A stretch of DNA of 64,000 bases from Bacteroidales bacterium (lineage in GTDB: Bacteria > Bacteroidota > Bacteroidia > Bacteroidales > GCA-2748055). The notes beneath the pieces were generated by a model, which did not search any database, was not told the DNA's origin, and saw only the letters and a list, made by a program, of their open reading frames with translations. Made by a program: the position numbers and the translations under genes. Location of the stretch: positions 1 through 64,000 of the forward strand of contig JAIPBT010000022.1 of the NCBI GenBank assembly GCA_021738565.1, in the 5' to 3' direction. Positions within the stretch are counted from its first letter, which is position 1. Every line of letters begins with the position of its first letter. Of this stretch, positions 1 to 64,000 are shown one piece after another.

Positions 1-1358
1 TCATCGCGGAAGCCGTGCAGAAGATCAGGGAGGGAGAAGTGGAACCTTCGCGGGTCACGAAGTCGGTGCTGGTGATTGATGAAGCCCAGGACATGCACCC
101 CGACGAATTTGCACTGGTGGAGCTTCTCCTGGAGATGAATACTGAAATGCGGGTCATTGCTGTCGGGGATGATGATCAGAACATATACGAGTTCAGGGGA
201 TCCGATTCAAAATTTTTACGTGCACTGGCGCAGCAGGAGGGAGCAAGGCAGTTCGAGCTGGTGGAGAATTTCAGGAGCAGGCCCAACCTGGTAACCTTCA
301 CCAATATTTTTGCCAGGCGCATTGAAATCCGCATGAAATCAACGGAAATCATTTCCCGCCACAGGGAAAATGGTGCGATCAGGGTGTTCCGGTATCAATC
401 AGGGAATTTAGAGGTGCCGGTGGTAAACCGGGTAATATATGCTGAATTATCGGGCACTACCGCTGTGCTGACAAAGACAAACAACGAAGCTTTGCAGGTT
501 GCAGGACTGCTGAAGAGAAAGGGGATGCCCGTGCGGCTGATCCAGGGCAACGACCATTTCAGTCTGCTGAAGCTCCGGGAGTCGAGGTATGTATTTGAGT
601 TATTGGGGAAGGACGTCGAGCGCCGGACCGTTTCAGATGATCAGCTGGAGGAAGTGTGGCGGAAGCTGCGCGACCGTTTCGGCAGCACCGTGCCCGCTGA
701 GCTGATCGGCAGGGCCATTAAAACATTCCAGGAGCTGCATCCGAAAGTGAAATACCGCTCCGACCTGGAAATTTTCATCGGGGAGTCCGCCATGGAAGAC
801 TTCATCGAATCCGGCCGAGACACCATCCTCGTCTCCACCATGCACAAAGCCAAGGGCAGGGAATTCGACAATGTATACCTGGTGCTGGATGGTTTTGTGC
901 CCGATGACGATCCAAAGAGAAGGTTGTTATATGTAGCTATGACCCGCGCGAAGTCCATTTTGGAGATCCATTACAACGGAGAATACCTTGACGGCATCCG
1001 GGCCGAAAATGTTGAGAAGGTTGAAGACAACACCACCTACGCTTCGCCCGATGAGATCGCCTTCCAGCTAACCCACAAACACGTGCAGCTCGGCTATTTT
1101 GGATACGTAGAACATCGCGTCCGGCGCCTCAAAACAGACGATCCGCTGAAAATCAACGAAGAAGGATGTCAGAATCAATCAGGCGACCAGGTCCTGAAAT
1201 TCTCCGCCCACATGCGAGAGGAAATCCAGAAACTACAGCAACTCAGTTATAGCCCGGCCACCGCGAAAGTGACCTTCCTGGTCTATTGGTACGAAGAAGA
1301 AAAAGGTAAGGAAGTGCTGGTGGTGCTGCCGGAAATTACTTTTTTGAAGACGCCTTAA
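1..1358 (+). CDS. UvrD/REP-type superfamily 1 helicase, C-terminal part (5' end outside the window)
   Basis: The frame is open to the left edge (codons start at base 3), so the gene begins upstream. Visible SF1 motifs in order: Walker B VLVIDEAQD, motif III VGDDDQNIYEFRG, motif IV around ENFRSRPNL, motif V STMHKAKGREFD, and motif VI LLYVAMTRAK. This is an ATP-driven 3'-5' DNA translocase half. After motif VI come about 125 residues ending in EITFLKTP. I associate such tails with long Bacteroidota helicases that carry a RecQ-type N-terminal half, but that half is not visible here. The last ~400 bases recur in decayed form at 6151-6552. Base composition is clearly richer in GC than the genes that follow. 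Family call is firm; the exact full-length architecture is inferred. Confidence 0.85.
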   Translation, partial: IAEAVQKIREGEVEPSRVTKSVLVIDEAQDMHPDEFALVELLLEMNTEMRVIAVGDDDQNIYEFRGSDSKFLRALAQQEGARQFELVENFRSRPNLVTFTNIFARRIEIRMKSTEIISRHRENGAIRVFRYQSGNLEVPVVNRVIYAELSGTTAVLTKTNNEALQVAGLLKRKGMPVRLIQGNDHFSLLKLRESRYVFELLGKDVERRTVSDDQLEEVWRKLRDRFGSTVPAELIGRAIKTFQELHPKVKYRSDLEIFIGESAMEDFIESGRDTILVSTMHKAKGREFDNVYLVLDGFVPDDDPKRRLLYVAMTRAKSILEIHYNGEYLDGIRAENVEKVEDNTTYASPDEIAFQLTHKHVQLGYFGYVEHRVRRLKTDDPLKINEEGCQNQSGDQVLKFSAHMREEIQKLQQLSYSPATAKVTFLVYWYEEEKGKEVLVVLPEITFLKTP

Positions 1359-1555
1359 TGCAGTTAATTTTCCTTAACTTTATTCAGCAAGCCATACAGA
1401 TGAATTTGATCCGAATGATTCCAAAAAGCACAGCAGATTTTTTTTGGATAATTCATTAAAAAAACAGTCAAAAGCTAATAAATCAGTATAGCAGTGTTTA
1501 CATAAATATATTTAGGTGAATTTAAAGAGACGATGAAAAAGTGTAAATTTGGAAT

Positions 1556-2107
1556 ATGAAAGAATCGACAATATATTCGATAGGGCACGGCAACAAAGAA
1601 ATTGAGGACTTTATTAAAGAAGTCAAATCATTTGAAATCCATTTTCTGCTTGACATTAGGTCAAAACCATTTTCGAAGTGGAATCCTCAGTTTAATCAAA
1701 GCGAATTGAAGTTGAAGCTTGAAGAAAATGGAATAAAATATGTATTCGTTGGAGATGCTTTAGGAGGACTTCCCGAAGATAGAAGTTGTTATGACTATGA
1801 TGGCAAGGTTGTGTATGACTTGATTAAAGATAAAGATTTCTTTAAAAAAGGGCTTGAAAGATTAACTTCCGCAAATGAAAAACACATCAGGCTTGTCATT
1901 ATGTGTAGTGAATCAAAGCCAGAAGAATGTCACAGAAGTAAACTTATTGGTCAAGAATTACTGAAAGAGAGAATATCCATAAAACATATTATTTCTGATA
2001 AATTAGTAAAATCACAAGAAGTGGTGATGGCAGAATTAACAAAAGGAAAAGGGACTGTTGACTTGTTTGGAAATACAGTTGGGTTTACATCTAGAAAATC
2101 ATATTAA
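1556..2107 (+). CDS. DUF488-family protein, first of a tandem pair
   Basis: 183 residues with the DUF488 hallmarks: N-terminal IYSIGHGN, then LLDIRSKPFS, and a C-terminal CSESKPEECHRSKL block whose Cys and His-Arg are typical of the family. The biochemical role of DUF488 is not established; the fold and conserved Cys suggest a small catalytic or nucleic-acid-linked domain. A candidate -7 element TAAATTTG lies at 1544-1551, only five bases before the ATG, so the transcript may be almost leaderless. The gene is followed after one base by a second DUF488 gene and then a dual-OB-like gene, forming a compact operon. Strongly AT-rich compared with the helicase gene to the left, which suggests a separate origin. 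Confidence 0.85.
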   Translation: MKESTIYSIGHGNKEIEDFIKEVKSFEIHFLLDIRSKPFSKWNPQFNQSELKLKLEENGIKYVFVGDALGGLPEDRSCYDYDGKVVYDLIKDKDFFKKGLERLTSANEKHIRLVIMCSESKPEECHRSKLIGQELLKERISIKHIISDKLVKSQEVVMAELTKGKGTVDLFGNTVGFTSRKSY

Positions 2108-2108
2108 A

Positions 2109-2585
2109 ATGGAATTTTTTACAATAGGAGTATACAATTCCACTGAACAAGAGTATTTTAAAAAGCTAACTGATAATAGCATTGATACATTCTGCGATAT
2201 TCGTCAACGAAGAGGAGTTAGAGGTTCAAAATATGCTTTTGTAAACAGTAATCGTTTACAAGCAAGACTCAATGAACTAGATATTAAATACGGTCACATT
2301 ATTGACCTTGCCCCCACTTCCGAAATTCGTGAACTTCAAAAAGAAGCGGATGTACAACAAGGGGAATTGAAGCGGGATAGAAATAAACTTGGGGAGGTAT
2401 TTATTCTTGCTTATAAGAACAGGATTTTAAGCAAATTTAATTTTGATAATTTCTTAGAAAAACTAGAAAACGTAAGCGCAAATCGAGTGGTTTTGTTTTG
2501 TGTAGAAGAAAAGCCAGAGGCATGTCACAGGTCAATAGTAACTGATAAGCTTCAGCAACTTGGCTATAAAATTACACACCTATGA
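2109..2585 (+). CDS. DUF488-family protein, second of a tandem pair
   Basis: About 158 residues starting MEFFTIGVYNST. I chose the ATG at 2109 because it aligns with the family N-terminus and follows the upstream stop by one base; a longer frame opens at 2058 inside the upstream gene. It keeps DIRQRRGVRG near residue 35 and the C-terminal FCVEEKPEACHRS block. It differs from the first copy in its middle section (a charged stretch around KEADVQQGELKRD), so the pair is divergent and not a recent duplication. Its stop overlaps the start of the next gene by four bases (ATGA), indicating translational coupling. Function unknown. Confidence 0.82.
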   Translation: MEFFTIGVYNSTEQEYFKKLTDNSIDTFCDIRQRRGVRGSKYAFVNSNRLQARLNELDIKYGHIIDLAPTSEIRELQKEADVQQGELKRDRNKLGEVFILAYKNRILSKFNFDNFLEKLENVSANRVVLFCVEEKPEACHRSIVTDKLQQLGYKITHL

Positions 2586-3214
2586 AAGAGATAGTATTAA
2601 TTCTTTCCAAAACGCAAATGAACGATGGTCATGTTTGTGTTGGAGGATTGACCTTACAAGGAAGATATTTACGACTTCTTGATGAGCAAGGAAATAATCA
2701 GCCAAACAATACAGATTTGGCTCCAAAACAAGTTTGGGAAATTGAATTTGACGAACGCCCGCATAACACTCCGCCACATGTTGAAGATATTTTAGTATAT
2801 GATAGAATACGAAAGGGAAGTCTCAAGAATGAAATAACTATAAAGGATTTTATCGAGAAGCGAAATATTCCCATTTGGAGAGGTCACCCAGATGAACTTT
2901 TCGACAAGTTAATTCAATGGACACCAAGTGGTAGCGGTTACATTGACAGAGAAGGAGGAATCCCTACACATAGCGTTGGATTTTGGATAAGTGATAGAGA
3001 TTTAAAAAGAAAGGATTTTAAGGGAATTAGATATCAATATCCATCTAATATTGGTTGGAGAAGTTTAAAATTTAAAGGGTTAGAGAATCCTGTAGATACG
3101 ATCCCAGCAGGAACATTAATTAGAGTCTGTCAATAGAGTATAAAATGTTGATAATTAAAGGAATGTTGTCTTTTAAAGGTTCATGATTGTATGTAAATTT
3201 AATAAAAAAAGCAT

Positions 3215-4546
3215 ATGAGAGCCTTTGAAGATTTTAAGATAAAGTTCGAGAAGCCTGACTGGTCAAGGAATCCAGAGTTTGCCTTAATAGATACCATACT
3301 TGAAAAGCACCCACATCTTGTAGCACTTTTAGAAGAGGATATTACCAGGGGGCAAGGCACAGGGGTATTTGGCAGAAAAGATACTCCCAGCGTTGAACAA
3401 ATTGTACGAGCAGCGATATACAAAGAGTTAAAGGGTCTTGATTACAGGCAGTTAGAGTATGATCAGACCGATTCAAGAATCTGTGCATTGTTTATAAAGA
3501 TCGATGAACTACGTCCATACAGTTTTCAAATGTATCAGAAATACATATCTAAAATTACTCCTGATAAATTACAAAGGATAATTTTTGAATTGAACAAATT
3601 GGCCATTGAGGCTGGCATCGAGGATCTAAAAAGTATCCGGCAAGATAGCACAGTTGTTGAAACCAATATCCATCATCCCACCAATAATTCATTGCTATGG
3701 GACTGTATAAAAGAGTCTTACAGGCTACTTGAGCATTTAAAAGAAGAAATCGATGGGTTATCATATCAGGATTACAGAGTTCAGGCTAAAAAAACCTATT
3801 ATAAGATAAATAACACGAAAGGAGATAAGCGCAAGAATTTGTTTGTCAATCAATTGACCTTGTTTATTAAAACTATCAACCAGGTATCGAATGTGATAAA
3901 AAAAAAGCTACCATTAAGCATTAGTGCATTTGCGATAATAGGGTTATTAGAAAAGCATCTGGAAGTGATGAAGTTAGTTTATGACATGGCTTATACCAAA
4001 GAGATCAAAGGGGAAAAAGTCCCTAACGAAGAAAAGATATTTTCTATTTACGAACGGCATACCGATATAATTGTAAAAGGTAGCCGAGATGTAAAATTTG
4101 GACATAAGGTAGACTTGATAAGTGGCAGAAGCAACCTGATCATGCACTGTAATGTAGTGCGCGGCAATCCGTCAGATAGTAAGTTATTTGCTCCGGCACT
4201 GGATTCAATAATAGAAGATTATGGAATCGTTCCTCGTGATTGTGCCACGGATGGAGGCTATGCTTCTTTGTCTAATCAAGCACATGCAATTGAAAAGGGG
4301 GTGGTAAATATTGTGTTCAACAAAATAGTTGGCAGCCTGCAAAACATATCAAGCAGCAAGAATATGGAAACCAGGCTCAAAAAGTGGCGCAGTGGGGCCG
4401 AAGCGATAATATCAAATATAAAACGCGGCTTTAATCTGGCTCGTTGCACCTGGAAAGGATGGAGAAATTTTGTATCAAAAGTACTATGGAGTGTAATCGC
4501 ATACAATATCAGGGTTATGACTGCTCATGTAGTAAAACTGGTGTAG
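3215..4546 (+). CDS. DDE transposase of the insertion sequence (ISNCY/IS1182-like group)
   Basis: 443 residues, intact. The N-terminal half resembles the helical DNA-binding part of IS1182/ISNCY-type transposases (RAAIYKELKGLDYRQLEYD). The DDE core begins at IRQDSTVVETNIHHPTNNSLL, with the first Asp in RQDST. The second acidic position is in CATDGGYAS and a final helix lies near RLKKWRSGAEAIISNIKRGF. It cuts and joins DNA at the element ends. The frame is undamaged and the terminal repeats are present, so the element could still be active. I prefer the ISNCY-type assignment from the VETNIHHPT signature, but a search of an IS database would settle this. Confidence 0.88.
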   Translation: MRAFEDFKIKFEKPDWSRNPEFALIDTILEKHPHLVALLEEDITRGQGTGVFGRKDTPSVEQIVRAAIYKELKGLDYRQLEYDQTDSRICALFIKIDELRPYSFQMYQKYISKITPDKLQRIIFELNKLAIEAGIEDLKSIRQDSTVVETNIHHPTNNSLLWDCIKESYRLLEHLKEEIDGLSYQDYRVQAKKTYYKINNTKGDKRKNLFVNQLTLFIKTINQVSNVIKKKLPLSISAFAIIGLLEKHLEVMKLVYDMAYTKEIKGEKVPNEEKIFSIYERHTDIIVKGSRDVKFGHKVDLISGRSNLIMHCNVVRGNPSDSKLFAPALDSIIEDYGIVPRDCATDGGYASLSNQAHAIEKGVVNIVFNKIVGSLQNISSSKNMETRLKKWRSGAEAIISNIKRGFNLARCTWKGWRNFVSKVLWSVIAYNIRVMTAHVVKLV

Positions 4547-4743
4547 CAAAATCAGCCCCAGAAAACCATATACAGGTATATGGTAAGGGAAAAGCATGCT
4601 TAAAATATTAAAAATGAAGGTAATACTAACGCTGAAACAGAAAAATATTAAAAATGCCGAATAGAATCGAAGAATTATAAAGATTGATTCTAAAAAATTT
4701 CTCGAATTGAAAAATCGGTGAGAAAAAATTACAATTTTTCTCG
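4546..4743. other. Non-coding right arm of the insertion sequence
   Basis: About 200 AT-rich bases between the transposase stop and the right terminal repeat. A hairpin can form from ATACAGGTATATG-type repeats near 4567-4583, and AAAAATATTAAAAATG recurs twice between 4600 and 4660. No gene is seen. Confidence 0.4.
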
Positions 4744-4888
4744 ACTTTATAGACAAACTCTAATTAGAGTGTCATTAGCAAGGTGGAAAGCATTTGATGT
4801 AGAGGAACAACCAAAATGTTGGTTGCAACTTTCTGGCTGGTATGACTTAGGAAAGCACTCAGATGAATTGGATGATTTACCATTTTGA

Positions 4889-5156
4889 ATTACCTCCCAG
4901 GTGAACGTCCACATCATTGCAGCGGCTAACAAGGACTTGGCTGCTATATGCGGGCAGGGAATTTTCGGCGAAACCTATTTTACCGGATTGCGGTAAAAGA
5001 ACTTCGGTTGCTGAAGCTGGCATCGCGCAAAACCTTTTGCTTAGTTTAGTTCTTGAATTATTAAAGTAAATGTATCAGTTTATAAGTTGTGGCCCCCATT
5101 TTTATTGTCAGCTTAGGTAATAGAATACGAACAAATTATTTTATCCTCTATTTGGT
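4889..5156. other. Intergenic stretch with a strong hairpin
   Basis: No gene is visible. A perfect 8-base-pair stem TTTTACCG/CGGTAAAA with loop GATTG lies at 4978-4998, followed by a smaller CTTC/GAAG hairpin near 5010-5025. The segment starts just after the interrupted dual-OB-like gene and has a GCGGCTAACAAGG start that recalls the structured spacers after gene cassettes in Bacteroidota. I cannot identify paired integron core sites, so I leave it as an unclassified structured spacer. Confidence 0.35.
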
Positions 5157-5427
5157 ATGAGGTTCGGAGAAAAGTTCGGAGTAAGTTAGGAGAAAAGTTA
5201 GGGGGAAAACTGGTGATTGAAGACGATTACGGAAGAATTACGGAAGAAATACGGAAGAAATCGTTGTTTGGATTTTCCTGGAACCGGAAATCACCATGGA
5301 AGAAATCGCACAGAGAATAAATAAAAGTCAAAGCACAGTTGAAAAAACCATAAAAAAATTACGAGAAGATGATATATTGGAAAGAGTTGGATCAACAAAA
5401 GCTGGATACTGGAAAATAAATGTTTGA
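5157..5427 (+). pseudogene. Remnant of an HTH-ended ATP-binding regulator (AlbA_2/RecG-like family), only the C-terminus left
   Basis: A short frame at 5157 reads M-R-F-G-E-K-F-G-V-S and stops. A shifted frame from 5221 to 5427 then reads KNYGRNTEEIVVWIF, EEIAQRINKSQSTVEKTIKKL and ERVGSTKAGYWKINV. That is the usual end of Bacteroidota ATP-binding regulators with AlbA_2 and HATPase domains: EKFGEKFG repeats, then a winged helix-turn-helix closing with GYWK. The upstream domains are gone and the frame is broken, so this is a relic. An intact-looking sub-frame from the ATG at 5296 codes for only 43 residues. Confidence 0.6.
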
Positions 5428-5444
5428 GAAAGAGACGGTAGAAT

Positions 5445-6104
5445 ATGATCCAACATTCAGAAGATAAAAAACTGAATCTGTTCAAAAGTCTCTTTAAAGG
5501 CAGGGAGGATGTCTTTGCGAGGCGCTGGGAAAAAGGAAATAAACGCGGGTACATGCCTGCTTATGATTATGATCCTTACATGTACCGACTCCATGCAATG
5601 AAGGGAGGCACTTTCAAAAATTACCAAGACAAAAGATACCTTCCGCTAACTGATCAGCAGGTGCAAAAGCATCTGAACGGTGAACAGTTTATTGGCATCT
5701 ATCCATTACTGCCGGACAACACTTCCTGGTTTATCGCAGCAGACTTTGACAAAGTAAACTGGGTTGAAAACTGCCGAACGCTTATCAACGTTTGTACAGA
5801 AAAAGAGATTCCCGCATACATGGAAAGGTCGCGCTCAGGTGAAGGAGGTCACGTGTGGGTCTTTTTTGACAAACCTTACCCTGCCAGCAGAAGCTACATA
5901 TATTTGAATGTCAATAAAAACAAGCAACTACTCAGGCAAAAACTAAAGTCAATAGACCAGGACTTAAATGTCATCAGAAATCAAGGCAGGCAAGCTTTTC
6001 TTGAAGAGCAGCGCGAAAATTTCAGCCGACTGATCCATGACTATACCGATGAAAGAAAGGGATTTATCGTTTGGAAAGACAAATTGGAAGAAAGACTATT
6101 GTAA
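5445..6104 (+). pseudogene. Truncated TOTE-type archaeo-eukaryotic primase, N-terminal piece joined to an unrelated tail
   Basis: Residues 1 to about 145 match the primase module of TOTE conflict systems. They begin LFKSLFKGREDVFARRWE, followed by the metal-binding AADFDK (Asp-x-Asp) and YMERSRSGEGGHVWVFFDKP, whose His is expected in the active site. After PASRS the similarity stops. The final ~70 residues are charged and helical (KNKQLLRQKLKSIDQDLN) and look like the end of another protein. TOTE proteins are normally much longer, with helicase and nuclease parts, so I read this as a deletion fusion. The frame is open and it may be expressed, but full function is unlikely. It sits directly before the decayed helicase 3' end. 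Confidence 0.6.
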
Positions 6105-6150
6105 ATTGACTGGCCCTTAGGTAAAGACGATCGTGGCAGCATTTCGGAAC

Positions 6151-6552
6151 AAATCTATCCTGGAGATCCATTACAACGGAGAGTACCTTGACAGTATCTA
6201 GGCCGAAAACGTTGAGAAGGTTGAAGACAACACTTTCTACATTGCACCCAATGAGATCGCCTTACAGTTGACCCACAAGCATGTGCAATTGGGCTATTTT
6301 GGATGCGTAGAACACCGCGTCCGGCGCCTCAAGACAGACGATCCGCTAAAACTGAACGAACAAGGATGTCAGAACCAGGCCGGCGACCGGGTCCTGAAAT
6401 TCTCCGCCCACATGAAAGAGGAAATTCAGAAACTCCAGCAACTCGGTAACGCACCAGCCTCCGCAAAAGTAGCCTTCCTGGTGTATTGGTATTACGAGGA
6501 GCAGGATAAGGAAGTGCTGATTGTATTACCGGAGGTTACATTTTTGAAGTAG
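6151..6552 (+). pseudogene. Second, decayed copy of the helicase 3' end
   Basis: This stretch aligns without a break to 951-1358, offset by 5200 bases at the start and about 5194 at the end. The encoded residues are largely the same, for example THKHVQLGYFG and KFSAHMKEEIQKLQQL. It holds an in-frame TAG at about 6199, where the first copy has CGG, and has no start region. It ends EVTFLK-stop, two residues earlier than the first copy. An open frame from 6268 gives 94 residues but has no evident start signal. The pair brackets the 4.8 kb AT-rich islet between them. Confidence 0.85.
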
Positions 6553-6770
6553 GAATAAATCTAGTTGTAATAGCCGTTACTTAATCTTCGGGCGATTTTT
6601 TGTGATATTATTTGGGTTACAGAGGATAAAACTGTTTCTTCCAGCAAGGCCATCAACTCCTGTTTCAAAAAATGACAATTGTATATTTCAATTAAAATTA
6701 CCCAGGTATTTCAGATCAATACCTTATTTTAAATGCATTTATTGTGTATTTTGTGTTTTTTTGCAGTACT

Positions 6771-7229
6771 TCACTCATTCCCTTGCTCCATCACTGATTC
6801 GATGAGCATCCTGACGAAATTCATCTGAAAATGAAGTTTTGCAACTTTCCTGCGTAACAGCAGATACATGCTGTAGCTTCCAATGCTGATCATAAGGAAT
6901 ACTGCTGCAGGCAGGAGCGCCTGCATTGCAAGGATGATGATAACGGGGATAAGCAGCATGCAGGCAATCACCTGGAAGACCAGTGCCCATGAGAACCGGA
7001 TATGAATACTTTCAAGGGTCCATTCACGATTCCAGTAAAGGAATTCCCGATAGGCTTCGTTGGTCTCCCGTTCTCCCAGTGCATCCATATACTGTTGACG
7101 GGATTTACGCCCGGTCCACTGAAATTTGCGGCTGTGACGATGCCTTAACCCATTGAATTCAAAATCGCCTATGACGAAGATTATATTCTCCGGGAAGTAA
7201 CGCAGGAAAAAGATAAGTTCGTTCAGCAT
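6771..7229 (-). CDS. Unknown two-helix membrane protein (family A, copy 1)
   Basis: About 152 residues. I chose the ATG at 7229 (MLNELIFFLRYFPEN) because it aligns with the start of the paralogue at 16681-17151 (MLEQIIFLVRFFPHN); an earlier ATG at 7253 is possible. The N-terminal ~85 residues look soluble. Two hydrophobic segments follow near residues 78-100 and 104-123, then a basic LLRRKVAKLHFQMNF tail. The paralogue shares EQIHIRFSYAL versus ESIHIRFSWAL and the RK(R)VAxLH motif. No named domain is recognised. Upstream at 7268-7303 lies a degraded version of the shared operator with the correct spacing to a -7 element, so this gene may belong to the same regulon. Confidence 0.7.
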   Translation of the reverse strand: MLNELIFFLRYFPENIIFVIGDFEFNGLRHRHSRKFQWTGRKSRQQYMDALGERETNEAYREFLYWNREWTLESIHIRFSWALVFQVIACMLLIPVIIILAMQALLPAAVFLMISIGSYSMYLLLRRKVAKLHFQMNFVRMLIESVMEQGNE

Positions 7230-7267
7230 AATATGTGGTATTATATTTAACAACCGGAATACAATAG

Positions 7268-7303
7268 CAGGTATAACCTTTCAGTCCGCAACCTATCTTC
7301 AGA
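7268..7303 (-). promoter_or_regulatory. Degenerate copy of the shared operator, before family A copy 1
   Basis: On the minus strand: TTCAGA-like bases (7 before), N7, then an intact TGCGGA half (7285-7290), N9, then TATACCTG (7268-7275) as a -7 element. Only one half-site is exact; the other matches at 4 of 6 positions. The half-site and both spacings agree with the six full copies, which is the reason to report it. Confidence 0.45.
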
Positions 7304-7325
7304 CTTGCGGGTAAAATATGCCTCA

Positions 7326-7700
7326 TCAGTTCTTTTGTAGCTGTTCATCGAATATATACAGATCAGCCATGTAAATAAGGTCATTCCCTTCTTTTTTTAA
7401 CTTATTGTATGCCAATGGTATCCAGTCTCTGTTGGATATATGGCAGTGCTGCCAATCGTATAATTCAAAACCACAGGCTTTGGCTCCCCTTGCATGAATA
7501 GAAAGAACTCCGATGCCGTGATGCAAAATTCTTTGTAGAAGAATTTCGAATTCGTTTTCACTGAAGAACTTATTCAAAGGGTAACTTAGGTTGCTGTTGA
7601 CCTGGATGGGATTCAAGCCGCCGAACAAATTTCTTTCAAGGTAGTCTGGCCAAAAATCGTATGCAACATCAATGCTTTGCAAAGGTCCGGATTCTCTCAT
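7326..7700 (-). CDS. Unknown protein, related to the C-terminus of the 44.0-44.9 kb protein (family B, short form)
   Basis: 124 residues from the ATG at 7700 (MRESGPLQS). A longer frame opens with TTG at 7742, but that codon lies upstream of the -7 element TATTTTTG at 7727-7734 and overlaps the operator edge, so the internal ATG is preferred. Residues 32-110 align with the end of the protein at 44048-44929. Shared features are LFGGL/LFCGL, a helix ending HHGIGVLSIHARG/DLGIGVLGLHGKP, then WQH/EWH and FDEQ/VPEE near the ends. Function unknown. It is transcribed away from the operator at 7743-7763. Confidence 0.68.
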   Translation of the reverse strand: MRESGPLQSIDVAYDFWPDYLERNLFGGLNPIQVNSNLSYPLNKFFSENEFEILLQRILHHGIGVLSIHARGAKACGFELYDWQHCHISNRDWIPLAYNKLKKEGNDLIYMADLYIFDEQLQKN

Positions 7701-7726
7701 ATAATTAGTATTTTTGGGATATGGTA

Positions 7727-7763
7727 CAAAAATACAGTACAACTCCGCAGACTAAATGCGGAG
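7727..7763 (-). promoter_or_regulatory. Shared operator A with minus-strand promoter
   Basis: Palindrome CTCCGCA-GACTAAA-TGCGGAG at 7743-7763. On the minus strand, nine bases separate the inner hexamer from TATTTTTG (7727-7734), driving the gene ending at 7326. On the plus side no -7 element sits at the same spacing; the nearest candidate, TATCTTTA, is at 7799-7806 before the gene at 7853. Confidence 0.8.
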
Positions 7764-7852
7764 CTGAAAAATCAAGTATTTAATGTTACACGATCCTTTA
7801 TCTTTACACTGAAATACAGGCGGTTTTAAATTGCAACTAAAATCTATACAAT

Positions 7853-8134
7853 ATGGCAACAGATAAAAAATCATTTGTCAGGGGATTGGATCCGAAAACT
7901 GCCATAAACCTTGGCATCCAGCGATCGGCCAGGGAATGGCTTGATAATATGGGAATTGAATTCAGTCTGGAAAAGATCCTTGTATCAAAAGATGAAAGCG
8001 GCAACGGAATTGTCGAAGTTCAAATCGAGGATGATATGAATGCTGCGATCCGTCGCATGAATCCCGATTTTCAGTCCGGATTGAACGCAACCGTGAAGAT
8101 CGTATTTAGCTTTCCTGAAAAACAGAACTCCTGA
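7853..8134 (+). CDS. Small unknown protein, 93 residues
   Basis: Starts MATDKKSFVRGLDPKTAI and ends SFPEKQNS. It is predicted to be soluble and alpha/beta, with a central amphipathic strand pattern (NGIVEVQIEDDM) and no membrane segment or metal motif. No family is recognised. A possible promoter TATCTTTA lies at 7799-7806, with the operator at 7743-7763 upstream of it. Operator B begins ten bases after its stop, so the next gene has its own promoter. The frame has ordinary codon use for the region and a clean start, so I consider it real. Confidence 0.6.
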   Translation: MATDKKSFVRGLDPKTAINLGIQRSAREWLDNMGIEFSLEKILVSKDESGNGIVEVQIEDDMNAAIRRMNPDFQSGLNATVKIVFSFPEKQNS

Positions 8135-8143
8135 AAAATCTAC

Positions 8144-8179
8144 TCCGCAAATAGAATGCGGTGTTATGCCCTTTCTTTG
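8144..8179 (+). promoter_or_regulatory. Shared operator B, before the transglutaminase-like gene
   Basis: TCCGCA (8144-8149), N7 AATAGAA, TGCGGT (8157-8162), N9, then TTTCTTTG (8172-8179), a -7 element with one mismatch to TAnnTTTG. The start codon of the downstream gene follows at 8203. Confidence 0.78.
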
Positions 8180-8202
8180 TATCGTCATCAATCGTCCGGC
8201 AT

Positions 8203-9516
8203 ATGAAGAAAGTATTCAGACTTATCTTTTTAGGAGTAATCATAGGAATCACGGTAAAGGTTCTTAACAAGAAGCAGATCAGCATCCATGATCTTGCAAA
8301 AACACTCAGTGAGCAGGTAGCATCCGCCGTTGAAGAATTTATCCGGGAGGTCGGACAGCCTGATCCTGGTGAACAGGAAGATGATCGACAGGTTCATGCT
8401 TCTTTGCAGGATACAGAGCCATTGGCAACCCAGCCATTTTCGAATGATGTGCCGGAACGTGATGCAGGGAATGGCCTTGAGTTCAATGGTTCCCGCATCA
8501 GGAATAAGATCGACCTGACCGGGAGTGGTGTTTACGGACGGGAATATCTTATACCCAGGGACACAAAAAAAGATAAAGGCAGATGGAGGGAGCTGGATAA
8601 ATGGGCCCGTGAGATTCCTCCCCAATATGAGCAATCCATTGAACAATTGATTGGTAAGCTCATGAAACCGGCAAAAAATGAGCTGGAGAAGGCGCGTCTG
8701 ATCTATTCATGGATAGCCACACACATCCACTATGACGATCGTGGCTTCAATACAGGGTTCTACTGCGATACGGAAGCAGGAAGTGTTCTGAAATATAAAG
8801 TGGCTGTTTGCCAGGGCTACAGCAATCTCTTCACGGCCCTGGGCCTGGCTGCAGGTCTGGAAGTGGTCTCTGTCACAGGATATTCCAAAGGGATCAGTTA
8901 TACGCCCGGAAGCAGGTTCCATGACACAAATCATGCCTGGAATGCCTTTAAGGCTGAAGGAATATGGAGGCTTGCAGATCTCACATGGGGCGCAGGACAC
9001 GGGAAGGCGGTGAACGGAAGGCTGGTAAGCGAAATGGAGTTCAACGATTTCTGGTTCGATACAGATCCCGACCGCTTTATCTTTACACACCTTCCTCAAA
9101 GCACTCAATACCAGTTCAGTTCACAGCAGGTAAGCTTTGCAGAATACCAACGGATGCTGAAGATCAGCGAGGCGTATTTTGCTCTTGGTTTTGACGGGAC
9201 AGCATGTCTTGCAAAAGTTAAGAATGGCCAAGCACTGGAACTCCCATTCGTTTATCATATTGATGGAGCTATACAAGCACTTTCACTGCAACAGGAACGA
9301 ATTGTTCCGGCAAATCAGCCGATCCGACTGAAAGTACGTTCGGAAGAGGCAGTCGAAATGGCGGTCATCAACAACGGGGAATGGATTTATATGCAACAAA
9401 GCGGGGAAGAATTCCTGGCAGTGATCGATCCGCGGCCCGGGGATCTGTCGCTACAAGTGAAGTTCGATCCCGGGGAAAACTTTTTTAATACTGTGTTGAA
9501 GTATGAAGTCAGATAG
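8203..9516 (+). CDS. Membrane-anchored transglutaminase-like (TGc) cysteine protein
   Basis: 437 residues from the ATG at 8203 (MKKVFRLIFLG), which follows the operator/promoter; an earlier in-frame start at 8161 would lie inside the promoter. Residues ~4-22 form one hydrophobic anchor, and residues 25-100 are a low-complexity acidic linker. A transglutaminase/peptidase core follows with the triad visible: C203 in VAVCQGYSN, H244 in TNHAWN, and D259 in LADLTWG. This arrangement resembles the KY/CYK3-like branch of the superfamily. The last ~130 residues look like a beta-rich domain. The protein is probably outside the cytoplasm or at the membrane. Substrate unknown; it could cleave peptides or be a binding protein. 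Its place behind operator B ties it to the WYL-linked regulon. Confidence 0.82.
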   Translation: MKKVFRLIFLGVIIGITVKVLNKKQISIHDLAKTLSEQVASAVEEFIREVGQPDPGEQEDDRQVHASLQDTEPLATQPFSNDVPERDAGNGLEFNGSRIRNKIDLTGSGVYGREYLIPRDTKKDKGRWRELDKWAREIPPQYEQSIEQLIGKLMKPAKNELEKARLIYSWIATHIHYDDRGFNTGFYCDTEAGSVLKYKVAVCQGYSNLFTALGLAAGLEVVSVTGYSKGISYTPGSRFHDTNHAWNAFKAEGIWRLADLTWGAGHGKAVNGRLVSEMEFNDFWFDTDPDRFIFTHLPQSTQYQFSSQQVSFAEYQRMLKISEAYFALGFDGTACLAKVKNGQALELPFVYHIDGAIQALSLQQERIVPANQPIRLKVRSEEAVEMAVINNGEWIYMQQSGEEFLAVIDPRPGDLSLQVKFDPGENFFNTVLKYEVR

Positions 9517-9804
9517 AAAGCGCAATAAGCCAGGTCCTCCTTCGTTGAAGATTCGTCAGACAGGGGGCGGGAGATGTTTCCTTGGAATAATTGAAATTAA
9601 AGCCATATGAAAAAGCGGGGCTCAACTGTTCATAACAGCGCTGGATGGCCAGGGGTAATGAATACCTGAATATTCTGGTGTCCTGCATGCCGGAACAAAG
9701 CAGAAATCTCTATGCTTCTGGTTAAAAAGGGCAAAGGATTTCGGGATGAGACAGAGACTTCTTGCATTTAGGGAAGGGAATACTAAATTTGTAAAAACGA
9801 CGCT
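9517..9804. other. Intergenic stretch before the first WYL gene
   Basis: 288 bases with no supported gene. The only signal is TAAATTTG at 9784-9791, a good Bacteroidota -7 element 13 bases before the WYL start codon. No copy of the shared operator precedes it, so this regulator may be expressed constitutively. Confidence 0.5.
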
Positions 9805-10812
9805 ATGCCTGCCAACAAAATTGCCAGTTTCCGTTACCGGGTGATCGACCACTGCCTGCGGAACAATGCCCGCGACTGGTCATTGCAGGACCTGATAGAA
9901 GAGATCAGTGATCAGCTCTATGAACAGTTTGGAAAGGATTCGGGTATTAGCCTCAGAACCCTGGAGGATGACATCAGCACCATGCGCAGCGATCCGCCCA
10001 GGGGATTTGGGGCGCCGATCATTCGCAAGGGAGGCTACTGTTATTACGAGGACCCTGAATACTCCATCGTTGACCATCCGCTGGTGCAGGATGATCTTGA
10101 TAATCTGCAGGATGCCATGGATATCCTGAAACAGTTCGTGGGACTGCCGCATTTCCGGGGGCTGGAACAGGTGATCCAGAAGATCCAGGGACAGGTGTGG
10201 ACAGCCGGACAGGAGAAGAGTATACAGTTTGAATCAAATCCGCACACGACAGGGCTAAGCTGGATAGAGCCACTTTACAAGGCTATACGGGATGAAGTGG
10301 TGCTGAAGATCCGTTACCAGTCGTTCAGGGCCCCGGAACCCAAGGAGGAAACCGTACACCCGGTGTTGCTCAAGGAATACAGAAACCGCTGGTTCCTGGT
10401 TGGATACAACGAGACCATGGGATTTTTGAGCAATTACGGACTTGACCGTATCATAAAAGTTTTACCCCTGAAGAACAAATACAACAAAGAAAAAGTGAAG
10501 CAGCTACAGTGCAGCTATGAACATGTGATCGGCGTTTCAATACCACCCGGAACTGAACCTGTGGATATCGTATTTGATGCGGTCGAAAGCCAGGTCCCCT
10601 ACCTGGAAACAAAGCCTTTCCATCCCTCTTTAATGGAAATTGAAAAACTGAAGGAAGGAAAACGCTTCAGGGTAAGCCTGATTCCTAATTTTGAACTGGA
10701 GCAGCTGATCCTGTCCTTCGGGGAAAATATTACGATCATTTCCCCAGAGTCTTTCCGGAACAGGATTGCAGAACGACTTAAAAGAGCCGGCAGTAAGTAT
10801 GAAGAAGAATGA
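9805..10812 (+). CDS. WYL-domain transcriptional regulator, copy 1
   Basis: 335 residues. Residues 1-75 form an HTH region (SLQDLIEEI and ISLRTLEDDISTMR look like the recognition part). Residues ~150-235 form the WYL domain, with IRYQSF and HPVLLKEYRNRWFLVGYNE; the Arg-Trp-Phe-Leu-Val run replaces the classical W-Y-L. The C-terminal ~85 residues match the WCX extension. WYL proteins bind DNA as dimers and sense nucleic acid or nucleotide ligands; family members BrxR and CapW control phage-defence loci, and DriD responds to single-stranded DNA. It sits just before operator D and the kinase gene, which makes it a strong candidate to bind the shared palindrome. A paralogue lies at 15535-16617. 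Confidence 0.9.
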   Translation: MPANKIASFRYRVIDHCLRNNARDWSLQDLIEEISDQLYEQFGKDSGISLRTLEDDISTMRSDPPRGFGAPIIRKGGYCYYEDPEYSIVDHPLVQDDLDNLQDAMDILKQFVGLPHFRGLEQVIQKIQGQVWTAGQEKSIQFESNPHTTGLSWIEPLYKAIRDEVVLKIRYQSFRAPEPKEETVHPVLLKEYRNRWFLVGYNETMGFLSNYGLDRIIKVLPLKNKYNKEKVKQLQCSYEHVIGVSIPPGTEPVDIVFDAVESQVPYLETKPFHPSLMEIEKLKEGKRFRVSLIPNFELEQLILSFGENITIISPESFRNRIAERLKRAGSKYEEE

Positions 10813-10905
10813 TTGAAGCGTATATCCGGAAAGGATGAAATACAGACGACAGCAAGAATGGGATTTGCCCTGAGAATTAATTTTAAGTGAATATATTTTT
10901 GTATG

Positions 10906-10941
10906 ACCGCAAAAAGGCTGCGGTGAATGCGCTTACTTTTG
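10906..10941 (+). promoter_or_regulatory. Shared operator D, before the kinase-regulator pair
   Basis: ACCGCA (10906-10911), N7 AAAAGGC, TGCGGT (10919-10924), N9, then TACTTTTG (10934-10941), a perfect TAnnTTTG -7 element. The outer base pair is A/T in place of T/A, keeping the symmetry. The start codon of the kinase gene is at 10993. Confidence 0.82.
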
Positions 10942-10992
10942 TGGAGGATTTGATGTAACCCAGGATAACAGGGGAAGCAGCCGGACAACAGA

Positions 10993-13941
10993 ATGAACGA
11001 TATGACACTGCACGAAGCGATAAAAATAATACTTACTGAGGCCGGAAGGCCCATGAAAGCTTCTGATATTGCCGGCAGGATCAACCAGCGAGGATTGTAT
11101 AGGCGAAAGGATGAACAGCCCGTGCCGGCATCCCAGGTAACTGCAAGGGTGGGGAAGTATGAAAAAATGTTTGCTTCAGAAAATGGCCTGATCAGCTTGC
11201 TGGATGCCGGTCAAAAAGAACTTGAGGCAGTTTTTAATGCCGCAGCAGAAATATTCAGGGACAGATGGCACCAGGCCAACCCGAGGCTCTTGATGGCTTC
11301 TCTTTTCTTTTATAAACGAATTCTTGATTGTCCGGAAATAAGAAAAAAATACTTAAGCAATATCGAGGGATCTGAAAGGATAGCATATCAGCATACCTCA
11401 GAAGCATTTCATGCCTTTTACCGTTTATTGGAACAATCCGGGCAAAAGGATATTCATCCTGGCTTCCCGCTTCTTGGTGAACAGGTTCTTGAGAACAACA
11501 AGTACCTGATCCTGGAGCATATCAACGAGAAGAGTCCGCTTGAAGAGACCCTGGAAGAGCTGGAAAATCATGTTTTTAGTATTCGCAGATACAGCATTGA
11601 GGAATTCGGAAGTTTTTTTGAATACCTGCTCCATCAGGTCTACTCCAGTATTCGATATCCAGATATTCTTACTCCGCCATCTTTAAGGGAATTATTGGTG
11701 CATCTTGGCGATCCGTCAGCATCTGAGGTCATTTATACACCCATGGCTGGCTATTATGGTATTCCTGCCATGATCAGGAGAATGACCGGGAAAGAAGTGA
11801 ATTTTTACGGGGAAGAAAAAGATCAGTATAATTTCCTGATGGGCCTGATGAACCTGGTAATGAACGACCTGGACTTGAAGGGAGCATATTTTGGAGATGC
11901 GTTCGCAGATTTCCCGAATCTTGGCCATCCAGTTAGCATGGCGATCTCCGTTATGCCTGAAGACAGTGTCAATAATTTCATTACAGATGATCAGGGAAAA
12001 AAGGTATATGCGGATATCCGGTTTGACCTGATAAGGAAAGTATTGGATGTTCTTGATGAGACGGGCAGGGCAATACTGGTTGTTGGAGATGATCTGCTTT
12101 CGGATAATAAACCGGAGGTTATGGAACTTAAGGAATATCTTCTGAAGAAGAATTTTCTCGAAGGTATCATATCACTGCCATACAGAACAATGTTTGCATC
12201 ACGCCATGGGGAAAGCATCATGATCCTTAACAAGAGAAAGGTATGTAATAAGGTAATTTTCCTGGATGCAGATCAGGCAGATCTTTATGCAGAAAAACAT
12301 GGATATTCCGTTATAAAAAGCAGAAGGATTGCTGAGTTATACAATAGCCATAAGGAGATGCTTACAGGGGGAACAGGAACGATGCAGCTTGTTGAAGATC
12401 CGTTTTCGGTTTATGGGAATGAGGATGCAGGTTATTACACTGCAGAGGAAACAATAGATATGCTGGCCATTGCCGGAGAGGAGGAGATAAAAAATTCAGG
12501 ATATAACCTTCTTGCAAAAAGGCATGTTGGAGTACTTTCAGTTTTTGAGGCAATACAAAACCAACCTGTCTCATTTATCCAACTTAAAAAACTATTTATT
12601 CCCCTGGAAAGGAAGCATTCCAGGATTCGGGGAGGATTACTTCCGCTTATTACCAAAGAACACCTGAAACCCTTTGCAGATGAGTATCCTGTAATACGAA
12701 GTTCTGAGCTGGAATGGCCCGCAGAGGAACAATCCGGAAAACTGGTCAGCACTGATTCTATCCTGGTGAGTCGGAGTTCAGGGAAACTGGCTCCAACTTT
12801 ATTGCTGACAGAGGGTCGCGAGGTCCTTATTGATCAAAGAATCGAGCGATTTGAAATAGACCTGGATAAGGTGGATCCATTCTACCTGCTGCTACAGATG
12901 AAGGATTCCTCTTTCAGGGAACAGTTCAAGGCATATTCCCCCAAAGACCGTCGAATGGGGAATGCGAGTCTTTTTGGAATTCCGGAAATGTATATTCCAT
13001 ATCCTTCACTGGAAGAACAGCGAAAGTTCGTGGCAGAACGCAAGGCAGCAATTCTTAAGAATAAGATACAGAGTGCGGATAAGTTTGCAAAAACAGAGCA
13101 GATCAGGTACAATGCCGACAAGGAGATTCTCAGAATGCTGAAGCATGAACTGACGCCCCTGGGTGAAGCCATAGAGATGAATATTGAAACCCTGAAGAAG
13201 TACATTTCGCGGCTGAACAGGGCAGGCAAACCGCCTGACTTCAACGATCCGGCTTCTGCCAGGGAAGCCTCCAGGAGTGTGGAAGAACTGTTCAGTGTCT
13301 TGCTTTCAGATGCTGCCGGCATAAAAGGTATCATTTCTGATCTTCAGAAAATCATAGATGCGAACCGGGAGGACCTTCATCTTTCATCTGTGTCATTGAA
13401 TGATCTCATACAGCGGATCGCTGCCTCATACTCGCAATATGTCGACTTTGAACTGATCATCAATGATGACAGCCCGGCACTAGCATATGGAGAGATTATG
13501 GTTGACGAAGGCCAGTTCCGGATATTGCTGGATAATTTCTTCAAGAATTCACTGAAACATGGATTTGGCAATGATGTACAAAACCCAGGGTACAGGTCGG
13601 GACATGAAAACTTCATCATTTTTAAAATTTCACACGATGAAAATACGGAATCCCTTTGCATTGATATGATCAACAATGGGAAACCTTTTCCGGAAGAATT
13701 CAGTTTCGAAGATTTTATTACATTAGGGTCCTATGCAGGCAATGGAACCGGCATTGGAGGTTATCTCATGCACAAGATCGTGCTGAACCATGGCGGCCTC
13801 CTGGAGATGATTGAACCAGGAAGAGAGCTTGTGGTGAATGTTACGGATCCGACAAGGCAGGGAAAGCCTCAATCCAGGTCCCTGAAGCCCGGTGTGCATT
13901 TCAGGATTACAATTCCATTTAATACAATAAGAGATGAGTAA
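10993..13941 (+). CDS. Histidine kinase fused to HARE-HTH, inactive HsdM-like and HsdS-like domains
   Basis: 982 residues in an unusual order. (1) Residues 1-72 are a HARE-HTH domain (LHEAIKIILTEAGRPM, ENGLISLLD). (2) About 190-430 resemble a type I N6-adenine methylase, but motif I reads YTPMAGYYG at 248-256 where DPxCGSG is expected, and the NPPF position reads MAISVMPED near 316-324; it should not methylate. (3) About 515-695 look like an HsdS target-recognition half ending YIPYPSLEEQRKFV. (4) About 705-982 are a histidine kinase: H-box LKHELTPLGEA with H718, N-box N848/N852, G1 DMINNGKP at 891-898 and G2 GNGTGIGG at 916-923, all intact. I infer a cytoplasmic kinase that reads DNA or DNA ends with restriction-like modules and signals to the response regulator that overlaps it by 8 bases. 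Operator D lies upstream. Confidence 0.85.
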   Translation: MNDMTLHEAIKIILTEAGRPMKASDIAGRINQRGLYRRKDEQPVPASQVTARVGKYEKMFASENGLISLLDAGQKELEAVFNAAAEIFRDRWHQANPRLLMASLFFYKRILDCPEIRKKYLSNIEGSERIAYQHTSEAFHAFYRLLEQSGQKDIHPGFPLLGEQVLENNKYLILEHINEKSPLEETLEELENHVFSIRRYSIEEFGSFFEYLLHQVYSSIRYPDILTPPSLRELLVHLGDPSASEVIYTPMAGYYGIPAMIRRMTGKEVNFYGEEKDQYNFLMGLMNLVMNDLDLKGAYFGDAFADFPNLGHPVSMAISVMPEDSVNNFITDDQGKKVYADIRFDLIRKVLDVLDETGRAILVVGDDLLSDNKPEVMELKEYLLKKNFLEGIISLPYRTMFASRHGESIMILNKRKVCNKVIFLDADQADLYAEKHGYSVIKSRRIAELYNSHKEMLTGGTGTMQLVEDPFSVYGNEDAGYYTAEETIDMLAIAGEEEIKNSGYNLLAKRHVGVLSVFEAIQNQPVSFIQLKKLFIPLERKHSRIRGGLLPLITKEHLKPFADEYPVIRSSELEWPAEEQSGKLVSTDSILVSRSSGKLAPTLLLTEGREVLIDQRIERFEIDLDKVDPFYLLLQMKDSSFREQFKAYSPKDRRMGNASLFGIPEMYIPYPSLEEQRKFVAERKAAILKNKIQSADKFAKTEQIRYNADKEILRMLKHELTPLGEAIEMNIETLKKYISRLNRAGKPPDFNDPASAREASRSVEELFSVLLSDAAGIKGIISDLQKIIDANREDLHLSSVSLNDLIQRIAASYSQYVDFELIINDDSPALAYGEIMVDEGQFRILLDNFFKNSLKHGFGNDVQNPGYRSGHENFIIFKISHDENTESLCIDMINNGKPFPEEFSFEDFITLGSYAGNGTGIGGYLMHKIVLNHGGLLEMIEPGRELVVNVTDPTRQGKPQSRSLKPGVHFRITIPFNTIRDE

Positions 13942-14821
13942 ATATAGAGTCCTGCTGGTCGATGACGATGTGAAGTATTCCAGGGCACTGGAAGAGACTG
14001 CCTATGACGATTATGATATTTATATCAAGAGTTACGAAGACTGGGAAAGCGCCTTCACTGAACTGGAGATGCATTCAGAGGTCTACGATGCTGTAATTCT
14101 CGACGGGAAGGGCAAACTTACTGCCGATGATCCCCAGTCCAGTATGAGGCATGTTGTGCAGGCCATCCGTGACCTTGAAAAACTTGAGTCAAGGGGTGTT
14201 TATTTCCCGTTCATTGTGAATACAGGCTACCTGGAACAGAGCGATGAAATTTTATCGGGTGTTAAGATCTTTGACAAGGGAGACAGGAAAGCCATGTTTA
14301 GCTACCTTATTGAGCAGATGGGCAATTCGGAACTATACAAGATACGGAAAAAACATGCTAAAGTACTGAAGGCCTTCAGCCAGCGACATATTCCCGAAGG
14401 ACAACGGGAAACCATTGTAAATACTTTGCTATATCTGCAACATCCAGATGCAGGCTCTCTGCAGGAAAAATTCAATCCCCTGCGCACGGTTATGGAGGCA
14501 ATGTTCCGGGTGCTGATCCGGAAAGGGGTCATAGACAGCCGCTGCATGAAGCATGACAAGGTTAACCTTAAAAATTCCATCAGTTATCTGAACGGAGAAT
14601 ACATTAACCTGGGAGCAGATGGTTCATTCAAGGCCGAGAAACCCATCACCCCTCTGCATATTAACCTTGCCCTGTTGTACATCTATGACACGAGTAACGC
14701 CCTGTCGCATGAATATTTTGGAGCAAAAAAGGTCAGTCCTTATATGCTGGAAAGTGTGCTGAATGCACTCAACGAGGTGCTGATTTGGTTTGTGGGTTAT
14801 GTGGATGAAATGCATTTATAG
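13934..14821 (+). CDS. Response regulator: receiver domain plus HEPN/DUF4145-like C-terminal domain
   Basis: 295 residues. The receiver part keeps all key positions: D10-D12 in LLVDDDV, phospho-acceptor D57 in VILDGKG, T97 in VNTGY and K115 in IFDKGD. The loop after D57 (KGKLTADDPQSS) is longer than usual. Residues ~130-295 lack a DNA-binding domain. They have the helical pattern of DUF4145/HEPN proteins: LRTVMEAMFRVLIRKGV, then NLKNSISYLNGEY, and near the end DTSNALSHEYFG, matching the G-N-x-x-x-H position. The usual HEPN Arg before the His is not seen, so RNase activity is doubtful. The gene overlaps the kinase gene by 8 bases and converges on the next gene with a 25-base overlap. Likely the output partner of the kinase. 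Confidence 0.83.
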   Translation: MSKYRVLLVDDDVKYSRALEETAYDDYDIYIKSYEDWESAFTELEMHSEVYDAVILDGKGKLTADDPQSSMRHVVQAIRDLEKLESRGVYFPFIVNTGYLEQSDEILSGVKIFDKGDRKAMFSYLIEQMGNSELYKIRKKHAKVLKAFSQRHIPEGQRETIVNTLLYLQHPDAGSLQEKFNPLRTVMEAMFRVLIRKGVIDSRCMKHDKVNLKNSISYLNGEYINLGADGSFKAEKPITPLHINLALLYIYDTSNALSHEYFGAKKVSPYMLESVLNALNEVLIWFVGYVDEMHL

Positions 14822-15504
14822 ATCTCTTTTCCCAAGGCCTGGAATCTTTCCCGGTATTTCTCTTTCGATATCGATTTATATTTGGAATCATTCCGAAGTT
14901 TAATGAAGTCTGATTTAAGCGATAATGCGGCGCTATAGGCTTCAATATCCTTGATTTTCAGGGCTTCAAGACTGAATTCATCCAGGGCTTTTTGAAAGCG
15001 GTTTTCAGCAAGAAGTTTTTTTATGCTGTCAAGGAAGGCCTTGCTGAAATGTGCCGATTGCTTCTGCTCCAGGAATTTATTTATAAAGCTTAGCCGGGAC
15101 CGAAGTTCTTCATCCGGATCAATCCTCATCACTGCTCCCAGGTTCCTATTGCGGTTCACTTCCAGGAACAGGACCTTTATGCAATTCGCAAATGCGGCCA
15201 TGGTCCGTTCAAAGCGCGATTCCGGAAATGAATCTGCAAGTTCATTACGTTGTTCGCTGCCATGAAGGAACCCCCAGTTAAAGCCTATTTTATAGTAGGT
15301 GAGTTCCTTCTCAAAATAATAATCAGATCCATTTTTTACTTTGGTATCCGTTGCCCTCTGATAGTTATTTATTGTGAGCAGCTCCGTTGCCTTCCATGAT
15401 TCTTCAGGCAGTGTATTTTCGTTGGGATGACCCATCAGACCTTCATTGAATCCGGCTGAATAACCGATCCTGAATTTGTATCTCAAACGGTATATATCCG
15501 GCAT
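14797..15504 (-). CDS. Unknown protein with C-terminal effector-associated domain 11 (EAD11)-like region
   Basis: 235 residues. The first ~80 contain two related segments, KFRIGYSAGFNEG and YYKIGFNWGFLHGSE, suggesting an internal repeat. Residues ~160-233 fit EAD11: an IKKLLAENRFQKALDEF helix, a middle AALSLKSDFIKLRND, and KSISKEKYRERFQALGKEI, which matches the family pattern L-x-x-R-x-N-x-L...GxIS-x-E-E. EADs are adaptor domains that link NTPases and effectors in predicted conflict systems. It is the last gene of the operon that starts at 18007 (AAA ATPase, membrane protein, WYL regulator). Its 3' end overlaps the response regulator gene on the other strand by 25 bases. Assignment rests on pattern reading only. 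Confidence 0.62.
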   Translation of the reverse strand: MPDIYRLRYKFRIGYSAGFNEGLMGHPNENTLPEESWKATELLTINNYQRATDTKVKNGSDYYFEKELTYYKIGFNWGFLHGSEQRNELADSFPESRFERTMAAFANCIKVLFLEVNRNRNLGAVMRIDPDEELRSRLSFINKFLEQKQSAHFSKAFLDSIKKLLAENRFQKALDEFSLEALKIKDIEAYSAALSLKSDFIKLRNDSKYKSISKEKYRERFQALGKEIYKCISST

Positions 15505-15534
15505 AGATTACATGTTTTTTAAATGATTCTGTCA

Positions 15535-16617
15535 TCATAGCTTATACAATTTTTCCATCTCTATTATTCTATCTATGAGCTCTTTCCGGTACCATTCCGG
15601 ACCGAGTACTTCCACTTCCGCTCCCCACCCAAGCAAGGCTGCTGTGAATTCGAAGGTAGGTACAATGGTGAAGGAAAAAACATAACGGTCCTGCTCATAC
15701 CGCAGCAGCATCTGTGTTTCATGCAATGGCTGGGTGGCGATGTAGCTTGCCTGTCTCTTCGTAAAGGCTACAACGATCTCTTCCGGGTCTTTTTCGAACC
15801 GGGTAATCCCCACCGAGTCCCTGAACAGCCGTTCAAAATCGGTAATGCCGGTATGAAATGTTTTCATGAATGTGCGCTCCATGGATTGGATCCGGTCCAG
15901 GCCAAAGGTTTTAAATTTCCGGTCTTCCTCGTGCCACGCGACCAGGTACCAGCGGTTGCGGTATTCTTTTAAAAGATGGGGGTGGAGGGTGTATTTTTTC
16001 GGCTCCTCCGAGTCAAACGAGCGGTAATGGGTTTTCAGTACATGCTTTTCCTTGATATGTTCAATAAGGGGTTCCAGGTGTTCGGTACCCTTTACCAGCG
16101 GGGCGCTTTCAAATTCAATGAAGGACATGTCATAATCCTTGTTGGCGAGGTGGCTCTCATTGATGGCATTGATGATTTTCTGAACGGCCCCCTCGTATTT
16201 CTCCAGGAATGCTGTATGCTGAAACTGTTTCAGGATCGTGGCAGCAAACTTCAGGGTCTCCACCTCATCGTCGTTCAGCCCGATACTGTCAATAGTGTAG
16301 CCAGGATCCGAATACTTGTAGGCCTTCAGGTAATGGTCATATACGATCGGTGCCTGGAAATTGAGCTGGGTGTCATGACGCATATTCTCAAGGTCTTTTT
16401 CAATGGTGCGCTTGGAAATCTCAATGCCAATAGCTTCTTTGCAGGCATCCATCATTTCTTTTGCCGATGCGTTCCTGCCGTTTACAAGCAGGGAATTAAT
16501 GATGCGGTAGCGTAAATAAGGGTTCATGGGACATTTTTTCTTTAAAATACGAAAAATGTCATTATCAAGGGTATCCAAAGATGAAATTCCCCTGGAGCGG
16601 ATGGTTTTGTTTTGCAT
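15535..16617 (-). CDS. WYL-domain transcriptional regulator, copy 2
   Basis: 360 residues. The N-terminal ~90 form an HTH region preceded by a short extension (MQNKTIRSRGISSLDT); the HTH includes NASAKEMMDACKE and ISKRTIEKDLENMR. The WYL domain follows near residues 170-255, with HYRSFDSEEPKKYTLHPHLL and YRNRWYLVAWHE, then a WCX-like end. It is clearly paralogous to the protein at 9805-10812 (LLKEYRNRW in both). It is the third gene of the operon AAA ATPase - membrane protein - WYL - EAD11-like, which is read from operator C, so the regulator may control its own synthesis through that operator. Binding to the shared palindrome is inferred from location and number, not shown. Confidence 0.9.
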   Translation of the reverse strand: MQNKTIRSRGISSLDTLDNDIFRILKKKCPMNPYLRYRIINSLLVNGRNASAKEMMDACKEAIGIEISKRTIEKDLENMRHDTQLNFQAPIVYDHYLKAYKYSDPGYTIDSIGLNDDEVETLKFAATILKQFQHTAFLEKYEGAVQKIINAINESHLANKDYDMSFIEFESAPLVKGTEHLEPLIEHIKEKHVLKTHYRSFDSEEPKKYTLHPHLLKEYRNRWYLVAWHEEDRKFKTFGLDRIQSMERTFMKTFHTGITDFERLFRDSVGITRFEKDPEEIVVAFTKRQASYIATQPLHETQMLLRYEQDRYVFSFTIVPTFEFTAALLGWGAEVEVLGPEWYRKELIDRIIEMEKLYKL

Positions 16618-16680
16618 GGCAGGAAGCGTGTGATGTCATTTAACTATTGGTTGTTTTGGTTTTCAATGTTTGCAGGATTG

Positions 16681-17151
16681 TTATTTTCCCCCTGTTCCAT
16701 ATTCCTGCTCCATCACTGTATTGATGAGCATCAGGGAGAATTTGAGCGATGTGTGCAGACTGGCTACGCGTTTTCTTAAGTATAGATGAACCTGGTACAG
16801 CAGCGCGGATACTCCGGAGATGAGCGCACCCTGTAGCACGTTTCCAAGTCCCAGGCACACCGCAGCGGGCAGCTGAAGCGCCATTGCTGAAACCTGCATG
16901 ATCAGTGCATAGGAAAAGCGAATATGAATCTGTTCCAGCATCCATTCACTCAGCCAGTGTTTGAAGATGCGGTCGTTTTCGGGTGTTTCCAGAAGACTGA
17001 GATTTTCCATGAAGGCATTACGGGATTTCCGGTTGTGCCAGGGAAAATGATGGCCATGAAGGTATCTTACCCCACTGAAGACATATTCACCGATGTGGAA
17101 TTCCATGTTGTGTGGAAAGAACCTGACGAGGAAGATAATCTGTTCAAGCAT
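16681..17151 (-). CDS. Unknown two-helix membrane protein (family A, copy 2)
   Basis: 156 residues, MLEQIIFLVRFFPHNMEF at the start. Residues ~85-105 and ~108-126 are hydrophobic and flanked by basic residues (YLRKRVASLH), so two membrane helices with a soluble N-terminus are predicted. It is related over its length to the protein at 6771-7229, sharing a Gly-Val-Arg/Gly-Leu-Arg-His region, NRKSR/GRKSR and the IHIRFS motif just before the first helix. It lies 22 bases after the AAA ATPase stop and 64 bases before the WYL gene, in the same operon. No function is known. In this setting it could anchor the ATPase or act as an effector at the membrane; both ideas are inference. Confidence 0.75.
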   Translation of the reverse strand: MLEQIIFLVRFFPHNMEFHIGEYVFSGVRYLHGHHFPWHNRKSRNAFMENLSLLETPENDRIFKHWLSEWMLEQIHIRFSYALIMQVSAMALQLPAAVCLGLGNVLQGALISGVSALLYQVHLYLRKRVASLHTSLKFSLMLINTVMEQEYGTGGK

Positions 17152-17172
17152 ATTTTCAGGATTTTTTTGTTT

Positions 17173-18007
17173 CTATTTTTTATAGCCTATGCGGACCTGT
17201 TTTCGTACGTTAAGCGTTTCTTCTTCACAATACCTGATTAATTCATCCAGGTTGGGTTGTCGTCCGTTGAGCAGGCTGTCGATCTCGAACTTGCGCGCTA
17301 TATTTTCAATCTGTCCGCCAGAGAACGAGTAGCCCCCGGAAAGCGTGTTTATTACCCTTGCCGGGACTACAGGCAATTTCGCTCTCCAGATTTTTTTGCG
17401 CATCTCCCTGGAAGGTGGATGAAATTCTATCTTGTAGAGAAACCTCCGATCGAATGCCGGATCAAAATTGCTGGTCATATTCGTGGTGGCCAGCAGGATG
17501 CCTTCAAACCGTTCCATTTCTTCAAGCAGGATGTTCTGCATTGCGTTAAACGTCTGGACCGAAGTACTTTCAGTCATATCCTTACGCATACCGAAGATGG
17601 CATCAGCTTCGTTGAAGAAGAGTATCGGCAGATGACTGGCATTTCTGCACACCTGCGCATACCTGGTGAAGATCTCCCTGATCTTTTTCTCTGATTCGCC
17701 AAACCACATGCTTTTTGACTGGGTAGGATCAACTTTCATGATGTCCCTGCGGCTTTTTCGGGCCAGCTGGAGCACCGCCTCGGTTTTTCCGGTACCCGGG
17801 GCACCATGGAAAAGCATGGTAAATCCCCCGCGCATATTCCTGTTTTTCTGTGGTGCCGAGAAATTCAGCAAGCATCTCCAGGTCACGGGTGAGATCTCTC
17901 AGCCTGTGAGCTTCAAGCCGACTGTCCTTGGCTTTTTCGGAGACTACTTCAACGATCTCCATCATGTTCGCATTTGGCTGGGTTGATATGTTTGTTTTGT
18001 TTTTCAT
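17173..18007 (-). pseudogene. AAA+ ATPase gene with a single-base frameshift in a run of five C (G on the coding strand)
   Basis: The first frame (from the ATG at 18007) runs MKNKTNISTQP to EKQEYARG. The second runs GFTMLFHGAPGTGKTE to the stop at 17173. Removing one base of the five-C run at 17825-17829 joins them perfectly as EYARGFTMLFHGAPGTGKT, giving ~277 residues. The ATPase core is complete: Walker A GAPGTGKT, Walker B ILFFNEAD, sensor 1 ATTNMT, arginine finger FDRRF and sensor 2 SGGQIEN. Relatives with the phrase GFTxLLYGAPGTGKTE are often much longer at the N-terminus, so this is a compact form. The shift could be a true mutation, a phase-variable tract or a sequencing error. First gene of the operon behind operator C. 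Confidence 0.8.
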
Positions 18008-18026
18008 CGTTTCCTATATCCGGGTA

Positions 18027-18079
18027 CAAGTATAACCCGCTGGTCCGCATTCAATCTGCGGACCAGGTTTTTATCTTTG
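18027..18079. promoter_or_regulatory. Shared operator C with symmetrical divergent promoters
   Basis: TCCGCA (18044-18049), N7 TTCAATC, TGCGGA (18057-18062). On the plus side N9 then TATCTTTG (18072-18079), before the gene at 18102. On the minus side N9 then TATACTTG (read from 18034 to 18027), before the AAA ATPase gene at 18007. One palindrome therefore sits at equal distance from two -7 elements. Confidence 0.85.
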
Positions 18080-18101
18080 CAATAGTTCAGATAAGTGTCT
18101 G

Positions 18102-18785
18102 ATGAAAATGGATTCGAACAGATCAGGAAAAACTGAAATGAGTAAACAAAGGATCAGATCAGAAGCAGTTAACATTTGCACCACAGGTGGATGGCTGGAG
18201 GAAGGAGCCAAATATACATACAGGGAGGGCGGCCATCGTATCCCGGTAATCCTGGAGGAGATCCTGGAAAATGCCGAATTTCTCAGGTTGCAGATATTTG
18301 CTCCGGAAATCGAAAAGCGTTTTGTGGTGGATCACCGAAATGATTTCAAAGGCGGATACATGGGGATGTGGCGATTATGCGATTATCATGAGGAAGATTA
18401 TCTGCCTGACGAAGATGAGGAAGATGATCTTCCGGATACGGAATCTGTATTTCAGCCTGAGTTTACCAGGGATAAATACATCAGGTCACTCTCTTACGAG
18501 CAACTCGGGGGAATTAAGGCACACTTTCAGCAATTGAACGGGATCGACCGGATGGGTGAGAAGGAGTACAGGTTAACGTACCTGGCCTGGCTGATCGGTG
18601 CAAACCTCCTTGATGTCGGGGACAACTTAATCATCTGGGATATGGCCAGGGTGGATTTCGATGAACATGAGTACAGTAAAGACCTTGAAGCACATGGAAT
18701 CAGTAATATCGACATCGGCAAGCTGGTTGACATATTCAAACTGGATGAACTGTACAGGAATGTACTGATTTCAGATGGCAAGTAA
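18102..18785 (+). CDS. Unknown acidic protein, 227 residues
   Basis: The ATG at 18102 lies 23 bases after the -7 element of operator C; a second ATG at 18138 (MSKQRIRSEAV) is an alternative. Residues ~20-85 look like a small beta-rich domain (GAKYTYREGGHRIPVILEEI, KRFVVDHRNDFKGGY). Residues 98-112 are a strongly acidic stretch (EEDYLPDEDEEDDLPDTE). The C-terminal ~110 residues are helical. No cysteine pairs, membrane segments or known motifs are seen, and I do not recognise the family. It is transcribed divergently from the AAA/WYL/EAD11 operon from the same operator, and a GNAT gene follows after about 45 bases. Confidence 0.7.
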   Translation: MKMDSNRSGKTEMSKQRIRSEAVNICTTGGWLEEGAKYTYREGGHRIPVILEEILENAEFLRLQIFAPEIEKRFVVDHRNDFKGGYMGMWRLCDYHEEDYLPDEDEEDDLPDTESVFQPEFTRDKYIRSLSYEQLGGIKAHFQQLNGIDRMGEKEYRLTYLAWLIGANLLDVGDNLIIWDMARVDFDEHEYSKDLEAHGISNIDIGKLVDIFKLDELYRNVLISDGK

Positions 18786-18830
18786 TAAAATGGCTAATGA
18801 GCTTTTAGCTGAGGATGAATAAAATAGCAA

Positions 18831-19295
18831 ATGGATTTCAGCATTGAATTACTTGAAGTGGAGGATTTGGATCGCGTCATGGCGATGCTGGGCAAAATCT
18901 TCGAAGGTCACGATACGATGGCTTCAGATCCCATTATGACTGAGTTGCATACACAACTGGATGTCAGCTACAAGGCAGTTTTAGATGGTGAGATCATAGG
19001 TTGTTACCTGATGAATGAAGATTCCATATACTGTGACGAAGATTATATTATAAGTGAAGATCTGACTCCATACAATCGTAAGGATGGAATTCATGGGGTT
19101 GCTATTGCACTCAGACCTGAATTTCGGGGCAGGGGGTACGGAAGGAAATTACTGGAGTTACCCCGAAAGATGGGTTATAAATACGTTTGGGGATTCAATG
19201 CAAAAAACCTGGATAACATCGATGCCTGGATAGGTTATGGGAGGAGGATTATCGGAGAAAGTGAGACCTGCTATATTACGTTGATGGATCTGTAA
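18831..19295 (+). CDS. GNAT-family N-acetyltransferase
   Basis: 154 residues. The acetyl-CoA binding loop (motif A) is visible as ALRPEFRGRGYGRKLLEL near residues 92-110, matching the R/Q-x-x-G-x-G/A signature, with the preceding beta strand GIHGVAIAL. A C-terminal VWGFNAKNLDNIDAW with GYGRRIIGES completes the fold. It would transfer an acetyl group to an amine; the substrate cannot be told. It lies about 45 bases after the 18102 gene on the same strand and is probably co-transcribed from operator C. No independent promoter is evident. Confidence 0.85.
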   Translation: MDFSIELLEVEDLDRVMAMLGKIFEGHDTMASDPIMTELHTQLDVSYKAVLDGEIIGCYLMNEDSIYCDEDYIISEDLTPYNRKDGIHGVAIALRPEFRGRGYGRKLLELPRKMGYKYVWGFNAKNLDNIDAWIGYGRRIIGESETCYITLMDL

Positions 19296-19307
19296 AACAG
19301 AGCTTAT

Positions 19308-20105
19308 CTATGATAAGTTCCTCCGGAATTCATAAAGTTTTTTCAGCAATCCTTTTGTTACAGGGAATTGACCATGGGTTCGAAGAATAAGTCTGCTGCC
19401 ACATGCAATGCATGATTGAAACTCACCATTAAATGAAAATTCAGAACCACCGCATTCCATGCAATACCCAACAGGCTGAAGTAGTTCGCCAATAAGGATT
19501 TCCGTCATGGGGTCTCCCCGGAATGACACATTGAAAGGATGGACCTGAACTGACTTTGAAACTTCCGGAGAGATTGCCTGGCTGATAACTTTTTGATTTA
19601 TCCTGATGACAGGGTTTACGGAATTACCTTCATTAATATGCGATTCTATCTCCGCATTATTTGCTGCCCACTGGTTATCCATTGAGTTGTCAGGCTTTTT
19701 TATTCTGCCCATGAAGTGTGTGACCGGGGGTTCATCCGGATCATCTGATTCTTCATATTTACATACATCGAATCCAACAATCTCAATACTGTATTTATCG
19801 CAGAATTCAATCAATTTCTGTACATTAGGTTGCTCATTAACCATCCTGGCCATACCTGTCTTCTCATTCAGCTTCTGAAGGAGCATTTTGGCTGTATAGT
19901 AATCCCCTGGGAAGGCAAACTGGTCTTCAAAAGAGAACATTTCAGACAGTTTCTTTTCCTCGTCCTCTTTTAAAAGTTCCTCGTAAAACTCTTTGACGCC
20001 TTCTTCAAGCTTTCCCTCCTCGTAGTCTTTGTCCATTCCGAGTACTTTGGCAACATCCAGTTTTGTGATGTCACCTTTAGCGTTTTTCGATGTTTTACTC
20101 TCCAT
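19308..20105 (-). CDS. Unknown protein with C-terminal zinc ribbon
   Basis: 265 residues. The N-terminal ~65 residues are very charged (DKDYEEGKLEEGVKEF, LLKEDEEKKLSEM) and probably helical. The middle has no recognised domain. Near residue 215 a CxxC-x(~14)-CxxC pair appears (YCMECGG then SCIACGS), a typical zinc ribbon, followed by a basic end (FPVTKGLLKKLYEFRRNLS). The family is not known to me. The gene converges on the GNAT gene, 13 bases apart, and stands alone on the minus strand. No copy of the shared operator precedes it. Confidence 0.68.
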   Translation of the reverse strand: MESKTSKNAKGDITKLDVAKVLGMDKDYEEGKLEEGVKEFYEELLKEDEEKKLSEMFSFEDQFAFPGDYYTAKMLLQKLNEKTGMARMVNEQPNVQKLIEFCDKYSIEIVGFDVCKYEESDDPDEPPVTHFMGRIKKPDNSMDNQWAANNAEIESHINEGNSVNPVIRINQKVISQAISPEVSKSVQVHPFNVSFRGDPMTEILIGELLQPVGYCMECGGSEFSFNGEFQSCIACGSRLILRTHGQFPVTKGLLKKLYEFRRNLS

Positions 20106-20270
20106 AATTTATAATGTATTGAATGCAACAGACTGACACAATTTACGATCAATCTGCCGTCAGGGTTACAAAAAGAGCCAGTGATCTACGGTTTCTTGGA
20201 GTAATTGAATTTGATTGATCTATGTCTTTTAGGTCATCAGCTTTTTAGCGATCGATCCAACTGATCAAAT

Positions 20271-20894
20271 CTAATTCTCCACTGGCCGGTAAAATACCGC
20301 TTCCTCATCTTCTGCGAATTCATTCTGTTTGTTGATGTAGCCCCTTTTCCCATTATACTGAACTTTAACCCATTCATGATGGTTAAAATCGATATCATCA
20401 AATACAGCATCGGTATGCTGTCCCCATTCCATCATAACACCGTGTTTGCCATTCTTTTCGAAAAAGCCGACACCATTGGAAAAGCAGAATCCCATGTTAT
20501 TATCCACTGAATCACAGTCGTCCACCAGAACTTCTTTCTTTACAATATCCATGATCCGCCATTTGTCTCCCTTTATCATGTGTGTGATCTGATTGGGGTA
20601 CCCGATAAAGTCATATCCGGGCTCTACGATCCAGGTTCCCGGACCGTCGATTTTAAGAATTCCCCATTTGCCATCCAGCTCAGTCACTATTCGGTCACCG
20701 GTGTCCAGGTCTTCATGTGTCATGGTCATGAAATTGTCATACTTTGCTTCAAGTATTACTTCCCCAATGGCATTTTTTATATCCCATTTCTCTCCTTCCT
20801 GGAACACTTCCGAAGACAAATCGAAATCAGAGCCAGGCAAAACCACAGAAATAATAAAAAAGCCAAAAAAAAGTGGCAGTTTACAACTGATCAT
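20271..20894 (-). CDS. Secreted WG-repeat-like protein
   Basis: 207 residues with an N-terminal hydrophobic signal (CKLPLFFGFFIISVVLPGS). The rest consists of degenerate repeats with the pattern G-K-W-G-I/G-K-H-G-V/G-K-R-G-Y (ELDGKWGILKIDG, EKNGKHGVMMEW, YNGKRGYINKQNEF), as in WG-containing beta proteins of Bacteroidota. Such proteins are exported and their functions are mostly unknown. It lies 78 bases after the end of DISARM drmB (read in the same direction) and is probably not part of that system. Confidence 0.7.
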   Translation of the reverse strand: MISCKLPLFFGFFIISVVLPGSDFDLSSEVFQEGEKWDIKNAIGEVILEAKYDNFMTMTHEDLDTGDRIVTELDGKWGILKIDGPGTWIVEPGYDFIGYPNQITHMIKGDKWRIMDIVKKEVLVDDCDSVDNNMGFCFSNGVGFFEKNGKHGVMMEWGQHTDAVFDDIDFNHHEWVKVQYNGKRGYINKQNEFAEDEEAVFYRPVEN

Positions 20895-20972
20895 GCAAGG
20901 ATAAAATCACATAAACTATATCCGTCAAATCATGATTGACATGACACTAGTAATTCAAGTATAATAATTATT

Positions 20973-23063
20973 TTATTCTAAACTATGAATTCCGAAAAAA
21001 TTCAGAACCAGCTTCCTGTCCAGGAATTTATTGATGTTTTCACAGCAGGTTTCCGGCACCATGACGCAGGAATAACACGCAGCCATATTAGTTGTCATAA
21101 ATCCCTGCCCATTACTTGTGATACACAATGGATCAGAAGAACACCATTTGGCCTTGTCTATTGCCTTGCTTATGACAGGTGTAAGATTCTGAGGCAATCC
21201 TTTTTCAACCAGCCCTCCCAATGTTCCCTCTGTGTCGGAAGATGAGGTATATATAAGAATTCCATTCATAAACTGATTCCCGTTTCGTTTGTTGCAGTAT
21301 ATGATTTCGGTTAATGATGATAAACTGTAGCCGCTGTCAATGGATAATTGCTGCATGATCATATGGGAGAGGGTATGCAGGAAAACATACCTTGCATTGA
21401 TATTCTCCTGCCCGTTTTCGATTTGAAAGGTTTCAAAATAATTGTTAAGATTAACAGACATCTTATTGTACCTTTCTACAACAGCTTCTTCCTTCTCCCA
21501 TTTATTTAATGCTTCGTTGTTGAAGGATAGAAAGACACCTTCACCTTTAACTTCAGAACACGGCAATTCATTTGTTTTCAACGGGTATTTTCTGGCATCA
21601 CAGATTCTGGTATATTCATCAAGGCGACGACCTTTAAGATTGTCTGTGCTTGTTTCAAAGATTAAGTCTTCGTTTGCCAATGGTTTAATTCGTGTAAATC
21701 CTCTGAAAACCTTAAGCTCATTAATCTTGTCAAGTAGAGTTATCCTGTCTATTTTCACTGTGTCAGATAAAAAACCATCCTCCACTGCTATATGTCTTGC
21801 CTTGTACCAGATTTTTTTTGAACTGGTTATGGTTCTGTTATTGAAGCAACTGAACTCATCCAATCTTAACTTTTGTTTCTTGTCGGCAATCTGATTATCG
21901 CCCTCACTAAACAAATCAGCTATGACCTCTTCATACATGTCCTTTTCATAAATGAGCAGAGCAGGGGTCTGAGAATACAAATTTCTGAAATGCTCTTTCC
22001 ATTGTTCAGAAGTGTAGCTTCTGTATGTATCTGGTTGTATTGCGATAAAACTGTTTTTCAGTTCTGTCAGTTTATTCAGCAATTGAGGATCTACAAGATT
22101 CAGACCTTCTGGCAACCTTATACCCTTAAATATTAAAGGAAAATACAGATTATTTGCCCCGCGCTGTAAAGTTCGCGGATATTTTCTTTTTACCAAATCT
22201 GCATTTTCGCCGATTATTTCACCATCAGCATTGCGATGTATCTGTCCGGGAGGTATTGAACCAACCAACTGACGGACGAAACTGTCCCCATCCCTTCCCA
22301 ACCAGGGTTTTGACAGACGATCTTTAAGGTATGGCAGGTATTCATCATCTTGCGCAATAAATGTTGTTTCCTGATTAAAAATGTCTCCCAGGTTTTCTGA
22401 AGTAATAAACTTGCCGGTTTCTTTATCATAACTCTTCAGAGTAATACTGCTCAACGATGCTGAAGAACTTCCGAATTCAAGTTTTAGTTTGTTTCCTCTG
22501 CCTCTCTGATCCCTGAATTTCGGGTTTTTGTGAACATACCAATCCCAAGGAAAATCTGCGATAAAGCCTTCATCATTGGCTATAATAAATCTTGTTGGAA
22601 CGAGTTCAACAAATCTTGCTTTGTGGTTTGGAGAGGGATTCTGACAATCAATGCAATAATATGCTCTTAATGCATCGTCAAATTTTATGGGATATGAATT
22701 TCCCTTTTGCGGGACTGTACCATTGTTATACTTTTCAAGATCCGGCATGAAATGAATAGTTCCACAGCTTGGACAATACTTTGACATGGGAAAGCGAACT
22801 GTCTTTAATGCATTTGGGGCAGAAATTTCTAGTGGTGGCAGAACAAAGTTCTGTATTCCAAACGCCTCAGACAAGCGTTTGTCGACAAGAATTCTTCTTT
22901 TTGTTATGTGTGCTCCGGGATTCGAAGTTTCTGCTGTCAGTCCCCAGTCACTTTCCTCGTGATCATGCGAGAGAAACATCAATGATGCCCCCGGAAAATC
23001 ACCTATTGCGCCAGCAGCATAGGTATGAGTAATCTGAGATTGCCTAACTTTTATATCAGTCAT
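20973..23063 (-). CDS. drmB: DISARM protein DrmB (DUF1998)
   Basis: 696 residues. The N-terminus IKVRQSQITHTYAAGAIGDFPG is typical of DrmB. Two metal-site cysteine sets occur (CPSCG near residue 96 and CIDCQN near 138). The C-terminal DUF1998 region contains HTLSHMIMQQL, GYSLSSLTEIIY and YTSSSDTEGTLGGLV, then further cysteines (CYSC, CCEN). In DISARM, DrmA and DrmB form the core complex that acts on invading phage DNA. The start overlaps the end of drmA by 8 bases, so the two are translationally coupled. It is the last gene of the DISARM operon. Length and motifs agree with the family. Confidence 0.93.
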   Translation of the reverse strand: MTDIKVRQSQITHTYAAGAIGDFPGASLMFLSHDHEESDWGLTAETSNPGAHITKRRILVDKRLSEAFGIQNFVLPPLEISAPNALKTVRFPMSKYCPSCGTIHFMPDLEKYNNGTVPQKGNSYPIKFDDALRAYYCIDCQNPSPNHKARFVELVPTRFIIANDEGFIADFPWDWYVHKNPKFRDQRGRGNKLKLEFGSSSASLSSITLKSYDKETGKFITSENLGDIFNQETTFIAQDDEYLPYLKDRLSKPWLGRDGDSFVRQLVGSIPPGQIHRNADGEIIGENADLVKRKYPRTLQRGANNLYFPLIFKGIRLPEGLNLVDPQLLNKLTELKNSFIAIQPDTYRSYTSEQWKEHFRNLYSQTPALLIYEKDMYEEVIADLFSEGDNQIADKKQKLRLDEFSCFNNRTITSSKKIWYKARHIAVEDGFLSDTVKIDRITLLDKINELKVFRGFTRIKPLANEDLIFETSTDNLKGRRLDEYTRICDARKYPLKTNELPCSEVKGEGVFLSFNNEALNKWEKEEAVVERYNKMSVNLNNYFETFQIENGQENINARYVFLHTLSHMIMQQLSIDSGYSLSSLTEIIYCNKRNGNQFMNGILIYTSSSDTEGTLGGLVEKGLPQNLTPVISKAIDKAKWCSSDPLCITSNGQGFMTTNMAACYSCVMVPETCCENINKFLDRKLVLNFFGIHSLE

Positions 23064-26000
23064 TTTTCTTTATTTTTACCATACAACTTGGTTCGACGTC
23101 ACGCATTGTACTTACTTTTGGAAGCAGATGTGATGCAATATCCAGGGAACTATATTCTGCACTCACATCCAGCACTTCACCGTTTGCAATAGTTCCAAGC
23201 GGTTGTGCCATATAGTCTCTGAAATTGGCAAAGCGCCTGTTCTTAGGATTCAGGTTCTTCCATTTATTCTTTACGCTTTCAATAATATGATCGAGATATG
23301 TTTCGGTATTATCTCCTAATCTTTGTCGGATTTCAACTTTCAGATCATCTATGAATCCTGAAATGTCGTCATTATAGTCAAATTTCCCTTCTGCAGATTT
23401 CCTTTGAATGATCCATACCAGAGAAATAACAACTGAGGGAAGTATCTTTTCCAATGCAGGCTGAGATTGAGGGGTTACGCTTGCCGGTTCAACATATCTG
23501 TAAAATGCCTGATGGAATGACTTGTAATTCTCATAGTGCGACCTGTCGCGGTTTTTGGTGGCACTGTAGAAGCTGAAGATTATCCCTGGATCCTCTCTTC
23601 CCACGCGTGAGCTTGCCTGAATGTATTCAGAAGAGGATTTAGGATGTCCGTTTATCAGCATTAAATTCAACCGCGAAATATCAACTCCTGTTGCAATCAT
23701 ATTTGTGGAAGTGGCTACTTTAACAGGATGACTTAATTGTTCTTTATAGTATTTTTTCAGAATATTGAAGAAAACTTCATAGTTCACCTTGTATTCAGTG
23801 CTGTGTTGCAGATCTAAGTCACCAAAGAAAGCTTCATTCATAATAATTGCTTTATTCGTTGTCTCTAGCCAATCCTGAATACCCCTGATTCCCTTTTGTT
23901 GAATTATCTTAATTTTTTCATCAATGACAAGTTCACCAGCAAGTTTGTTTTTCTTGAGGCTTTCAAGAGCATTGGAGACATCATCTGCGCTCATTGCACT
24001 GGACAATTCTATGTCTCTCCCGTAGTAGTTCTGATGGATCTTCTGAAATACAATCTTGTCCAGGAATTTTCGGTAAGCAAAAATATCATCGTCAATGAAT
24101 GTCCGGAACTTGCCAAGTTCCTTCAGAGAGTTGAAATATACAAGCAGCGTATAATACTTGTCCAGGTCGGCGTTAATGGCATTTAGTATGTTCGGTGTTT
24201 CCATCAACACTGCAGCTAAACGGATGATAGCCGTTGAGGAGGTAAAACCCGATGACATGAATCCAATATATTTTCTTGGTTTATTGTCTTCGGTGTTTTT
24301 TCTCATAAAAAACGAATCGTCTGCTGAGATGCCCGGTGGTGGGAATTGCATAAAGTATTTCCTGTTGTAAAGGCGCTTGCATTGCTCTTTTGCGTTCTTC
24401 ACAGTTGCAGTGGCACCAACAATTTTTGGTCGATGTCCGGACAAAGAACACAATTTATCGATTGCATATTCGAATACACCATAAATTGTACCCAAAGAAG
24501 AGCCAATCAGGTGCAGCTCATCCTGAATGATTAATTCCGGACCTGGATTTAAAAGGGAATTATTATTTTCGATATCAAGATTAAACAGTCGGGCACTTTC
24601 TCTTTTCCACGCGATCTGAGCATATTTGTCAACCGTTCCAAACAATAAACTGGGGCGTTGCTTGTAGATTTCATCATCCACAGTATAATACGGAAAAGTC
24701 AGGTCTTCCCTGTATTGGTTGTCCCGGGTGTTTTTGACAGTAAAGAAATGGCACTTATTATTTGTACATGAAACCTCGTAGTTTCCTTGTGGTCTTAATT
24801 GGTCTCGTTCCCTGAATTTTCTGAAGTATCCCCATTCTCCTGCTAATGTGTCGCCAATTCTTTCCTTTATCAGCCGGTTCCCGCAACAGGGACAATTTAG
24901 CAGGAAAGGGGAGTATTTAATTTTTCTGGAGTTATTATGGGTGACGTTATCGATAAATGCCTCTATATTGGAATTATACCCGTCACCTTCATTGAAATCT
25001 TTGTAGCGGTTCGGAGTAAGGCTCTGACCGACCCATATTCCAGACGTAAATCTTGTCAGGCCGTATCTTTCAGATGAATTGCTCCTTATTATCTCACATG
25101 CTGAAATCAGCAGATTGGCACGTTGAAACTGATCAAGATTAAGCATCCTTAATGTATACCTCATCATTACGGAGACTCCGGCACCATCATCAGGCGTTTC
25201 CTCCCGAAGCCGCCGAAAGAATAATGTGAAGGCAATCAGACCAAGATATGCTTCCGTTTTACCACCACCAGTTGGAAACCAGATTAAATCCGCAGTGTCT
25301 CTGTCATGAGAATGCGGATCGGCAATGCTCTCAATTTGAGACAGAATAAAAGCGAGCTGAAAGGGGCGCCATTTTGCATAGAAGCCAAAATTCTCATCAT
25401 CGGCTGACCTTCCTTCTGAAGGTAATGACTGGAAATCCGGCAGAGGGCAGTCTTCATAGTTCTCAGAACCCGGAAGAACATTTTTGTGCTCTCTTCTCCA
25501 ACTGGAAAACTGTCCCATCACACGTTGCATGAACATCGCCTTGTTTGCATCAAAAAAAGCTTGTTTTATGCGACTGTCAGAGAATATCAATTCAATACCT
25601 TTTTCCAGACGATTAAATAAATCCAGACAGGTTTTTAAGTTGACATCCCCTTGTTGCTTCAATTCACCTGGTATTGTAAGAGTGGAAAGTGTTTCTTTTT
25701 GATTCTTTATCCAGTCTGCATATTTTTTGATGAAGCCATGTAACTCATTCTTTAGCTGATCTTCAGTAAATGAATTCCTGCTGAAGTCAGGACCTGACAA
25801 TCTTTTCATTTCAAGGATTGACCCCGTATCGTCAACATCAAAGCTGACTCCAAAGACTGTTTCTTCAGGCATCACTTCAGTCCAGATCTCATTCTTAAAT
25901 AGGGAAGAAGTTTTATTACATGACCAGTTTACAGAAATACCGTGTCCCATGGCATAAATATGGTAGTCCCTGAAGAGAAGGGCTGTATTCAGAGCTTCTT

Positions 26001-26742
26001 CATCATCTTTTAAAATACTGTAGTTTACCTTGTCCGGAAAATACTGGAAGGCTTTATGTTCTGAAGAAACAGATAACTCCGGTTGAAATATGCAGTGCTG
26101 GTCCTTACGCTGTTCACGAACTGAAACATGAAGGGAATTGATCATGCTTATTGTGATCAGGCTGCAGTCTTTGCTGTCTGAACCAGCTGCTCTGACGAAA
26201 ATGTTTATTCTTGCTTTAAAGTCTTCTTCATTTAATACAACGATTTCTTTTGTTGGCTTTTCGTCAATAATTAACTGTTTTTCCCTTACCAAACAAATTA
26301 ATTCGTCAGTAACATGATTTCTTTCCCATCTGAATTCATTGTCTTCACTCTTTTTCTTTTGGTATCTGCCAAAGGCATACCTAAGTGAGAATTTCATTTC
26401 GTTGGCAACAATAAATGAAAAACCCATGGAAGACGGTGAAAAGCTTGTAGCCAGTTTCAACTCATCATCCGACTGGTCATAGTCATCATCACCTTTTTCG
26501 GTTGGGGTTGCGGTGGTATTTTCACCATTTTTTTTCGTTTCTGAATCATCTTCTGTACTGGATCCTTCCGGATTATCTTCAGGTTCAATTACGTCAGTAG
26601 ATTCAAGTTGCTCACACGTTGTCTGAGGATACAGAATTCCCGTAGTGTAGAGGTTTAGTGGCCTGTAATGCAATTTTTCCTGAATGCCGTTCATTGGCCC
26701 CAGAATGATATCCTTGATGTTTTTTACAAGTTCGTCTCTCAT
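23056..26742 (-). CDS. drmA: DISARM helicase DrmA
   Basis: 1228 residues. Walker A is WFPTGGGKTEAYLG near residue 482. The DEAH-like box is IIQDELHLIGSSLG near 737. A helicase C-terminal half contains TNMIATGVDISRLNLMLI and YIQASSRVGRE near residues 1010-1050. A CPCCGNR zinc motif lies between the two halves. The N-terminal ~400 residues include an acidic low-complexity stretch (residues ~55-95). DrmA is the DNA translocase of DISARM and, with DrmB, the signature of the system. It lies 4 bases from the NERD-helicase gene upstream and overlaps drmB downstream. Confidence 0.94.
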   Translation of the reverse strand: MRDELVKNIKDIILGPMNGIQEKLHYRPLNLYTTGILYPQTTCEQLESTDVIEPEDNPEGSSTEDDSETKKNGENTTATPTEKGDDDYDQSDDELKLATSFSPSSMGFSFIVANEMKFSLRYAFGRYQKKKSEDNEFRWERNHVTDELICLVREKQLIIDEKPTKEIVVLNEEDFKARINIFVRAAGSDSKDCSLITISMINSLHVSVREQRKDQHCIFQPELSVSSEHKAFQYFPDKVNYSILKDDEEALNTALLFRDYHIYAMGHGISVNWSCNKTSSLFKNEIWTEVMPEETVFGVSFDVDDTGSILEMKRLSGPDFSRNSFTEDQLKNELHGFIKKYADWIKNQKETLSTLTIPGELKQQGDVNLKTCLDLFNRLEKGIELIFSDSRIKQAFFDANKAMFMQRVMGQFSSWRREHKNVLPGSENYEDCPLPDFQSLPSEGRSADDENFGFYAKWRPFQLAFILSQIESIADPHSHDRDTADLIWFPTGGGKTEAYLGLIAFTLFFRRLREETPDDGAGVSVMMRYTLRMLNLDQFQRANLLISACEIIRSNSSERYGLTRFTSGIWVGQSLTPNRYKDFNEGDGYNSNIEAFIDNVTHNNSRKIKYSPFLLNCPCCGNRLIKERIGDTLAGEWGYFRKFRERDQLRPQGNYEVSCTNNKCHFFTVKNTRDNQYREDLTFPYYTVDDEIYKQRPSLLFGTVDKYAQIAWKRESARLFNLDIENNNSLLNPGPELIIQDELHLIGSSLGTIYGVFEYAIDKLCSLSGHRPKIVGATATVKNAKEQCKRLYNRKYFMQFPPPGISADDSFFMRKNTEDNKPRKYIGFMSSGFTSSTAIIRLAAVLMETPNILNAINADLDKYYTLLVYFNSLKELGKFRTFIDDDIFAYRKFLDKIVFQKIHQNYYGRDIELSSAMSADDVSNALESLKKNKLAGELVIDEKIKIIQQKGIRGIQDWLETTNKAIIMNEAFFGDLDLQHSTEYKVNYEVFFNILKKYYKEQLSHPVKVATSTNMIATGVDISRLNLMLINGHPKSSSEYIQASSRVGREDPGIIFSFYSATKNRDRSHYENYKSFHQAFYRYVEPASVTPQSQPALEKILPSVVISLVWIIQRKSAEGKFDYNDDISGFIDDLKVEIRQRLGDNTETYLDHIIESVKNKWKNLNPKNRRFANFRDYMAQPLGTIANGEVLDVSAEYSSLDIASHLLPKVSTMRDVEPSCMVKIKKND

Positions 26743-26745
26743 GAC

Positions 26746-28554
26746 TTATCTGATTACATTAGATGCAAATTCTCCTGAAATAATGGTCTCATTTTCTTTG
26801 TTTACAAAATATATAAATTGGTGTTTCGCTCTGGTGAATGCATTATAAATTATCTTTTTCTGTCTCAAATCGGTCTTCACATATCTTTCCGGTGCTATAA
26901 AAAGAATGAACTGGTTCTCCAAACCTTTGAAGGAATGTGCTGTTGAAACCATTACCTTATCGGTCCGGAAAAGAGATTTTTCATCTATCTTACAGAATAA
27001 TTCAGGCTGAATTTGAATTATTTCATCAATCTTTTTCACATCGTAACATAATGCCGTGATCATTCCAGGGGATATGCCGTCCAGTCTCTTTTTCTCGATG
27101 AAGGAAAGAATCTGTTTTTTCAAGTCTTCAGATTCTGGATAGTATTTTATTTCTGAGTTAGCAACTTCCTCTTTGAAATAACAATCCTGTTTTGAAAGGC
27201 CGGTTATGTAATGTGCTGTATCAGAAAGCTTTTGAGGGTTCCGGCAATTATGTTTGAGTTTAACAACATAATTAGGGTATATACTTCTGAAGAAATTTTC
27301 AAATTCATCATCCTTGTCAAGATAGATATCCTGATTCTCATCATCCATGCAAATTAGAAAATTACCTGTCTCGAAATTCCCGTTTAGAAAGCAACCAAGC
27401 GCATCTATGTGATATTCATTAAAGTAATCCTGAGCTTCATCCATAATGATATAGTCAAATTTCTGGAAATGATAATCTTTGAATAGAGAATATACCTTCA
27501 GGGGAATTTCCTCGTTCCAAATTACAGAATCCGTAATTATTTCTTCATCATCACTATCCCTGCATTCCTGAATTACATCATCGAGTTTAAAACTAAAATG
27601 TTCTGACAGCATTTTATTGTAGAATTCATCTTTATGAATTACAAAAACATTATTTGCTTCAAGCAGCTTAATTTGCTGCCTTAAAAATAGGGCAAGGTTC
27701 TTGTTGAAACAGAGAAATAATACTTTGTCACCTTTTAGATCCTTCTTTTTCGCCTGTTCAAGAGCCAGCCACGTTTTTCCGGTTCCTGGTCCTCCCTTCA
27801 CCAATGCTCCCATATGATCATTATCCTCAAGCATTGTAAGTAATTGTTCCTGAGCTTCGTCTGTATATCTTTTGAACTGTGTATCGTTTCTTTTCAATAT
27901 ATCAGTCCAAGGTAATTCAAATACAATGTCCCTTCGAATGAAATTCTTGATTTTGAATAATTCTTTACCAGAAATCCCGGATGGTTTCTTTCTTTGGTAA
28001 GATTCGTGGTTTTTCCAGAAGTGTGTTATATCCTTAATGATCCTATGGAAGCTCTTTCCTTGAAAATCAATATAATCTACAATAAGGTCCGGATCGTATT
28101 CTACAGATCCTTTTCTATGTTTGCTGAGGGAAGGAGGCTTTTTACAATCCGGGAAGAAAACACAATACCCAAAAATTAATCTTCTGACTTCATTTTTTCC
28201 ATTAAATAATACAGGAAGCTTAGTGTCTCTGTAATCGAATAAATTTCCCGCAGCCTGGGCAAAGGGATCTTTTTCTTCCGTCCCATCCATCACCCACCAT
28301 TTATTGGTAAGTGAATCATATTTTACCTGCCTTCCCTTTACTTCGATAAAAAGGATAATGTCCTGATCAAGATAGATAAAATCTGTTTCGCCTATAAGTT
28401 TGAAATTCCCCGGTGTAGGATTTTTTACACTGTGGAAGAGGAAGCAGGGATTTTCACCATTAAACATACCTGATTCCAAGGCATGCTGATAAACGTTGTA
28501 TTCAGCATTTGAATTGAATTCATTCCTGGATATATGGTTTGGGAATATATTCAT
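26746..28554 (-). CDS. NERD-nuclease/UvrD-like helicase embedded in the DISARM operon
   Basis: About 602 residues from the ATG at 28554 (MNIFPNHISRN); a GTG at 28560 is also possible. The first ~180 residues are a NERD-type nuclease fold: GETDFIYLDQDIILFIEVKG gives the Asp and Glu-x-Lys pair. A superfamily 1 helicase follows: Walker A KGGPGTGKTW near residue 255, Walker B YIIMDEAQDYF near 375, the VSTAHSFKGLENQ motif near 550 and the AFTRAKHQF motif. It lies between drmE-like and drmA, with overlap or a few bases on each side, so it belongs to the operon. It is not DrmD (SNF2 type) nor DrmC (phospholipase D type); it may replace the missing nuclease. Confidence 0.85.
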   Translation of the reverse strand: MNIFPNHISRNEFNSNAEYNVYQHALESGMFNGENPCFLFHSVKNPTPGNFKLIGETDFIYLDQDIILFIEVKGRQVKYDSLTNKWWVMDGTEEKDPFAQAAGNLFDYRDTKLPVLFNGKNEVRRLIFGYCVFFPDCKKPPSLSKHRKGSVEYDPDLIVDYIDFQGKSFHRIIKDITHFWKNHESYQRKKPSGISGKELFKIKNFIRRDIVFELPWTDILKRNDTQFKRYTDEAQEQLLTMLEDNDHMGALVKGGPGTGKTWLALEQAKKKDLKGDKVLFLCFNKNLALFLRQQIKLLEANNVFVIHKDEFYNKMLSEHFSFKLDDVIQECRDSDDEEIITDSVIWNEEIPLKVYSLFKDYHFQKFDYIIMDEAQDYFNEYHIDALGCFLNGNFETGNFLICMDDENQDIYLDKDDEFENFFRSIYPNYVVKLKHNCRNPQKLSDTAHYITGLSKQDCYFKEEVANSEIKYYPESEDLKKQILSFIEKKRLDGISPGMITALCYDVKKIDEIIQIQPELFCKIDEKSLFRTDKVMVSTAHSFKGLENQFILFIAPERYVKTDLRQKKIIYNAFTRAKHQFIYFVNKENETIISGEFASNVIR

Positions 28555-28556
28555 GA

Positions 28557-31100
28557 TCACTTTATTATATATGATATTGTTTTTATATCCAGAAACTTAT
28601 ACATTTTCTCCAATAGTTCCGGGAATGAATAATCCGAAGTATAGATCAGGTCATTCATATTGGCTATATTCATTTTTTGCAGTTCACCTGGCAATCTGGT
28701 TTTCAGTTTTTTTACAGCCCTTATACTTATCAGAGTTTCATCTTTTTCAGATTCGACAAGTATTCCGAGATTGCATAAGACATCAATAAGGGTCTCCATA
28801 TTTCTTGGTTCGTAAACATCGCCGTAAACCCATGTATGGATTGCCTGATCGCTTCCAATATTAAAGCCATTTTCCTTTAATAGCGCCCTGAATGAAGACT
28901 TGGTTATTTTGTTTTCCCTGAGATACGAGTCAATGTTTTTCCTCCATTTCATGTCTTGGTCCAGCAATTTTTTAATCTCAGGTTGTTCTTCTGCGATTTG
29001 CCAGATAAGTTTCTCAAATTCCTCTGCATCATGCATAACAAGAAAAATAATATCATCCACTTTAAGATCCCTGGCCTGTACATGACATTCTTTAAGGATT
29101 TTAGGGTCTTCCTTATGAATGAAAAAATATTTTGATTCATTTACAGTAACTGAGGTGCCATCTCTGAAAAACAAAATAATACTATCAATTTCCCTGGTTC
29201 TGTCATAGTTCTTGTAAACCTGATTGATTTCTTTTTCTTTCATCACATCTCTGATAAATGAATCCAGATCAAATTCCATTTGATCAGTTTCATCCGTCTC
29301 TGGTTTTGCTGAAATCACCTCTGGGTTACTGCCCTCTTCATAATCAAGATTAAGAATGTCATACAATTTTTCCCTGCTGCTCAGATTCCTGATCAGCCAG
29401 CAATTCTTGTTCTTATCGTATTGATCATGTTCAGTTTTATTTAGAATCAAAACTACATTGCTTTTGAATGAATTCGCGCAAATGGCATTCGACAATTCTC
29501 TTGTTGAATTTAAAACAAACACATTGGCATACTTTTCTAATTCTGTTAATGGATTCTGGATATTCCGGGGATTCATGAATTCAATCCCCTCCAGATGCAT
29601 CATGGCTTTCAGGAAGTCCATATCGTCCTGGTTTTCATTGAAAGAAACAATACCGGTTTTTTCTTCAAGTCTGATGTCCGTGTTTGTGATTAAATACAAT
29701 TTCTCGTTGCCCCGACTTGCTCTGATTTTATCCAGAAAAGCGAACAGAAAATTAAAAATATTTTCATATTCCTTGCCTGTGAACCAAGTGTTTCTAATTT
29801 CATTTAATGATGCCTGAACAGAATATAAATATTCTTCCAATGAATCAGGATTGTAAAAAGAATTAAACCTCTTTTTCAATTCGAACAGTGGTTTTACCAG
29901 TGGATCAATCAAATTAATAATATGGACCTCTTTGCATAAACCTCTGGCTATTCTTATGGCTTCTTTGAAATCTGAGCTTAAATCAGGTATGTTAACCAGT
30001 TTGGCTTCAGGCTCATGCATACCTGCTTTTGAACTGAGAAAATGTTTCTTTGCTTCACTATTAAGGAAAAAGGGAAAGTTATCAAGTTTCGATTTAAGTA
30101 TATAATTGTATGAGTGTAAATCTTTTTCATTGAAGACCAAATAGATATCCTTTATTTTTCCTTCAGTTAATGGCTTTAAATAATTATCCTTTATTGCGTT
30201 TAAGACATTCTCCAATTCCTTCTGGTCTCTCGTAAAATCGAAAATTAGAGTATTTAACCAAGGGCGTTCTTGTTTGATTACGAAATATTCATTGAAATTG
30301 TCAAATCTGGAGAAAACGAGAAACTCCTTGATTTGATTTATTTGTCTGCCCGCAGTGCTCCTGTTGCTCCCTAACCTTTTGAAAGAAATGAGTCCGTTTT
30401 CAACACTCATCCTGCTTGCCGGGATTGAATTCAGAAAAGGGATTTCGTTAATCGTTAAATCCTTGAATTCTTCTGATTTCAGAAGTCCTGGATTATGTGT
30501 AAAGAATAGAGCTCCATTGAACTTATTATTCAAATCAAATTCGTGTGAATTCATTTTCTGAACCAGTTCAAGCGGGTTTTTCCCGATTCTTACAGAGCTA
30601 TTATACTTTTTGATGCGGTTGAATACAGAATCAAGGTTTTTTCCGTAGGCAACCCGATTATTGTATAGTTCAAGCAAGGGGGCTTCATCAAAATCATAAT
30701 ATTTCAGTTTGCCTGACCCGGATTTTAGTATTATCTCAGAAGAGGTAAAATTTACAGCCTTTAATTGACAAACATTATTATCATCATCAAGAATTCTTAC
30801 TGGCTGATCCGGAAATTTCAAATTGCTAAAATTCAGACCATTCAGAAAAGTGTCTGCATTGGTCTTAAACAACGCCAGTGAATAGAAAAGTGGCAACCAT
30901 ACCACATCTTCTTTTTTTCTAAGAAACACTGGAATTATTCTGTACTTATTATCTGTTGTGTTCGTGTAGAACAAATAAGGAAGAAGCTTAGCTGAAATGA
31001 AATCTGAATCATCCATTAATTGAGAATTGATCCTGATTCTTCTAAGAAAAGGCATTTCATATGCCGTTCTTTCATCAATAATAGATTTAATGTTCATCAT
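28557..31100 (-). CDS. drmE: DrmE-like protein of class 2 DISARM
   Basis: 847 residues without any ATPase or nuclease motif that I can see. The position between the cytosine methylase and drmA, and the length of about 800 residues, are those of DrmE, a protein of unknown function that defines class 2 DISARM. Features read directly: N-terminal YRIIPVFLRKKEDVVWLPLFYSL, a central DUF-like region with DIYLVFNEKDLHSYNY, and a C-terminal segment with QARDLKVDDIIFLV. A helical end follows with TKSSFRALLKENGFNIGS and IHTWVYGDVYEPRN. It overlaps the methylase gene by 14 bases and the NERD-helicase gene by a few. The name rests on context as much as on sequence. Confidence 0.68.
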   Translation of the reverse strand: MMNIKSIIDERTAYEMPFLRRIRINSQLMDDSDFISAKLLPYLFYTNTTDNKYRIIPVFLRKKEDVVWLPLFYSLALFKTNADTFLNGLNFSNLKFPDQPVRILDDDNNVCQLKAVNFTSSEIILKSGSGKLKYYDFDEAPLLELYNNRVAYGKNLDSVFNRIKKYNSSVRIGKNPLELVQKMNSHEFDLNNKFNGALFFTHNPGLLKSEEFKDLTINEIPFLNSIPASRMSVENGLISFKRLGSNRSTAGRQINQIKEFLVFSRFDNFNEYFVIKQERPWLNTLIFDFTRDQKELENVLNAIKDNYLKPLTEGKIKDIYLVFNEKDLHSYNYILKSKLDNFPFFLNSEAKKHFLSSKAGMHEPEAKLVNIPDLSSDFKEAIRIARGLCKEVHIINLIDPLVKPLFELKKRFNSFYNPDSLEEYLYSVQASLNEIRNTWFTGKEYENIFNFLFAFLDKIRASRGNEKLYLITNTDIRLEEKTGIVSFNENQDDMDFLKAMMHLEGIEFMNPRNIQNPLTELEKYANVFVLNSTRELSNAICANSFKSNVVLILNKTEHDQYDKNKNCWLIRNLSSREKLYDILNLDYEEGSNPEVISAKPETDETDQMEFDLDSFIRDVMKEKEINQVYKNYDRTREIDSIILFFRDGTSVTVNESKYFFIHKEDPKILKECHVQARDLKVDDIIFLVMHDAEEFEKLIWQIAEEQPEIKKLLDQDMKWRKNIDSYLRENKITKSSFRALLKENGFNIGSDQAIHTWVYGDVYEPRNMETLIDVLCNLGILVESEKDETLISIRAVKKLKTRLPGELQKMNIANMNDLIYTSDYSFPELLEKMYKFLDIKTISYIIK

Positions 31101-32652
31101 TAATTATCGTATTAACTATTTCAGCCAGTTGTTTTGCCAGAAAAGGTGGAACAGCATTGCCAACCTGATGATATTGTTTTGTTTTGGTTCCCCAGAAATA
31201 ATAGTTATCCGGAAAAGTCTGTATTCTTGCAGCCTCGCGAACCGTTAAAGATCTGCATTGATCAGGATCATAGTGTATAAAGTAGTGTCCATCTTTTGAA
31301 ATATGACTCGTAATTGTAGTAGCGGGTTTATTTGCAGCCTGAACCCTGAATCGATCGTTAAAACTACCTGTCTCAGCATTCCTGTGTTCGGGCATGAGTT
31401 CTGCAGGGTAGTCCTTCAATCTGGGAAATACACCCCCATTTTTTTTCGCAATATTCGATGCGAAAAGATAACGTTTCAGGTCTGATTCCAGATGATTTCT
31501 AGCTTCATGGTTACAAATCCCTTTTATATTGGGATCATTATACCACTTCCTTAATAATGGATTTTTAATTTTGCCTGTTTTTCTAATGAAATTTATTCCG
31601 GTATCACATTCAGGAGTATCATCCAAAGGATTGATATCTAATTCAATACGGAATCTATTGATAATATCTTTCCATGCTTTAGGAGAATCCTCTATTTTTT
31701 GGTATCTGTGCCTTATTCGATCATCCATTACAAAGGATTCGATGATTCTTTTAGACAATCCGCTTCTAAGCGGTGGCAAACTTTCAATAACATCCTTTAC
31801 AGTGATTTGATTATTAGTTTGTTTAAGTATCTCAGGTGCTTTTCTTAGCATGTCAGCTCTGATTCCTAACAAAATAACCCGATGTCTGGATTGGGGCACT
31901 CCATATCTTTCTGCCCTGATCAGAAAGTCACTGTTATCTGAATATTCAGGGTCTTCTTTGATTAGATTGTTTGCTGGTGGCTTTACAAATGAAAATATTT
32001 TGTATGTACTTTTATTTGAATAGTCGGGATACACCTTCCAAGGTTCTTTTAAATCATTCAGAATCATCTCAAAAATACTATTACCCTTTAGTTTTGCAGA
32101 AAGCAATCCCCTCACATTCTCCATTACAAATACAACTGGTTGGTGCTTTGCAATGATTCTGAGATATTCTTGGTAAAGAAATACCCTGTTATCGTTTTCG
32201 CGGATGCCCCCAACCCTTGACCGCCCAGCCATTGAATATGCCTGACATGGTGGCCCTCCGATAAGCACCCATTCTTTTTTTCCATTCAGAGCCGCCTCGA
32301 TCCTATGGTCTACAATTTCAGGTGGGAAGTTTTTACTCCCAAGTTCGCATCGCCAAACCTCTTTGAGCGCCTCCTCAGCCTCATTCCAGTATTTTTCGTA
32401 TAGTCTGTCTTTTTTTTCCAGTCTTTTAGCCTTTTCATTTTCCTTAATTACATCATAGTATTCCTTTGGGACTCCTCCCGGATCAAATTTTCGAAAAAAG
32501 CTCCGGAATTGAAGGGTTTGATGAGCATTTTCATCCATTTCTATAGACAACTTTATATCAAAGCATCTTTTTCCATTTTCATCAAGAAGAGAAGAAAAAC
32601 CTTCTCCCAGACCTCCAGGTCCTGCGAACAAATCTATTATTGGTATTCCCAT
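31087..32652 (-). CDS. drmMII: DISARM DNA cytosine-5 methyltransferase DrmMII
   Basis: 521 residues with the full cytosine methylase motif set. Motif I is IDLFAGPGGLGEGF at residues 6-19. Motif IV is IGGPPCQAYSMAGRSR, with the catalytic Cys near residue 137. Motif VI is FVMENVRGLLSA. Motif VIII is SRHRVILLGIR and motif X is YHQVGNAVPPFLAKQLAEI at the end. It transfers a methyl group from S-adenosylmethionine to cytosine in host DNA, marking self in class 2 DISARM. The long variable region (about residues 290-440) carries target recognition. A vsr gene starts just upstream, 1 base away, as is common for cytosine methylases. Confidence 0.94.
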   Translation of the reverse strand: MGIPIIDLFAGPGGLGEGFSSLLDENGKRCFDIKLSIEMDENAHQTLQFRSFFRKFDPGGVPKEYYDVIKENEKAKRLEKKDRLYEKYWNEAEEALKEVWRCELGSKNFPPEIVDHRIEAALNGKKEWVLIGGPPCQAYSMAGRSRVGGIRENDNRVFLYQEYLRIIAKHQPVVFVMENVRGLLSAKLKGNSIFEMILNDLKEPWKVYPDYSNKSTYKIFSFVKPPANNLIKEDPEYSDNSDFLIRAERYGVPQSRHRVILLGIRADMLRKAPEILKQTNNQITVKDVIESLPPLRSGLSKRIIESFVMDDRIRHRYQKIEDSPKAWKDIINRFRIELDINPLDDTPECDTGINFIRKTGKIKNPLLRKWYNDPNIKGICNHEARNHLESDLKRYLFASNIAKKNGGVFPRLKDYPAELMPEHRNAETGSFNDRFRVQAANKPATTITSHISKDGHYFIHYDPDQCRSLTVREAARIQTFPDNYYFWGTKTKQYHQVGNAVPPFLAKQLAEIVNTIINDEH

Positions 32653-32653
32653 T

Positions 32654-33070
32654 TTATTCCAGAATCTTTTTTAGGAGCATATTCAGTGTTTTGTCAAGGT
32701 TGGAGCCCTTCAGATCACATTCCCAAAGGGTAATTGTTCTGTACCCTGCTTTTATCAACTTTGTAATATTTTTGGCGTCCCGCTCCCTGTTTGCCATTAT
32801 CTTCGATTTCCACCATTTTGTTCTTGTAGCCGGAAGTTTGAAATAACTACAATTTTCATGTCCGTGCCAGAAACAACCGTTTACAAAAATAACAGCATTG
32901 TATTTTTTAAGTGTAATATCAGGTTTGCCTGGCAAATTTTCTTGGTGAAGCCTGTATCTGAAACCATGGGCAAAAAGGAACTTTCTCACAATCATTTCAG
33001 GCTTGGTGTCCTTGCTCCTTATTTTACTCATGTTATAGCTGCGAACAGCAGGATCATGCACATCAGTCAT
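32654..33070 (-). CDS. vsr: Very-short-patch repair (Vsr) mismatch endonuclease
   Basis: 138 residues, MTDVHDPAVRSYNMSKIRSKDTKPEM at the start (the usual Vsr opening). The catalytic Asp lies in LPGKPDITLKKYNAVIFVNG, and the FWHGHENC block contains zinc and active-site residues. The enzyme nicks next to T:G mismatches that arise when 5-methylcytosine deaminates, protecting the host from the mutational cost of the adjacent methylase. It is the first gene of the DISARM operon. A Vsr gene is not a core DISARM component, so this is an accessory pairing with drmMII. A weak promoter region lies upstream, but no clear TAnnTTTG was confirmed. Confidence 0.93.
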   Translation of the reverse strand: MTDVHDPAVRSYNMSKIRSKDTKPEMIVRKFLFAHGFRYRLHQENLPGKPDITLKKYNAVIFVNGCFWHGHENCSYFKLPATRTKWWKSKIMANRERDAKNITKLIKAGYRTITLWECDLKGSNLDKTLNMLLKKILE

Positions 33071-33265
33071 TGCAGGAAAGCGTTTCTTGAAATTAGCAAT
33101 AATTTCTTAATTGAACCTAGATTGAAATCCAGTGATAAGTGAATTTCTCTAATTTGAAATGACTCCAGATTATCAGATAAATAATATAATGCATTATTTT
33201 CAATCAATTAATTTTTTGACCGCAAATCCGCTTTTGCTTAGTTCAATGAAAAACAGACCAATAGA

Positions 33266-33940
33266 TCATAAAATTTTTGAATGCTTTCTTAGCTTTCCAG
33301 GATAGGTTACTAGAGGGCTTTCAATCAATACTTCATCCTTATGCAAATGCATCAGCATCCATGCTTCTGCCGGCAGTTCAAATAATCTCTCTATTTCCAC
33401 AGATTCGAAGAGGATGTCAGATTTTTTAGTGTCGTAATGCATCTTGGCGGTAAGAGGAAACAATGAACCTTCAAGCATTTCTTCTACGCCATAAAGAGGA
33501 TCGGACTGCTGATTGATCTTGGGGAAGGAGCGGCCGGCGATGCCGAAGCGAGTGTCGTGCTTTTCCATGATGATGGCGTCCCAGTTGCCGTCGGCGCCTA
33601 AGAGGGTGACATGATTGAAGGACTGGGTTCCGAGGAAGAAGGGGAGGAGGTAGTAATCGTGGTTGCCGCTGTTCAGTACGATGTTGACACCCTTCTTGCA
33701 TAGGGTTTCGAAGCTGGATCCCAGTTTTTCGTTCACCTTTTCGAAATCTGTATCCAGGTCGATCAGATCACCGGCGATGAGCACGACATCAGCTTTCAGA
33801 TCAATGCATGCCCGCACGGTCAGGCACCAGGCATCTGTGAGGGATCTGAGGAGACGTTCTGCCTTTCTTCCACACATCGGTCCGCCAAAGTGGATGTCTG
33901 CAGTTGCGAGTATTCTCACTTCAGCTTGTTCTTCACTCAT
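33266..33940 (-). CDS. Calcineurin-like metallophosphoesterase (SbcD/Mre11-like)
   Basis: 224 residues. Metal-binding motifs in order: TADIHFGG (D-x-H), IAGDLIDLD (GD), LNSGNHDY (GNHD) and a C-terminal LMHLHKDE followed by TYPGKL. The usual GHxH motif is thus replaced by MHLH, which keeps the His-x-His spacing. Length is short compared with SbcD (about 400), and no SbcC partner is adjacent. It overlaps the M28 peptidase gene by four bases (ATGA) and lies downstream of recB on the same strand. It may act as a small nuclease or phosphatase linked to DNA ends; the link to RecBCD is inferred from position. Confidence 0.82.
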   Translation of the reverse strand: MSEEQAEVRILATADIHFGGPMCGRKAERLLRSLTDAWCLTVRACIDLKADVVLIAGDLIDLDTDFEKVNEKLGSSFETLCKKGVNIVLNSGNHDYYLLPFFLGTQSFNHVTLLGADGNWDAIIMEKHDTRFGIAGRSFPKINQQSDPLYGVEEMLEGSLFPLTAKMHYDTKKSDILFESVEIERLFELPAEAWMLMHLHKDEVLIESPLVTYPGKLRKHSKIL

Positions 33941-34818
33941 TGGATTTCTAAGGTTTCTAGAAATACTGTTACAGCCAGGTACGTGCTGTTCACCACTTCC
34001 TTCATCCGTTCAAAGTCCAAAGTGTAAATGGTGTCGGTCTCGCTGTGATAGTTCGGGTTCCTGATCTTCGCAGTATCCGTGATCATCACGGCGTTGTACC
34101 CGAATCTCCAGTAGTTCTTGTGGTCCGACAATCCGGCCAGTTCATCGTTCACCGGCAATTCGATCATCCAGGTATCGATGGCTTCGTTCTCAATCATCAG
34201 GTCCCTGATCTTCCCATTGAATGCTGGGGCGGAATCCAATCCCAGGATCATGGCAAAATCTCCCGTGTCGGGGATGTCAGGGACCAGCCATGGACGGGGA
34301 TTGGGCTGTGAGCCGGGAATCTCCGAAAAGTACCCGATCATTTCGTAACAGATCATGCCGAGAATATCTGCATTCTGTCCGACCAGTGAAGATGCATGAA
34401 CGAAGCTCCCCATGTTCTCCGTATTGAAAAATGGCGGTTCCTCAAGACAGTAGGCCACGAACTCCAGCCCGTAACCGAGGTCCGGACGGTTCGCACTCAC
34501 GAGCCTGGCCGTTTCCAGCAGGCCCGCGATCCCGCTGGCATTGTCGTCCGCACCGGGATAATCGCAGCATACGTCGTAATGGGCCCCGACGACCAGCCGC
34601 TTTTCAGCCTGGCCATTGTATGTGGCGATTACATTCTTATAGGTTGCGCTATCGACTCCCCACTTCTGTTCCCGCACCTGCAATCCCGTTTTTTGAAACT
34701 CATCTCTGATGTATTGGGCGATGATGTTGAGCGACTGAAGGTGCCTGCTGTTCCGGGGTGGATGGATACCGGTCAGTACGTCAACGTCACGGTACATCCT
34801 GTTCTTGTCTGCTTTCAT
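33937..34818 (-). CDS. M28-family zinc aminopeptidase-like protein
   Basis: 293 residues, no signal peptide. Zinc-site motifs: VVGAHYDVCCDYPGADDNASG (His and bridging Asp), YCLEEPPFF (Glu-Glu, general base and ligand) and LSDHKNYWRFG near the end (His ligand). It would remove N-terminal residues from peptides in the cytoplasm. The gene sits 88 bases after the end of recB, read in the same direction, and overlaps the metallophosphoesterase. Peptidases are not known parts of RecBCD pathways, so its presence may be accidental or belong to an unexplored gene group. Confidence 0.87.
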   Translation of the reverse strand: MKADKNRMYRDVDVLTGIHPPRNSRHLQSLNIIAQYIRDEFQKTGLQVREQKWGVDSATYKNVIATYNGQAEKRLVVGAHYDVCCDYPGADDNASGIAGLLETARLVSANRPDLGYGLEFVAYCLEEPPFFNTENMGSFVHASSLVGQNADILGMICYEMIGYFSEIPGSQPNPRPWLVPDIPDTGDFAMILGLDSAPAFNGKIRDLMIENEAIDTWMIELPVNDELAGLSDHKNYWRFGYNAVMITDTAKIRNPNYHSETDTIYTLDFERMKEVVNSTYLAVTVFLETLEIQ

Positions 34819-34906
34819 CGCCTATTTATAGATTGATTGTTCACGTTTTACGCAATTATTGTTATCGCCTGATTTCGCAGCTCGGAGGTGTGGAGGATCT
34901 TCATGG

Positions 34907-37900
34907 TCATTGTGTTGATGTGGTTTGTGATTCATTCGCCGACAGGGCCTGGTCAAGTTTCGCGATAACCTTTTCGTCGGGGAACGCTGTGAAGATCCCG
35001 GTTTCCCGGTTTTCCCTCACGCCCCTTAGGAAGACATAGATCACGCCGCCGAAATGTTTTTCGTAATCGAAGTCCGGGATCCGGATCTTTAGCCAGCGTG
35101 TCAGGGCGACGGTGTAGATCATGTACTGGAGGTGGTAGTTGCTGCCTTTCATGGCTTCCTCCAGTTTCGACTTGCTGTAGTCCTCCACCGCGTTGCCGAG
35201 GTAGTTGGACTTCCAGTCGAGGATATAGTATTTCCCGTCCTGCTCGAAGACCAGGTCGATGAAGCCGGTCATCAGCCCGCTGAGGTCGCTCTCGCCTCCT
35301 ACGGTCGCCTCTTCACCGAGGTAGTCGTTCAGCACCGACCGGTTGATCCTGTCCACAGAGAAATAGAACTCCATTTCGGGGATCTTTTTTTCGTTCCTGA
35401 TCTCCTGCAACCGGAAAGGTTCGGTACCGAGCGGGATCCTGGTTTTCATCACGTGGCTCACCATTTTTTTGAAATGGCCCAGCTTATTCTCCTTAATGAG
35501 GTTGGAATAGTATCCCGACGCATCCTTCAGGCTTTGTTCCCAGCTGTTTTCATCATTGAAGTCGAGGAATTCGAAGATGCTGTGCAGCGCGTTGCCTGCA
35601 TTGGCACCGCGGGGAAGTTCCTGGAAGATGAAGTGATCGTAGGCACTTTCTCCGCTGAGATTCGCGGCTTCGAACGGGGAGATGTGGTGTGCCCTGCTCA
35701 GTGCGCTGAAGCTGTGGATGCCGAACGCGTTATGTATCTTTCGTACTTCTGTTTTCCTGGGTTCAAAGGCGGGCTCCTCTTCGGAGGGATCGTATGTTCC
35801 CGCGTCCGGACGAAATGCTGCCTGTGGTTGTTCCTCATACCCGATCAGATCAGGATCGGATCCCTTGCTGTGGTGCCTCAACACCCTGAGAAGGGATGAA
35901 TCAATGGCCTCTTTCTGTGTGCCGTATTCCCTTGGCACGAGGGAGATGTAACATTTGTAAACCGCCCTGGTGAGCGCCACGTAAATCAGCCTGCGGTTCT
36001 CCTGCTCCTTCTGGTCGTCGAACAATGCCCTGTCTTCGTCATCCAGCCCGGGGTAGTCGAGTGTGACCAGGTATTTGCCTTTTTTCCTGAAATCATTGAC
36101 CTTTCCCTTTTCCAGGGTCCTGAATTTGGGGATCATGGAAAGATAGGGGGCAAAGACGATCTTGTATGTAAGCCCTTTGCTTTTATGGATCGTGGATATC
36201 TGCACGGCATTCTCATCACTTTCGATACGTTGCTCGTACTCGTCCTCGTCACTCTCTTTTGCGCGCTGCATCCAGGTAAGCAGTTCTTCGGGTGTATAGC
36301 GGAAGGTCTTTTCCGCCGTGTGCAGCAATTCGGCAAGATGAATGAGGTTGGTCAGCACCCGCTGGCCCAGTACATCCTTCATACAGAGTTGCCTGATCCC
36401 GTATATGTCCAGGAATTCCGAGATCATGTTGTAGATGCCCTCATCGACCAACCTTTTTTTCAGGCCGAGGAATATCTCCACGTTTTTCTCCTCGTCCAGT
36501 GCATTGATCCTGTCCAGGTCGTACCCGAAATGCTGACTGTACATGGCCCGCCTGATGCCGCCGCTGGTGGGATCCAGTACCGCCTTCAGCAGGTACTGCA
36601 GCTGGATGGCTTCGTCCGATTTCATCACCCTCAGGTCGTCCCGCTTAACGGAAGGGATATTGTACCTGGCCAGCGCTGCCTTGATCCGGTCGCCCTCTTT
36701 GCCTTCACGAACCAGGATCCCGATGTCCGACGGCCGGATCCGTTCTTCGTTGATCCGTGCATCGCCGGTCAGCAACCTGTACACCTCCCTGGCCACCCAG
36801 GCATCGTTGGTCCGGTTGTCGTTGGTGCCGAATTCCATCACAGTCACCGGGACCACTTCCCTTCCGTTTTCAGTCATGCTGCCCAGTCCCGGGTTCCCGG
36901 CCTCCACCTTTTCATACCGGATCTTATCGTCCTTGAATACGTTGTATCCATCGGCAGGTTTGAACAGGATATTCAGTGCCTCGACCAGTTTTGCTGTTGA
37001 CCGGTAGTTGTATTGCATGGAGTAGACCTCTTCACCCACGTCTTCCCGTGCATCGTTGTAGGTTTCCAGGTCGGCCTTTCTCCATCCGTAAATGGACTGC
37101 TTCGGGTCGCCGATGAAGAACAGGGTCCTGTTTTCTCCAAACACCCCTTTGAATATCCCGTACTGCATCCGGTCCGTATCCTGGAACTCATCGATGAACG
37201 CCGCGTCGTATTTTTCTTTGAGCCCGGCGATGAAGGTATCGTTGCGTAGCGCCTCGTGCACAGTCCTGATCTGGTCGTCGAAGGCTATGAATCCTTTGCG
37301 GCCCTTGGTTTCGCCAATGTTCTCCGAAGCCGTCTCGGCCATCCGGATATAATGGAATTTCAGCAGCCTGTCGGACGCCGCAACGATGGCCTCTTCCGCC
37401 TCTTCGAATGCACCCTTCATGAAATCGAAATGGGCAAAGTACTTGTTGGGTTCATCCTTTTTTTCTTTGACGACATTCGTCCTGAACAACCGGATGAACT
37501 TTTCTTCATCATCTTCCTGGATGGCATTCTTCAGGGCATTGCTGCCGGTGACTCCCAGGATGCTGTTGCGGTTCGACCTGACAACCTCCTTCAGGGACGC
37601 TTCCGCATCGAGGTAAGCCTTCCCGGTCTCCTCCTCCGTTTGTTCAGCAAGTCCTTCCGATCCTGTGAGCTCCATGCCCTGCATCAGCTTCCTCAGCAGT
37701 CCGGGTAGCGCTTCAAGATCGATCGATTCCCAGATCTTTTTGAAAAGTTCCCCGTTCTCTATGGTATTCAGGTGTTCCCTGAAGTAGGAGTACACCTGCT
37801 GTTTGAACAGCGGCGAATCGTCCTTCAGCAATTCGAAATCGAAAGATTGCCGGGTCTCGAACGTGAATTCTGAGATGGTCCGCTGACAGAAAGCGTGGAT

Positions 37901-38272
37901 GGTAAAAACCGAGAGTTGGTCGAGCATTTGCACGGCCTCCGCCAGTTTTAATGCAGCCGTTTCATTCCCGGCGGCATCGATCACTGCCTCGATCTCCCTG
38001 TCGGTGCGTGTATCGTCGCGGGCATACTTTAGTCCGCTGCGGACGAACTTTCGGATCCTCAGTTCCAGTTCAGCCACCGCTGCATTGGTGAAGGTCACCA
38101 TGAGGATGCGGTCGATGCTGACGCCCTTTTCCAGGATCAGCTTCAGCACCATGATGGCGATGGAATAGGTCTTGCCGGTGCCTGCACTGGCCTCCACCAG
38201 GTAGCGTTTCCTTTCAGGCTGAAAGGTGCCGGCTTCAAATGTCTTGGGTGTACTCATGGTTTCAATTTTCAT
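34907..38272 (-). CDS. recB: Exodeoxyribonuclease V beta subunit RecB
   Basis: 1121 residues. Walker A is LVEASAGTGKTYSIAI at residues ~25-40. Walker B AAFIDEFQDTD lies near 360, FIGDPKQSIYGWRKADL near 393, ISTIHKSKGLTYKIVF near 695 and a motif VI LIYVALTRAVYKC near 770. The C-terminal nuclease reads GLMTGFIDLVFEQDGKYY and then LDWKSNYLG (Asp and Asp-x-Lys metal site). RecB unwinds 3'-5' and carries the nuclease of the RecBCD complex, which resects double-strand breaks and degrades foreign linear DNA. Its start overlaps recC by four bases. Most Bacteroidota rely on AddAB-type enzymes, so a full RecBCD set is notable. Confidence 0.94.
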   Translation of the reverse strand: MKIETMSTPKTFEAGTFQPERKRYLVEASAGTGKTYSIAIMVLKLILEKGVSIDRILMVTFTNAAVAELELRIRKFVRSGLKYARDDTRTDREIEAVIDAAGNETAALKLAEAVQMLDQLSVFTIHAFCQRTISEFTFETRQSFDFELLKDDSPLFKQQVYSYFREHLNTIENGELFKKIWESIDLEALPGLLRKLMQGMELTGSEGLAEQTEEETGKAYLDAEASLKEVVRSNRNSILGVTGSNALKNAIQEDDEEKFIRLFRTNVVKEKKDEPNKYFAHFDFMKGAFEEAEEAIVAASDRLLKFHYIRMAETASENIGETKGRKGFIAFDDQIRTVHEALRNDTFIAGLKEKYDAAFIDEFQDTDRMQYGIFKGVFGENRTLFFIGDPKQSIYGWRKADLETYNDAREDVGEEVYSMQYNYRSTAKLVEALNILFKPADGYNVFKDDKIRYEKVEAGNPGLGSMTENGREVVPVTVMEFGTNDNRTNDAWVAREVYRLLTGDARINEERIRPSDIGILVREGKEGDRIKAALARYNIPSVKRDDLRVMKSDEAIQLQYLLKAVLDPTSGGIRRAMYSQHFGYDLDRINALDEEKNVEIFLGLKKRLVDEGIYNMISEFLDIYGIRQLCMKDVLGQRVLTNLIHLAELLHTAEKTFRYTPEELLTWMQRAKESDEDEYEQRIESDENAVQISTIHKSKGLTYKIVFAPYLSMIPKFRTLEKGKVNDFRKKGKYLVTLDYPGLDDEDRALFDDQKEQENRRLIYVALTRAVYKCYISLVPREYGTQKEAIDSSLLRVLRHHSKGSDPDLIGYEEQPQAAFRPDAGTYDPSEEEPAFEPRKTEVRKIHNAFGIHSFSALSRAHHISPFEAANLSGESAYDHFIFQELPRGANAGNALHSIFEFLDFNDENSWEQSLKDASGYYSNLIKENKLGHFKKMVSHVMKTRIPLGTEPFRLQEIRNEKKIPEMEFYFSVDRINRSVLNDYLGEEATVGGESDLSGLMTGFIDLVFEQDGKYYILDWKSNYLGNAVEDYSKSKLEEAMKGSNYHLQYMIYTVALTRWLKIRIPDFDYEKHFGGVIYVFLRGVRENRETGIFTAFPDEKVIAKLDQALSANESQTTSTQ

Positions 38273-41200
38273 AGGTTCAGCAATCCTGCAAGTTCTTGTA
38301 TCTGCCTGTAAATTTCGTCCCGTGCCTGGTCATCCTGTTCCTCCTCGTTCGTTTCGGCAAGGTGATCAAAATACCCGTCATCCCGCAGGTTCCGCATATA
38401 TGGGTAGGAGAAACCAGTGTTGCCGTTGTAGTCCGGTTCTGCCTCATCCAGGACCTTTTTGAAAGTCTTTTGCATTTCGGCAGTTCTGCTCACACTCTGT
38501 TTGCCTGCATCCAGGGTGAAGATCAGCGGGGCAGCGTTTCCTCTCCCGAAGTATTCCATCAGCTGTTCCAGGATACCGATGGCTTCTTCGCGGGAAGGCA
38601 CTTCAAGCACTTCTTCCTTCCCGTTTTCCGTGAAGAACCTGGATTCCTGCACTTTCCCTTCTGCAGCCAGCAGGAGCGTCTTCAGGTAGGCGTGCATCCC
38701 GGGTCGGGTCTTACTGCTCGAAGTGGACCAGCTGACCAGCTGATCCCCGTAAACGCCGTCGATCACCCCTGTGATACGTTGATTCCCCAATTGAATATCA
38801 ATGGCGATACTCTGCGGGTCTTTTCCGGCGATCAGCGGATCAAGGGCATTTTTCAGGTCTTTTGTTTCCTCCTTGTATGTATCAATTGTGTAGTTACCAA
38901 GATCCTTCAGCGGAAGCTCCCCCTGCTGTTTCAGCCGTTCACTGTATTCCGGCAGCGCCTCTTCATGCAGTGTAAGCAGGTTTGATTTCACACCCCATTT
39001 CTGCAGTGCATTCAACCTGAACAGTTCATGCTCCGGCAGCGACTCCACATCCTTTTCATAATCGATCTGAAGGATGTTGTTGAAATACCAGATCGCCGGG
39101 TGCTCGAAGAATTTCACAAAGGAATAGACCGTGACAGGCTCCGGATCGCTCTCCCGGGTTTCGTGTGTTTTTACCTTCTCTTCCACAACGGCTTTCTCCC
39201 CGGAATAGAGGTAGGTGAACAGTCGCGGATGGTCTTTCTGGTAACGCTTGCTGAAGCCGTGAAGCGGATGCTCCGTACGCAACTCGGTATACACCCGTTT
39301 GGACGTGTCCGTGTCGGGACATGCCGAGGCAATGTGGTCCAGCAGTGTATCCAGCAGGATTGACGGAGGGAGTTCGGCATTGTCCTTCACGCTTTTTCCG
39401 ATGTAGCTGAGGTAGAGTTTCTCCCTTGCTGACTGGATCGTGTCCAGGAACAGGTATTTGTCGTTCTCCGTGAGGGACCGGTCGCCCGGCTTCGGGTACC
39501 TGGCGATCAGGTCGAATCCCTGCGGGGTATCCCTGCGTGGGAACACCCCGTTGTCGAGTCCGATGAACGCGATGACCCTGTAGGGCAGTCCCCTTACCGG
39601 TATGGGAGGGGAAAACGTTACCCGTCCCGTGTTGAGGCTGATCTCCCGGGGTTCCTGGAAGAGACGGTGCTTCAGTTCGTCGAGAAAGATTCTGAAAGAA
39701 ATTTTTTCTTCCGGGTCAATTTCGTTCATGAACCTCAGGCTTTTATTGATCATGGCCATCTCTTCCCGGTCCTGCTTGCTGAAATCGTCCCGGTGGATCA
39801 TCGGGTCGATGACCGCTTCGAACATCCAGGTCTTCCATCCGGTGAGGGTCATTTCTCCGCTCCGGGTCTGTTCAATGATTGCAATAAGTTGTTCCACGAA
39901 TGCTTTCAGCATCAACAGGTCATGACTGTTGGACGATTCCGAGTTGCGGTAGGGGTAGTGGCCGTCGAACGGTTCATCCGTCAGCATTGCATATCCCAGG
40001 ATGAGCCGGTCCAGTCCGTTTTTCCAGCTTACTAATGCGGAATCGTCCTCTTCCCGGTTATGCCATCCGAAGCGGATCCCGGCCTGTCTGACCGATGCCC
40101 GGAGGTAGTTAAAGTCACGTATGCCGAAGCGCTCCCTCATTCTCTTTGACTCCAGGAGGCTGATCACGTTTTCGGAGGTGAGCTCGTCCTCGCTGAAGGT
40201 CAGCACCTGCTCGATCGCCCCGGTAATGCTGTTGTCCGTATTTTTTGTTCTTCCCGAGATCTCGATGGGTATTTCAACCGGGGCATTCCTGAATACCGCC
40301 CTGATGTATGGTGCATACGTATTGATGTCGGGAACCATCACCAGGATGTCCTGCGTCCGGATGTCACTGTTCTTCTCCAGCGTGTCCAGGAGGTAATTGT
40401 ACAGGCACTCCACCTCCCGTGCGGGAGTATAGCATGCGTTGACCCGGAGGGAGCCGTCCCGGAGATGTTCCGGCTTGACGCTCAGCGATGACCGGTTCTG
40501 CAGGATGTCCTGCTGGAGTTCCCCCAGCAGTGTATTATTTTCGGAAAGTGCTTCCCCTGGTTCCGGCTGACCGAACATCTGCATCAGTTCTGCCGCTTTG
40601 GCACCGAAGCTGACCAGGAGCTCATTACGGAATTCACCGGGTCTGGAAGGGATGCACAGGTAAAAGCCAACCTCTGTATATTCGGCGAGCTTGCGGAATA
40701 CGTCCAGGTGGAACCGGGTATAGATCGTGATCCCGAAAAAGGCGATCCGTGGAAAGGCTTCCCGGATCTTTTCCCTGTTTGCTTCCAGCGCGGAGAGAAG
40801 TTGTTCCTTCAGTTCCCCCTTCGGACGGATATCCAGGCGACTCCATAGCCATTGCTGCCATTTCTCGTCAGGATCATCGCTGGTTGTGCTGCCAGCGGTC
40901 CATGTCTTCACCATTTCCTCCCGGTACAACTGGTACTGGTCGAACAGGTCGGCGATCTTCCCGGCCAGCTGAAACCGCCTGAGGTCATTTCCCGTGTAGT
41001 ATTCTGCAACCGTCGGGAAGGCATGGATGAATGGCTCATCCTTCAGCAACCGGTCGATAGTAAATGTCATGCGTTGCTTGCGGTCCGTTTCGTCATCCAG
41101 TCCGAGCGCAATACACAGCGCCTTGAAGAGTCCGTCCTGGTTCAGGAACCGGAAATTTGCAAATACGCGGTTGCGTGCAGCCAGTTCCGTCTTCAGCCAG

Positions 41201-41334
41201 GCATTCGTCCCGGGGTTCTGTGTGACGATTAATTCTTTTGCGAACACATTGGTCCCGTCTTGCCCGCCCAGGTTACCGGCAAGGATATCGCAAAGCTTTT
41301 CCTGTGAATGAGATGCATATATCATGGTGCTCAT
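38269..41334 (-). CDS. recC: Exodeoxyribonuclease V gamma subunit RecC
   Basis: 1021 residues. The start MSTMIYASHSQEKLCDILAG, the FRFLNQDGLFKALC region and the phrases IAFFGITIYTRFHLDVFRKLAEY, REVECLYNYLLDTLE and VMVPDINTYAPYIRAVF are typical of RecC. It is a catalytically dead helicase-like subunit that splits DNA strands and, in the E. coli enzyme, reads Chi. No Walker motifs are expected and none are seen. The C-terminal ~150 residues keep a dead nuclease-like fold (GVIDGVYGDQLVSWSTSS). It lies 5 bases after recD and overlaps recB. Confidence 0.92.
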   Translation of the reverse strand: MSTMIYASHSQEKLCDILAGNLGGQDGTNVFAKELIVTQNPGTNAWLKTELAARNRVFANFRFLNQDGLFKALCIALGLDDETDRKQRMTFTIDRLLKDEPFIHAFPTVAEYYTGNDLRRFQLAGKIADLFDQYQLYREEMVKTWTAGSTTSDDPDEKWQQWLWSRLDIRPKGELKEQLLSALEANREKIREAFPRIAFFGITIYTRFHLDVFRKLAEYTEVGFYLCIPSRPGEFRNELLVSFGAKAAELMQMFGQPEPGEALSENNTLLGELQQDILQNRSSLSVKPEHLRDGSLRVNACYTPAREVECLYNYLLDTLEKNSDIRTQDILVMVPDINTYAPYIRAVFRNAPVEIPIEISGRTKNTDNSITGAIEQVLTFSEDELTSENVISLLESKRMRERFGIRDFNYLRASVRQAGIRFGWHNREEDDSALVSWKNGLDRLILGYAMLTDEPFDGHYPYRNSESSNSHDLLMLKAFVEQLIAIIEQTRSGEMTLTGWKTWMFEAVIDPMIHRDDFSKQDREEMAMINKSLRFMNEIDPEEKISFRIFLDELKHRLFQEPREISLNTGRVTFSPPIPVRGLPYRVIAFIGLDNGVFPRRDTPQGFDLIARYPKPGDRSLTENDKYLFLDTIQSAREKLYLSYIGKSVKDNAELPPSILLDTLLDHIASACPDTDTSKRVYTELRTEHPLHGFSKRYQKDHPRLFTYLYSGEKAVVEEKVKTHETRESDPEPVTVYSFVKFFEHPAIWYFNNILQIDYEKDVESLPEHELFRLNALQKWGVKSNLLTLHEEALPEYSERLKQQGELPLKDLGNYTIDTYKEETKDLKNALDPLIAGKDPQSIAIDIQLGNQRITGVIDGVYGDQLVSWSTSSSKTRPGMHAYLKTLLLAAEGKVQESRFFTENGKEEVLEVPSREEAIGILEQLMEYFGRGNAAPLIFTLDAGKQSVSRTAEMQKTFKKVLDEAEPDYNGNTGFSYPYMRNLRDDGYFDHLAETNEEEQDDQARDEIYRQIQELAGLLNL

Positions 41335-41338
41335 TTTT

Positions 41339-42934
41339 CTATTGATTCAATCTTTTTTCCAGTCCGGATGCCCGTTCCACTTTCCTCTCCAGGCAATTGT
41401 GCAGGGTTTCCTCAGTGGTTTGCAGCAACACGTTCTTCATGGCGCGTGTGATGCCCGTGTAGAGCAGTTCGCGGGTGAGCAGCTTAACCCCCCGGTCGGC
41501 CGGCAGAATGACCACCACCTTTTCGAACTGCGATCCCTGGCTTTTATGGATGGTCATGGCGAAAACGGTGTCGTAGTGGCTCAGGAAAGCGGCCTGGATC
41601 TTCCGCGGCTCTCCCCCGGCTGTTTCGAAGAATGCATAAAACACCCCTTCGTTGCGCTCGTTCACGATCTTCCTGATGATCCCCACATCGCCGTTATAGA
41701 TCCCCAGCCTGTAATCGTTCCTTGTGATGATGATGGGCTGGTTGTGGTAGAAGGCCCCTTTTCGCGGATTGAAGTCCTCGATCCTGCGGGCCAGGTGTCG
41801 GCTGATCCGTTCATTGGTCTCCTGCACATGTTCCCGGGTGGTGCAAAGAAAACGGACCCTGTTCATCTTCAGGAGGGCTGTCCTGGTGTCGGGTTCCCTG
41901 ATGTAGTCTTCGTATAGAGCGGCGTATGTGTAGAACTGATCGTCTGAGAATGTCGTATCGATGGACACCTGTTCGTCGCCCTCGTAAGCCTTCAGGTCGG
42001 CAATGGAACCCCCGATCACTTCGCTGCTCAGCCGTCCGATTCCTTTGTCGGTTGAGAAGCGGCGGCTTCCTTCCAGGGTGGTTATTTTGCCGTTGAGTGG
42101 CACCGAATTTTCTGCCATGCACAAGTCACCGAATACCGAGCCCGCTTCAACGGATGCCAGCTGGTTCCGGTCACCGATAAGATAGAGCATGCTTTCCGGG
42201 TGGATGGCATCCAACAGTTTGGCCATCATGGCCCCGTCGATCATGGAACATTCGTCGATGATCACGACCTGGTAGGGTAGCGGGTTTTTCCCGTCGTGCC
42301 TGAAGAAAACGCTGTCGGGGATGAAGCCCAGCAATCGGTGAAGCGTTTCACCCTTAAGCGCTGAAAGCTTTTTGCTTACCTGTTCGCTGATCCTGTCGTG
42401 ATGCCTCCTTACGTGTTCCCGGATCGCTTCCTCCATCCTAACACCTGCTTTCCCTGTGGGTGCTGCCAGCGCCACTTTCAGGTTGGGATTGTTACTGAAG
42501 CGTTCCTCCAGCGTTGTGGCCACACTGTAGGTCTTCCCGCTTCCCGGTCCGCCGGTGATGATCCTGAGGCGGTCGTCGAGGCCCCTGATCCGGTCAATGA
42601 TCATGGATTCATACCAGAAGTAACGTTGCAGGTATGCTTTTCCGTTGTGGATGATAAAAGGTTTGAGAACTTCAGGATCGGTGGTGACGAATTCCCCGTC
42701 TTCACATTGATTCATGAATGCTTCCGGGGAACCCCAGAATTTAGCATCTTCTTTGGTAAAGGATTCCTTTGCCGATTCTTCTTCCAGGATGGCCGGGATT
42801 TCCTTTGCATAACCTTCGATGTCGATGCAGATATGTCCCTCGGCGAGCCTGGATGAAAGCGCGTAAGCCAGGGCTTCACACCCGGTGAAATGTGCCGCGA
42901 AGATCCTGTGATGGTTGTATTTCGGTTGAGGCAT
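41339..42934 (-). CDS. recD: Exodeoxyribonuclease V alpha subunit RecD
   Basis: 531 residues. The N-terminal ~120 residues form the RecD interface domain. Walker A is IITGGPGSGKTYSVATTLEE near residue 128, Walker B VVIIDECSMIDGAM near 224, LIGDRNQLASVEAGSVFGD near 255 and the C-terminal TIHKSQGSQFEKVVVILP near 475 with LLYTGITRAMKN. RecD is the fast 5'-3' motor of RecBCD. It is slightly shorter than the E. coli protein but all helicase motifs are present. Order recD-recC-recB with tight junctions. The unknown gene at 43009-43494, 75 bases upstream and behind operator E, may be the first gene of this operon. Confidence 0.93.
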   Translation of the reverse strand: MPQPKYNHHRIFAAHFTGCEALAYALSSRLAEGHICIDIEGYAKEIPAILEEESAKESFTKEDAKFWGSPEAFMNQCEDGEFVTTDPEVLKPFIIHNGKAYLQRYFWYESMIIDRIRGLDDRLRIITGGPGSGKTYSVATTLEERFSNNPNLKVALAAPTGKAGVRMEEAIREHVRRHHDRISEQVSKKLSALKGETLHRLLGFIPDSVFFRHDGKNPLPYQVVIIDECSMIDGAMMAKLLDAIHPESMLYLIGDRNQLASVEAGSVFGDLCMAENSVPLNGKITTLEGSRRFSTDKGIGRLSSEVIGGSIADLKAYEGDEQVSIDTTFSDDQFYTYAALYEDYIREPDTRTALLKMNRVRFLCTTREHVQETNERISRHLARRIEDFNPRKGAFYHNQPIIITRNDYRLGIYNGDVGIIRKIVNERNEGVFYAFFETAGGEPRKIQAAFLSHYDTVFAMTIHKSQGSQFEKVVVILPADRGVKLLTRELLYTGITRAMKNVLLQTTEETLHNCLERKVERASGLEKRLNQ

Positions 42935-43008
42935 GGGTCAGATTTACATTATTGTATTCAACATCTTGAAGGTACGAAGAACCTGTTTTGGTTCTTTGGA
43001 TAAGTTAT

Positions 43009-43494
43009 TCACAAAGCCGGGGGCCTGTTCATTCCCTGGGATTCTTCCTGTTGAACCCGGAGTCCGGCGAAATAGAACAGGTCCAGGTGGAATCCTGAGA
43101 AAAAAAGTTCGTACAACAGGTAGTTATCAGGGTCCAGTTCCACGAATGCATCGAATGCCTGCTCCATCAGCTCCTGGTATTTCCGGTCGGTCGTTTTGGG
43201 GATGTGCCGTTCCATGAGCGTGGCGGTCGCCTGGTCGATCCGAAAGGGCCAGAGGGAGTCGGGATCGGTAAAGGACGCTGCAGTCAGGCTGAGTCCCAGG
43301 ATGGGCTTCCAGGCATTGTAGAAGTCCCGGAACAGCCTTGCCCTGGCATCGATGTCCGTTCCGTATGCTTCCAGGATGCTCTCGCTGAGGGCGAGCGCCT
43401 GCAGGTGGTCCTGAAGAGCCGTTTCGAGCAGCTCGATTGCTTTGAGCATGATGCTGCGAATGATGTCGCGTTTATAGCTGGCAGGTGTGGGCAT
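43009..43494 (-). CDS. Unknown all-helical protein before recDCB
   Basis: 161 residues, predicted almost wholly helical (SIMLKAIELLETALQDHLQALALSES, ATATLMERHIPKTTDRKYQELMEQAF). It ends with a hydrophobic-aromatic section (LLYELFFSGFHLDLFYFAGLRV) and a short disordered tail. No catalytic or metal motif is seen and I do not know the family. It is transcribed from operator E on the minus strand, and the gap to recD is only 75 bases with no clear terminator or operator copy. It could therefore be the leader gene of a recD-recC-recB operon and place RecBCD within the regulon. A role as a RecBCD modulator is inference from position only. Confidence 0.65.
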   Translation of the reverse strand: MPTPASYKRDIIRSIMLKAIELLETALQDHLQALALSESILEAYGTDIDARARLFRDFYNAWKPILGLSLTAASFTDPDSLWPFRIDQATATLMERHIPKTTDRKYQELMEQAFDAFVELDPDNYLLYELFFSGFHLDLFYFAGLRVQQEESQGMNRPPAL

Positions 43495-43521
43495 GGTACC
43501 GGATTATTTGGTTTTCTGACA

Positions 43522-43574
43522 CGAAGATAGGAGTGAGGTCCGCAGTTTATCTGCGGAGTGATCAATTAATTTTG
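43522..43574. promoter_or_regulatory. Shared operator E with symmetrical divergent promoters
   Basis: TCCGCA (43539-43544), N7 GTTTATC, TGCGGA (43552-43557). Plus side: N9 then TAATTTTG (43567-43574), before the phosphatase gene at 43601. Minus side: N9 then TATCTTCG (read from 43529 to 43522), one mismatch from TAnnTTTG, before the gene at 43494 and probably recDCB. Confidence 0.84.
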
Positions 43575-43600
43575 AAGTACAGGAAACAATATACGAAAAG

Positions 43601-43972
43601 ATGAAAAAAGAACCGATGCACCTGTTATTTGTTTGCAGGCATCATATCATGCGCAGTCCGACAGCTGAAAAGGTGGTAGGAAATACAGATCAATATATCA
43701 GTAAATCAGCTGGTTTGTCTAAACATGCTGAAGTCAGACTTGATTGGGAATTACTCAATTGGGCCGACCGGATCTTTGTGATGGAAGAGGGGCACAGGGA
43801 TGTGATTCGTCGTGTCTTCCCTTATTCGGCGACAAAAGAAATTATCGTTCTGGATATCGAGGATAACTATTCATTAATGGATCCCGAGCTGGTAAAACTT
43901 ATCAGGAAGAAGGTGCTTCCATTGCTTCCACACGCAAAACTGGTTAAGAGACGGCATCTCAACAATAGCTGA
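43601..43972 (+). CDS. Low-molecular-weight protein tyrosine phosphatase-like protein
   Basis: 123 residues. The phosphate-binding loop is visible as FVCRHHIMRSPTAE (Cys-x5-Arg-Ser) at residues ~11-24, and the DIEDNYSLMDPEL region near residue 87-99 resembles the general-acid Asp loop. WADRIFVMEEGHRD is also typical. It is shorter than classical enzymes (about 150) but matches a bacterial subgroup of 105-125 residues annotated as phosphotyrosine phosphatases. It would remove phosphate from proteins or small molecules in the cytoplasm. It is read from operator E, divergent to the recDCB-leading gene. Confidence 0.85.
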   Translation: MKKEPMHLLFVCRHHIMRSPTAEKVVGNTDQYISKSAGLSKHAEVRLDWELLNWADRIFVMEEGHRDVIRRVFPYSATKEIIVLDIEDNYSLMDPELVKLIRKKVLPLLPHAKLVKRRHLNNS

Positions 43973-44047
43973 TAATACGATCGCAACATTATTCGAAATA
44001 TCCATTGAGCTCAGGCATGTATAGCTAAGTACTATTGCCGGTTGCAA

Positions 44048-44929
44048 TCAGTAAAGCTGAATATCGTATTCCCTGGCAATGCGTTCTTCCGGAACTGTAA
44101 ACACTCCGAACCAGGCCATTTCCTTGTGCTCACTGGCCATTTTCTCAAAGGCATCCAGGTACCAGGTGGAATGCGCCGGGTCACTTGGGTGCCATTCACC
44201 GAGCTGCATCACATAGGCGCCTTTCCCAAGCGGTTTTCCGTGGAGCCCCAGGACGCCGATTCCAAGGTCGCGGGCACGTTCCAGGATCATCCTGAAATCC
44301 TTTTCCGAAAAGCTGCGTTTATCCGGACCGACACCTTCGGTTTCCAGGACCTCGAGTCCGCAGAACAGGTGTTTGTCAAGGAACGCTGTCTGTGTTTCCT
44401 TTGCATAGACCTTTTCCATACCGTCCTCTCTCCGGATGCCCCATTCGATATAGTCTGCTAATGCTTTCCGCCGCGCATCCCCGTCCGGATAATCCAGCGG
44501 ATTCATGAAGTTCAGTCCGCTGTCGCCTTCATATACCTGGAGGCTGCCTTTGAAGAACTCTTCCCGGGGCGTTCCCGTAATGAAGTACCAGGCAGTTACT
44601 TTCCGTTCCCCTAAGAGCCTTGCGAACAGTGCCCGTGAAAGTTCATAGGAATCGTTTTTCCAGGATACGCTGAGTCCGTCCCCTGAAGTGGTCTCCCGCC
44701 ACAGCTTTGCATGTTCCGGGTAGTAACTGTCGGGCGGGAAATTCGTGAAGACCATGATGGACCGGAGGTACCAATTATCAATCGCCTCCAGCAGCTTCCC
44801 GGGAGTAGTCACCATGCAGGACTCGACTCTGCAATACTGCAGGTCCATCTCGTCGAAGGTGATGGCTTTGTTTGGGGAAATTAAGAGCGGGGCATGCAGG
44901 CTGCTATAGATGATGCTGAGTTTTTTCAT
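44048..44929 (-). CDS. Unknown protein (family B, long form)
   Basis: 293 residues, MKKLSIIYSSLHAPLLI at the start. Residues ~180-290 align with the short protein at 7326-7700. Both have LFCGL/LFGGL, a helix, then DLGIGVLGLHGKP/HHGIGVLSIHARG and a tryptophan-rich EWHPSDPAHSTWY section, and both sit behind the shared operator. The remaining N-terminal ~180 residues are unique to this copy (GEWHP-like aromatic motifs, TAWYFITGTPREEFF). No cofactor motif is recognised. The doubled family on either side of the DISARM and rec genes, each under the same operator, suggests a conserved function in the response. What that function is cannot be read from the sequence. Confidence 0.72.
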   Translation of the reverse strand: MKKLSIIYSSLHAPLLISPNKAITFDEMDLQYCRVESCMVTTPGKLLEAIDNWYLRSIMVFTNFPPDSYYPEHAKLWRETTSGDGLSVSWKNDSYELSRALFARLLGERKVTAWYFITGTPREEFFKGSLQVYEGDSGLNFMNPLDYPDGDARRKALADYIEWGIRREDGMEKVYAKETQTAFLDKHLFCGLEVLETEGVGPDKRSFSEKDFRMILERARDLGIGVLGLHGKPLGKGAYVMQLGEWHPSDPAHSTWYLDAFEKMASEHKEMAWFGVFTVPEERIAREYDIQLY

Positions 44930-44978
44930 AGCGGTTATTGTCTTCTGGTAAGCTCACGAAGTTATTGGTTCAGGGTTG

Positions 44979-45031
44979 CAAAGATAGGGCAGAGGTCCGC
45001 AGTATATTTGCGGAGGGAAATAGTATATTTG
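44979..45031. promoter_or_regulatory. Shared operator F with symmetrical divergent promoters
   Basis: TCCGCA (44996-45001), N7 GTATATT, TGCGGA (45009-45014). Plus side: N9 then TATATTTG (45024-45031). Minus side: N9 then TATCTTTG (read from 44986 to 44979). Both -7 elements match TAnnTTTG exactly, making this the cleanest copy. Confidence 0.87.
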
Positions 45032-45121
45032 TTAAAACAACTCATCTATCATGAAAAGCAGGCATTAAATCCTGGTTGTTCTTGCCATTGAACCCGGACT
45101 TGAAATTTACTGAAACAGATC

Positions 45122-45613
45122 ATGAGAAATAAGACCGAAATATTGCAGGAAATTCGCCATGCAGCCTTCAGGGAGCGCTATTCTGATATGAAAAAAGCTC
45201 CGGAAGACCTGGATGTAACAGACCTTGTGGATTACACGATCATACACGAAAGGCCGGACTGGTTCTTGTGGCTGATGGAAAACGGAGATCTGGTTAATAA
45301 GCAAGGCAAGTTCTTTACAAAATACAGAAGCAGGCTCAATACTTCACTTACCTATGCCGTTTCTCATCATCTAGTGGATGTTTCGAGGTACTTATGGGAA
45401 AAGGGGGCCCGCGTAAGTCAGAACCTGCATGACAGACTGCTGTTAGCGATCCAGTGGAACAAGCATGAGATGGCCGAACTGCTCTTTGAGATGGGAGCCA
45501 GGATCCTTTACAAGTACAAGTTCAAAAAGTATTTGAAGATGGCCGATGAACGGATGAAAGTGATCATTGGCCGTAACCTGGATGCCTGTCCGCCGGGATC
45601 GGAAATAAAATGA
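45122..45613 (+). CDS. Ankyrin-repeat-like small protein
   Basis: 163 residues. After an N-terminal helical ~35 residues come degenerate ankyrin-type units: RPDWFLWLMENGDLVNKQG, TSLTYAVSHHLVDVSRYLWEKGARV and LLLAIQWNKHEMAELLFEMGARI, with the A-x-x-x-G-H...LL-x-x-GA pattern. Such repeats bind protein partners. No catalytic domain is attached. The -7 element of operator F lies 91 bases before the ATG, so a leader of about 80 bases is expected. It is divergent to the family B gene. Likely part of the regulon; binding partner unknown. Confidence 0.72.
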   Translation: MRNKTEILQEIRHAAFRERYSDMKKAPEDLDVTDLVDYTIIHERPDWFLWLMENGDLVNKQGKFFTKYRSRLNTSLTYAVSHHLVDVSRYLWEKGARVSQNLHDRLLLAIQWNKHEMAELLFEMGARILYKYKFKKYLKMADERMKVIIGRNLDACPPGSEIK

Positions 45614-45674
45614 TCAGGTTTTTTGTAATTCAGCTATTGCGAAATGTGTATTTTCTTTCTTAACCAATATTACG

Positions 45675-48407
45675 GTGGGCCAAAGAATTCAGCTGGATAA
45701 AGAAAATCAGGTCGTTTTGCTTTTTAGTAAAGCAAGACAAAACTGGGAAGATAAAACTTCAGCAATAACAGCTATATATTCAGCATATTATTACCAAAAA
45801 TTTACCGGATATGATATCTATTTTAAAGGTTCTGAAGGAAAATTCTTCTATAAGAAGGAAAACGTTCAATTCCTGGAGAAGACTGGAAATATCGATATTG
45901 AAAAAAAGGACGTTTATGTTGATGGAAAGATAGTTGATGCCCTCAGGGTACATCAGTTTGACCAAGGCTTTTATCGGGTTTATATTGGCAGGCACAGCCT
46001 TTTCACCGGGAACTTAAGGCTGGAAAGCAACACGCATAAGGACATTCTAAAATACTATTCAAATCTTGCTGAGTATGCTGGTCAGATTGCTGAAGAGAAC
46101 AGTCCGCTATTCTTTCTGTCTCTCAACTATAAGCGCATTACTCCATCCGTTGATTCAGTGCTTTTTGATTATCTGAAGGGAGCGTGTAATCCTATCGGTA
46201 AGGAGGGAACCATGGCGCTTCCGTTTGATTTTAATCAGAGCCAGGTCAGCGCCATCGAATCAGCGCTGAAAAATAAAATATCTATTATTGAAGGTCCTCC
46301 TGGTACAGGAAAAACGCAAACTATCCTTAACCTGATAGCCAGTATTATATATCGTGGGATGAATTGTGCTGTTGTTTCAAATAACAATACAGCTATTGAT
46401 AATGTCTATGAGAAACTGGATGAAGAAAATTTTTCTTTTATTGCTGCTACTTTGGGCCGGGCAACCCGGGTGACGGAGTTCTTTGAATCTGAACAGAATG
46501 CCGGAATTCCCAATTTCCTGGAAGAGGAAGGAAGAGAGCTCAAAAGGAATGACAGCTTGAGAATTAATATGTTGAGCAATGAGATGAAGAAGATCCAGGT
46601 TGCAGAAGTTGAAACTGCGATCCTGGAATCACAGCGCATCGATATTCAAAATGAAAACAGGCATTATGAAAATGTTCCTGATGATTCCCTGATCATCAAA
46701 AAGAGTTTATCATCCGCTGATTACCTGGCTTTCATTACGCGCCTGGAGACACCCAAAAAGATACGATTCTTTGAAAGATGGAAACTGAAAAGAAAATTCA
46801 AAGTCAATATTGCAAAAGAGGATGTACATAATCTCTTAAAAAATGCTGAAACGCTTTATTATCAGACGAAGATCAATGAACTGACCAGGAAAATAGAATC
46901 GGGAAAAAAATTCATAGAGCGGCATAATAAGGAGCGTGTCGGAAAAGAATTAAAAGCTTTATATCGGATTTTCCTGGAGAATTCAATCAGGAAGCATTAC
47001 AGGAAATATGGTTTTAAAGAATTCACCAAGGCGTCTTATAAGTACGACTTTGAGAATTTCCTGAAAAGATACCCGGTAGTACTTAGTACCTCTCAATCCT
47101 TACTTAACAATGCGCCAAAAGGTTTTACTTTTGATTACCTGATCATTGATGAAGCATCACAGGGCGACTTGCTGAGTAACTTGCTCGCAATGAGTTGTGC
47201 TAAGAACTTAGTAATTGTTGGAGATTCACGCCAGCTGCAGCAGATTGATGATGAAAGACTATTTCCGGAGTCTAAGAAGCTATCTCTGGAATACAATGTT
47301 CCAAAAGCCTATCAATACGAATCTAATTCGATCCTGACATCTGTAAAAGATGCAGTACCGGAAGCACCTACTACACTATTGAGGGAACACTATAGATGTG
47401 CCCCTGACATTATAAACTTCTGCAATAAGATGTATTATGATGGTGCGTTGGTTCCAATGACTAAGAATTCAGGAAGGCATATTGAAGTCATTAAATCAGC
47501 ACCGGGCAACCATGCCAGGAGTAATCCATACGGCAGTGGCTTATACAACCAGAGAGAAATTGATGAGATAGAGCAGGTCCTTATAAGATCGAAGTCGAAT
47601 AGCATCGGAATCATTTCGCCTTTTCGTTACCATGCAAACCTCATTTCAAACAAATACGCCACAAACAGGATAGAAGCCGATACCATTCATAAATTCCAGG
47701 GAAGGCAAAGGGATGAAGTCATTTTATCTTTTGTTGTGAATTCTTTGGAGAAAGCTCCTGATGCTATTGAAAACCGACTGTACGATTTCGTCACGAATGC
47801 TAAACTTCTTAATGTGGCGATTTCCCGGGGGAGAGATAAAGTAACGGTTATCGTCGCTGACAAAGTCTATCATTCATCAAACAATGCCATAAAGGATTTC
47901 ATCAGGTATGCGGAATATCTGTATGGTTCAGATATAACAAAGGAATCCGCCATAAGCTCGGTGTTTGACATCCTGTATTCTGAGTATACCGATGCCCTGC
48001 TATCGAAATTCAAAGAACGACCGAAGGGGCATGTAACGGAATTGCTGATGAGTGAAATCATTAAGGAAGTTCTTGATGATTATAAATATATTGGATTTTC
48101 GATGCATACCAGGCTTGGGAAACTGGTCACGGTTCCGGATACATTTACAGATGAAGAAAGAAGATATATTCAACACCCTTGGACTCATGTGGATTTTTTG
48201 TTCTTTAATAAACTATCAAAAGAAAAGCTCTTTGTCCTTGAAGTGGATGGTATCAGGTATCACGAACAAGATAAGAAACAGCATGAACATGATAACATCA
48301 AGGACCGTGTTTTGCAAGCCAACAATATCCCCATATATAGATTCAGGACCAATGAATCTAATGAGAAGCAGAGGTTGAGGGAAATTATGTATGGATTCTC
48401 CTATTAA
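45675..48407 (+). CDS. Superfamily 1 helicase with C-terminal Vsr/PD-(D/E)XK-like nuclease
   Basis: 910 residues, GTG start at 45675 (no earlier ATG in frame; spacing to the previous gene is 61 bases). Walker A IEGPPGTGKTQTILNLIA lies near residue 208, with a long insert and coiled segments to ~470. Walker B YLIIDEASQGDL lies near 490, IVGDSRQLQQID near 515, TIHKFQGRQRDEVI near 673 and NVAISRGRDKVTVIV near 715. The last ~130 residues form a nuclease fold: HVDFLFFNKLSKEKLFVLEV then DGIRYH (Asp, Glu-x-Asp), as in Vsr-like or DUF2726-like ends. Helicase-nuclease fusions of this kind are frequent in defence islands. No copy of the shared operator precedes it. Confidence 0.87.
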   Translation: MGQRIQLDKENQVVLLFSKARQNWEDKTSAITAIYSAYYYQKFTGYDIYFKGSEGKFFYKKENVQFLEKTGNIDIEKKDVYVDGKIVDALRVHQFDQGFYRVYIGRHSLFTGNLRLESNTHKDILKYYSNLAEYAGQIAEENSPLFFLSLNYKRITPSVDSVLFDYLKGACNPIGKEGTMALPFDFNQSQVSAIESALKNKISIIEGPPGTGKTQTILNLIASIIYRGMNCAVVSNNNTAIDNVYEKLDEENFSFIAATLGRATRVTEFFESEQNAGIPNFLEEEGRELKRNDSLRINMLSNEMKKIQVAEVETAILESQRIDIQNENRHYENVPDDSLIIKKSLSSADYLAFITRLETPKKIRFFERWKLKRKFKVNIAKEDVHNLLKNAETLYYQTKINELTRKIESGKKFIERHNKERVGKELKALYRIFLENSIRKHYRKYGFKEFTKASYKYDFENFLKRYPVVLSTSQSLLNNAPKGFTFDYLIIDEASQGDLLSNLLAMSCAKNLVIVGDSRQLQQIDDERLFPESKKLSLEYNVPKAYQYESNSILTSVKDAVPEAPTTLLREHYRCAPDIINFCNKMYYDGALVPMTKNSGRHIEVIKSAPGNHARSNPYGSGLYNQREIDEIEQVLIRSKSNSIGIISPFRYHANLISNKYATNRIEADTIHKFQGRQRDEVILSFVVNSLEKAPDAIENRLYDFVTNAKLLNVAISRGRDKVTVIVADKVYHSSNNAIKDFIRYAEYLYGSDITKESAISSVFDILYSEYTDALLSKFKERPKGHVTELLMSEIIKEVLDDYKYIGFSMHTRLGKLVTVPDTFTDEERRYIQHPWTHVDFLFFNKLSKEKLFVLEVDGIRYHEQDKKQHEHDNIKDRVLQANNIPIYRFRTNESNEKQRLREIMYGFSY

Positions 48408-48457
48408 TTCATGGAGGTTTTGGTCGGAATCGATAGCTTGATTTTGGCGAGGTACAC

Positions 48458-49824
48458 TTAATTGTTCATTCTCCCCTGGAAATACGCCTCCACTTCCTTG
48501 TCTGCAAAATAGACGTAGCACCCTTTCATTCCCCTGCTCATGAGGACGCGGTAGATGTTCTTCACGTATTCCTCGAAGTGCTCGGAGTTTCGTTTCAAAA
48601 CGGGGTCCCGGGTGGCGGTGATGTCTGCTTTCAGCCTGTCTGAACTGCTATCGTACACCAGGTCTGGTCCGATGATGACACCGATATAATCGAATTCAAA
48701 TCCCTGTGCGGTGTATATGCAGCCTACCTGCTCAAAACCTTTTTCCTTGATGGCCCATTGGTGCCAGGGCGGATATTCACCTGCCCACTGGTCGCCCTTG
48801 GTTTCCCAGGGCATGGCGAAATCACCGATCTTCACATCGTTCACCAGGGTGCCATCGGGATTGGGATTGCTCCAGGGCCAGCAGAAGCCTGCCACCAGGC
48901 GTGCCGTTCCGGATTTACCCTTCTCTTTCTCCTCAAGTGCTGTGTATAATGCGCCCGGACTGTCAAATATCCTGAAATCGAACTGGTCATTCTCCCGGTA
49001 CATTCTCTTTTCATCCCGCAATCCCAGCACAGACTCGATCCACAACAGGTAGTCATTGGATCCCATGCACCTGAACTGGGAAACCAGTTCCACTTCTTCA
49101 ACCGTGGCGCCCATGCGGGCGGCAGCCTCCCTGACCAGCTGTGAATTGCCGATTTCCAGGTGACGCACACTCTGACGGTCATCAATGAAAAATACGGAGG
49201 TGCGTGCCGACCGGATGACCTGGTCCACCTGCGGCAGGTCCGATTTGTGTTCAGGCTTCATGTACCTGTGTGTATTGCTGCGCTCGAGCCGGTGGGGTAG
49301 ATCCTGTCGAAGAGCCCGGCATGGTCGGTCCTGCTGTAGTTATGACAATAGGCACAGCTTACCAGGCTCATCGTCGGTTCCTTCTCAAATTCCTCCACGA
49401 AATCCAGCAGGTAGTTGTGGTACCCTTTCACCTGCTGTGAGGGATGAAGCACGGTACGGTGACCTCCCCCGGTGAAGGTTTCCACGTAGTTGCCTTCGAT
49501 CTCGGTGGCTTCAACCTTGCTCCATTGTTTGAGTTCCACCAGGAATACAACTTCCTGTCCGTTGCTTTTTCCAAACAGCAGGCAGTCGATGCGACTCTGG
49601 TTGTTGTAGGGGACAGAGTATTCAAGCGCGATGTAGTTCTCTTTCAGCTCTGCTACTTCCACAAGGTCCCGTACACGCGTCAGCGAGTTCTGCCATGAAT
49701 TGTATTCGCTCTGCCCAGCATGTCTGCCGGTGAACGAAAAAAAGGTTTCGTCCATGACATCCGCGATCCGGTTCATGCGGTTCAGCCGGACAAATTCATC
49801 GGTGGTTCCCTGGTAGATCAGCAT
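48458..49824 (-). pseudogene. DUF2075-family helicase-like gene with an internal deletion
   Basis: Two frames meet in a four-base ATGA overlap at 49258-49261. The first (49824 to 49258, 188 residues) is the normal N-terminus of DUF2075 proteins: MLIYQGTTDEFVR, a nuclease-like IDCLLFGKSNGQEVVFLVEL with Lys-Gln-Trp, and HPSQQVKGYHNYL. The second (49261 to 48458, 267 residues) is the C-terminal half: VFFIDDRQSVR, LVSQFRCMGSNDYL and YTAQGFEFDYIGVIIG. The section of roughly 180-200 residues in between, which holds the Walker A and B motifs in intact relatives (about 620-640 residues), is missing. ATPase activity is therefore impossible. The deletion joined the two remaining parts out of phase. Confidence 0.82.
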
Positions 49825-49827
49825 CTG

Positions 49828-50196
49828 TTAAAGATCGGTGTATTTCGTGGCGTTGCCTTTGGCTTTTGCGACAGGGTATTTTTCGGCATTCTTTTTAATC
49901 TTCTCCAGCACGATCTCTTTCACATCCAGGTTGTGTTTGCCGGCCAGCAGGAATGCAAAGGCGAAGACATCGGCCAGTTCTTCCCGGAGTTTTTCGCGGT
50001 CTGCGCTTTCGCTCTTTTCGACCGTCTTCCAGAGAAACAATTCATTCAACTCCGCTGCCTCGATGGACAAGGCCAGTGCCAGGTCCTTGGTGTTATGGAA
50101 CTGCTGCCAGTTGCGTTCGTCACGGAATTTTTCCAGGGCTTCGATGATCTCTTCGATTTCAGTCATTCGCTTTTTCCCTCTAAAATAACAATTCAT
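49828..50196 (-). CDS. MazG-like nucleotide pyrophosphohydrolase
   Basis: 122 residues. The metal-binding pattern of all-alpha NTP pyrophosphatases is clear: LSIEAAELNELFLW (E-x-x-E) then LREELADVFAFAFLL (E-x-x-D), with WQQFHNTKDLALAL before it. It hydrolyses nucleoside triphosphates to monophosphates and pyrophosphate, usually to clean damaged nucleotides. It lies three bases upstream of the broken DUF2075 gene, in one operon. MazG-like enzymes next to DUF2075 genes are common in Bacteroidota. Start at the ATG at 50196 fits the family. Confidence 0.88.
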   Translation of the reverse strand: MNCYFRGKKRMTEIEEIIEALEKFRDERNWQQFHNTKDLALALSIEAAELNELFLWKTVEKSESADREKLREELADVFAFAFLLAGKHNLDVKEIVLEKIKKNAEKYPVAKAKGNATKYTDL

Positions 50197-50584
50197 TTGG
50201 AGTTATCGGATGTGATGTCCCAAAATCAATACTTTCCAGACCGGAATATTATTACAGGATATGTTACTCTTTTCGGTCGTATATCCGACTCGCCTGTTAG
50301 AAAAGGATATCCAAGTTGAAGGGATTTCCGCAAGACCGATTTATTTGTGATATCACAAAAAAGCTTGGCGGTAAATGGGATGGGTTGACTTTATTGAGTC
50401 TATTGGTCCTTACTATCTATTTTTCTGTACGATTAAGATTGTCAATGAATGTCTATTGGCAATAGCAGGAGACCATTCCCCCAGGTTTCTTTCTTCGGAG
50501 TTTTTACCTATGTAGCTGCCAATTATGACGATAACGGTTATGAGTAAACTTCTTGGATATGTTTCTTATTCATAAATTCATGTG
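50197..50584. other. Intergenic region between the MazG-like gene and the lacI-type gene
   Basis: 388 bases without a supported gene. I saw no operator copy, no tRNA and no clear terminator; TGTGATATCACA near 50346-50357 is a perfect 12-base palindrome of unknown meaning. This is the border between the defence/repair cluster and the nucleoside locus. Confidence 0.45.
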
Positions 50585-51589
50585 TTAAAGAGATTTTACA
50601 GAATCTCTAATGATAATCTCAGGATTCAGGAATATCTGTGTGGAATGAAGTTCCTCACCATTGATCTTAGCCATAAGTATTCTCACAGCAATTTTACTTA
50701 TTTCACTCAATGGCTGTTCTATCGAAGACAGAGGAGTTTTAAGAAAATCAAAATACAGGCTGTTATCATAGGTTATTAAGGAGATATCTTCCGGTATTTT
50801 TATATTTTCTTCTTTCAATGCTTTCATACACCCAAGGGCTATTGTGTTGCTTAAAGTAAAAATGGCCGTAGGAATATTTTTTCCCTTAAGAATTAACATC
50901 GTTTCAATATATCCATTCTCCATGCTGAATGCATCTCCCTGAACCGTAGCCTGGGTAATATTAGCCTTCATGAGTGCGTCCTGAAATCCTTTCACCCTTT
51001 GTCGATTTGGGGAAGATTCTTTGTTTCCTTGTATACACACAATGTTTTTGTGTCCTTTTTTGATAAGTTCTTCAGTTGCAGAATATGCACCTGCGTAATT
51101 ATCAGTTGCAACATAGGGTATATCAAGCCCTTCAAAGTACCTGTCTATACAAACCACAGGTAAACCAGTATCATGCAAGTACAGAATTTTTTCATATTTA
51201 TCTCCGCTTGGAGCAATAAGAAGGCCTTCAATATTGTATGATTGAATTTTATTAAGTGTTGCGTTCTCAATGTCAATGTTCTCATCACAATCAGTTAAAA
51301 TTGTCATGTAGCCATGCTTGTACATCAGCAAATTTATTTCACTGGCAATAGAAGCAAAGAAGGGATTACTAAGGACTGGCAGAATTAGCGCAATCGTTTT
51401 ACTCTTTCCTGATTTGAGGTTTGCTGCAAACTGGTTTGGAACGTAATTAAGTTTTTTAGCTGTTTCCTTAATGTTTTCCTGTGTTGTAATACTTATACGA
51501 TATTGTTCTGCCTTGCCATTCAGCACCCTGGAGACTGTTGTGATCGAAAGTCCTGTTGATTCAGCAATATCTTTTATTGTTGTTTTCAT
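50585..51589 (-). CDS. LacI-family transcriptional regulator of the nucleoside/ribose locus
   Basis: 334 residues from the ATG at 51589 (MKTTIKDIAEST); a longer frame to 51664 would run through the operator region and lacks a signal. The HTH reads TIKDIAESTGLSITTVSRVLNGK (residues 3-25). It is followed by the hinge FAANLKSGKSKTIALILP and a periplasmic-binding-protein-like sensor domain (VLSNPFFASIASEI, VVCIDRYFEG, VATDNYAG, IFTLSNTIALG). It is divergent from susC. It probably binds the paired ACGCTTG sites in the shared intergenic region and responds to ribose or a nucleoside; the ligand is inferred from the neighbours. Confidence 0.9.
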   Translation of the reverse strand: MKTTIKDIAESTGLSITTVSRVLNGKAEQYRISITTQENIKETAKKLNYVPNQFAANLKSGKSKTIALILPVLSNPFFASIASEINLLMYKHGYMTILTDCDENIDIENATLNKIQSYNIEGLLIAPSGDKYEKILYLHDTGLPVVCIDRYFEGLDIPYVATDNYAGAYSATEELIKKGHKNIVCIQGNKESSPNRQRVKGFQDALMKANITQATVQGDAFSMENGYIETMLILKGKNIPTAIFTLSNTIALGCMKALKEENIKIPEDISLITYDNSLYFDFLKTPLSSIEQPLSEISKIAVRILMAKINGEELHSTQIFLNPEIIIRDSVKSL

Positions 51590-51605
51590 ATGATGTAATT
51601 TGAAT

Positions 51606-51682
51606 ACGCTTGTGTAAATATATAAAAAAAAATAAATAATAGCACAAACGCTTGCGCATTTCATACCATTCGCATATATTTG
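51606..51682 (+). promoter_or_regulatory. Candidate LacI operators and the susC promoter
   Basis: Two copies of ACGCTTG lie 42 bases apart (51606-51612 and 51648-51654), about four helical turns. The second lies in CAAACGCTTG (51645-51654), an imperfect LacI-type palindrome centred on CG. A good -7 element TATATTTG follows at 51675-51682, giving a susC leader of roughly 145 bases. The second site overlaps the expected -33 region. Confidence 0.5.
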
Positions 51683-51790
51683 TTCCGAATGAAAGCTATT
51701 TGAAACGATTAAATTATGTTTTCATGACTTTTTTAACAGTTCCACTTTGCTAATCAGACTCGAATATTTGCGATGGACAACTAATTCATA

Positions 51791-51823
51791 AACTAATAAT
51801 TAACTAATAATTAACTAATAATT
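51791..51823 (+). repeat. Three perfect 11-base tandem repeats in the susC leader
   Basis: The unit AACTAATAATT occurs three times without spacing and ends 12 bases before the susC ATG. The unit length is close to one DNA turn. It is free of structure and A/U-rich, so it may help ribosome binding in place of a Shine-Dalgarno sequence, or vary in copy number. Confidence 0.8.
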
Positions 51824-51835
51824 AATACCTTATAA

Positions 51836-54800
51836 ATGAAAACTAAACCAATAGACTACATGGCAAAGAAATTACTGATTGTAATTTTGCTTCTGATGAA
51901 TGTGTCTTTCATTTTTGCCCAAACAAAAATCGTTACAGGTATGGTTACAGATGAATTTGGTGCACCTTTACCTGGAGCTTCTGTAGTTATTGCCGGAACA
52001 CAGGATGGCGTTGCATCTGATGCCAATGGAAAATATAGCATCGAAGTATCTGAAAATGACCAACTGACCTTCTCCTTTGTGGGAATGGTTGAACAGACAG
52101 TATCAATCGGGTCCGGTAATATTTATGATGTCACGCTTATTGAATCGGCCGTAGGTATTGAAGATGTTGTTGTGATCGGTTATGGTACTGTAAGGAAAAA
52201 AGATTTAACAGGTGCTGTTTCAGTGATTGATACTGATCAAATTGAAAACAGGAGGTCCAGTGACCTGGCAGGGTCAATTAAAGGACTTGCAGCAGGAGTA
52301 AAGGTTACCTCAGGAGGAATGGCAGGCGGAGAATCTTCAGTCATTATAAGGGGAATTGGGAACCTGACTAATAATGCTCCCCTCTATATAGTTGATGGAG
52401 TGCCTTCAAATGCCGGGCTTACAATTAATATGGCTGATATAGAAAGCATCCAGATTCTTAAAGATGCATCTTCTGCTGCTATTTATGGTTCCAGGGCAGC
52501 AAACGGAGTAATAATTGTAACAACGAAACAGGGGCATGAAGGGCCTTTAAAGGTTGAGTATTCAGGACAGGTTAGTTATAACTGGCTGCCTGAGCATGAT
52601 TTGCTCTCAAGAGAGGAGTGGGTGAAGTTTGATGACATGGCTTACGACAATGCCATTGAAGCGGGAATTGCTACCAAAAGGCAGTCACATTTTCCTTATT
52701 CAACTGACTGGCAGGAGGAGTTGTTCAAGCCGGGAATGAAGCATAATCATAATATTTCTTTATCTGGTGGAAATAAAAACGGACAGTATTATGTCTCATA
52801 TAATAAAATGTACGACGAAGGCACATTATATGGAATGTTCTACGATCGTAATTCTTTCAGGGTAAATTCATCCGGCAAAAAAGGAGTATTTTCATATGGG
52901 CAAAATTTACGTTTTGTGGATAACAGCTGGGATGGATATGCTGGTTCGCCTTTCGCAGAAGTAATCGCAATTTCACCTACTATCCCGGTTTATGACCCTA
53001 ATAATCATGGAGGTTTTGGTTTCGGAGATCCGGACAGTTGCAATACTTACGCACTGAATCCAATCGCACGACAAGAAATTGAGGGGAGAGCTATTCGCAA
53101 CACCTATCTAAGCGGTAATGTTTATGGGCAGATTGAGCTGCTAAAATTGTTTACCTATAAAGTTAATGTTGGATATACGACAAACTGGGGTGTGACGGAT
53201 ATACTTAGAAAAAGTGGTTCCTGGACAATGGGGCAGGCAGATGATCCTTCCTATCTTACAAAGCAGATTAACAGGTTTGGTGGATTCCTTCTGGAAAATA
53301 CGCTGGATTTCAAAAAGACTTTTAAGAATCACAAAATCGAGGCACTGGCAGGCATTACCTATCAAGATGAACGGCCAGAAGACCTTAATTCGACGAAATA
53401 TGATCCTCTTGTGGTTGGCGAGAAGTACTATATGACGTTAAACTCTGCAACTGGAGATGCTATGTCTGGCGGAGGATATGGAGAATCTGCCCTTCTATCA
53501 TATTTTGGGCGTGTAAGTTATATCTACGCAGATAAGTATATTCTTAATTTTACTGTAAGGAGAGACGGGACCTCACGTCTTCCGATTGAGAACAGGTGGG
53601 GGAATTTCCCCTCTATATCAGGAGCATGGAGGATAAGTAAAGAGGATTTCTTTAATGTACAATTTATCAGCGATTTGAAAATCCGGGCCAACTATGGTAT
53701 ACTGGGAAATTCCAATATTGGCTACTGGGATTATATTGCAGTGATGAATACTGCTCCAAGGGCAGTTTTTGGAATTCCTGAGCATATGGACCTTGGAGTA
53801 ATCCAGTCAAAACTTGTGAACAGAAATATTACCTGGGAAAAACAGATACAAACCAACATTGGGCTTGATATTGCATTTTTTGAAAACAAGTTCACTATGT
53901 CGGCTGAATATTTTATCTCGGAGAGCAGAGATCTGTTAGTTGCACTTCCCATACTTGCTACGACAGGAAACAATGGGGGGAATCCAATTGTTAATGCCGC
54001 TAGCCTGGAAAATAAGGGATTGGAACTTGATTTTCACTGGAGAGAAAAAGTTGGGGATTTATCTTATGGTACGTCACTTAATTTCTCCAGGATAAGAAAT
54101 AAAGTGCTGGATTTGGGTTATGGCAAGACTGAGCATTATACCTATTTGTCTAAAACTGAAATTGGTCAGCCGCTCGGCAGTTTCTATCTGTATAAGATGC
54201 TTGGAATTTTTGATACCGATGAGGAGATTCAGGCACATGTAAACTCTGAGGGAATTGTTATTCAACCGGATGCAGTTCCAGGAGATATTAAGTACGATGA
54301 TTATGATGATAATGGAGATATCAGCAGCACTGACAGACAAATTGTGGGTAGTCCATGGCCGAAATTTGAGACAGGAGTATCCTTATTTGCTAACTGGAAG
54401 GGCTTTGACGTGAATATTCTTGGACATGGAAGGTTTGGACAGATGATATGGAATGGGTCACGTGCAACGGCAGGAGACTTCACACAGAGTCAAAATAACT
54501 TTGTTACACTGAATCCATGGACAGAAACAAATATGGACACCGATCAGCCGCGACTTGTTTTTGGAGACACCAGGAACAGCAGAGGTGATCAGGACAGGTG
54601 GTTGGAAGACGGTTCTTTCTTCAGGATTAGTGAAATAGCCTTTGGATATACTGTCCCGGAAACTATTATTCAGAAGGTAAAAATGGACAAACTGAGATTG
54701 GGAATTTCATTTAACAACCTGATCACTTTCACAAATTACAAAGGCCTGGATCCCGATTTTTACGACAATGGAATCTTCACTATTTCTGCCGATAACAATG

Positions 54801-54850
54801 CTTATCCAAATACCAGGTCTGTTATGGCGTCTCTTACAATTGGTTTTTAA
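51836..54850 (+). CDS. SusC-family TonB-dependent outer-membrane transporter
   Basis: 1004 residues. The signal peptide is best read from the internal Met at residue 9 (MAKKLLIVILLLMNVSFIFAQ); both ATGs (51836 and 51860) are possible. A carboxypeptidase-like domain (VTGMVTDEFGAPLPGASVVIAG) precedes the TonB box-like VVVIGYGTVRKKDLTGAV and the plug (RGIGNLTNNAPLYIVDGVP, GSRAANGVIIVTTKQ). The barrel ends NAYPNTRSVMASLTIGF, with a final aromatic residue as needed for barrel insertion. With the SusD partner it imports a glycan- or nucleoside-like ligand over the outer membrane. Resembles RusC of the ribose/nucleoside locus of Bacteroides by context. Confidence 0.95.
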   Translation: MKTKPIDYMAKKLLIVILLLMNVSFIFAQTKIVTGMVTDEFGAPLPGASVVIAGTQDGVASDANGKYSIEVSENDQLTFSFVGMVEQTVSIGSGNIYDVTLIESAVGIEDVVVIGYGTVRKKDLTGAVSVIDTDQIENRRSSDLAGSIKGLAAGVKVTSGGMAGGESSVIIRGIGNLTNNAPLYIVDGVPSNAGLTINMADIESIQILKDASSAAIYGSRAANGVIIVTTKQGHEGPLKVEYSGQVSYNWLPEHDLLSREEWVKFDDMAYDNAIEAGIATKRQSHFPYSTDWQEELFKPGMKHNHNISLSGGNKNGQYYVSYNKMYDEGTLYGMFYDRNSFRVNSSGKKGVFSYGQNLRFVDNSWDGYAGSPFAEVIAISPTIPVYDPNNHGGFGFGDPDSCNTYALNPIARQEIEGRAIRNTYLSGNVYGQIELLKLFTYKVNVGYTTNWGVTDILRKSGSWTMGQADDPSYLTKQINRFGGFLLENTLDFKKTFKNHKIEALAGITYQDERPEDLNSTKYDPLVVGEKYYMTLNSATGDAMSGGGYGESALLSYFGRVSYIYADKYILNFTVRRDGTSRLPIENRWGNFPSISGAWRISKEDFFNVQFISDLKIRANYGILGNSNIGYWDYIAVMNTAPRAVFGIPEHMDLGVIQSKLVNRNITWEKQIQTNIGLDIAFFENKFTMSAEYFISESRDLLVALPILATTGNNGGNPIVNAASLENKGLELDFHWREKVGDLSYGTSLNFSRIRNKVLDLGYGKTEHYTYLSKTEIGQPLGSFYLYKMLGIFDTDEEIQAHVNSEGIVIQPDAVPGDIKYDDYDDNGDISSTDRQIVGSPWPKFETGVSLFANWKGFDVNILGHGRFGQMIWNGSRATAGDFTQSQNNFVTLNPWTETNMDTDQPRLVFGDTRNSRGDQDRWLEDGSFFRISEIAFGYTVPETIIQKVKMDKLRLGISFNNLITFTNYKGLDPDFYDNGIFTISADNNAYPNTRSVMASLTIGF

Positions 54851-54868
54851 TCTTCAAACGATACTATC

Positions 54869-56443
54869 ATGAAAAAAATATTTATCATATTCATCATTGT
54901 TGCAATTACTGCATGTGATCCCCTTGATTTGTTGGAGATTCCTAATCCCAACACATACACTACACAGGATTTTTGGCAATCTGAAGAGGATATAGAGCTT
55001 GGTCTGGTTGCGGTATATAATATGTTCTACAAACAGGGTACCTGGACCAGGAATATATACACACAAATGGATGGAAATGCAGACGACGGCACCAGCAAGG
55101 CCGGTTGGACAGAGTTACAGGAATGGGCGAAATTCATTTATACGAACTATGATTTTTTTGAAGTTGGAATAAAGATCTGGAGTGAACATTATAAAGCAAT
55201 ATTCAGGGCCAACCAGGTACTCGATCATATAGACGATATAGAATTTGAGGATGAGGATTATAAAGAGAGTATCAAAGGTCAATTGTATTTCCTCAGAGCC
55301 TTCTACTACTTCTATCTCGAAATATTATGGGAAGATGTTCCAATTGTATTGCATACATCCAGTGCAGATGATGTACCGCAACAAATGCCGGCAGATAGTG
55401 TATGGGCACAAATAGAATCAGACCTGATTCTTGCTGTCGATCGTTTACCAGACCAGTGGAATCCTGAAGACCTTGGGAGGCCCACAAAAGGAGGAGCCCT
55501 TGCCTTGCTTGGAAAAGCATATATGCAGCAGCATAAATGGCAGGAAGCAAAAGATGCGTTGTATTGGCTGGTGGAAGGAGAAGGGAATGTTTATTATGGA
55601 TTGGTGGATGATTATGAAGAGAATTTCACTTCTCTGAATGAACATAATGAGGAATCAGTCTTTGAGATTCAATTCAGTCAGGTGAATCCTACAGGTTTTG
55701 ACGTCGATTTTGACCCTAACTCACAGTTGGGAACTCAGATTGCCATCAACTCCTCCCCAAAAGGGCTGGGCTGGAATAATATACAGGCAAACCGCTGGTT
55801 GGTCGACTATTATAAAAGAGAGAAAACTATCGATGGCAAAAATGATTATCGCTTGTTTATTAACTTCTGGTATAACGACAGGCAGGCAGACTTTCCGGAT
55901 CAGACAGATTTTCTCATTTATGGAAGAACTTGGACCTCTGATCCAACATGGAGCAGGCAGGTATTCATACGTAAATATATGACAACCACATTGGAAGGCA
56001 CTGAAGCGGAATTTTATTGGAACGATATTAATTTCCGTCTTATTCGGTATTCTGATGTATTGCTATTATATGCAGAAGTTCTGAATGAGTTAAATGGAGG
56101 ACCTACACCTTATGCTATTGAATGTGTTAACAGGGTCAGAACACGAGCTAACTTGCCGTTGTTGCAGAACAGCACATATTATACAGATCCAGCAATCCTT
56201 ACTGACCAAACGGCGTTTCTCAAGCATCTTCAAACAGAACGTGCATTAGAACTTCCTTGCGAGTGTGTGAGATGGATTGACCTGAAAAGATGGGGATTAC
56301 TTATGACCCAGGAAGGATTGGATGAATTAACTGAAAGGGATAAGGATTTTAAATCTTTTGAATTAGGAAAATCACACCGGCTGCCTATTCCTCAATCAGA
56401 GGTGGATAATAATCCAAATCTTAATCAGAATGAACCTTATTAA
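54869..56443 (+). CDS. SusD-family outer-membrane ligand-binding lipoprotein
   Basis: 524 residues. Lipoprotein signal MKKIFIIFIIVAITAC with the lipid-attached Cys at residue 16. Typical SusD features: YTTQDFWQSEEDIELGLVAVYNM, IKGQLYFLRAFYYFYLEILWEDVPIV, and a C-terminal NFRLIRYSDVLLLYAEVLNEL with RALELPCECVRWIDLKRWG. The four TPR-like units hold the ligand-binding lid over the SusC pore. The gene starts 18 bases after susC. The ligand is predicted to be a nucleoside or ribose-containing compound because of the downstream genes. Confidence 0.95.
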   Translation: MKKIFIIFIIVAITACDPLDLLEIPNPNTYTTQDFWQSEEDIELGLVAVYNMFYKQGTWTRNIYTQMDGNADDGTSKAGWTELQEWAKFIYTNYDFFEVGIKIWSEHYKAIFRANQVLDHIDDIEFEDEDYKESIKGQLYFLRAFYYFYLEILWEDVPIVLHTSSADDVPQQMPADSVWAQIESDLILAVDRLPDQWNPEDLGRPTKGGALALLGKAYMQQHKWQEAKDALYWLVEGEGNVYYGLVDDYEENFTSLNEHNEESVFEIQFSQVNPTGFDVDFDPNSQLGTQIAINSSPKGLGWNNIQANRWLVDYYKREKTIDGKNDYRLFINFWYNDRQADFPDQTDFLIYGRTWTSDPTWSRQVFIRKYMTTTLEGTEAEFYWNDINFRLIRYSDVLLLYAEVLNELNGGPTPYAIECVNRVRTRANLPLLQNSTYYTDPAILTDQTAFLKHLQTERALELPCECVRWIDLKRWGLLMTQEGLDELTERDKDFKSFELGKSHRLPIPQSEVDNNPNLNQNEPY

Positions 56444-56502
56444 AACACTGTTTACCAAATTAATACAAATATATTTAGTAATAACCGATTGATTATAAAA
56501 TT

Positions 56503-57504
56503 ATGTTCATAGTTGAAAATTACTCCCTTGCAATAATGTTCTGCTTCATTACAATGTTGTGTTGGGGTTCATGGGGAAACACCCAGAAGTTAGCCAGTAA
56601 AACATGGAGATACGAATTATTCTACTGGGATTACGTGATTGGAATTCTATTGTTTTCAGTCATCTCAGCGTTCACCCTGGGTAGTTTTGGAGACGGAGGG
56701 CGATCCTTCTTAACTGACCTGGGACAGGCAGACATAAAAAATATCGGTAGCGCCTTTACGGGAGGAATAATATTCAATGCGGCAAACATACTTTTGTCCA
56801 GTGCTATTGCTGTGGCAGGCATGTCAGTTGCTTTTCCTGTGGGAATTGGCCTTGCTTTGGTATTAGGAGTAATTATTAACTATTTCGGAAGTCAGAAGGG
56901 AGACCCGGTGTGGATTTTTATTGGAGTGGCTTTAATTACCATTGCAATAATTATCAATGCTATCGCCTATAACAGGACATCAAAAGACAATAAAAGAGTT
57001 AATACCAGAGGAATAGTATTGTCTATTGTTGCCGGTGTTCTAATGTCATTCTTCTATCGTTTTATAGCAGCAAGTATGGACCTTGAGGACTTTGTGAATC
57101 CAGCTGCAGGTAAGATGACACCATACACTGCAGTATTTATATTTTCACTCGGAATATTTGCGAGCAACTTTATTTTCAATACCATCCTGATGAAAAAACC
57201 AATAAACGGGCCATCAGTGAACTATAGGATGTATTTCAAAGGGAAGTTATCAACACACATGGTCGGGGTTTTAGGAGGTTTGATATGGGGTCTTGGAAAC
57301 TCTTTAAACCTGATTGCTGCTGGTAAAGCTGGTGCAGCCATTTCATATGGTTTAGGACAAGGAGCCACTCTTGTCGCAGCACTTTGGGGTGTATTTATTT
57401 GGAAAGAATTCAAGGATTCATCCAAATCCACGAATTGGATGCTTGCAGTCATGTTTGCATTTTTTGTACTTGGAATATTATCAATTATTTATGCCGGTCA
57501 GTGA
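56503..57504 (+). CDS. Ribose/glucose-type sugar permease (GRP/RhaT-like, DMT superfamily)
   Basis: 333 residues with about ten hydrophobic segments in two five-helix halves. N-terminal features FITMLCWGSWGNTQKLA and YWDYVIGILLFSVI are characteristic of the family, and ISYGLGQGATLVAALWGVFIWKEF marks the second half. It is an inner-membrane secondary transporter. In the Bacteroides rus locus a comparable permease, RusT, is encoded next to ribokinases, so ribose import is the best guess. It lies 60 bases after susD and just before the ribokinase gene. Confidence 0.85.
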   Translation: MFIVENYSLAIMFCFITMLCWGSWGNTQKLASKTWRYELFYWDYVIGILLFSVISAFTLGSFGDGGRSFLTDLGQADIKNIGSAFTGGIIFNAANILLSSAIAVAGMSVAFPVGIGLALVLGVIINYFGSQKGDPVWIFIGVALITIAIIINAIAYNRTSKDNKRVNTRGIVLSIVAGVLMSFFYRFIAASMDLEDFVNPAAGKMTPYTAVFIFSLGIFASNFIFNTILMKKPINGPSVNYRMYFKGKLSTHMVGVLGGLIWGLGNSLNLIAAGKAGAAISYGLGQGATLVAALWGVFIWKEFKDSSKSTNWMLAVMFAFFVLGILSIIYAGQ

Positions 57505-57512
57505 ATCGGTTC

Positions 57513-58478
57513 ATGAAAAATAAACAATCTGATAATAATATAAATAAAAGAATTGTGAAGAATATTTTAGTTATAGGAAGCTCGAATATTGATCTGATTG
57601 CCCAGGTAGAACGTTTTCCTCAGCCAGGTGAGACCATAGGAAATGCTATCTATAGTAAAATGTTTGGAGGAAAAGGAGCCAATCAGGCAGTTGCAGCCGT
57701 ACGGGCTGGTGGAGAAGTGACTTTTGTGACAAGTGTAGGAGACGATGGGTATGCCTCCGAATTGAAGGAGCATTTCAAGTCAAACGGAATAAATATTAAG
57801 TATCTGCGCCAGGCAGACAATTGTCCTACTGGTGTGGCCCTCATTTTGGTCGATGCTGCCGGTGAGAACATAATTGCAGTCGCCCCTGGTGCAAATGCTA
57901 AATTGACAGCAAACCTTGTTGAAGAAACACTGATTGAATCAACTGATATAATACTAATGCAAATGGAGATACCCTATCAAACTGTCAGGGAGATAGCATT
58001 ATTGGCAAAAAAGTACAATACAAAGGTCATGCTTAATCCTGCTCCGGCCAGGGTCCTTGATGAAGAGCTGATGGATTGTGTTGATTATTTGGTTGTAAAT
58101 GAGTCGGAAGCGAATTTGATTTCCGGTTTAGATATTGAACGGGATGGACTTGAGGTGGTTGCACGAAAAATGCTGGAGATGGGCAGTAAGATGATCATTA
58201 TTACCCTTGGTAAAGATGGTTCATATATCTATTCTGATGAGCTAAGGAAGGGGGTGAAGAGTTATACGGTTACTGCTGTTGATTCAACTGCTGCAGGTGA
58301 TACATTTTGCGGTGTGCTGGCGGTAGGTATTTCAGGTGGAAATGAGATTACGGAAGCAGTAAGATTTGCATCAGCTGCTGCCGCCATTTCAGTCACCAAA
58401 TTAGGTGCCCAGGACTCTATACCTCTGGCTGAAGATATTGAATCATTTATTGAAAAAAATCATCGAGTAGTTTCCTGA
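57513..58478 (+). CDS. rbsK: Ribokinase (PfkB family)
   Basis: About 321 residues from the ATG at 57513 (MKNKQSDNNIN), 9 bases after the permease stop; a longer frame overlapping the permease is rejected. PfkB signature 1 is MFGGKGANQAVAAVRAGG near residue 50. Signature 2 is VDSTAAGDTFCGVLAVG near residue 265, with the catalytic Asp in AAGD. The substrate-binding GSSNIDL and MQMEIPYQTV are as in ribokinases. It phosphorylates ribose to ribose-5-phosphate with ATP. Cytoplasmic. In the pathway it follows the permease and acts on ribose freed by the nucleoside hydrolases. Confidence 0.93.
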   Translation: MKNKQSDNNINKRIVKNILVIGSSNIDLIAQVERFPQPGETIGNAIYSKMFGGKGANQAVAAVRAGGEVTFVTSVGDDGYASELKEHFKSNGINIKYLRQADNCPTGVALILVDAAGENIIAVAPGANAKLTANLVEETLIESTDIILMQMEIPYQTVREIALLAKKYNTKVMLNPAPARVLDEELMDCVDYLVVNESEANLISGLDIERDGLEVVARKMLEMGSKMIIITLGKDGSYIYSDELRKGVKSYTVTAVDSTAAGDTFCGVLAVGISGGNEITEAVRFASAAAAISVTKLGAQDSIPLAEDIESFIEKNHRVVS

Positions 58479-58534
58479 CAATAGAATAAAGAGATAGGGT
58501 TATTATCTGGTTACCAAAACATTAAATTGAAATA

Positions 58535-59590
58535 ATGCGAGTAGTTTTTTTTATGTTTTTGATGAGTGTCCTTCAGTTTAGCTGTACAAGTTCGAATTCT
58601 GACCCGACCTCACCTGAGCCATTATCTATAATATTTGATACGGATATAGGTAATGATATTGATGATGTGCTCGCCCTGGATATGTTGTATAAATATTTGG
58701 ATCAGGGAAAAATCAATTTATTAGGTATAGTATCCAGTAAGGACGATCATCCATATTGTGCTGAATTCCTGGATATATTAAATACCTGGTATGGCTACCC
58801 TGATATCCCGGTTGGGGTATTATATAATGGAGTTTCCAGGGAAGATTCTATCTACAGGGATCATACAAAATACTCAAAACACGTAATTGAGCTGGAAGTT
58901 GATGGGAAACCAATGTTTGAAAGAACTTTTGAAGACTATGACAACACACCATACTCAGTTGATGTAATGAGAAAATTATTGGCTCAGGCTCCTGATACTT
59001 CAGTAGTAATTATAACGGTTGGTTTCTCAACTAACATTAGTCGATTGTTAAATTCTGAGCCCGATGAATATTCATCATTGAGCGGAAAAGACCTGATCAC
59101 TAAAAAAGTTAAGTATCTGTCGATGATGGGTGGACATTATAAGAAATCTGAGGGGTTGAAAGAATTTAATATTTACATGGATGAAGCATCTGCGCGAAAT
59201 GTGTTCAGCAATTGGCCTACAGATATCCTGGCAAGTGGATTTCATGTAGGACTCTCCATCCTTTATCCGGCCACCAGTATTGAAAATGATTTTAATTATG
59301 TTGATTATCACCCACTGGTTGAGGCGTATAAGAGCTATCTGCCTATGCCTTATGACAGGCCAACTTGGGACTTAACTGCTGTACTTTCTGTAGTTGAAAT
59401 GAATCAAAAATATTTTGGGTATTCACCACCGGGCAAGGTAAGCGTAACACCTGATGAATTTATTTTTGAGGAAGATACGGCTGGGACACGAACTTTCTTG
59501 ACCGTGACACCCTCACAAGTAATCAGGGTTAAAGAACGTTTTGTTGATTTAATTTCCCTTGTACCAAAGAATAGAATTAATGAGAAATAA
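58535..59590 (+). CDS. Nucleoside hydrolase lipoprotein, copy 1
   Basis: 351 residues. Signal with lipobox MSVLQFSC and the lipid Cys near residue 18, so the enzyme is anchored outside the cytoplasm. The calcium-binding signature IIFDTDIGNDIDDVLAL lies at residues ~31-47, the IVSSKDDHPYCAEFL region follows, and the C-terminal RPTWDLTAVLSVV provides the usual Asp ligand. It splits the N-glycosidic bond of nucleosides to base and ribose. Similar exported nucleoside hydrolases are part of the rus locus. The stop overlaps the start of the next gene by 11 bases. Confidence 0.92.
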   Translation: MRVVFFMFLMSVLQFSCTSSNSDPTSPEPLSIIFDTDIGNDIDDVLALDMLYKYLDQGKINLLGIVSSKDDHPYCAEFLDILNTWYGYPDIPVGVLYNGVSREDSIYRDHTKYSKHVIELEVDGKPMFERTFEDYDNTPYSVDVMRKLLAQAPDTSVVIITVGFSTNISRLLNSEPDEYSSLSGKDLITKKVKYLSMMGGHYKKSEGLKEFNIYMDEASARNVFSNWPTDILASGFHVGLSILYPATSIENDFNYVDYHPLVEAYKSYLPMPYDRPTWDLTAVLSVVEMNQKYFGYSPPGKVSVTPDEFIFEEDTAGTRTFLTVTPSQVIRVKERFVDLISLVPKNRINEK

Positions 59591-60746
59591 ATTATATATA
59601 TGTGCTTACGCACTAATCCTTGTGCTATTTACATCATGTGAAAAAGAACCGGAGGGTTTTGATTGGGAGAACTATCAACAAAATCATACAACTTCAGATT
59701 CGGGGATCATAAAGGGCATGCAAAAAGTATTTTCTTTTGCCCCTCAGAATCGATATGCTTATTGCCCTTCCATCATTGAGGAGGGAAATGTTCAACATGT
59801 TTTCTTTTGCGGGAATCCTGACGAGAATATTTTCATAGACAATATATATTACATGACTATTGACAGGGAGGGCAATACATCCACACCTAAAAGTGTTCTG
59901 CAACCAACAAATGTTGATGGCCACTGGGATGATCAACACACTTGCGATCCCTCAGTGGTGGCTGGTAAATTTGGATACAAAGGTGTTGATTACAAATATG
60001 CTATGTTCTACCTGGGCTGTACAAAAGAATTCTATTACAACGAAATTGGTGTAGCCTTTGCCAATTCACTTGATGCCAATAGCTGGGTGAAGTATGATAC
60101 AGTCTTACTCTCAAAACCCTGGAGTACAATTGGTGATCAACAGGTTTCCCCCGAAATGAAATCTTGGGGAATCGGACAGCCGGATGCCATAACACTTAAT
60201 CCTGAAAACGGAGATATATTATTGAGTTATACCCGGGGAGATAATACGGGAACCAGGGTAGTTTACAGGCTAATTTCTAATATGAAGAATGTTGATAACA
60301 TGCTAATTGGCCCGGAAAAGACCTTCCCATTAAATGGAATTAGAAAGTATAAGGATAATAGTCAGGATTATCTTTCAAATGCTGCAATTGCAATTGATGA
60401 TACAAATAAGCAGTTGGTAATGATTCGCACAATGTCTCCAATGTCCAACCTTTATCCTGCTTTCATTCATTCCTACATGGAAGTTACGAGGATCGATACT
60501 GACGATTTTTACGCCGGAACAGGGACATGGGATCCAATTGCCCAAATCTCAGTTTCTGACACTAAATATCCCAGGAATCATAATCCGGGCTTGGTGCGCG
60601 ATCAATTCGGAAATACAGTTTGTGCACCTGATACCATGGAAATATATTTTACAACAAGTTTAGAAGAGCCTGCAGTTGCCCCGAGCTTCGGCAATTTTGC
60701 AGAATGGACCTATACAATTTGGAGAGCTAAATTGAATCCTCTATAA
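59580..60746 (+). CDS. Beta-propeller lipoprotein, GH43/GH62-like
   Basis: 388 residues from the ATG at 59580 (MRNKLYICAYALILVLFTSC), with the lipid Cys at residue 20. Repeated strand motifs fit a five-bladed propeller: RYAYCPSIIEEGNVQHVFFCG, DDQHTCDPSVV, YAMFYLGCTKEFYYNEIGVA, GQPDAITLNPENGDILLSY and YLSNAAIAIDDTNKQLVMI. Acidic residues are placed as in GH43-type glycosidases (CDPS, QPDA), but I cannot assign catalytic pairs with confidence. The rus locus of Bacteroides encodes a GH43-like protein at the comparable position. The same fold recurs as the C-terminal part of the gene at 62377. It overlaps the nucleoside hydrolase gene. Confidence 0.72.
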   Translation: MRNKLYICAYALILVLFTSCEKEPEGFDWENYQQNHTTSDSGIIKGMQKVFSFAPQNRYAYCPSIIEEGNVQHVFFCGNPDENIFIDNIYYMTIDREGNTSTPKSVLQPTNVDGHWDDQHTCDPSVVAGKFGYKGVDYKYAMFYLGCTKEFYYNEIGVAFANSLDANSWVKYDTVLLSKPWSTIGDQQVSPEMKSWGIGQPDAITLNPENGDILLSYTRGDNTGTRVVYRLISNMKNVDNMLIGPEKTFPLNGIRKYKDNSQDYLSNAAIAIDDTNKQLVMIRTMSPMSNLYPAFIHSYMEVTRIDTDDFYAGTGTWDPIAQISVSDTKYPRNHNPGLVRDQFGNTVCAPDTMEIYFTTSLEEPAVAPSFGNFAEWTYTIWRAKLNPL

Positions 60747-60795
60747 AAAACAAATGAGAAAATTATTTTCAGTATTAACAATTAAATTATTAACT

Positions 60796-62295
60796 ATGAA
60801 AAAACTTACTTTTACACTTCTTTTTGTGCTTGGCGCTTCATTTGGGCTTATGGCACAAAATATTATTGCAAATGGCAATTTTGATACCGATAATACGGGA
60901 TGGGCTGCCTTTGCCAACGAGGGAACGCAAGTATATGATAATGTCACGGATGGTGACTTCACAGGGAATTGCATGCATGTTAAGGTAACCGAAGGCAGCG
61001 CCGACCGCACAGTAATCGGAGATGCGTGGAAGAAGGGAGTAAGGTATAATGTCTCCTTTCCTAAAGATGCTCACTACAATGTAAAATTTAAAGCAAAGGC
61101 AAGTACTGCATTACAATTGCAATTCATGTTCCAGCAAAATTTTGATCCCTGGGCTTCATGGGGTGGCACCAATGTTGATCTGACCACTTCAGTTCAGAGT
61201 TTTGATCTGAATATTGAAGTATCTCATGAAGTTGGAGGAATTTGGAGTTTCGTGTTTTATTTTGGCCATCTTCAAACTGACGATGAGATTTGGATCGATG
61301 ATGTTGAAATAACTCAAATTGCAGGAGGTACAAATATTGTGGCTGGAGATTTCGAAACGGATGTATTAAATTTTGAGAACCATGTGCCTGGATGGGGATT
61401 AGTTAATGCTGATGGTGCAGATGCTATTGTAACCATTGATACAGAAAATCCAATTTCCGGAGCCAAATCAATGATGGTTGAATCTGTTCAGTCTTCTGTT
61501 GATGGATGGAGAATTCATGTCAAATGGTGGTGCTATCCTACAATTGGTCAAAGATATTGGTTAAGATTTAAGGCCAAAGCAAGCTCAAATGTTTCCCAGC
61601 TGGTTGTTGAATTGGTTGATGACTGGCCAGACAGACAGGCTGCTCTGTTTTATAATACCTATGACCTCACTACTGAAGCTCAGGAATTTAATTTTATTGG
61701 TCCACCTGTCGTAACAGAATATGATAAATACAACTTAAATTTCTGGACAGCTATGGTACCAAATGGCGAAAAGGTCTGGTTTGATGACGTAGAATTATTC
61801 CCATTTTACTATGTAACAGGATTGATATCTAATGCGATGGATGAACCAATGCCTGGCGTAACTGTTGCAGACGGAGTGGTGACAGATGATGACGGATTCT
61901 ATGCTGTAATAGTTCCTCAATATGAAGATATTACAGTCACACCAACTCTTGAAGGATATGTCTTTGATCCTCCATCTTTTTCTGTCACAAATGCGATGAC
62001 CGATAATAGTTCAGATTTTATTGGCTCTGAAAATGTATCTGTTGCAAAAATGGAAAAGACAGGCATAAAAGTATATCCGAACCCTGTAGATGATATAATT
62101 AATGTGTCATTGGGAGAAAATGCTCAGACCGGTATGCTGACATTGTACGACATTTCCGGTAGAAATATTCTCCACAGGGAACTTACAAATTCAATGAATA
62201 CAATTGATATTTCAAGTCTCAAAAGTGGTGTATATTTTGTGAATATTACAAATGATCAGAAGCAAAATAAAATAGTTCGTTTAGTTAAGGATTAG
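60796..62295 (+). CDS. Secreted carbohydrate-binding protein with T9SS sorting domain
   Basis: About 499 residues from the ATG at 60796 (MKKLTFTLLFVLGASFGLMAQ), a normal signal peptide; a start at 60754 would add 14 residues before it. Two jelly-roll CBM-like domains follow (NIIANGNFDTDNTGW...VWIDDVEI-type at ~20-190 and IVAGDFETDVLNFEN at ~190-350). Next comes a carboxypeptidase-regulatory-like domain (YVTGLISNAMDEPMPGVTVAD). The end is a type A T9SS sorting domain (VYPNPVDDIINVSLGE, LYDISGRNI, LKSGVYFVNI, KIVRLVKD). The protein is exported across the outer membrane. Role in the locus: probably captures substrate on the surface. Confidence 0.88.
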   Translation: MKKLTFTLLFVLGASFGLMAQNIIANGNFDTDNTGWAAFANEGTQVYDNVTDGDFTGNCMHVKVTEGSADRTVIGDAWKKGVRYNVSFPKDAHYNVKFKAKASTALQLQFMFQQNFDPWASWGGTNVDLTTSVQSFDLNIEVSHEVGGIWSFVFYFGHLQTDDEIWIDDVEITQIAGGTNIVAGDFETDVLNFENHVPGWGLVNADGADAIVTIDTENPISGAKSMMVESVQSSVDGWRIHVKWWCYPTIGQRYWLRFKAKASSNVSQLVVELVDDWPDRQAALFYNTYDLTTEAQEFNFIGPPVVTEYDKYNLNFWTAMVPNGEKVWFDDVELFPFYYVTGLISNAMDEPMPGVTVADGVVTDDDGFYAVIVPQYEDITVTPTLEGYVFDPPSFSVTNAMTDNSSDFIGSENVSVAKMEKTGIKVYPNPVDDIINVSLGENAQTGMLTLYDISGRNILHRELTNSMNTIDISSLKSGVYFVNITNDQKQNKIVRLVKD

Positions 62296-62308
62296 TATTG
62301 GTTAAAGA

Positions 62309-62347
62309 CCTGGGAATTATTTTCATAAATAATTCCCGGGTTTTTTT
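62309..62347 (+). terminator. Rho-independent terminator after the T9SS gene
   Basis: Stem CCTGGGAATTATTT / AAATAATTCCCGGG with a four-to-five-base loop (TCAT) followed by seven T. Near-perfect 14-base-pair stem (one G-T pair). It ends the operon that begins at susC, so the last gene of the window would need its own promoter or read-through. Confidence 0.93.
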
Positions 62348-62376
62348 ATTATCAGCAAATATTTAAAAAATTCATC

Positions 62377-64000
62377 ATGCATAAATTATTCAGATTTATT
62401 GGTATTGAGTGGAGAGCTCCCCTGGTGTTTCTAATATTGTTGATAATACATGGGTGTTCCGGTAAAAGTGGAATTTCGGGAATTTGGGAATACCAGGTAA
62501 TACCTCCGTCAGGAGAAGTGACTGGAACTATAAATATCGGGCAAAAGGGCGGCGCGTACTCTGGGTTCGTCACCATGTTTACTGATACATTTGATTTGAC
62601 TTTGATTGAAGTGGACGATAATCACCTGAAAATGGAGAATGAAGGAGCTCAATTTTCAATGATCTTCACCGGAGATTCATTAAATGGGGAAGTCATCACA
62701 GCAAGTCAACAATTGCCAATCAAGTCAATAAGGACATCCAAAAAGTATGTAGCCCGGGATCAAATATTCAGTTCAGATAAAGAAACTGGAATTGCTGCTA
62801 ATTACATGCCTAAAAACCAACCTGTTGCCTTGATCTTTGATTCTGATTTTGGACCGGATTATGATGATGTCGGAGCGCTTGCAATCCTGCATGCTATGGC
62901 TGACAGGGGCGAAGTAGAAATACTTGCAACTATCGCGAGTACTACTTATCCTAATGTTGCTCCCGTTCTGAATGCTTTTAATACCTATTTCCTACGACCT
63001 GAAATTCCAATAGCGATCCCCACAGCCAATGGTTTGGATATGGGTGATCCTCAACATTGGTCAGACTCCATAGTCGCAAACTATCCGCATAAGATTATGA
63101 CCAATAGTCAAGCAGGCTCAGCAACGGAACTTTATAGAAGGATATTAGCCTCAAAACCGGATAACAGCGTCACAATTGTTACCGTAGGTTTCCTGACGAA
63201 CATGGCCAATCTTTTGAAATCTCTACCTGATCAATACTCTGATTTAAATGGACAGGAATTGGTTAATAGAAAGGTAAGAGAATTAGTTTCGATGGCAGGA
63301 TGGTTTCCAGAAGGTAAAGAATTTAATGTGATTAAAGATGCTGAATCATCAAAATACACTTTTGATAATTGGCCAACGCCAATTGTATTTAGCGGTTTTG
63401 AGGTTGGCTCAAAAATTTTCACAGGAATACCGCTGATAAATAACGAAAAAATATCCTCCAGTCCTGTAAAGGATGCTTATAGAATAGCCATTCCTATGGA
63501 CCCGATGGATAAAAATGGCCGAATGAGCTGGGATCAGACAGCTGTGATATTTGCCGTAAGAGGTCCGGAACCCTATTTTAAACTGAAAGAAGGGAAAATG
63601 GTGACAAATACTGACGGATCAAATTCCTGGGATCAAAATGACAGTGGACACTACTATCTCGAATTTCGCCTTCCCCCGGCTGAAGTTGAAAATGAGATCA
63701 ACAAGTTAATGATGCATGAGCCGACTAACCCCAAGAATCTTATTTACAACAATGAAAGTGAAAATCTGATAGATCCTAAAATAAAATATGAATTAAGTGG
63801 GGGTGCAGGATTTTACAATTATGCCCCAAGTGCCATAATTGACGAATATGGTATTTGTTACATGTATTTGTGCCAGAACAAGGATCCGTTTCAAATTGTT
63901 GATTACGTATACCTTTTTAAAGGGATACCTTCTGAGCATGGATACACATGGCAACCTGGCACGCCCATCGTCTCTCCGTCGGCTGATGGATGGGACGACT
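62377..64000 (+). CDS. Nucleoside hydrolase-propeller fusion lipoprotein, 3' end outside the window
   Basis: 541 codons to the right edge, no stop. The signal ends LLIIHGC, a lipobox. Residues ~30-125 form a small beta domain (ISGIWEYQVIPPSGEV, GQKGGAYSGFV), lipocalin-like by eye. The nucleoside hydrolase follows at ~150-455: VALIFDSDFGPDYDDVGALA gives the calcium site, TVGFLTNMANLLKS and the RMSWDQTAVIFAV Asp ligand come later. The part after ~475 (GFYNYAPSAIIDEYGICYMY, IVDYVYLF) looks like the first blade of the propeller in the separate lipoprotein at 59580. The fusion implies that hydrolase and propeller work together. The gene follows the terminator at 62309. Confidence 0.85.
   Translation, partial: MHKLFRFIGIEWRAPLVFLILLIIHGCSGKSGISGIWEYQVIPPSGEVTGTINIGQKGGAYSGFVTMFTDTFDLTLIEVDDNHLKMENEGAQFSMIFTGDSLNGEVITASQQLPIKSIRTSKKYVARDQIFSSDKETGIAANYMPKNQPVALIFDSDFGPDYDDVGALAILHAMADRGEVEILATIASTTYPNVAPVLNAFNTYFLRPEIPIAIPTANGLDMGDPQHWSDSIVANYPHKIMTNSQAGSATELYRRILASKPDNSVTIVTVGFLTNMANLLKSLPDQYSDLNGQELVNRKVRELVSMAGWFPEGKEFNVIKDAESSKYTFDNWPTPIVFSGFEVGSKIFTGIPLINNEKISSSPVKDAYRIAIPMDPMDKNGRMSWDQTAVIFAVRGPEPYFKLKEGKMVTNTDGSNSWDQNDSGHYYLEFRLPPAEVENEINKLMMHEPTNPKNLIYNNESENLIDPKIKYELSGGAGFYNYAPSAIIDEYGICYMYLCQNKDPFQIVDYVYLFKGIPSEHGYTWQPGTPIVSPSADGWDD

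Follow-up and report, generated by a model that had tools for sequence, protein, structure and literature searches.

The analysed window, a stretch of 64,000 nt (Bacteroidales bacterium, GCA_021738565.1, contig JAIPBT010000022.1, positions 1-64,000), carries on its forward strand two adjacent genes for a putative sensor kinase fused to restriction-enzyme parts and for its receiver partner. The kinase P0001 (10993..13941, + strand, 982 aa) was delineated from the list of open reading frames, Pfam, PADLOC and a structure model, and its reading frame overlaps by 8 nt with that of P0002 (13934..14821, +, 295 aa). A WYL-domain regulator (9805..10812, +; Pfam WYL and WCX) is located directly upstream of the pair, and a DISARM locus lies about 6 kb away from it. 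Promoter and terminator scans of the window gave signals staying inside the spread of shuffled sequences, no inverted repeats were found beside the WYL and kinase starts, and an Rfam scan of the window returned no match. The window copy is an orphan pair: GmrSD was sought in the genome carrying it and none was found, nor is there another convincing HsdM, the only further N6_Mtase matches being two low-scoring ones (27.5 and 19.9 bits).

Architecture of the kinase and of its partner

P0001 consists, in this order, of a HARE-HTH domain, a pseudo-N6-methylase, one HsdS-type recognition domain, a coiled coil, a DHp domain and an ATPase domain. The original prediction, that HARE-HTH, HsdM-like, HsdS-like and kinase parts share one chain, is thus borne out by Pfam, PADLOC and structural Z scores, with a single recognition domain. 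HARE-HTH occupies residues 4-43 (11002..11121, +; Pfam PF05066, E 5.8e-6, 27.1 bits for a cut-off of 25.9), and the N-terminal 70 residues that hold it are absent from 14 of 36 homologs, three of these being doubtful or truncated at a contig end. The methylase domain (residues 202-514; 11596..12534, +) is recognised by Pfam PF02384 with an E-value of 3.7e-20 (72.9 bits, against a curated cut-off of 20.4), and residues 68-513 of the predicted model superpose on the Type I M subunit 3khk with a Z score of 28.4.

The catalytic motifs of this domain are lost, as had been proposed: P0001 reads TPMAG at the motif I position and VMPED at the motif IV position, where the HsdM proteins of related operons carry D-P-x-x-G and NPP[FY] in 12 cases out of 12. 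P0001 has the N6_Mtase fold of HsdM and lacks both its catalytic motif IV and its SAM-binding motif I. None of the 36 fused kinases retains both motifs (motif I counted alone is present in 17 and motif IV in three; L081 is included although it is cut before motif I), and the nearest to an intact methylase are L056 and L059, with NPFAG and NPPF.

The recognition domain (about residues 520-690; 12550..13062, +) was delimited from PADLOC, relatives and column counts. The PADLOC Specificity_I model matches residues 580-704 (E 1.3e-8), P0001 shows L-A-P-T (599-602) for the family signature L-K-P-T, and Pfam Methylase_S scores above its cut-off in two relatives (L062, 43.8 bits; L118, 25.1 bits). 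Residues 190-695 thus hold a clear methylase fold together with matches to specificity models, the region for which the absence of both folds had been named as decisive against the prediction. P0001 is nevertheless no HsdS, as there is one recognition stretch (580-704) instead of two target recognition domains, and this domain is not hypervariable among the kinases. No HsdS chain appears among the best 50 structure matches for P0001, a list occupied by methylases and kinases and obtained with a model of moderate confidence (pLDDT 69.4, pTM 0.52). Assignment to MADS was rejected, only methylase-type and specificity-type models (mad5, mad2) being matched.

A continuous predicted helix (residues 673-743; 13009..13221, +; secondary structure of the model) connects the recognition domain with the kinase dimerisation helix, which carries the predicted phospho-acceptor H718 (13144..13146, +), a histidine in 36 of 36 homologs. 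The HATPase_c domain follows at residues 838-976 (13504..13920, +; Pfam PF02518, E 1.9e-6, 28.7 bits for a curated cut-off of 26.4). Residues 700-978 resemble the HK853 kinase (Z 18.1), and the HATPase_c domain resembles the catalytic domain of ThkA (Z 17.6). The claim that H718 and both N-box asparagines are kept holds (N848 and N852 are present in P0001, and N852 in all 36 kinases). The further claim that the G-boxes are kept holds for the second box (G920 and G922 in 36/36) but fails for the first, which reads N-x-G (N894 in 35 of 36 kinases, Cys in one) where the textbook histidine kinase box is D-x-G. P0001 therefore combines the DHp histidine with a HATPase_c fold that keeps the N-box Asn and the G2 box; it lacks the G1 Asp and is by its G1 box a non-canonical histidine kinase, with kinase activity predicted from sequence.

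P0002 begins with a receiver domain (residues 1-139; 13934..14350, +), which has a receiver fold (Z up to 16.6) and the phospho-site residues D57 and K115, both found in 34 of 34 homologs; it qualifies as a response regulator and its phospho-site is intact, as predicted, with the Pfam Response_reg match sub-threshold (E 0.17). The remainder is a helical output domain (14351..14818, +) which is not recognisably HEPN. A HEPN-like output had been suggested, but several searches lend it no support. At E<=10, Pfam gave no HEPN-family match for any of 22 homologous output domains, and a PDB profile search returned nothing below E 0.14. Aligned by hhalign with DUF4145, a HEPN-related family, from neighbouring HsdR-type proteins, the output family reached a probability of 0.3%, less than the 1.4% of a control alignment with the kinase DHp, although R184 and H259 align in this 0.3% match with the invariant R and H of DUF4145. 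Finally, the HEPN catalytic motif RX4-6H is absent from P0002, with scattered matches at differing places in 9 of the 25 other rows. Structure comparisons of P0002 gave match lists filled by receivers, and Pfam recognised no DNA-binding output domain in P0002. Schlafen AlbA_2 outputs, above the Pfam cut-off, are carried by the receivers of five relatives.

Distribution and neighbouring genes

The receiver family is present in 13 of 395 genomes sampled from the phylum, 14 of 395 from the class and 11 of 295 from the order, the genome of the window being included in each sample. As the family is conserved across these genomes and the fused kinase adjoins it in the loci checked (a set without those of G792, G858 and G793 from the order sample), a chance or misassembled fusion can be ruled out. 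The receiver gene directly follows the kinase gene in 34 of 34 non-redundant loci, with a gap of -38 to +7. Part of these loci were found via the receiver, whose presence is given there; in loci found via the kinase, it is present in 9 of 9 and 22 of 22 cases. The other 16 of the 38 loci from one kinase search showed no receiver match above 25 bits, and one receiver relative (L120) has no adjoining kinase. Divergences of DHp and receiver are correlated (r 0.89), partly through shared ancestry. The set of 36 kinases omits second copies of the same records (L068=L022, L073=L060, L076=L026, L086=L027), L078 (same size and score as L077), the fragmented L063, L057 and L058 (cut at contig ends), L046, whose kinase match is weak, and the later L116-L123; it includes L026 and L081, both cut at a contig end, as well as L059 and L069, which nearly duplicate L056 and L022 and are outside the 34 loci.

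Judging from record titles, relatives occur in Bacteroidota, two proteobacteria and Lentisphaera. The distribution is scattered: in the family of the window, the pair is found only in its own genome among 28 genomes (10 of high quality). One copy is plasmid-borne in Myroides, and the only copy met in an annotated record bears the labels 'N-6 DNA methylase' and 'hypothetical protein'. Phage carriage is limited to a single IMG/VR contig (L106): there was no other viral hit, and P0002 had no match in the phage collection.

A count of how often the pair sits in defence islands had been proposed, and whole genomes show it linked to defence genes. Of 18 genomes, 14 have a strong HsdM (N6_Mtase) match within 10 kb of the pair, and in 11 it is the next gene; 15 N6_Mtase matches were seen near the pair where 0.25 were expected; the 18 genomes are the 21 other receiver-bearing genomes minus G066, G515 and G553, with G660 (split kinase) kept. 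However, HsdM is near the pair in only 8 of 22 loci closer to P0001, several of them on short contigs. Further neighbours across the family are HsdS, HsdR, GmrSD, McrBC and NsnABC (Menshen-type). In L056, for example, NsnA, NsnB and NsnC lie downstream of a WYL-kinase-receiver-HsdM-HsdS row, with two small genes between. Of 21 other whole-genome loci, 12 have a WYL match near the pair (30-38% identity) and eight have a WYL gene directly adjoining the kinase, while the 23 loci nearer to P0001 have none. This frequent position beside restriction genes suggests an undescribed kind of switch, serving bacterial immunity as alarm or control.

Possible roles of the pair

Operons with swapped specificity genes bear on what the kinase senses. 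Between L056 and L059, HsdS is 10-38% identical in 6 of 8 windows of 50 residues, whereas the recognition domains of the kinases are 96% identical; similarly, low HsdS windows of L070 and L072 are 16-30% identical (46% in one mixed window), against 87% for the kinase domain. In 11 of 12 divergent kinase pairs, the recognition domain matches or exceeds the methylase domain in conservation. Fifteen kinases have an HsdS of their own and a hit; in none of the 15 is this HsdS the best match, although it ranks within the top four for three of them. The L083/L084 operons, uninformative on target sensing, have kinases 36% identical and HsdM proteins 77% identical, so that kinase and HsdM need not co-evolve. 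As the recognition domain lacks HsdS-like diversification, the proposal that modified or foreign DNA is sensed by its sequence is weakened, and we infer that this soluble, defence-linked two-component module reads a fixed cue.

Our leading explanation, for which belief almost balances doubt, is that the pair is a soluble two-component module, plugged in to restriction and other defence operons as their sensor or controller. In this view the kinase derives from a Type I modification enzyme (M plus half S in one chain) whose methylation capacity was lost and to which a kinase core was added. Since the helix of the recognition domain runs on unbroken into the dimerisation helix of the kinase, two pseudo-M/recognition arms would project from a kinase dimer, an arrangement resembling that of the half-length-S Type I enzymes, which are M2S2. 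These arms may bind a conserved ligand, be it DNA in a fixed manner, a restriction complex or a DNA-mimic inhibitor. Binding would shift the helix, H718 would be phosphorylated and the phosphate would pass to D57 of P0002, whose output domain may then target nucleic acid in the Schlafen versions and the linked nuclease system in the others. In some members of the family, expression is probably under the control of the WYL regulator. As the pair of the window stands alone, it would act on a target in trans or through its own output. The output domain without recognised function, the G1 Asn, the lone receiver of L120 and the orphan state of the window copy all count against this explanation, as do the moderate confidence of the kinase model and, in L083/L084, a kinase far less conserved than HsdM.

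Another reading, unlikely in our view, is pure expression control: the pair, with WYL where present, would tune transcription of the restriction operon in the manner of CapK-CapS or CapW and have no effector role. The pair lies upstream of HsdM in many loci, WYL directly adjoins the kinase in eight of 21, and CapK-CapS offers a precedent of a kinase pair controlling immune operons, according to the available text of PMC13373217. However, P0002 has no recognised DNA-binding output, the pair lies downstream of restriction genes in L070, L072, L083, L084 and L087, and orphan copies exist, as do the many nearer loci devoid of WYL.

It is also possible, though unlikely, that the pair is a stand-alone abortive-infection module, in which the receiver output acts as the toxin and the sole task of the restriction-like half is to sense infection. 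The Schlafen AlbA_2 outputs fit this view, as does the divergence of the output domains of L070 and L072 while their receiver stays conserved. The scarcity of HsdM and the absence of WYL genes in the loci nearer to P0001 strengthen it and weaken our leading explanation; loci without HsdM comprise this window and 14 of the 22 nearer loci (some on short contigs). On the other hand, the common output domain shows no recognised catalytic motif and many loci are already tied to a nuclease system. An RNA-directed response, which had been envisaged, is unsupported for P0002 itself, whose output is neither recognisable as HEPN nor a catalytic HEPN; only where a relative's receiver has a Schlafen AlbA_2 output is such a response plausible.

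Distinctly unlikely is the view of the dead methylase/specificity half as a decoy of the Type I core, with anti-restriction proteins or seizure of the complex triggering the phosphorelay; by the same doubtful view, DNA mimics of the Ocr/ArdA type would be baited by the kinase and set off a second, possibly suicidal response, making it an immune receptor that guards restriction. Least probable is that the kinase reads the site recognised by the adjacent restriction system, detects foreign DNA unmethylated there and signals the methylation status of that site, an idea favoured by the HsdS-type domain, the methylase fold and the many loci adjoining HsdM-HsdS, but weakened by the constancy of the recognition domain beside swapped HsdS targets.

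Two-component systems are a main bacterial sensing route and restriction enzymes are a very common defence. If the pair gates adjoining restriction genes, it would add an extra signalling layer to restriction-modification. Swapped HsdS targets beside a near-unchanged kinase make what the kinase senses directly testable.

Comparison with known systems

In agreement with the original prediction, our literature search found no described system of this design, in which a restriction enzyme has turned phosphorelay sensor; a DefensePredictor figure legend names HATPase and REC among the domains of predicted systems, and the figures of this partly available source (PMC13092281) may show a related pair. 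HEF_HK / Response_reg_2 (PF19191/PF19192), a proposed new two-component system (Bellieny-Rabelo et al. 2021, PMC8011034), similarly associates a soluble kinase-like and a receiver-like protein adjoining restriction-modification genes. According to the available text of that paper, these are mainly type II systems and C5 methylases, the kinases are kin to paraMORC ATPases, and, unlike in P0001, no methylase or HsdS part is reported. Neither profile matches P0001 or P0002 at E<=1. CapK-CapS (Chambers et al. 2026, PMC13373217) also encodes a GHKL kinase and a partner with immune operons, which it regulates, its activator being single-stranded DNA. As described in the accessible part of that report, it differs in that an HTH-STAS-GHKL kinase phosphorylates a serine of a STAS repressor, with no receiver, methylase or HsdS part, unlike P0001-P0002. 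P0002 has no Pfam match to STAS and shows a receiver fold instead.

The NsnABC matches near the pair in L056 point to Menshen, the NsnABC system, but the receiver has no PADLOC match and the pair is also found without Nsn genes. Detocs likewise puts two-component logic at the service of phage defence; to our knowledge its sensor, unlike P0001, is not restriction-derived. The closest likeness in fold of the methylase part is to Type I M and S subunits (7eew, 3khk, EcoR124I), the best Foldseek match of P0001 being 7eew, a Type I methylase complexed with the DNA mimic Ocr. Compared with these subunits, P0001 has lost the catalytic motifs, has a single, non-diversifying recognition domain, and carries an added kinase core.

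Architecture of the kinase and its receiver

The pair consists of two overlapping ORFs (8 nt shared): P0001, a fused sensor kinase of 982 aa (10993-13941, +), and P0002, its 295-aa partner receiver (13934-14821, +). As the original prediction held, HARE-HTH, HsdM-like, HsdS-like and kinase parts lie in one chain: HARE-HTH (residues 4-43), N6_Mtase (202-514) and HATPase_c (838-976) are all above the curated Pfam cut-offs, and PADLOC recognizes a Type I specificity stretch at residues 580-704. Structure prediction recovered methylase and kinase folds in P0001 and a receiver fold in P0002. The model of P0001 (pLDDT 69.4, pTM 0.52, from 22 aligned rows) resembles Type I M subunits over residues 68-513 (3khk, Z 28.4, VIA-align) and HK853 over residues 700-978 (Z 18.1, VIA-align), its best Foldseek match (E 1.3e-19) being 7eew, in which a methylase is complexed with the DNA mimic Ocr. 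A single predicted helix (673-743) leads out of the recognition domain and passes H718, the predicted phospho-acceptor. For P0002, the Pfam receiver match is sub-threshold only (E 0.17), and residues 1-139 of the model (18 rows, pLDDT 81.6) form a receiver fold in structure comparison (Z up to 16.6).

Loss of methylase motifs, also predicted, recurs in the family. Motif I (D-P-x-x-G) is kept in 17 of the 36 kinases, motif IV ([ND]PP[FYW]) in three and both together in none, whereas all 12 HsdM controls carry D-P-x-x-G and NPP[FY]; the sequence of one kinase (L081) is cut before motif I. The L056 and L059 kinases come closest to an intact methylase (NPFAG with NPPF), so that the loss is least certain in these two. 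The claim that the catalytic kinase residues are kept holds for H718, N852 of the N-box and G920/G922 of the second G-box (36/36), but the first G-box is N-x-G in 35 of 36 kinases instead of the textbook form; kinase activity is thus putative. D57 and K115, reported as intact in P0002, are kept in the receivers of all 34 non-redundant loci, where the receiver gene invariably follows the kinase gene (gap of -38 to +7 nt). DHp and receiver divergence are correlated (r 0.89), as shared ancestry alone could also bring about. A receiver relative at L120 (1481-2341, -) has no recognizable kinase alongside, the next large gene being of the MutS family. At L063 (1762-3997, -) the receiver is intact, but the kinase gene next to it is broken up into a number of short frames and is thus decayed or misread.

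Distribution and genomic neighbourhood

The same gene pair recurs across phylum, class and order draws and in named genomes. The P0001 query matched in 116 of 296 genomes, mostly through methylase-only or kinase-only proteins as judged by the matched ranges, and found the fused protein in nine further genomes. A profile built from nine P0002 relatives (A1) matched 13 of 395 phylum-drawn, 14 of 395 class-drawn and 11 of 295 order-drawn genomes, these draws overlapping and each containing the window's own genome; within the window's family, the receiver is present in that genome only (1 of 28, 10 of the 28 being of high quality). When named genomes were scanned with an alignment of four kinases, 38 loci emerged, 22 with the fused kinase. 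Hosts on the Bacteroidota side include Pedobacter, Sphingobacterium, Arthrospiribacter, Flavobacterium, Zunongwangia, Kordia, Neolewinella and others, and those further afield Pseudomonas sp. WS 5079, an Oxalobacteraceae MAG and Lentisphaera marina. A plasmid of Myroides odoratimimus carries, in this order, WYL, kinase, receiver, methyltransferase, subunit S, two other genes and subunit R, with the kinase annotated as 'N-6 DNA methylase' and the receiver as 'hypothetical protein'.

The proposed association with restriction and defence genes is clear in one set of genomes and weaker in another. Strong N6_Mtase matches (at least 100 bits, kinases excluded) were counted in 18 of the 21 other receiver-bearing genomes: 15 of 42, from 14 of the 18 genomes, are no more than 10 kb away from the pair, where random placement would give 0.25, and in 11 of the 18 such a match is the next gene to the pair. 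Clustering in defence islands will explain part of this proximity, but not the operon-like adjacency. HsdM is followed by HsdS, then by GmrSD, HsdR or (L056) NsnABC; an AAA_5 gene and McrBC lie directly downstream at L076, and in L070, L072, L083, L084 and L087 the pair is placed after an HsdR-sized gene, HsdM and HsdS. Among the 22 named loci, which are nearer to P0001, the link is weaker, as HsdM (three-sequence profile, 60 bits or more, available stretch) is found at just eight and at none of the other 14, at least five of which sit on contigs shorter than 10 kb. A WYL protein sharing 30-38% identity with that encoded at 9805-10812 occurs near the pair in 12 of the 21 other whole-genome loci, its gene immediately beside the kinase in eight, and in none of the 23 loci of the named-genome set. 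The WYL gene adjoins the kinase in L116, L119, L121 and L122.

The window's pair adjoins its own WYL gene (9805-10812). No GmrSD was found in this genome (98.5% complete), and its only N6_Mtase matches beyond P0001 are two low-scoring ones (27.5 and 19.9 bits); the pair in the window is therefore an orphan. About 6 kb away lies a DISARM-type locus (20973-33070, -) with DrmB, DrmA, a NERD-helicase, a DrmE C-terminal domain and the C5 methylase DrmMII, which we take to be class 2 from DrmE and DrmMII; a Vsr endonuclease gene comes after DrmMII, and a RecBCD-like cluster (34907-42934, -) adjoins the defence genes. Convergent with P0002, and overlapping its end by 25 nt, is a 235-aa gene (14797-15504, -) with a sub-threshold match to the effector-associated EAD11 (E 0.001). 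A second WYL regulator (15535-16617, -) shares 32% identity with the regulator adjoining the pair. A 237-aa AAA ATPase (17173-17886, -) aligns with PADLOC IetA at profile positions 119-319 of 374 only, lacking the beginning of the profile, and is perhaps truncated or has another start. A PrimPol-like protein of 219 aa (5445-6104, +; PADLOC PrimPol, E 1.1e-39) is also encoded.

Cue, output and modularity

A kinase that reads the target site of the restriction system beside it would be expected to alter its recognition domain whenever HsdS is altered. Between L056 and L059, six of eight 50-residue HsdS windows are 10-38% identical (the two central ones 62-72%), while identity is 94% for HsdM and 96% for the kinase recognition domain. 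Between L070 and L072, the low HsdS windows are 16-30% identical (one mixed window 46%), and identity is 87% both for HsdM and for the kinase recognition domain (one 50-residue window of the latter 70%). HsdS windows were assigned to recognition domains by position. The pair L083/L084 is uninformative on this question, as the whole kinase is 36% identical versus 77% for HsdM, indicating that kinase and HsdM need not co-evolve. In 11 of 12 divergent kinase pairs, conservation of the recognition domain equals or exceeds that of the methylase domain, and the kinase family has an L-K-P-T signature (K in 33/36, T in 32/36; L-A-P-T in P0001) that is missing from all 17 true HsdS. Together with a recognition domain little changed beside a changed HsdS, this suggests that the cue is probably fixed: DNA read in a general or constant-sequence way, the complex of restriction subunits or an inhibitor that mimics DNA.

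Recognition domain and kinase look like the constant core of the sensor. In two HNH-like variant kinases, L117 (3381-5615, -; HNH above cut-off) and L118 (4762-6963, +; HNH below cut-off), an N-terminal HNH replaces the methylase, followed by a stretch like P0001 residues 583-945 and 564-941, respectively, and both precede a receiver of the same family as P0002. In the receivers of five relatives (L076, L077, L083, L084 and L085), Schlafen AlbA_2 replaces the common output, and the partner kinases (L026 for L076) have His four residues past the phospho-His, a position occupied by Pro in 15 of 36 kinases. The L070 and L072 receivers are 82-90% identical over their first 100 residues and only 30-34% over their last 100; as the two operons are nearly identical elsewhere, such differing tails hint at an exchange of outputs.

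The reading of the P0002 output half as HEPN-like is unsupported, since Pfam, PDB profile search and hhalign give it no identity and a motif search finds no RX4-6H. In a weak hhalign alignment, its conserved R184 and H259 align with the invariant R and H of DUF4145 domains. HsdR of L062 and L064 has an N-terminal DUF4145 domain (Pfam), and in L028, L029, L084 and L087 a two-sequence profile detects DUF4145-like stretches in genes that are HsdR-sized or cut by a contig end. The DUF4145 stretch of HsdR-type proteins is a possible candidate docking site for the receiver.

Comparison with known systems

The pair is a real, conserved type of two-component system in which a dead Type I modification enzyme forms the base, and it is often linked to restriction genes; phosphorelay through the predicted H718 and D57 sites and a link to defence are likely. 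The type is apparently undescribed so far: in line with the original prediction, the full-text literature searched (with few subscription papers or preprints) contains no description of a methylase/HsdS-kinase fusion, which does not prove priority. The nearest known system found there is the HEF_HK/Response_reg_2 pair found near type II R-M systems (PMC8011034); unlike it, P0001 and P0002 are not members of these Pfam families. CapK-CapS (PMC13373217) offers a precedent for a kinase pair that controls immune operons.

Follow-up and report, generated by a model that had tools for sequence, protein, structure and literature searches.

In this study, we concluded that a six-gene operon of a Bacteroidales bacterium probably encodes an anti-phage system of the DISARM family, one that would belong to a branch without drmC and in which a NERD nuclease fused to an SF1 helicase would serve as the degradative partner of DrmA and DrmB (DrmAB). 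The operon lies in the window, that is, the whole 64,000-nt stretch of DNA that was analysed, and its gene content, gene order and coupling, the conserved catalytic residues of the NERD protein and the co-inheritance of this protein with DrmA were established here. In DISARM, DrmAB acts as a motor, and DrmC, the phospholipase-D-type nuclease suspected of destroying phage DNA, is both dispensable and often absent; a second helicase that is co-inherited with DrmA and has an intact nuclease domain is a concrete candidate for carrying out this degradation.

According to ORF calling, positions 20973-33070 are filled by six minus-strand genes, transcribed in the order vsr, drmMII, drmE-like gene, NERD-helicase gene, drmA and drmB (Table 1). 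A sequence-only reading of this DNA had proposed these six genes in this order, differing from class 2 loci with drmC, and profile searches confirmed all six. In transcription order the junctions are +1, -14 (drmMII/drmE), -4, +3 and -8 nt (drmA/drmB), with overlaps given as negative values, and those of four related loci are likewise tight, save for one 98-nt gap in L102. The claim that the NERD-helicase gene is locked into the operon was borne out by its 4-nt overlap with drmE and its 3-nt gap to drmA, and also by its sequence distances, which track those of DrmA.

Table 1. Genes of the defence operon, in order of transcription, with the profile matches that support them.
Gene	Product	Length (aa)	Position	Strand	Profile support
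vsr	Very short patch repair endonuclease	138	32654..33070	-	TIGR00632 7.6e-43; PF03852 2.3e-34
drmMII	DNA cytosine-5 methyltransferase	521	31087..32652	-	PADLOC DrmMII 6.1e-96; PF00145 4.6e-48; PPCQ and ENV motifs
drmE-family gene		847	28557..31100	-	PF24957 DrmE_C 1.6e-13
NERD-helicase gene	NERD nuclease (residues ~1-120) fused to SF1 UvrD/GajB/Schlafen-like helicase	604	26746..28560	-	PADLOC RTasNERD-Hel 2.2e-27
drmA	YprA-family SF2 helicase	1228	23056..26742	-	NF038325 2.4e-250; PADLOC DrmA 5.8e-189
drmB	DUF1998/MZB zinc-binding partner of DrmA	696	20973..23063	-	NF038324 2e-102; PF09369 MZB

DrmB passed the cut-off of NF038324 (344 bits against 240), while DrmA, which is matched by the PADLOC DrmA models, scored 833.9 bits with NF038325, under the equivalog cut-off of 950. 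Judged from these profile scores it appears to be a divergent DrmA, and the sub-cut-off score touches the name of the subtype. The drmE-like protein is conserved in its C-terminal domain (51 bits with PF24957 DrmE_C against a cut-off of 27) and divergent at its N-terminus, with no match to the full-length NCBIfam model (DrmE_fam, NF038316) or to the PADLOC models, and the genes in the same position in related loci match PF24957 or NF038316. Such relatives were detectable only by profile and Pfam DrmE_C, and a single-sequence search with the window's DrmE found none in the phylum's 394 other genomes and none in plasmids. Its AlphaFold model was poor (pLDDT 51.7), and a sequence search of solved structures gave no credible match.

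The GC content across the operon is 35-41%, compared with ~53% in the nearby recBCD operon, as would fit an island that was acquired, although values near 40% are found in much of the window. The recB, recC and recD genes form a complete-looking operon upstream of the defence operon (34907-42934, minus strand), a metallophosphatase-domain gene and one more gene (33266-34818) lie between the two, and SusC/SusD and Por-sorting genes are located downstream, which would fit a host from the Bacteroidota. At 10993-14821 (plus strand), between WYL regulators at 9805-10812 and 15535-16617, lie genes for an N6 DNA methylase that has specificity-like and HATPase domains and for a 295-aa partner, and this pair may be a further defence or modification system. 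An AAA_11/AAA_12 SF1 helicase with a C-terminal DUF2726 (45675-48407, plus strand) resembles Mokosh MkoA/MkoC, and a 267-aa protein with a Schlafen group 3 helicase domain that starts at profile position 100 (48458-49261, minus strand) is probably the product of a truncated gene.

The NERD domain of the window's NERD-helicase was sub-threshold with Pfam NERD (PF08378, 0.0036), and the protein aligned over its full length with relatives, of which L123, L053 and L125 match Pfam NERD at ~1e-12. Residues D60, E73, K75 and Q102 were invariant in 44/44 aligned NERD-helicases, two or three rows of this alignment duplicating others, and the helicase motor motifs were invariant as well. The four residues form a PD-(D/E)XK signature, and the nuclease active site is intact in sequence. 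AlphaFold modelled the fusion with a mean pLDDT of 84.9, and the best structural neighbours of the model in Foldseek were SLFN11/14, UvrD and the Dna2 nuclease-helicase, while the SF1 motor was nearest by sequence profile to HelD, SLFN11 and GajB. A search of phages for the NERD protein gave no match.

The sequence-only reading had suggested looking for the same six-gene order in other genomes, and it was indeed repeated in L118 (G143:C8), from the same phylum. The five-gene core drmMII-drmE-NERD-drmA-drmB was found in L038 (Aestuariivivens) and L076 (Pseudozobellia), both of the Bacteroidota, and in L102 (a Bacillota MAG); in L038, vsr is located ~1.5 kb downstream of drmB. The junctions of drmE with the NERD gene and of the NERD gene with drmA overlap or abut in every order-conserving locus. 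The window's NERD protein shared 25-34% identity with its counterparts from the three Bacteroidota-type loci and 23% with that of L102, while DrmA identities to the window were 29-39%; because these values are low, the order-conserving loci are old rather than recent copies. Among 395 genomes of the phylum, the NERD-helicase was found in 11 besides the window's own, with drmA adjoining it in 9/11, although drmA is present in only 19/394 other genomes (hypergeometric p ~8e-12). The adjacency of the two genes in the phylum exceeds chance. In a plasmid collection, drmA was close to the NERD-helicase gene in 8/13 records. The position of the NERD gene varies in the wider family, where it follows drmB (L039, L041, L050, L053) or precedes drmE (L087).

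We classified 112 DrmA loci, consisting of the 80 nearest to the query alignment in one contig scan together with plasmid and in-phylum loci, and found a NERD-helicase in 42, drmC in 39, both in none and neither in 18, with 13 not scorable. This set is biased, as the scan favours window-like DrmA and some plasmid loci were chosen for a NERD match; the class 2 drmC loci of Bacillales are outside it. In the least biased subset, the phylum sample of 20 DrmA genomes, 12 had a NERD-helicase (those of L132 and L135 being of a divergent kind), two had drmC, two had neither and four were not scorable. The NERD loci come from at least eight phyla (Bacillota, Actinomycetota, Pseudomonadota, Bacteroidota, Chloroflexota, Myxococcota, Thermodesulfobacteriota and Melainabacteria) and also occur on Deinococcota plasmids. 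Within the loci, the NERD protein follows DrmA in its sequence distances, with a Mantel r of 0.59 (41 loci, p 0.0002), or 0.64 when restricted to the 32 loci with a methyltransferase, compared with 0.82 for DrmA and its obligate partner DrmB and 0.08 (p 0.19) for DrmA and the methyltransferase. With NERD at ~0.6 and the methyltransferase at 0.08, the former has been inherited largely within the block and the latter exchanged.

The sequence-only reading had also pointed to the lack of drmC and proposed that the NERD-helicase supplies the role of DrmC. No DrmC was found among the window's ORFs of at least 80 aa, so the absence itself holds; as a distinctive feature it does not, since drmC is generally lacking on the window's side of the DrmA tree. 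The tree (FastTree) has two halves, one of which contains 36/37 drmC loci, while the window's half has a single one, L054, on a long branch; NERD is spread through the window's half and the outer branches of the other. The window's half of the DrmA family is therefore generally without drmC, with NERD coming and going within it. That the NERD-helicase took the place of DrmC in evolution one for one would agree with 0/112 loci having both genes, and replacement as such is plausible. However, the exclusion stems largely from a single deep bifurcation of the DrmA phylogeny and is confounded by it, so that a shared role is inseparable from shared ancestry: among ~10 independent NERD contrasts, drmC differs in only 1-2, which cannot reach significance, and an exclusion independent of ancestry was unsupported when tested on this tree. 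Moreover, many loci have neither gene, the NERD gene often lies upstream of drmA rather than in the position of DrmC after drmB, and PLD genes elsewhere in a genome could serve too. In the present genome there are six PLDc_2 matches elsewhere, with PLD-domain proteins on contigs C35, C39 and C69, and such a host protein could act in trans. We consider the one-for-one replacement improbable.

It would be somewhat less surprising, though still unlikely in our view, if the NERD-helicase were an optional accessory, with DrmAB alone blocking phage DNA and the NERD protein only widening the range or processing by-products. Relatives with neither NERD nor drmC are common, DrmC was dispensable in the DISARM tested (PMC9142583), and the NERD gene may stand upstream of drmA or downstream of drmB. 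The sequence-only reading had named a nearby drmC, or a NERD gene dispensable and variable among relatives, as findings that would speak against it; the former was not seen, but variability was, since the searched flanks of seven drmE-bearing loci (L034, L035, L040, L042, L043, L051 and L096) contained neither gene. This counts against our preferred explanation as well, in that NERD is not strictly needed; so do the sub-cut-off score of DrmA and the lack of a match between DrmE and the full-length NCBIfam model. Against an optional accessory, covariation with DrmA is far stronger for NERD than for the methyltransferase, the catalytic residues have been kept in every NERD-helicase aligned, and the NERD gene is tightly joined to both drmE and drmA wherever the order is conserved. 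Three of the seven loci carry other nucleases upstream of drmE, namely a Vsr-DUF559-methyltransferase fusion in L040 (5771-7321), a FokI-type cleavage domain with HNH in L042 (4878-7254) and an NgoFVII-like restriction enzyme in L051 (3847-6339), which suggests that the nuclease slot is filled in several ways across drmE loci. Finally, the free exchange of methyltransferases and the pairing of vsr with a C5-methyltransferase gene (within 200 nt in 17/25 loci having both) could indicate that vsr-drmMII and NERD/DrmAB are separate modules, two systems side by side rather than one functional unit. This we regard as very unlikely, because drmMII overlaps drmE not only here but also in L118, L038 and L076 (20, 11 and 4 nt), and a methyltransferase is a normal component of DISARM (PMC9142583).

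We return to the NERD-SF1 protein as the degradative partner of DrmAB, an explanation that draws on DrmAB biochemistry (PMC9142583) and on the nucleases of YprA-family systems (PMC12458937). It has been reported that DrmAB is activated by unmodified 5'-overhang DNA, that its ATPase is raised by unmethylated DNA and lowered by 5mC, and that DrmC is dispensable, often missing and does not co-purify, a recruited nuclease being proposed (PMC9142583). Nucleases differ strongly among YprA-family systems, and defence by ARMADA type II requires an SF1 helicase that has an RNase domain fused at its N-terminus and is encoded beside the YprA helicase (PMC12458937). In the model we propose, DrmA and DrmB would load on DNA that is unmodified and has single-stranded ends, for example phage DNA on entry or during replication, and would then translocate; the NERD-SF1 helicase-nuclease would unwind and cut the DNA exposed by DrmAB, a step that DrmC has been proposed to perform in other DISARMs. 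Host DNA would be marked as self by DrmMII, T:G mismatches arising from deaminated 5-methylcytosine would be repaired by Vsr, and DrmE would be an accessory. Phage defence, the order of these events, the physical partnership of NERD with DrmAB and its nuclease activity are all what we infer from homology. Vsr has been described as correcting the mismatches left by deaminated 5-methylcytosine (PMC6116569), and it is probably a repair companion of DrmMII outside the defence core. As an effector it was set aside, since vsr goes with the methyltransferase.

Compared with known systems, the operon has the separate adjacent drmA and drmB genes and the associated methyltransferase of DISARM in the broad sense, and with class 2 (PADLOC type II) it shares these two adjacent genes, DrmMII and, in its putative DrmE, the DrmE_C domain. 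Class 2 differs in having drmC, which the PADLOC type II definition requires (PMC9252829), whereas the window's operon is without it, has a NERD-SF1 helicase between drmE and drmA and vsr at its head, and has DrmE and DrmA proteins that diverge from the NCBIfam models. ARMADA type II (ArmA-D) likewise combines a YprA-family helicase and a methyltransferase with an SF1 helicase that is GajB-like and fused at its N-terminus to a nuclease-type domain; in ARMADA, however, DUF1998 is fused to YprA, the type II SF1 fusion is to RelE, and BrxHII and PglX homologues are present, while in the window DUF1998/MZB is separate (DrmB), DrmA is of the DISARM type, the SF1 fusion is to NERD and neither homologue occurs in the operon. 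TALON also brings a YprA-family helicase together with a NERD nuclease, but there the YprA protein resembles that of ARMADA and is fused to an inactivated RNase H domain, unlike the window's DrmA, and the NERD protein has been described as an endonuclease rather than a NERD-SF1 fusion; the TPR-CSD and TBP domains of TALON were found neither in the operon proteins nor in three scanned neighbouring genes. The closest PADLOC matches to the NERD-helicase, RTasNERD-Hel and C3a187 NERD+UvrD, have the same NERD plus SF1 architecture, yet these models are assigned to reverse-transcriptase systems or to other defence contexts, whereas the window's NERD protein sits with DrmAB. Gabija GajB and Schlafen SLFN11 are related to its SF1 motor in sequence, SLFN11 and Dna2 in predicted fold, and Dna2 is also a nuclease fused to an SF1 motor; their partners and nuclease domains differ from those in the window, and the likeness is one of motor sequence or fold only.

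A full-text search of the literature, mostly of open papers, returned no description of NERD-helicases in DISARM, and prior notice elsewhere is possible. The NERD-bearing loci without drmC do not look like an isolated case but like a DISARM branch that has yet to be described, and definitions that require drmC, such as PADLOC type II, would miss such loci. As a bolder and tentative proposal, they might constitute a third DISARM class present in at least eight phyla, in which NERD-SF1 would be the effector that DrmAB needs to degrade DNA and to which drmC would never have belonged.

Several DrmA loci showed additional arrangements. In L133 (11969-20000, minus strand), a gene for a Piwi-domain protein (690 aa, PF02171) stands in line with drmA, drmB and a gene for an 816-aa protein, a possible association of Argonaute with DISARM. 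A second SF1 helicase of 366-442 aa without NERD follows drmB in L022, L044, L073, L078, L083, L095 and L125; these seven loci also have a NERD-helicase and often a 515-650 aa protein, and represent a further subtype. Two SF1 helicases per operon, a UvrD/GajB-like one (600-930 aa) before drmA and a NERD-helicase after drmB, were found in L053, L058, L075, L050, L032, L024, L023 and L025.
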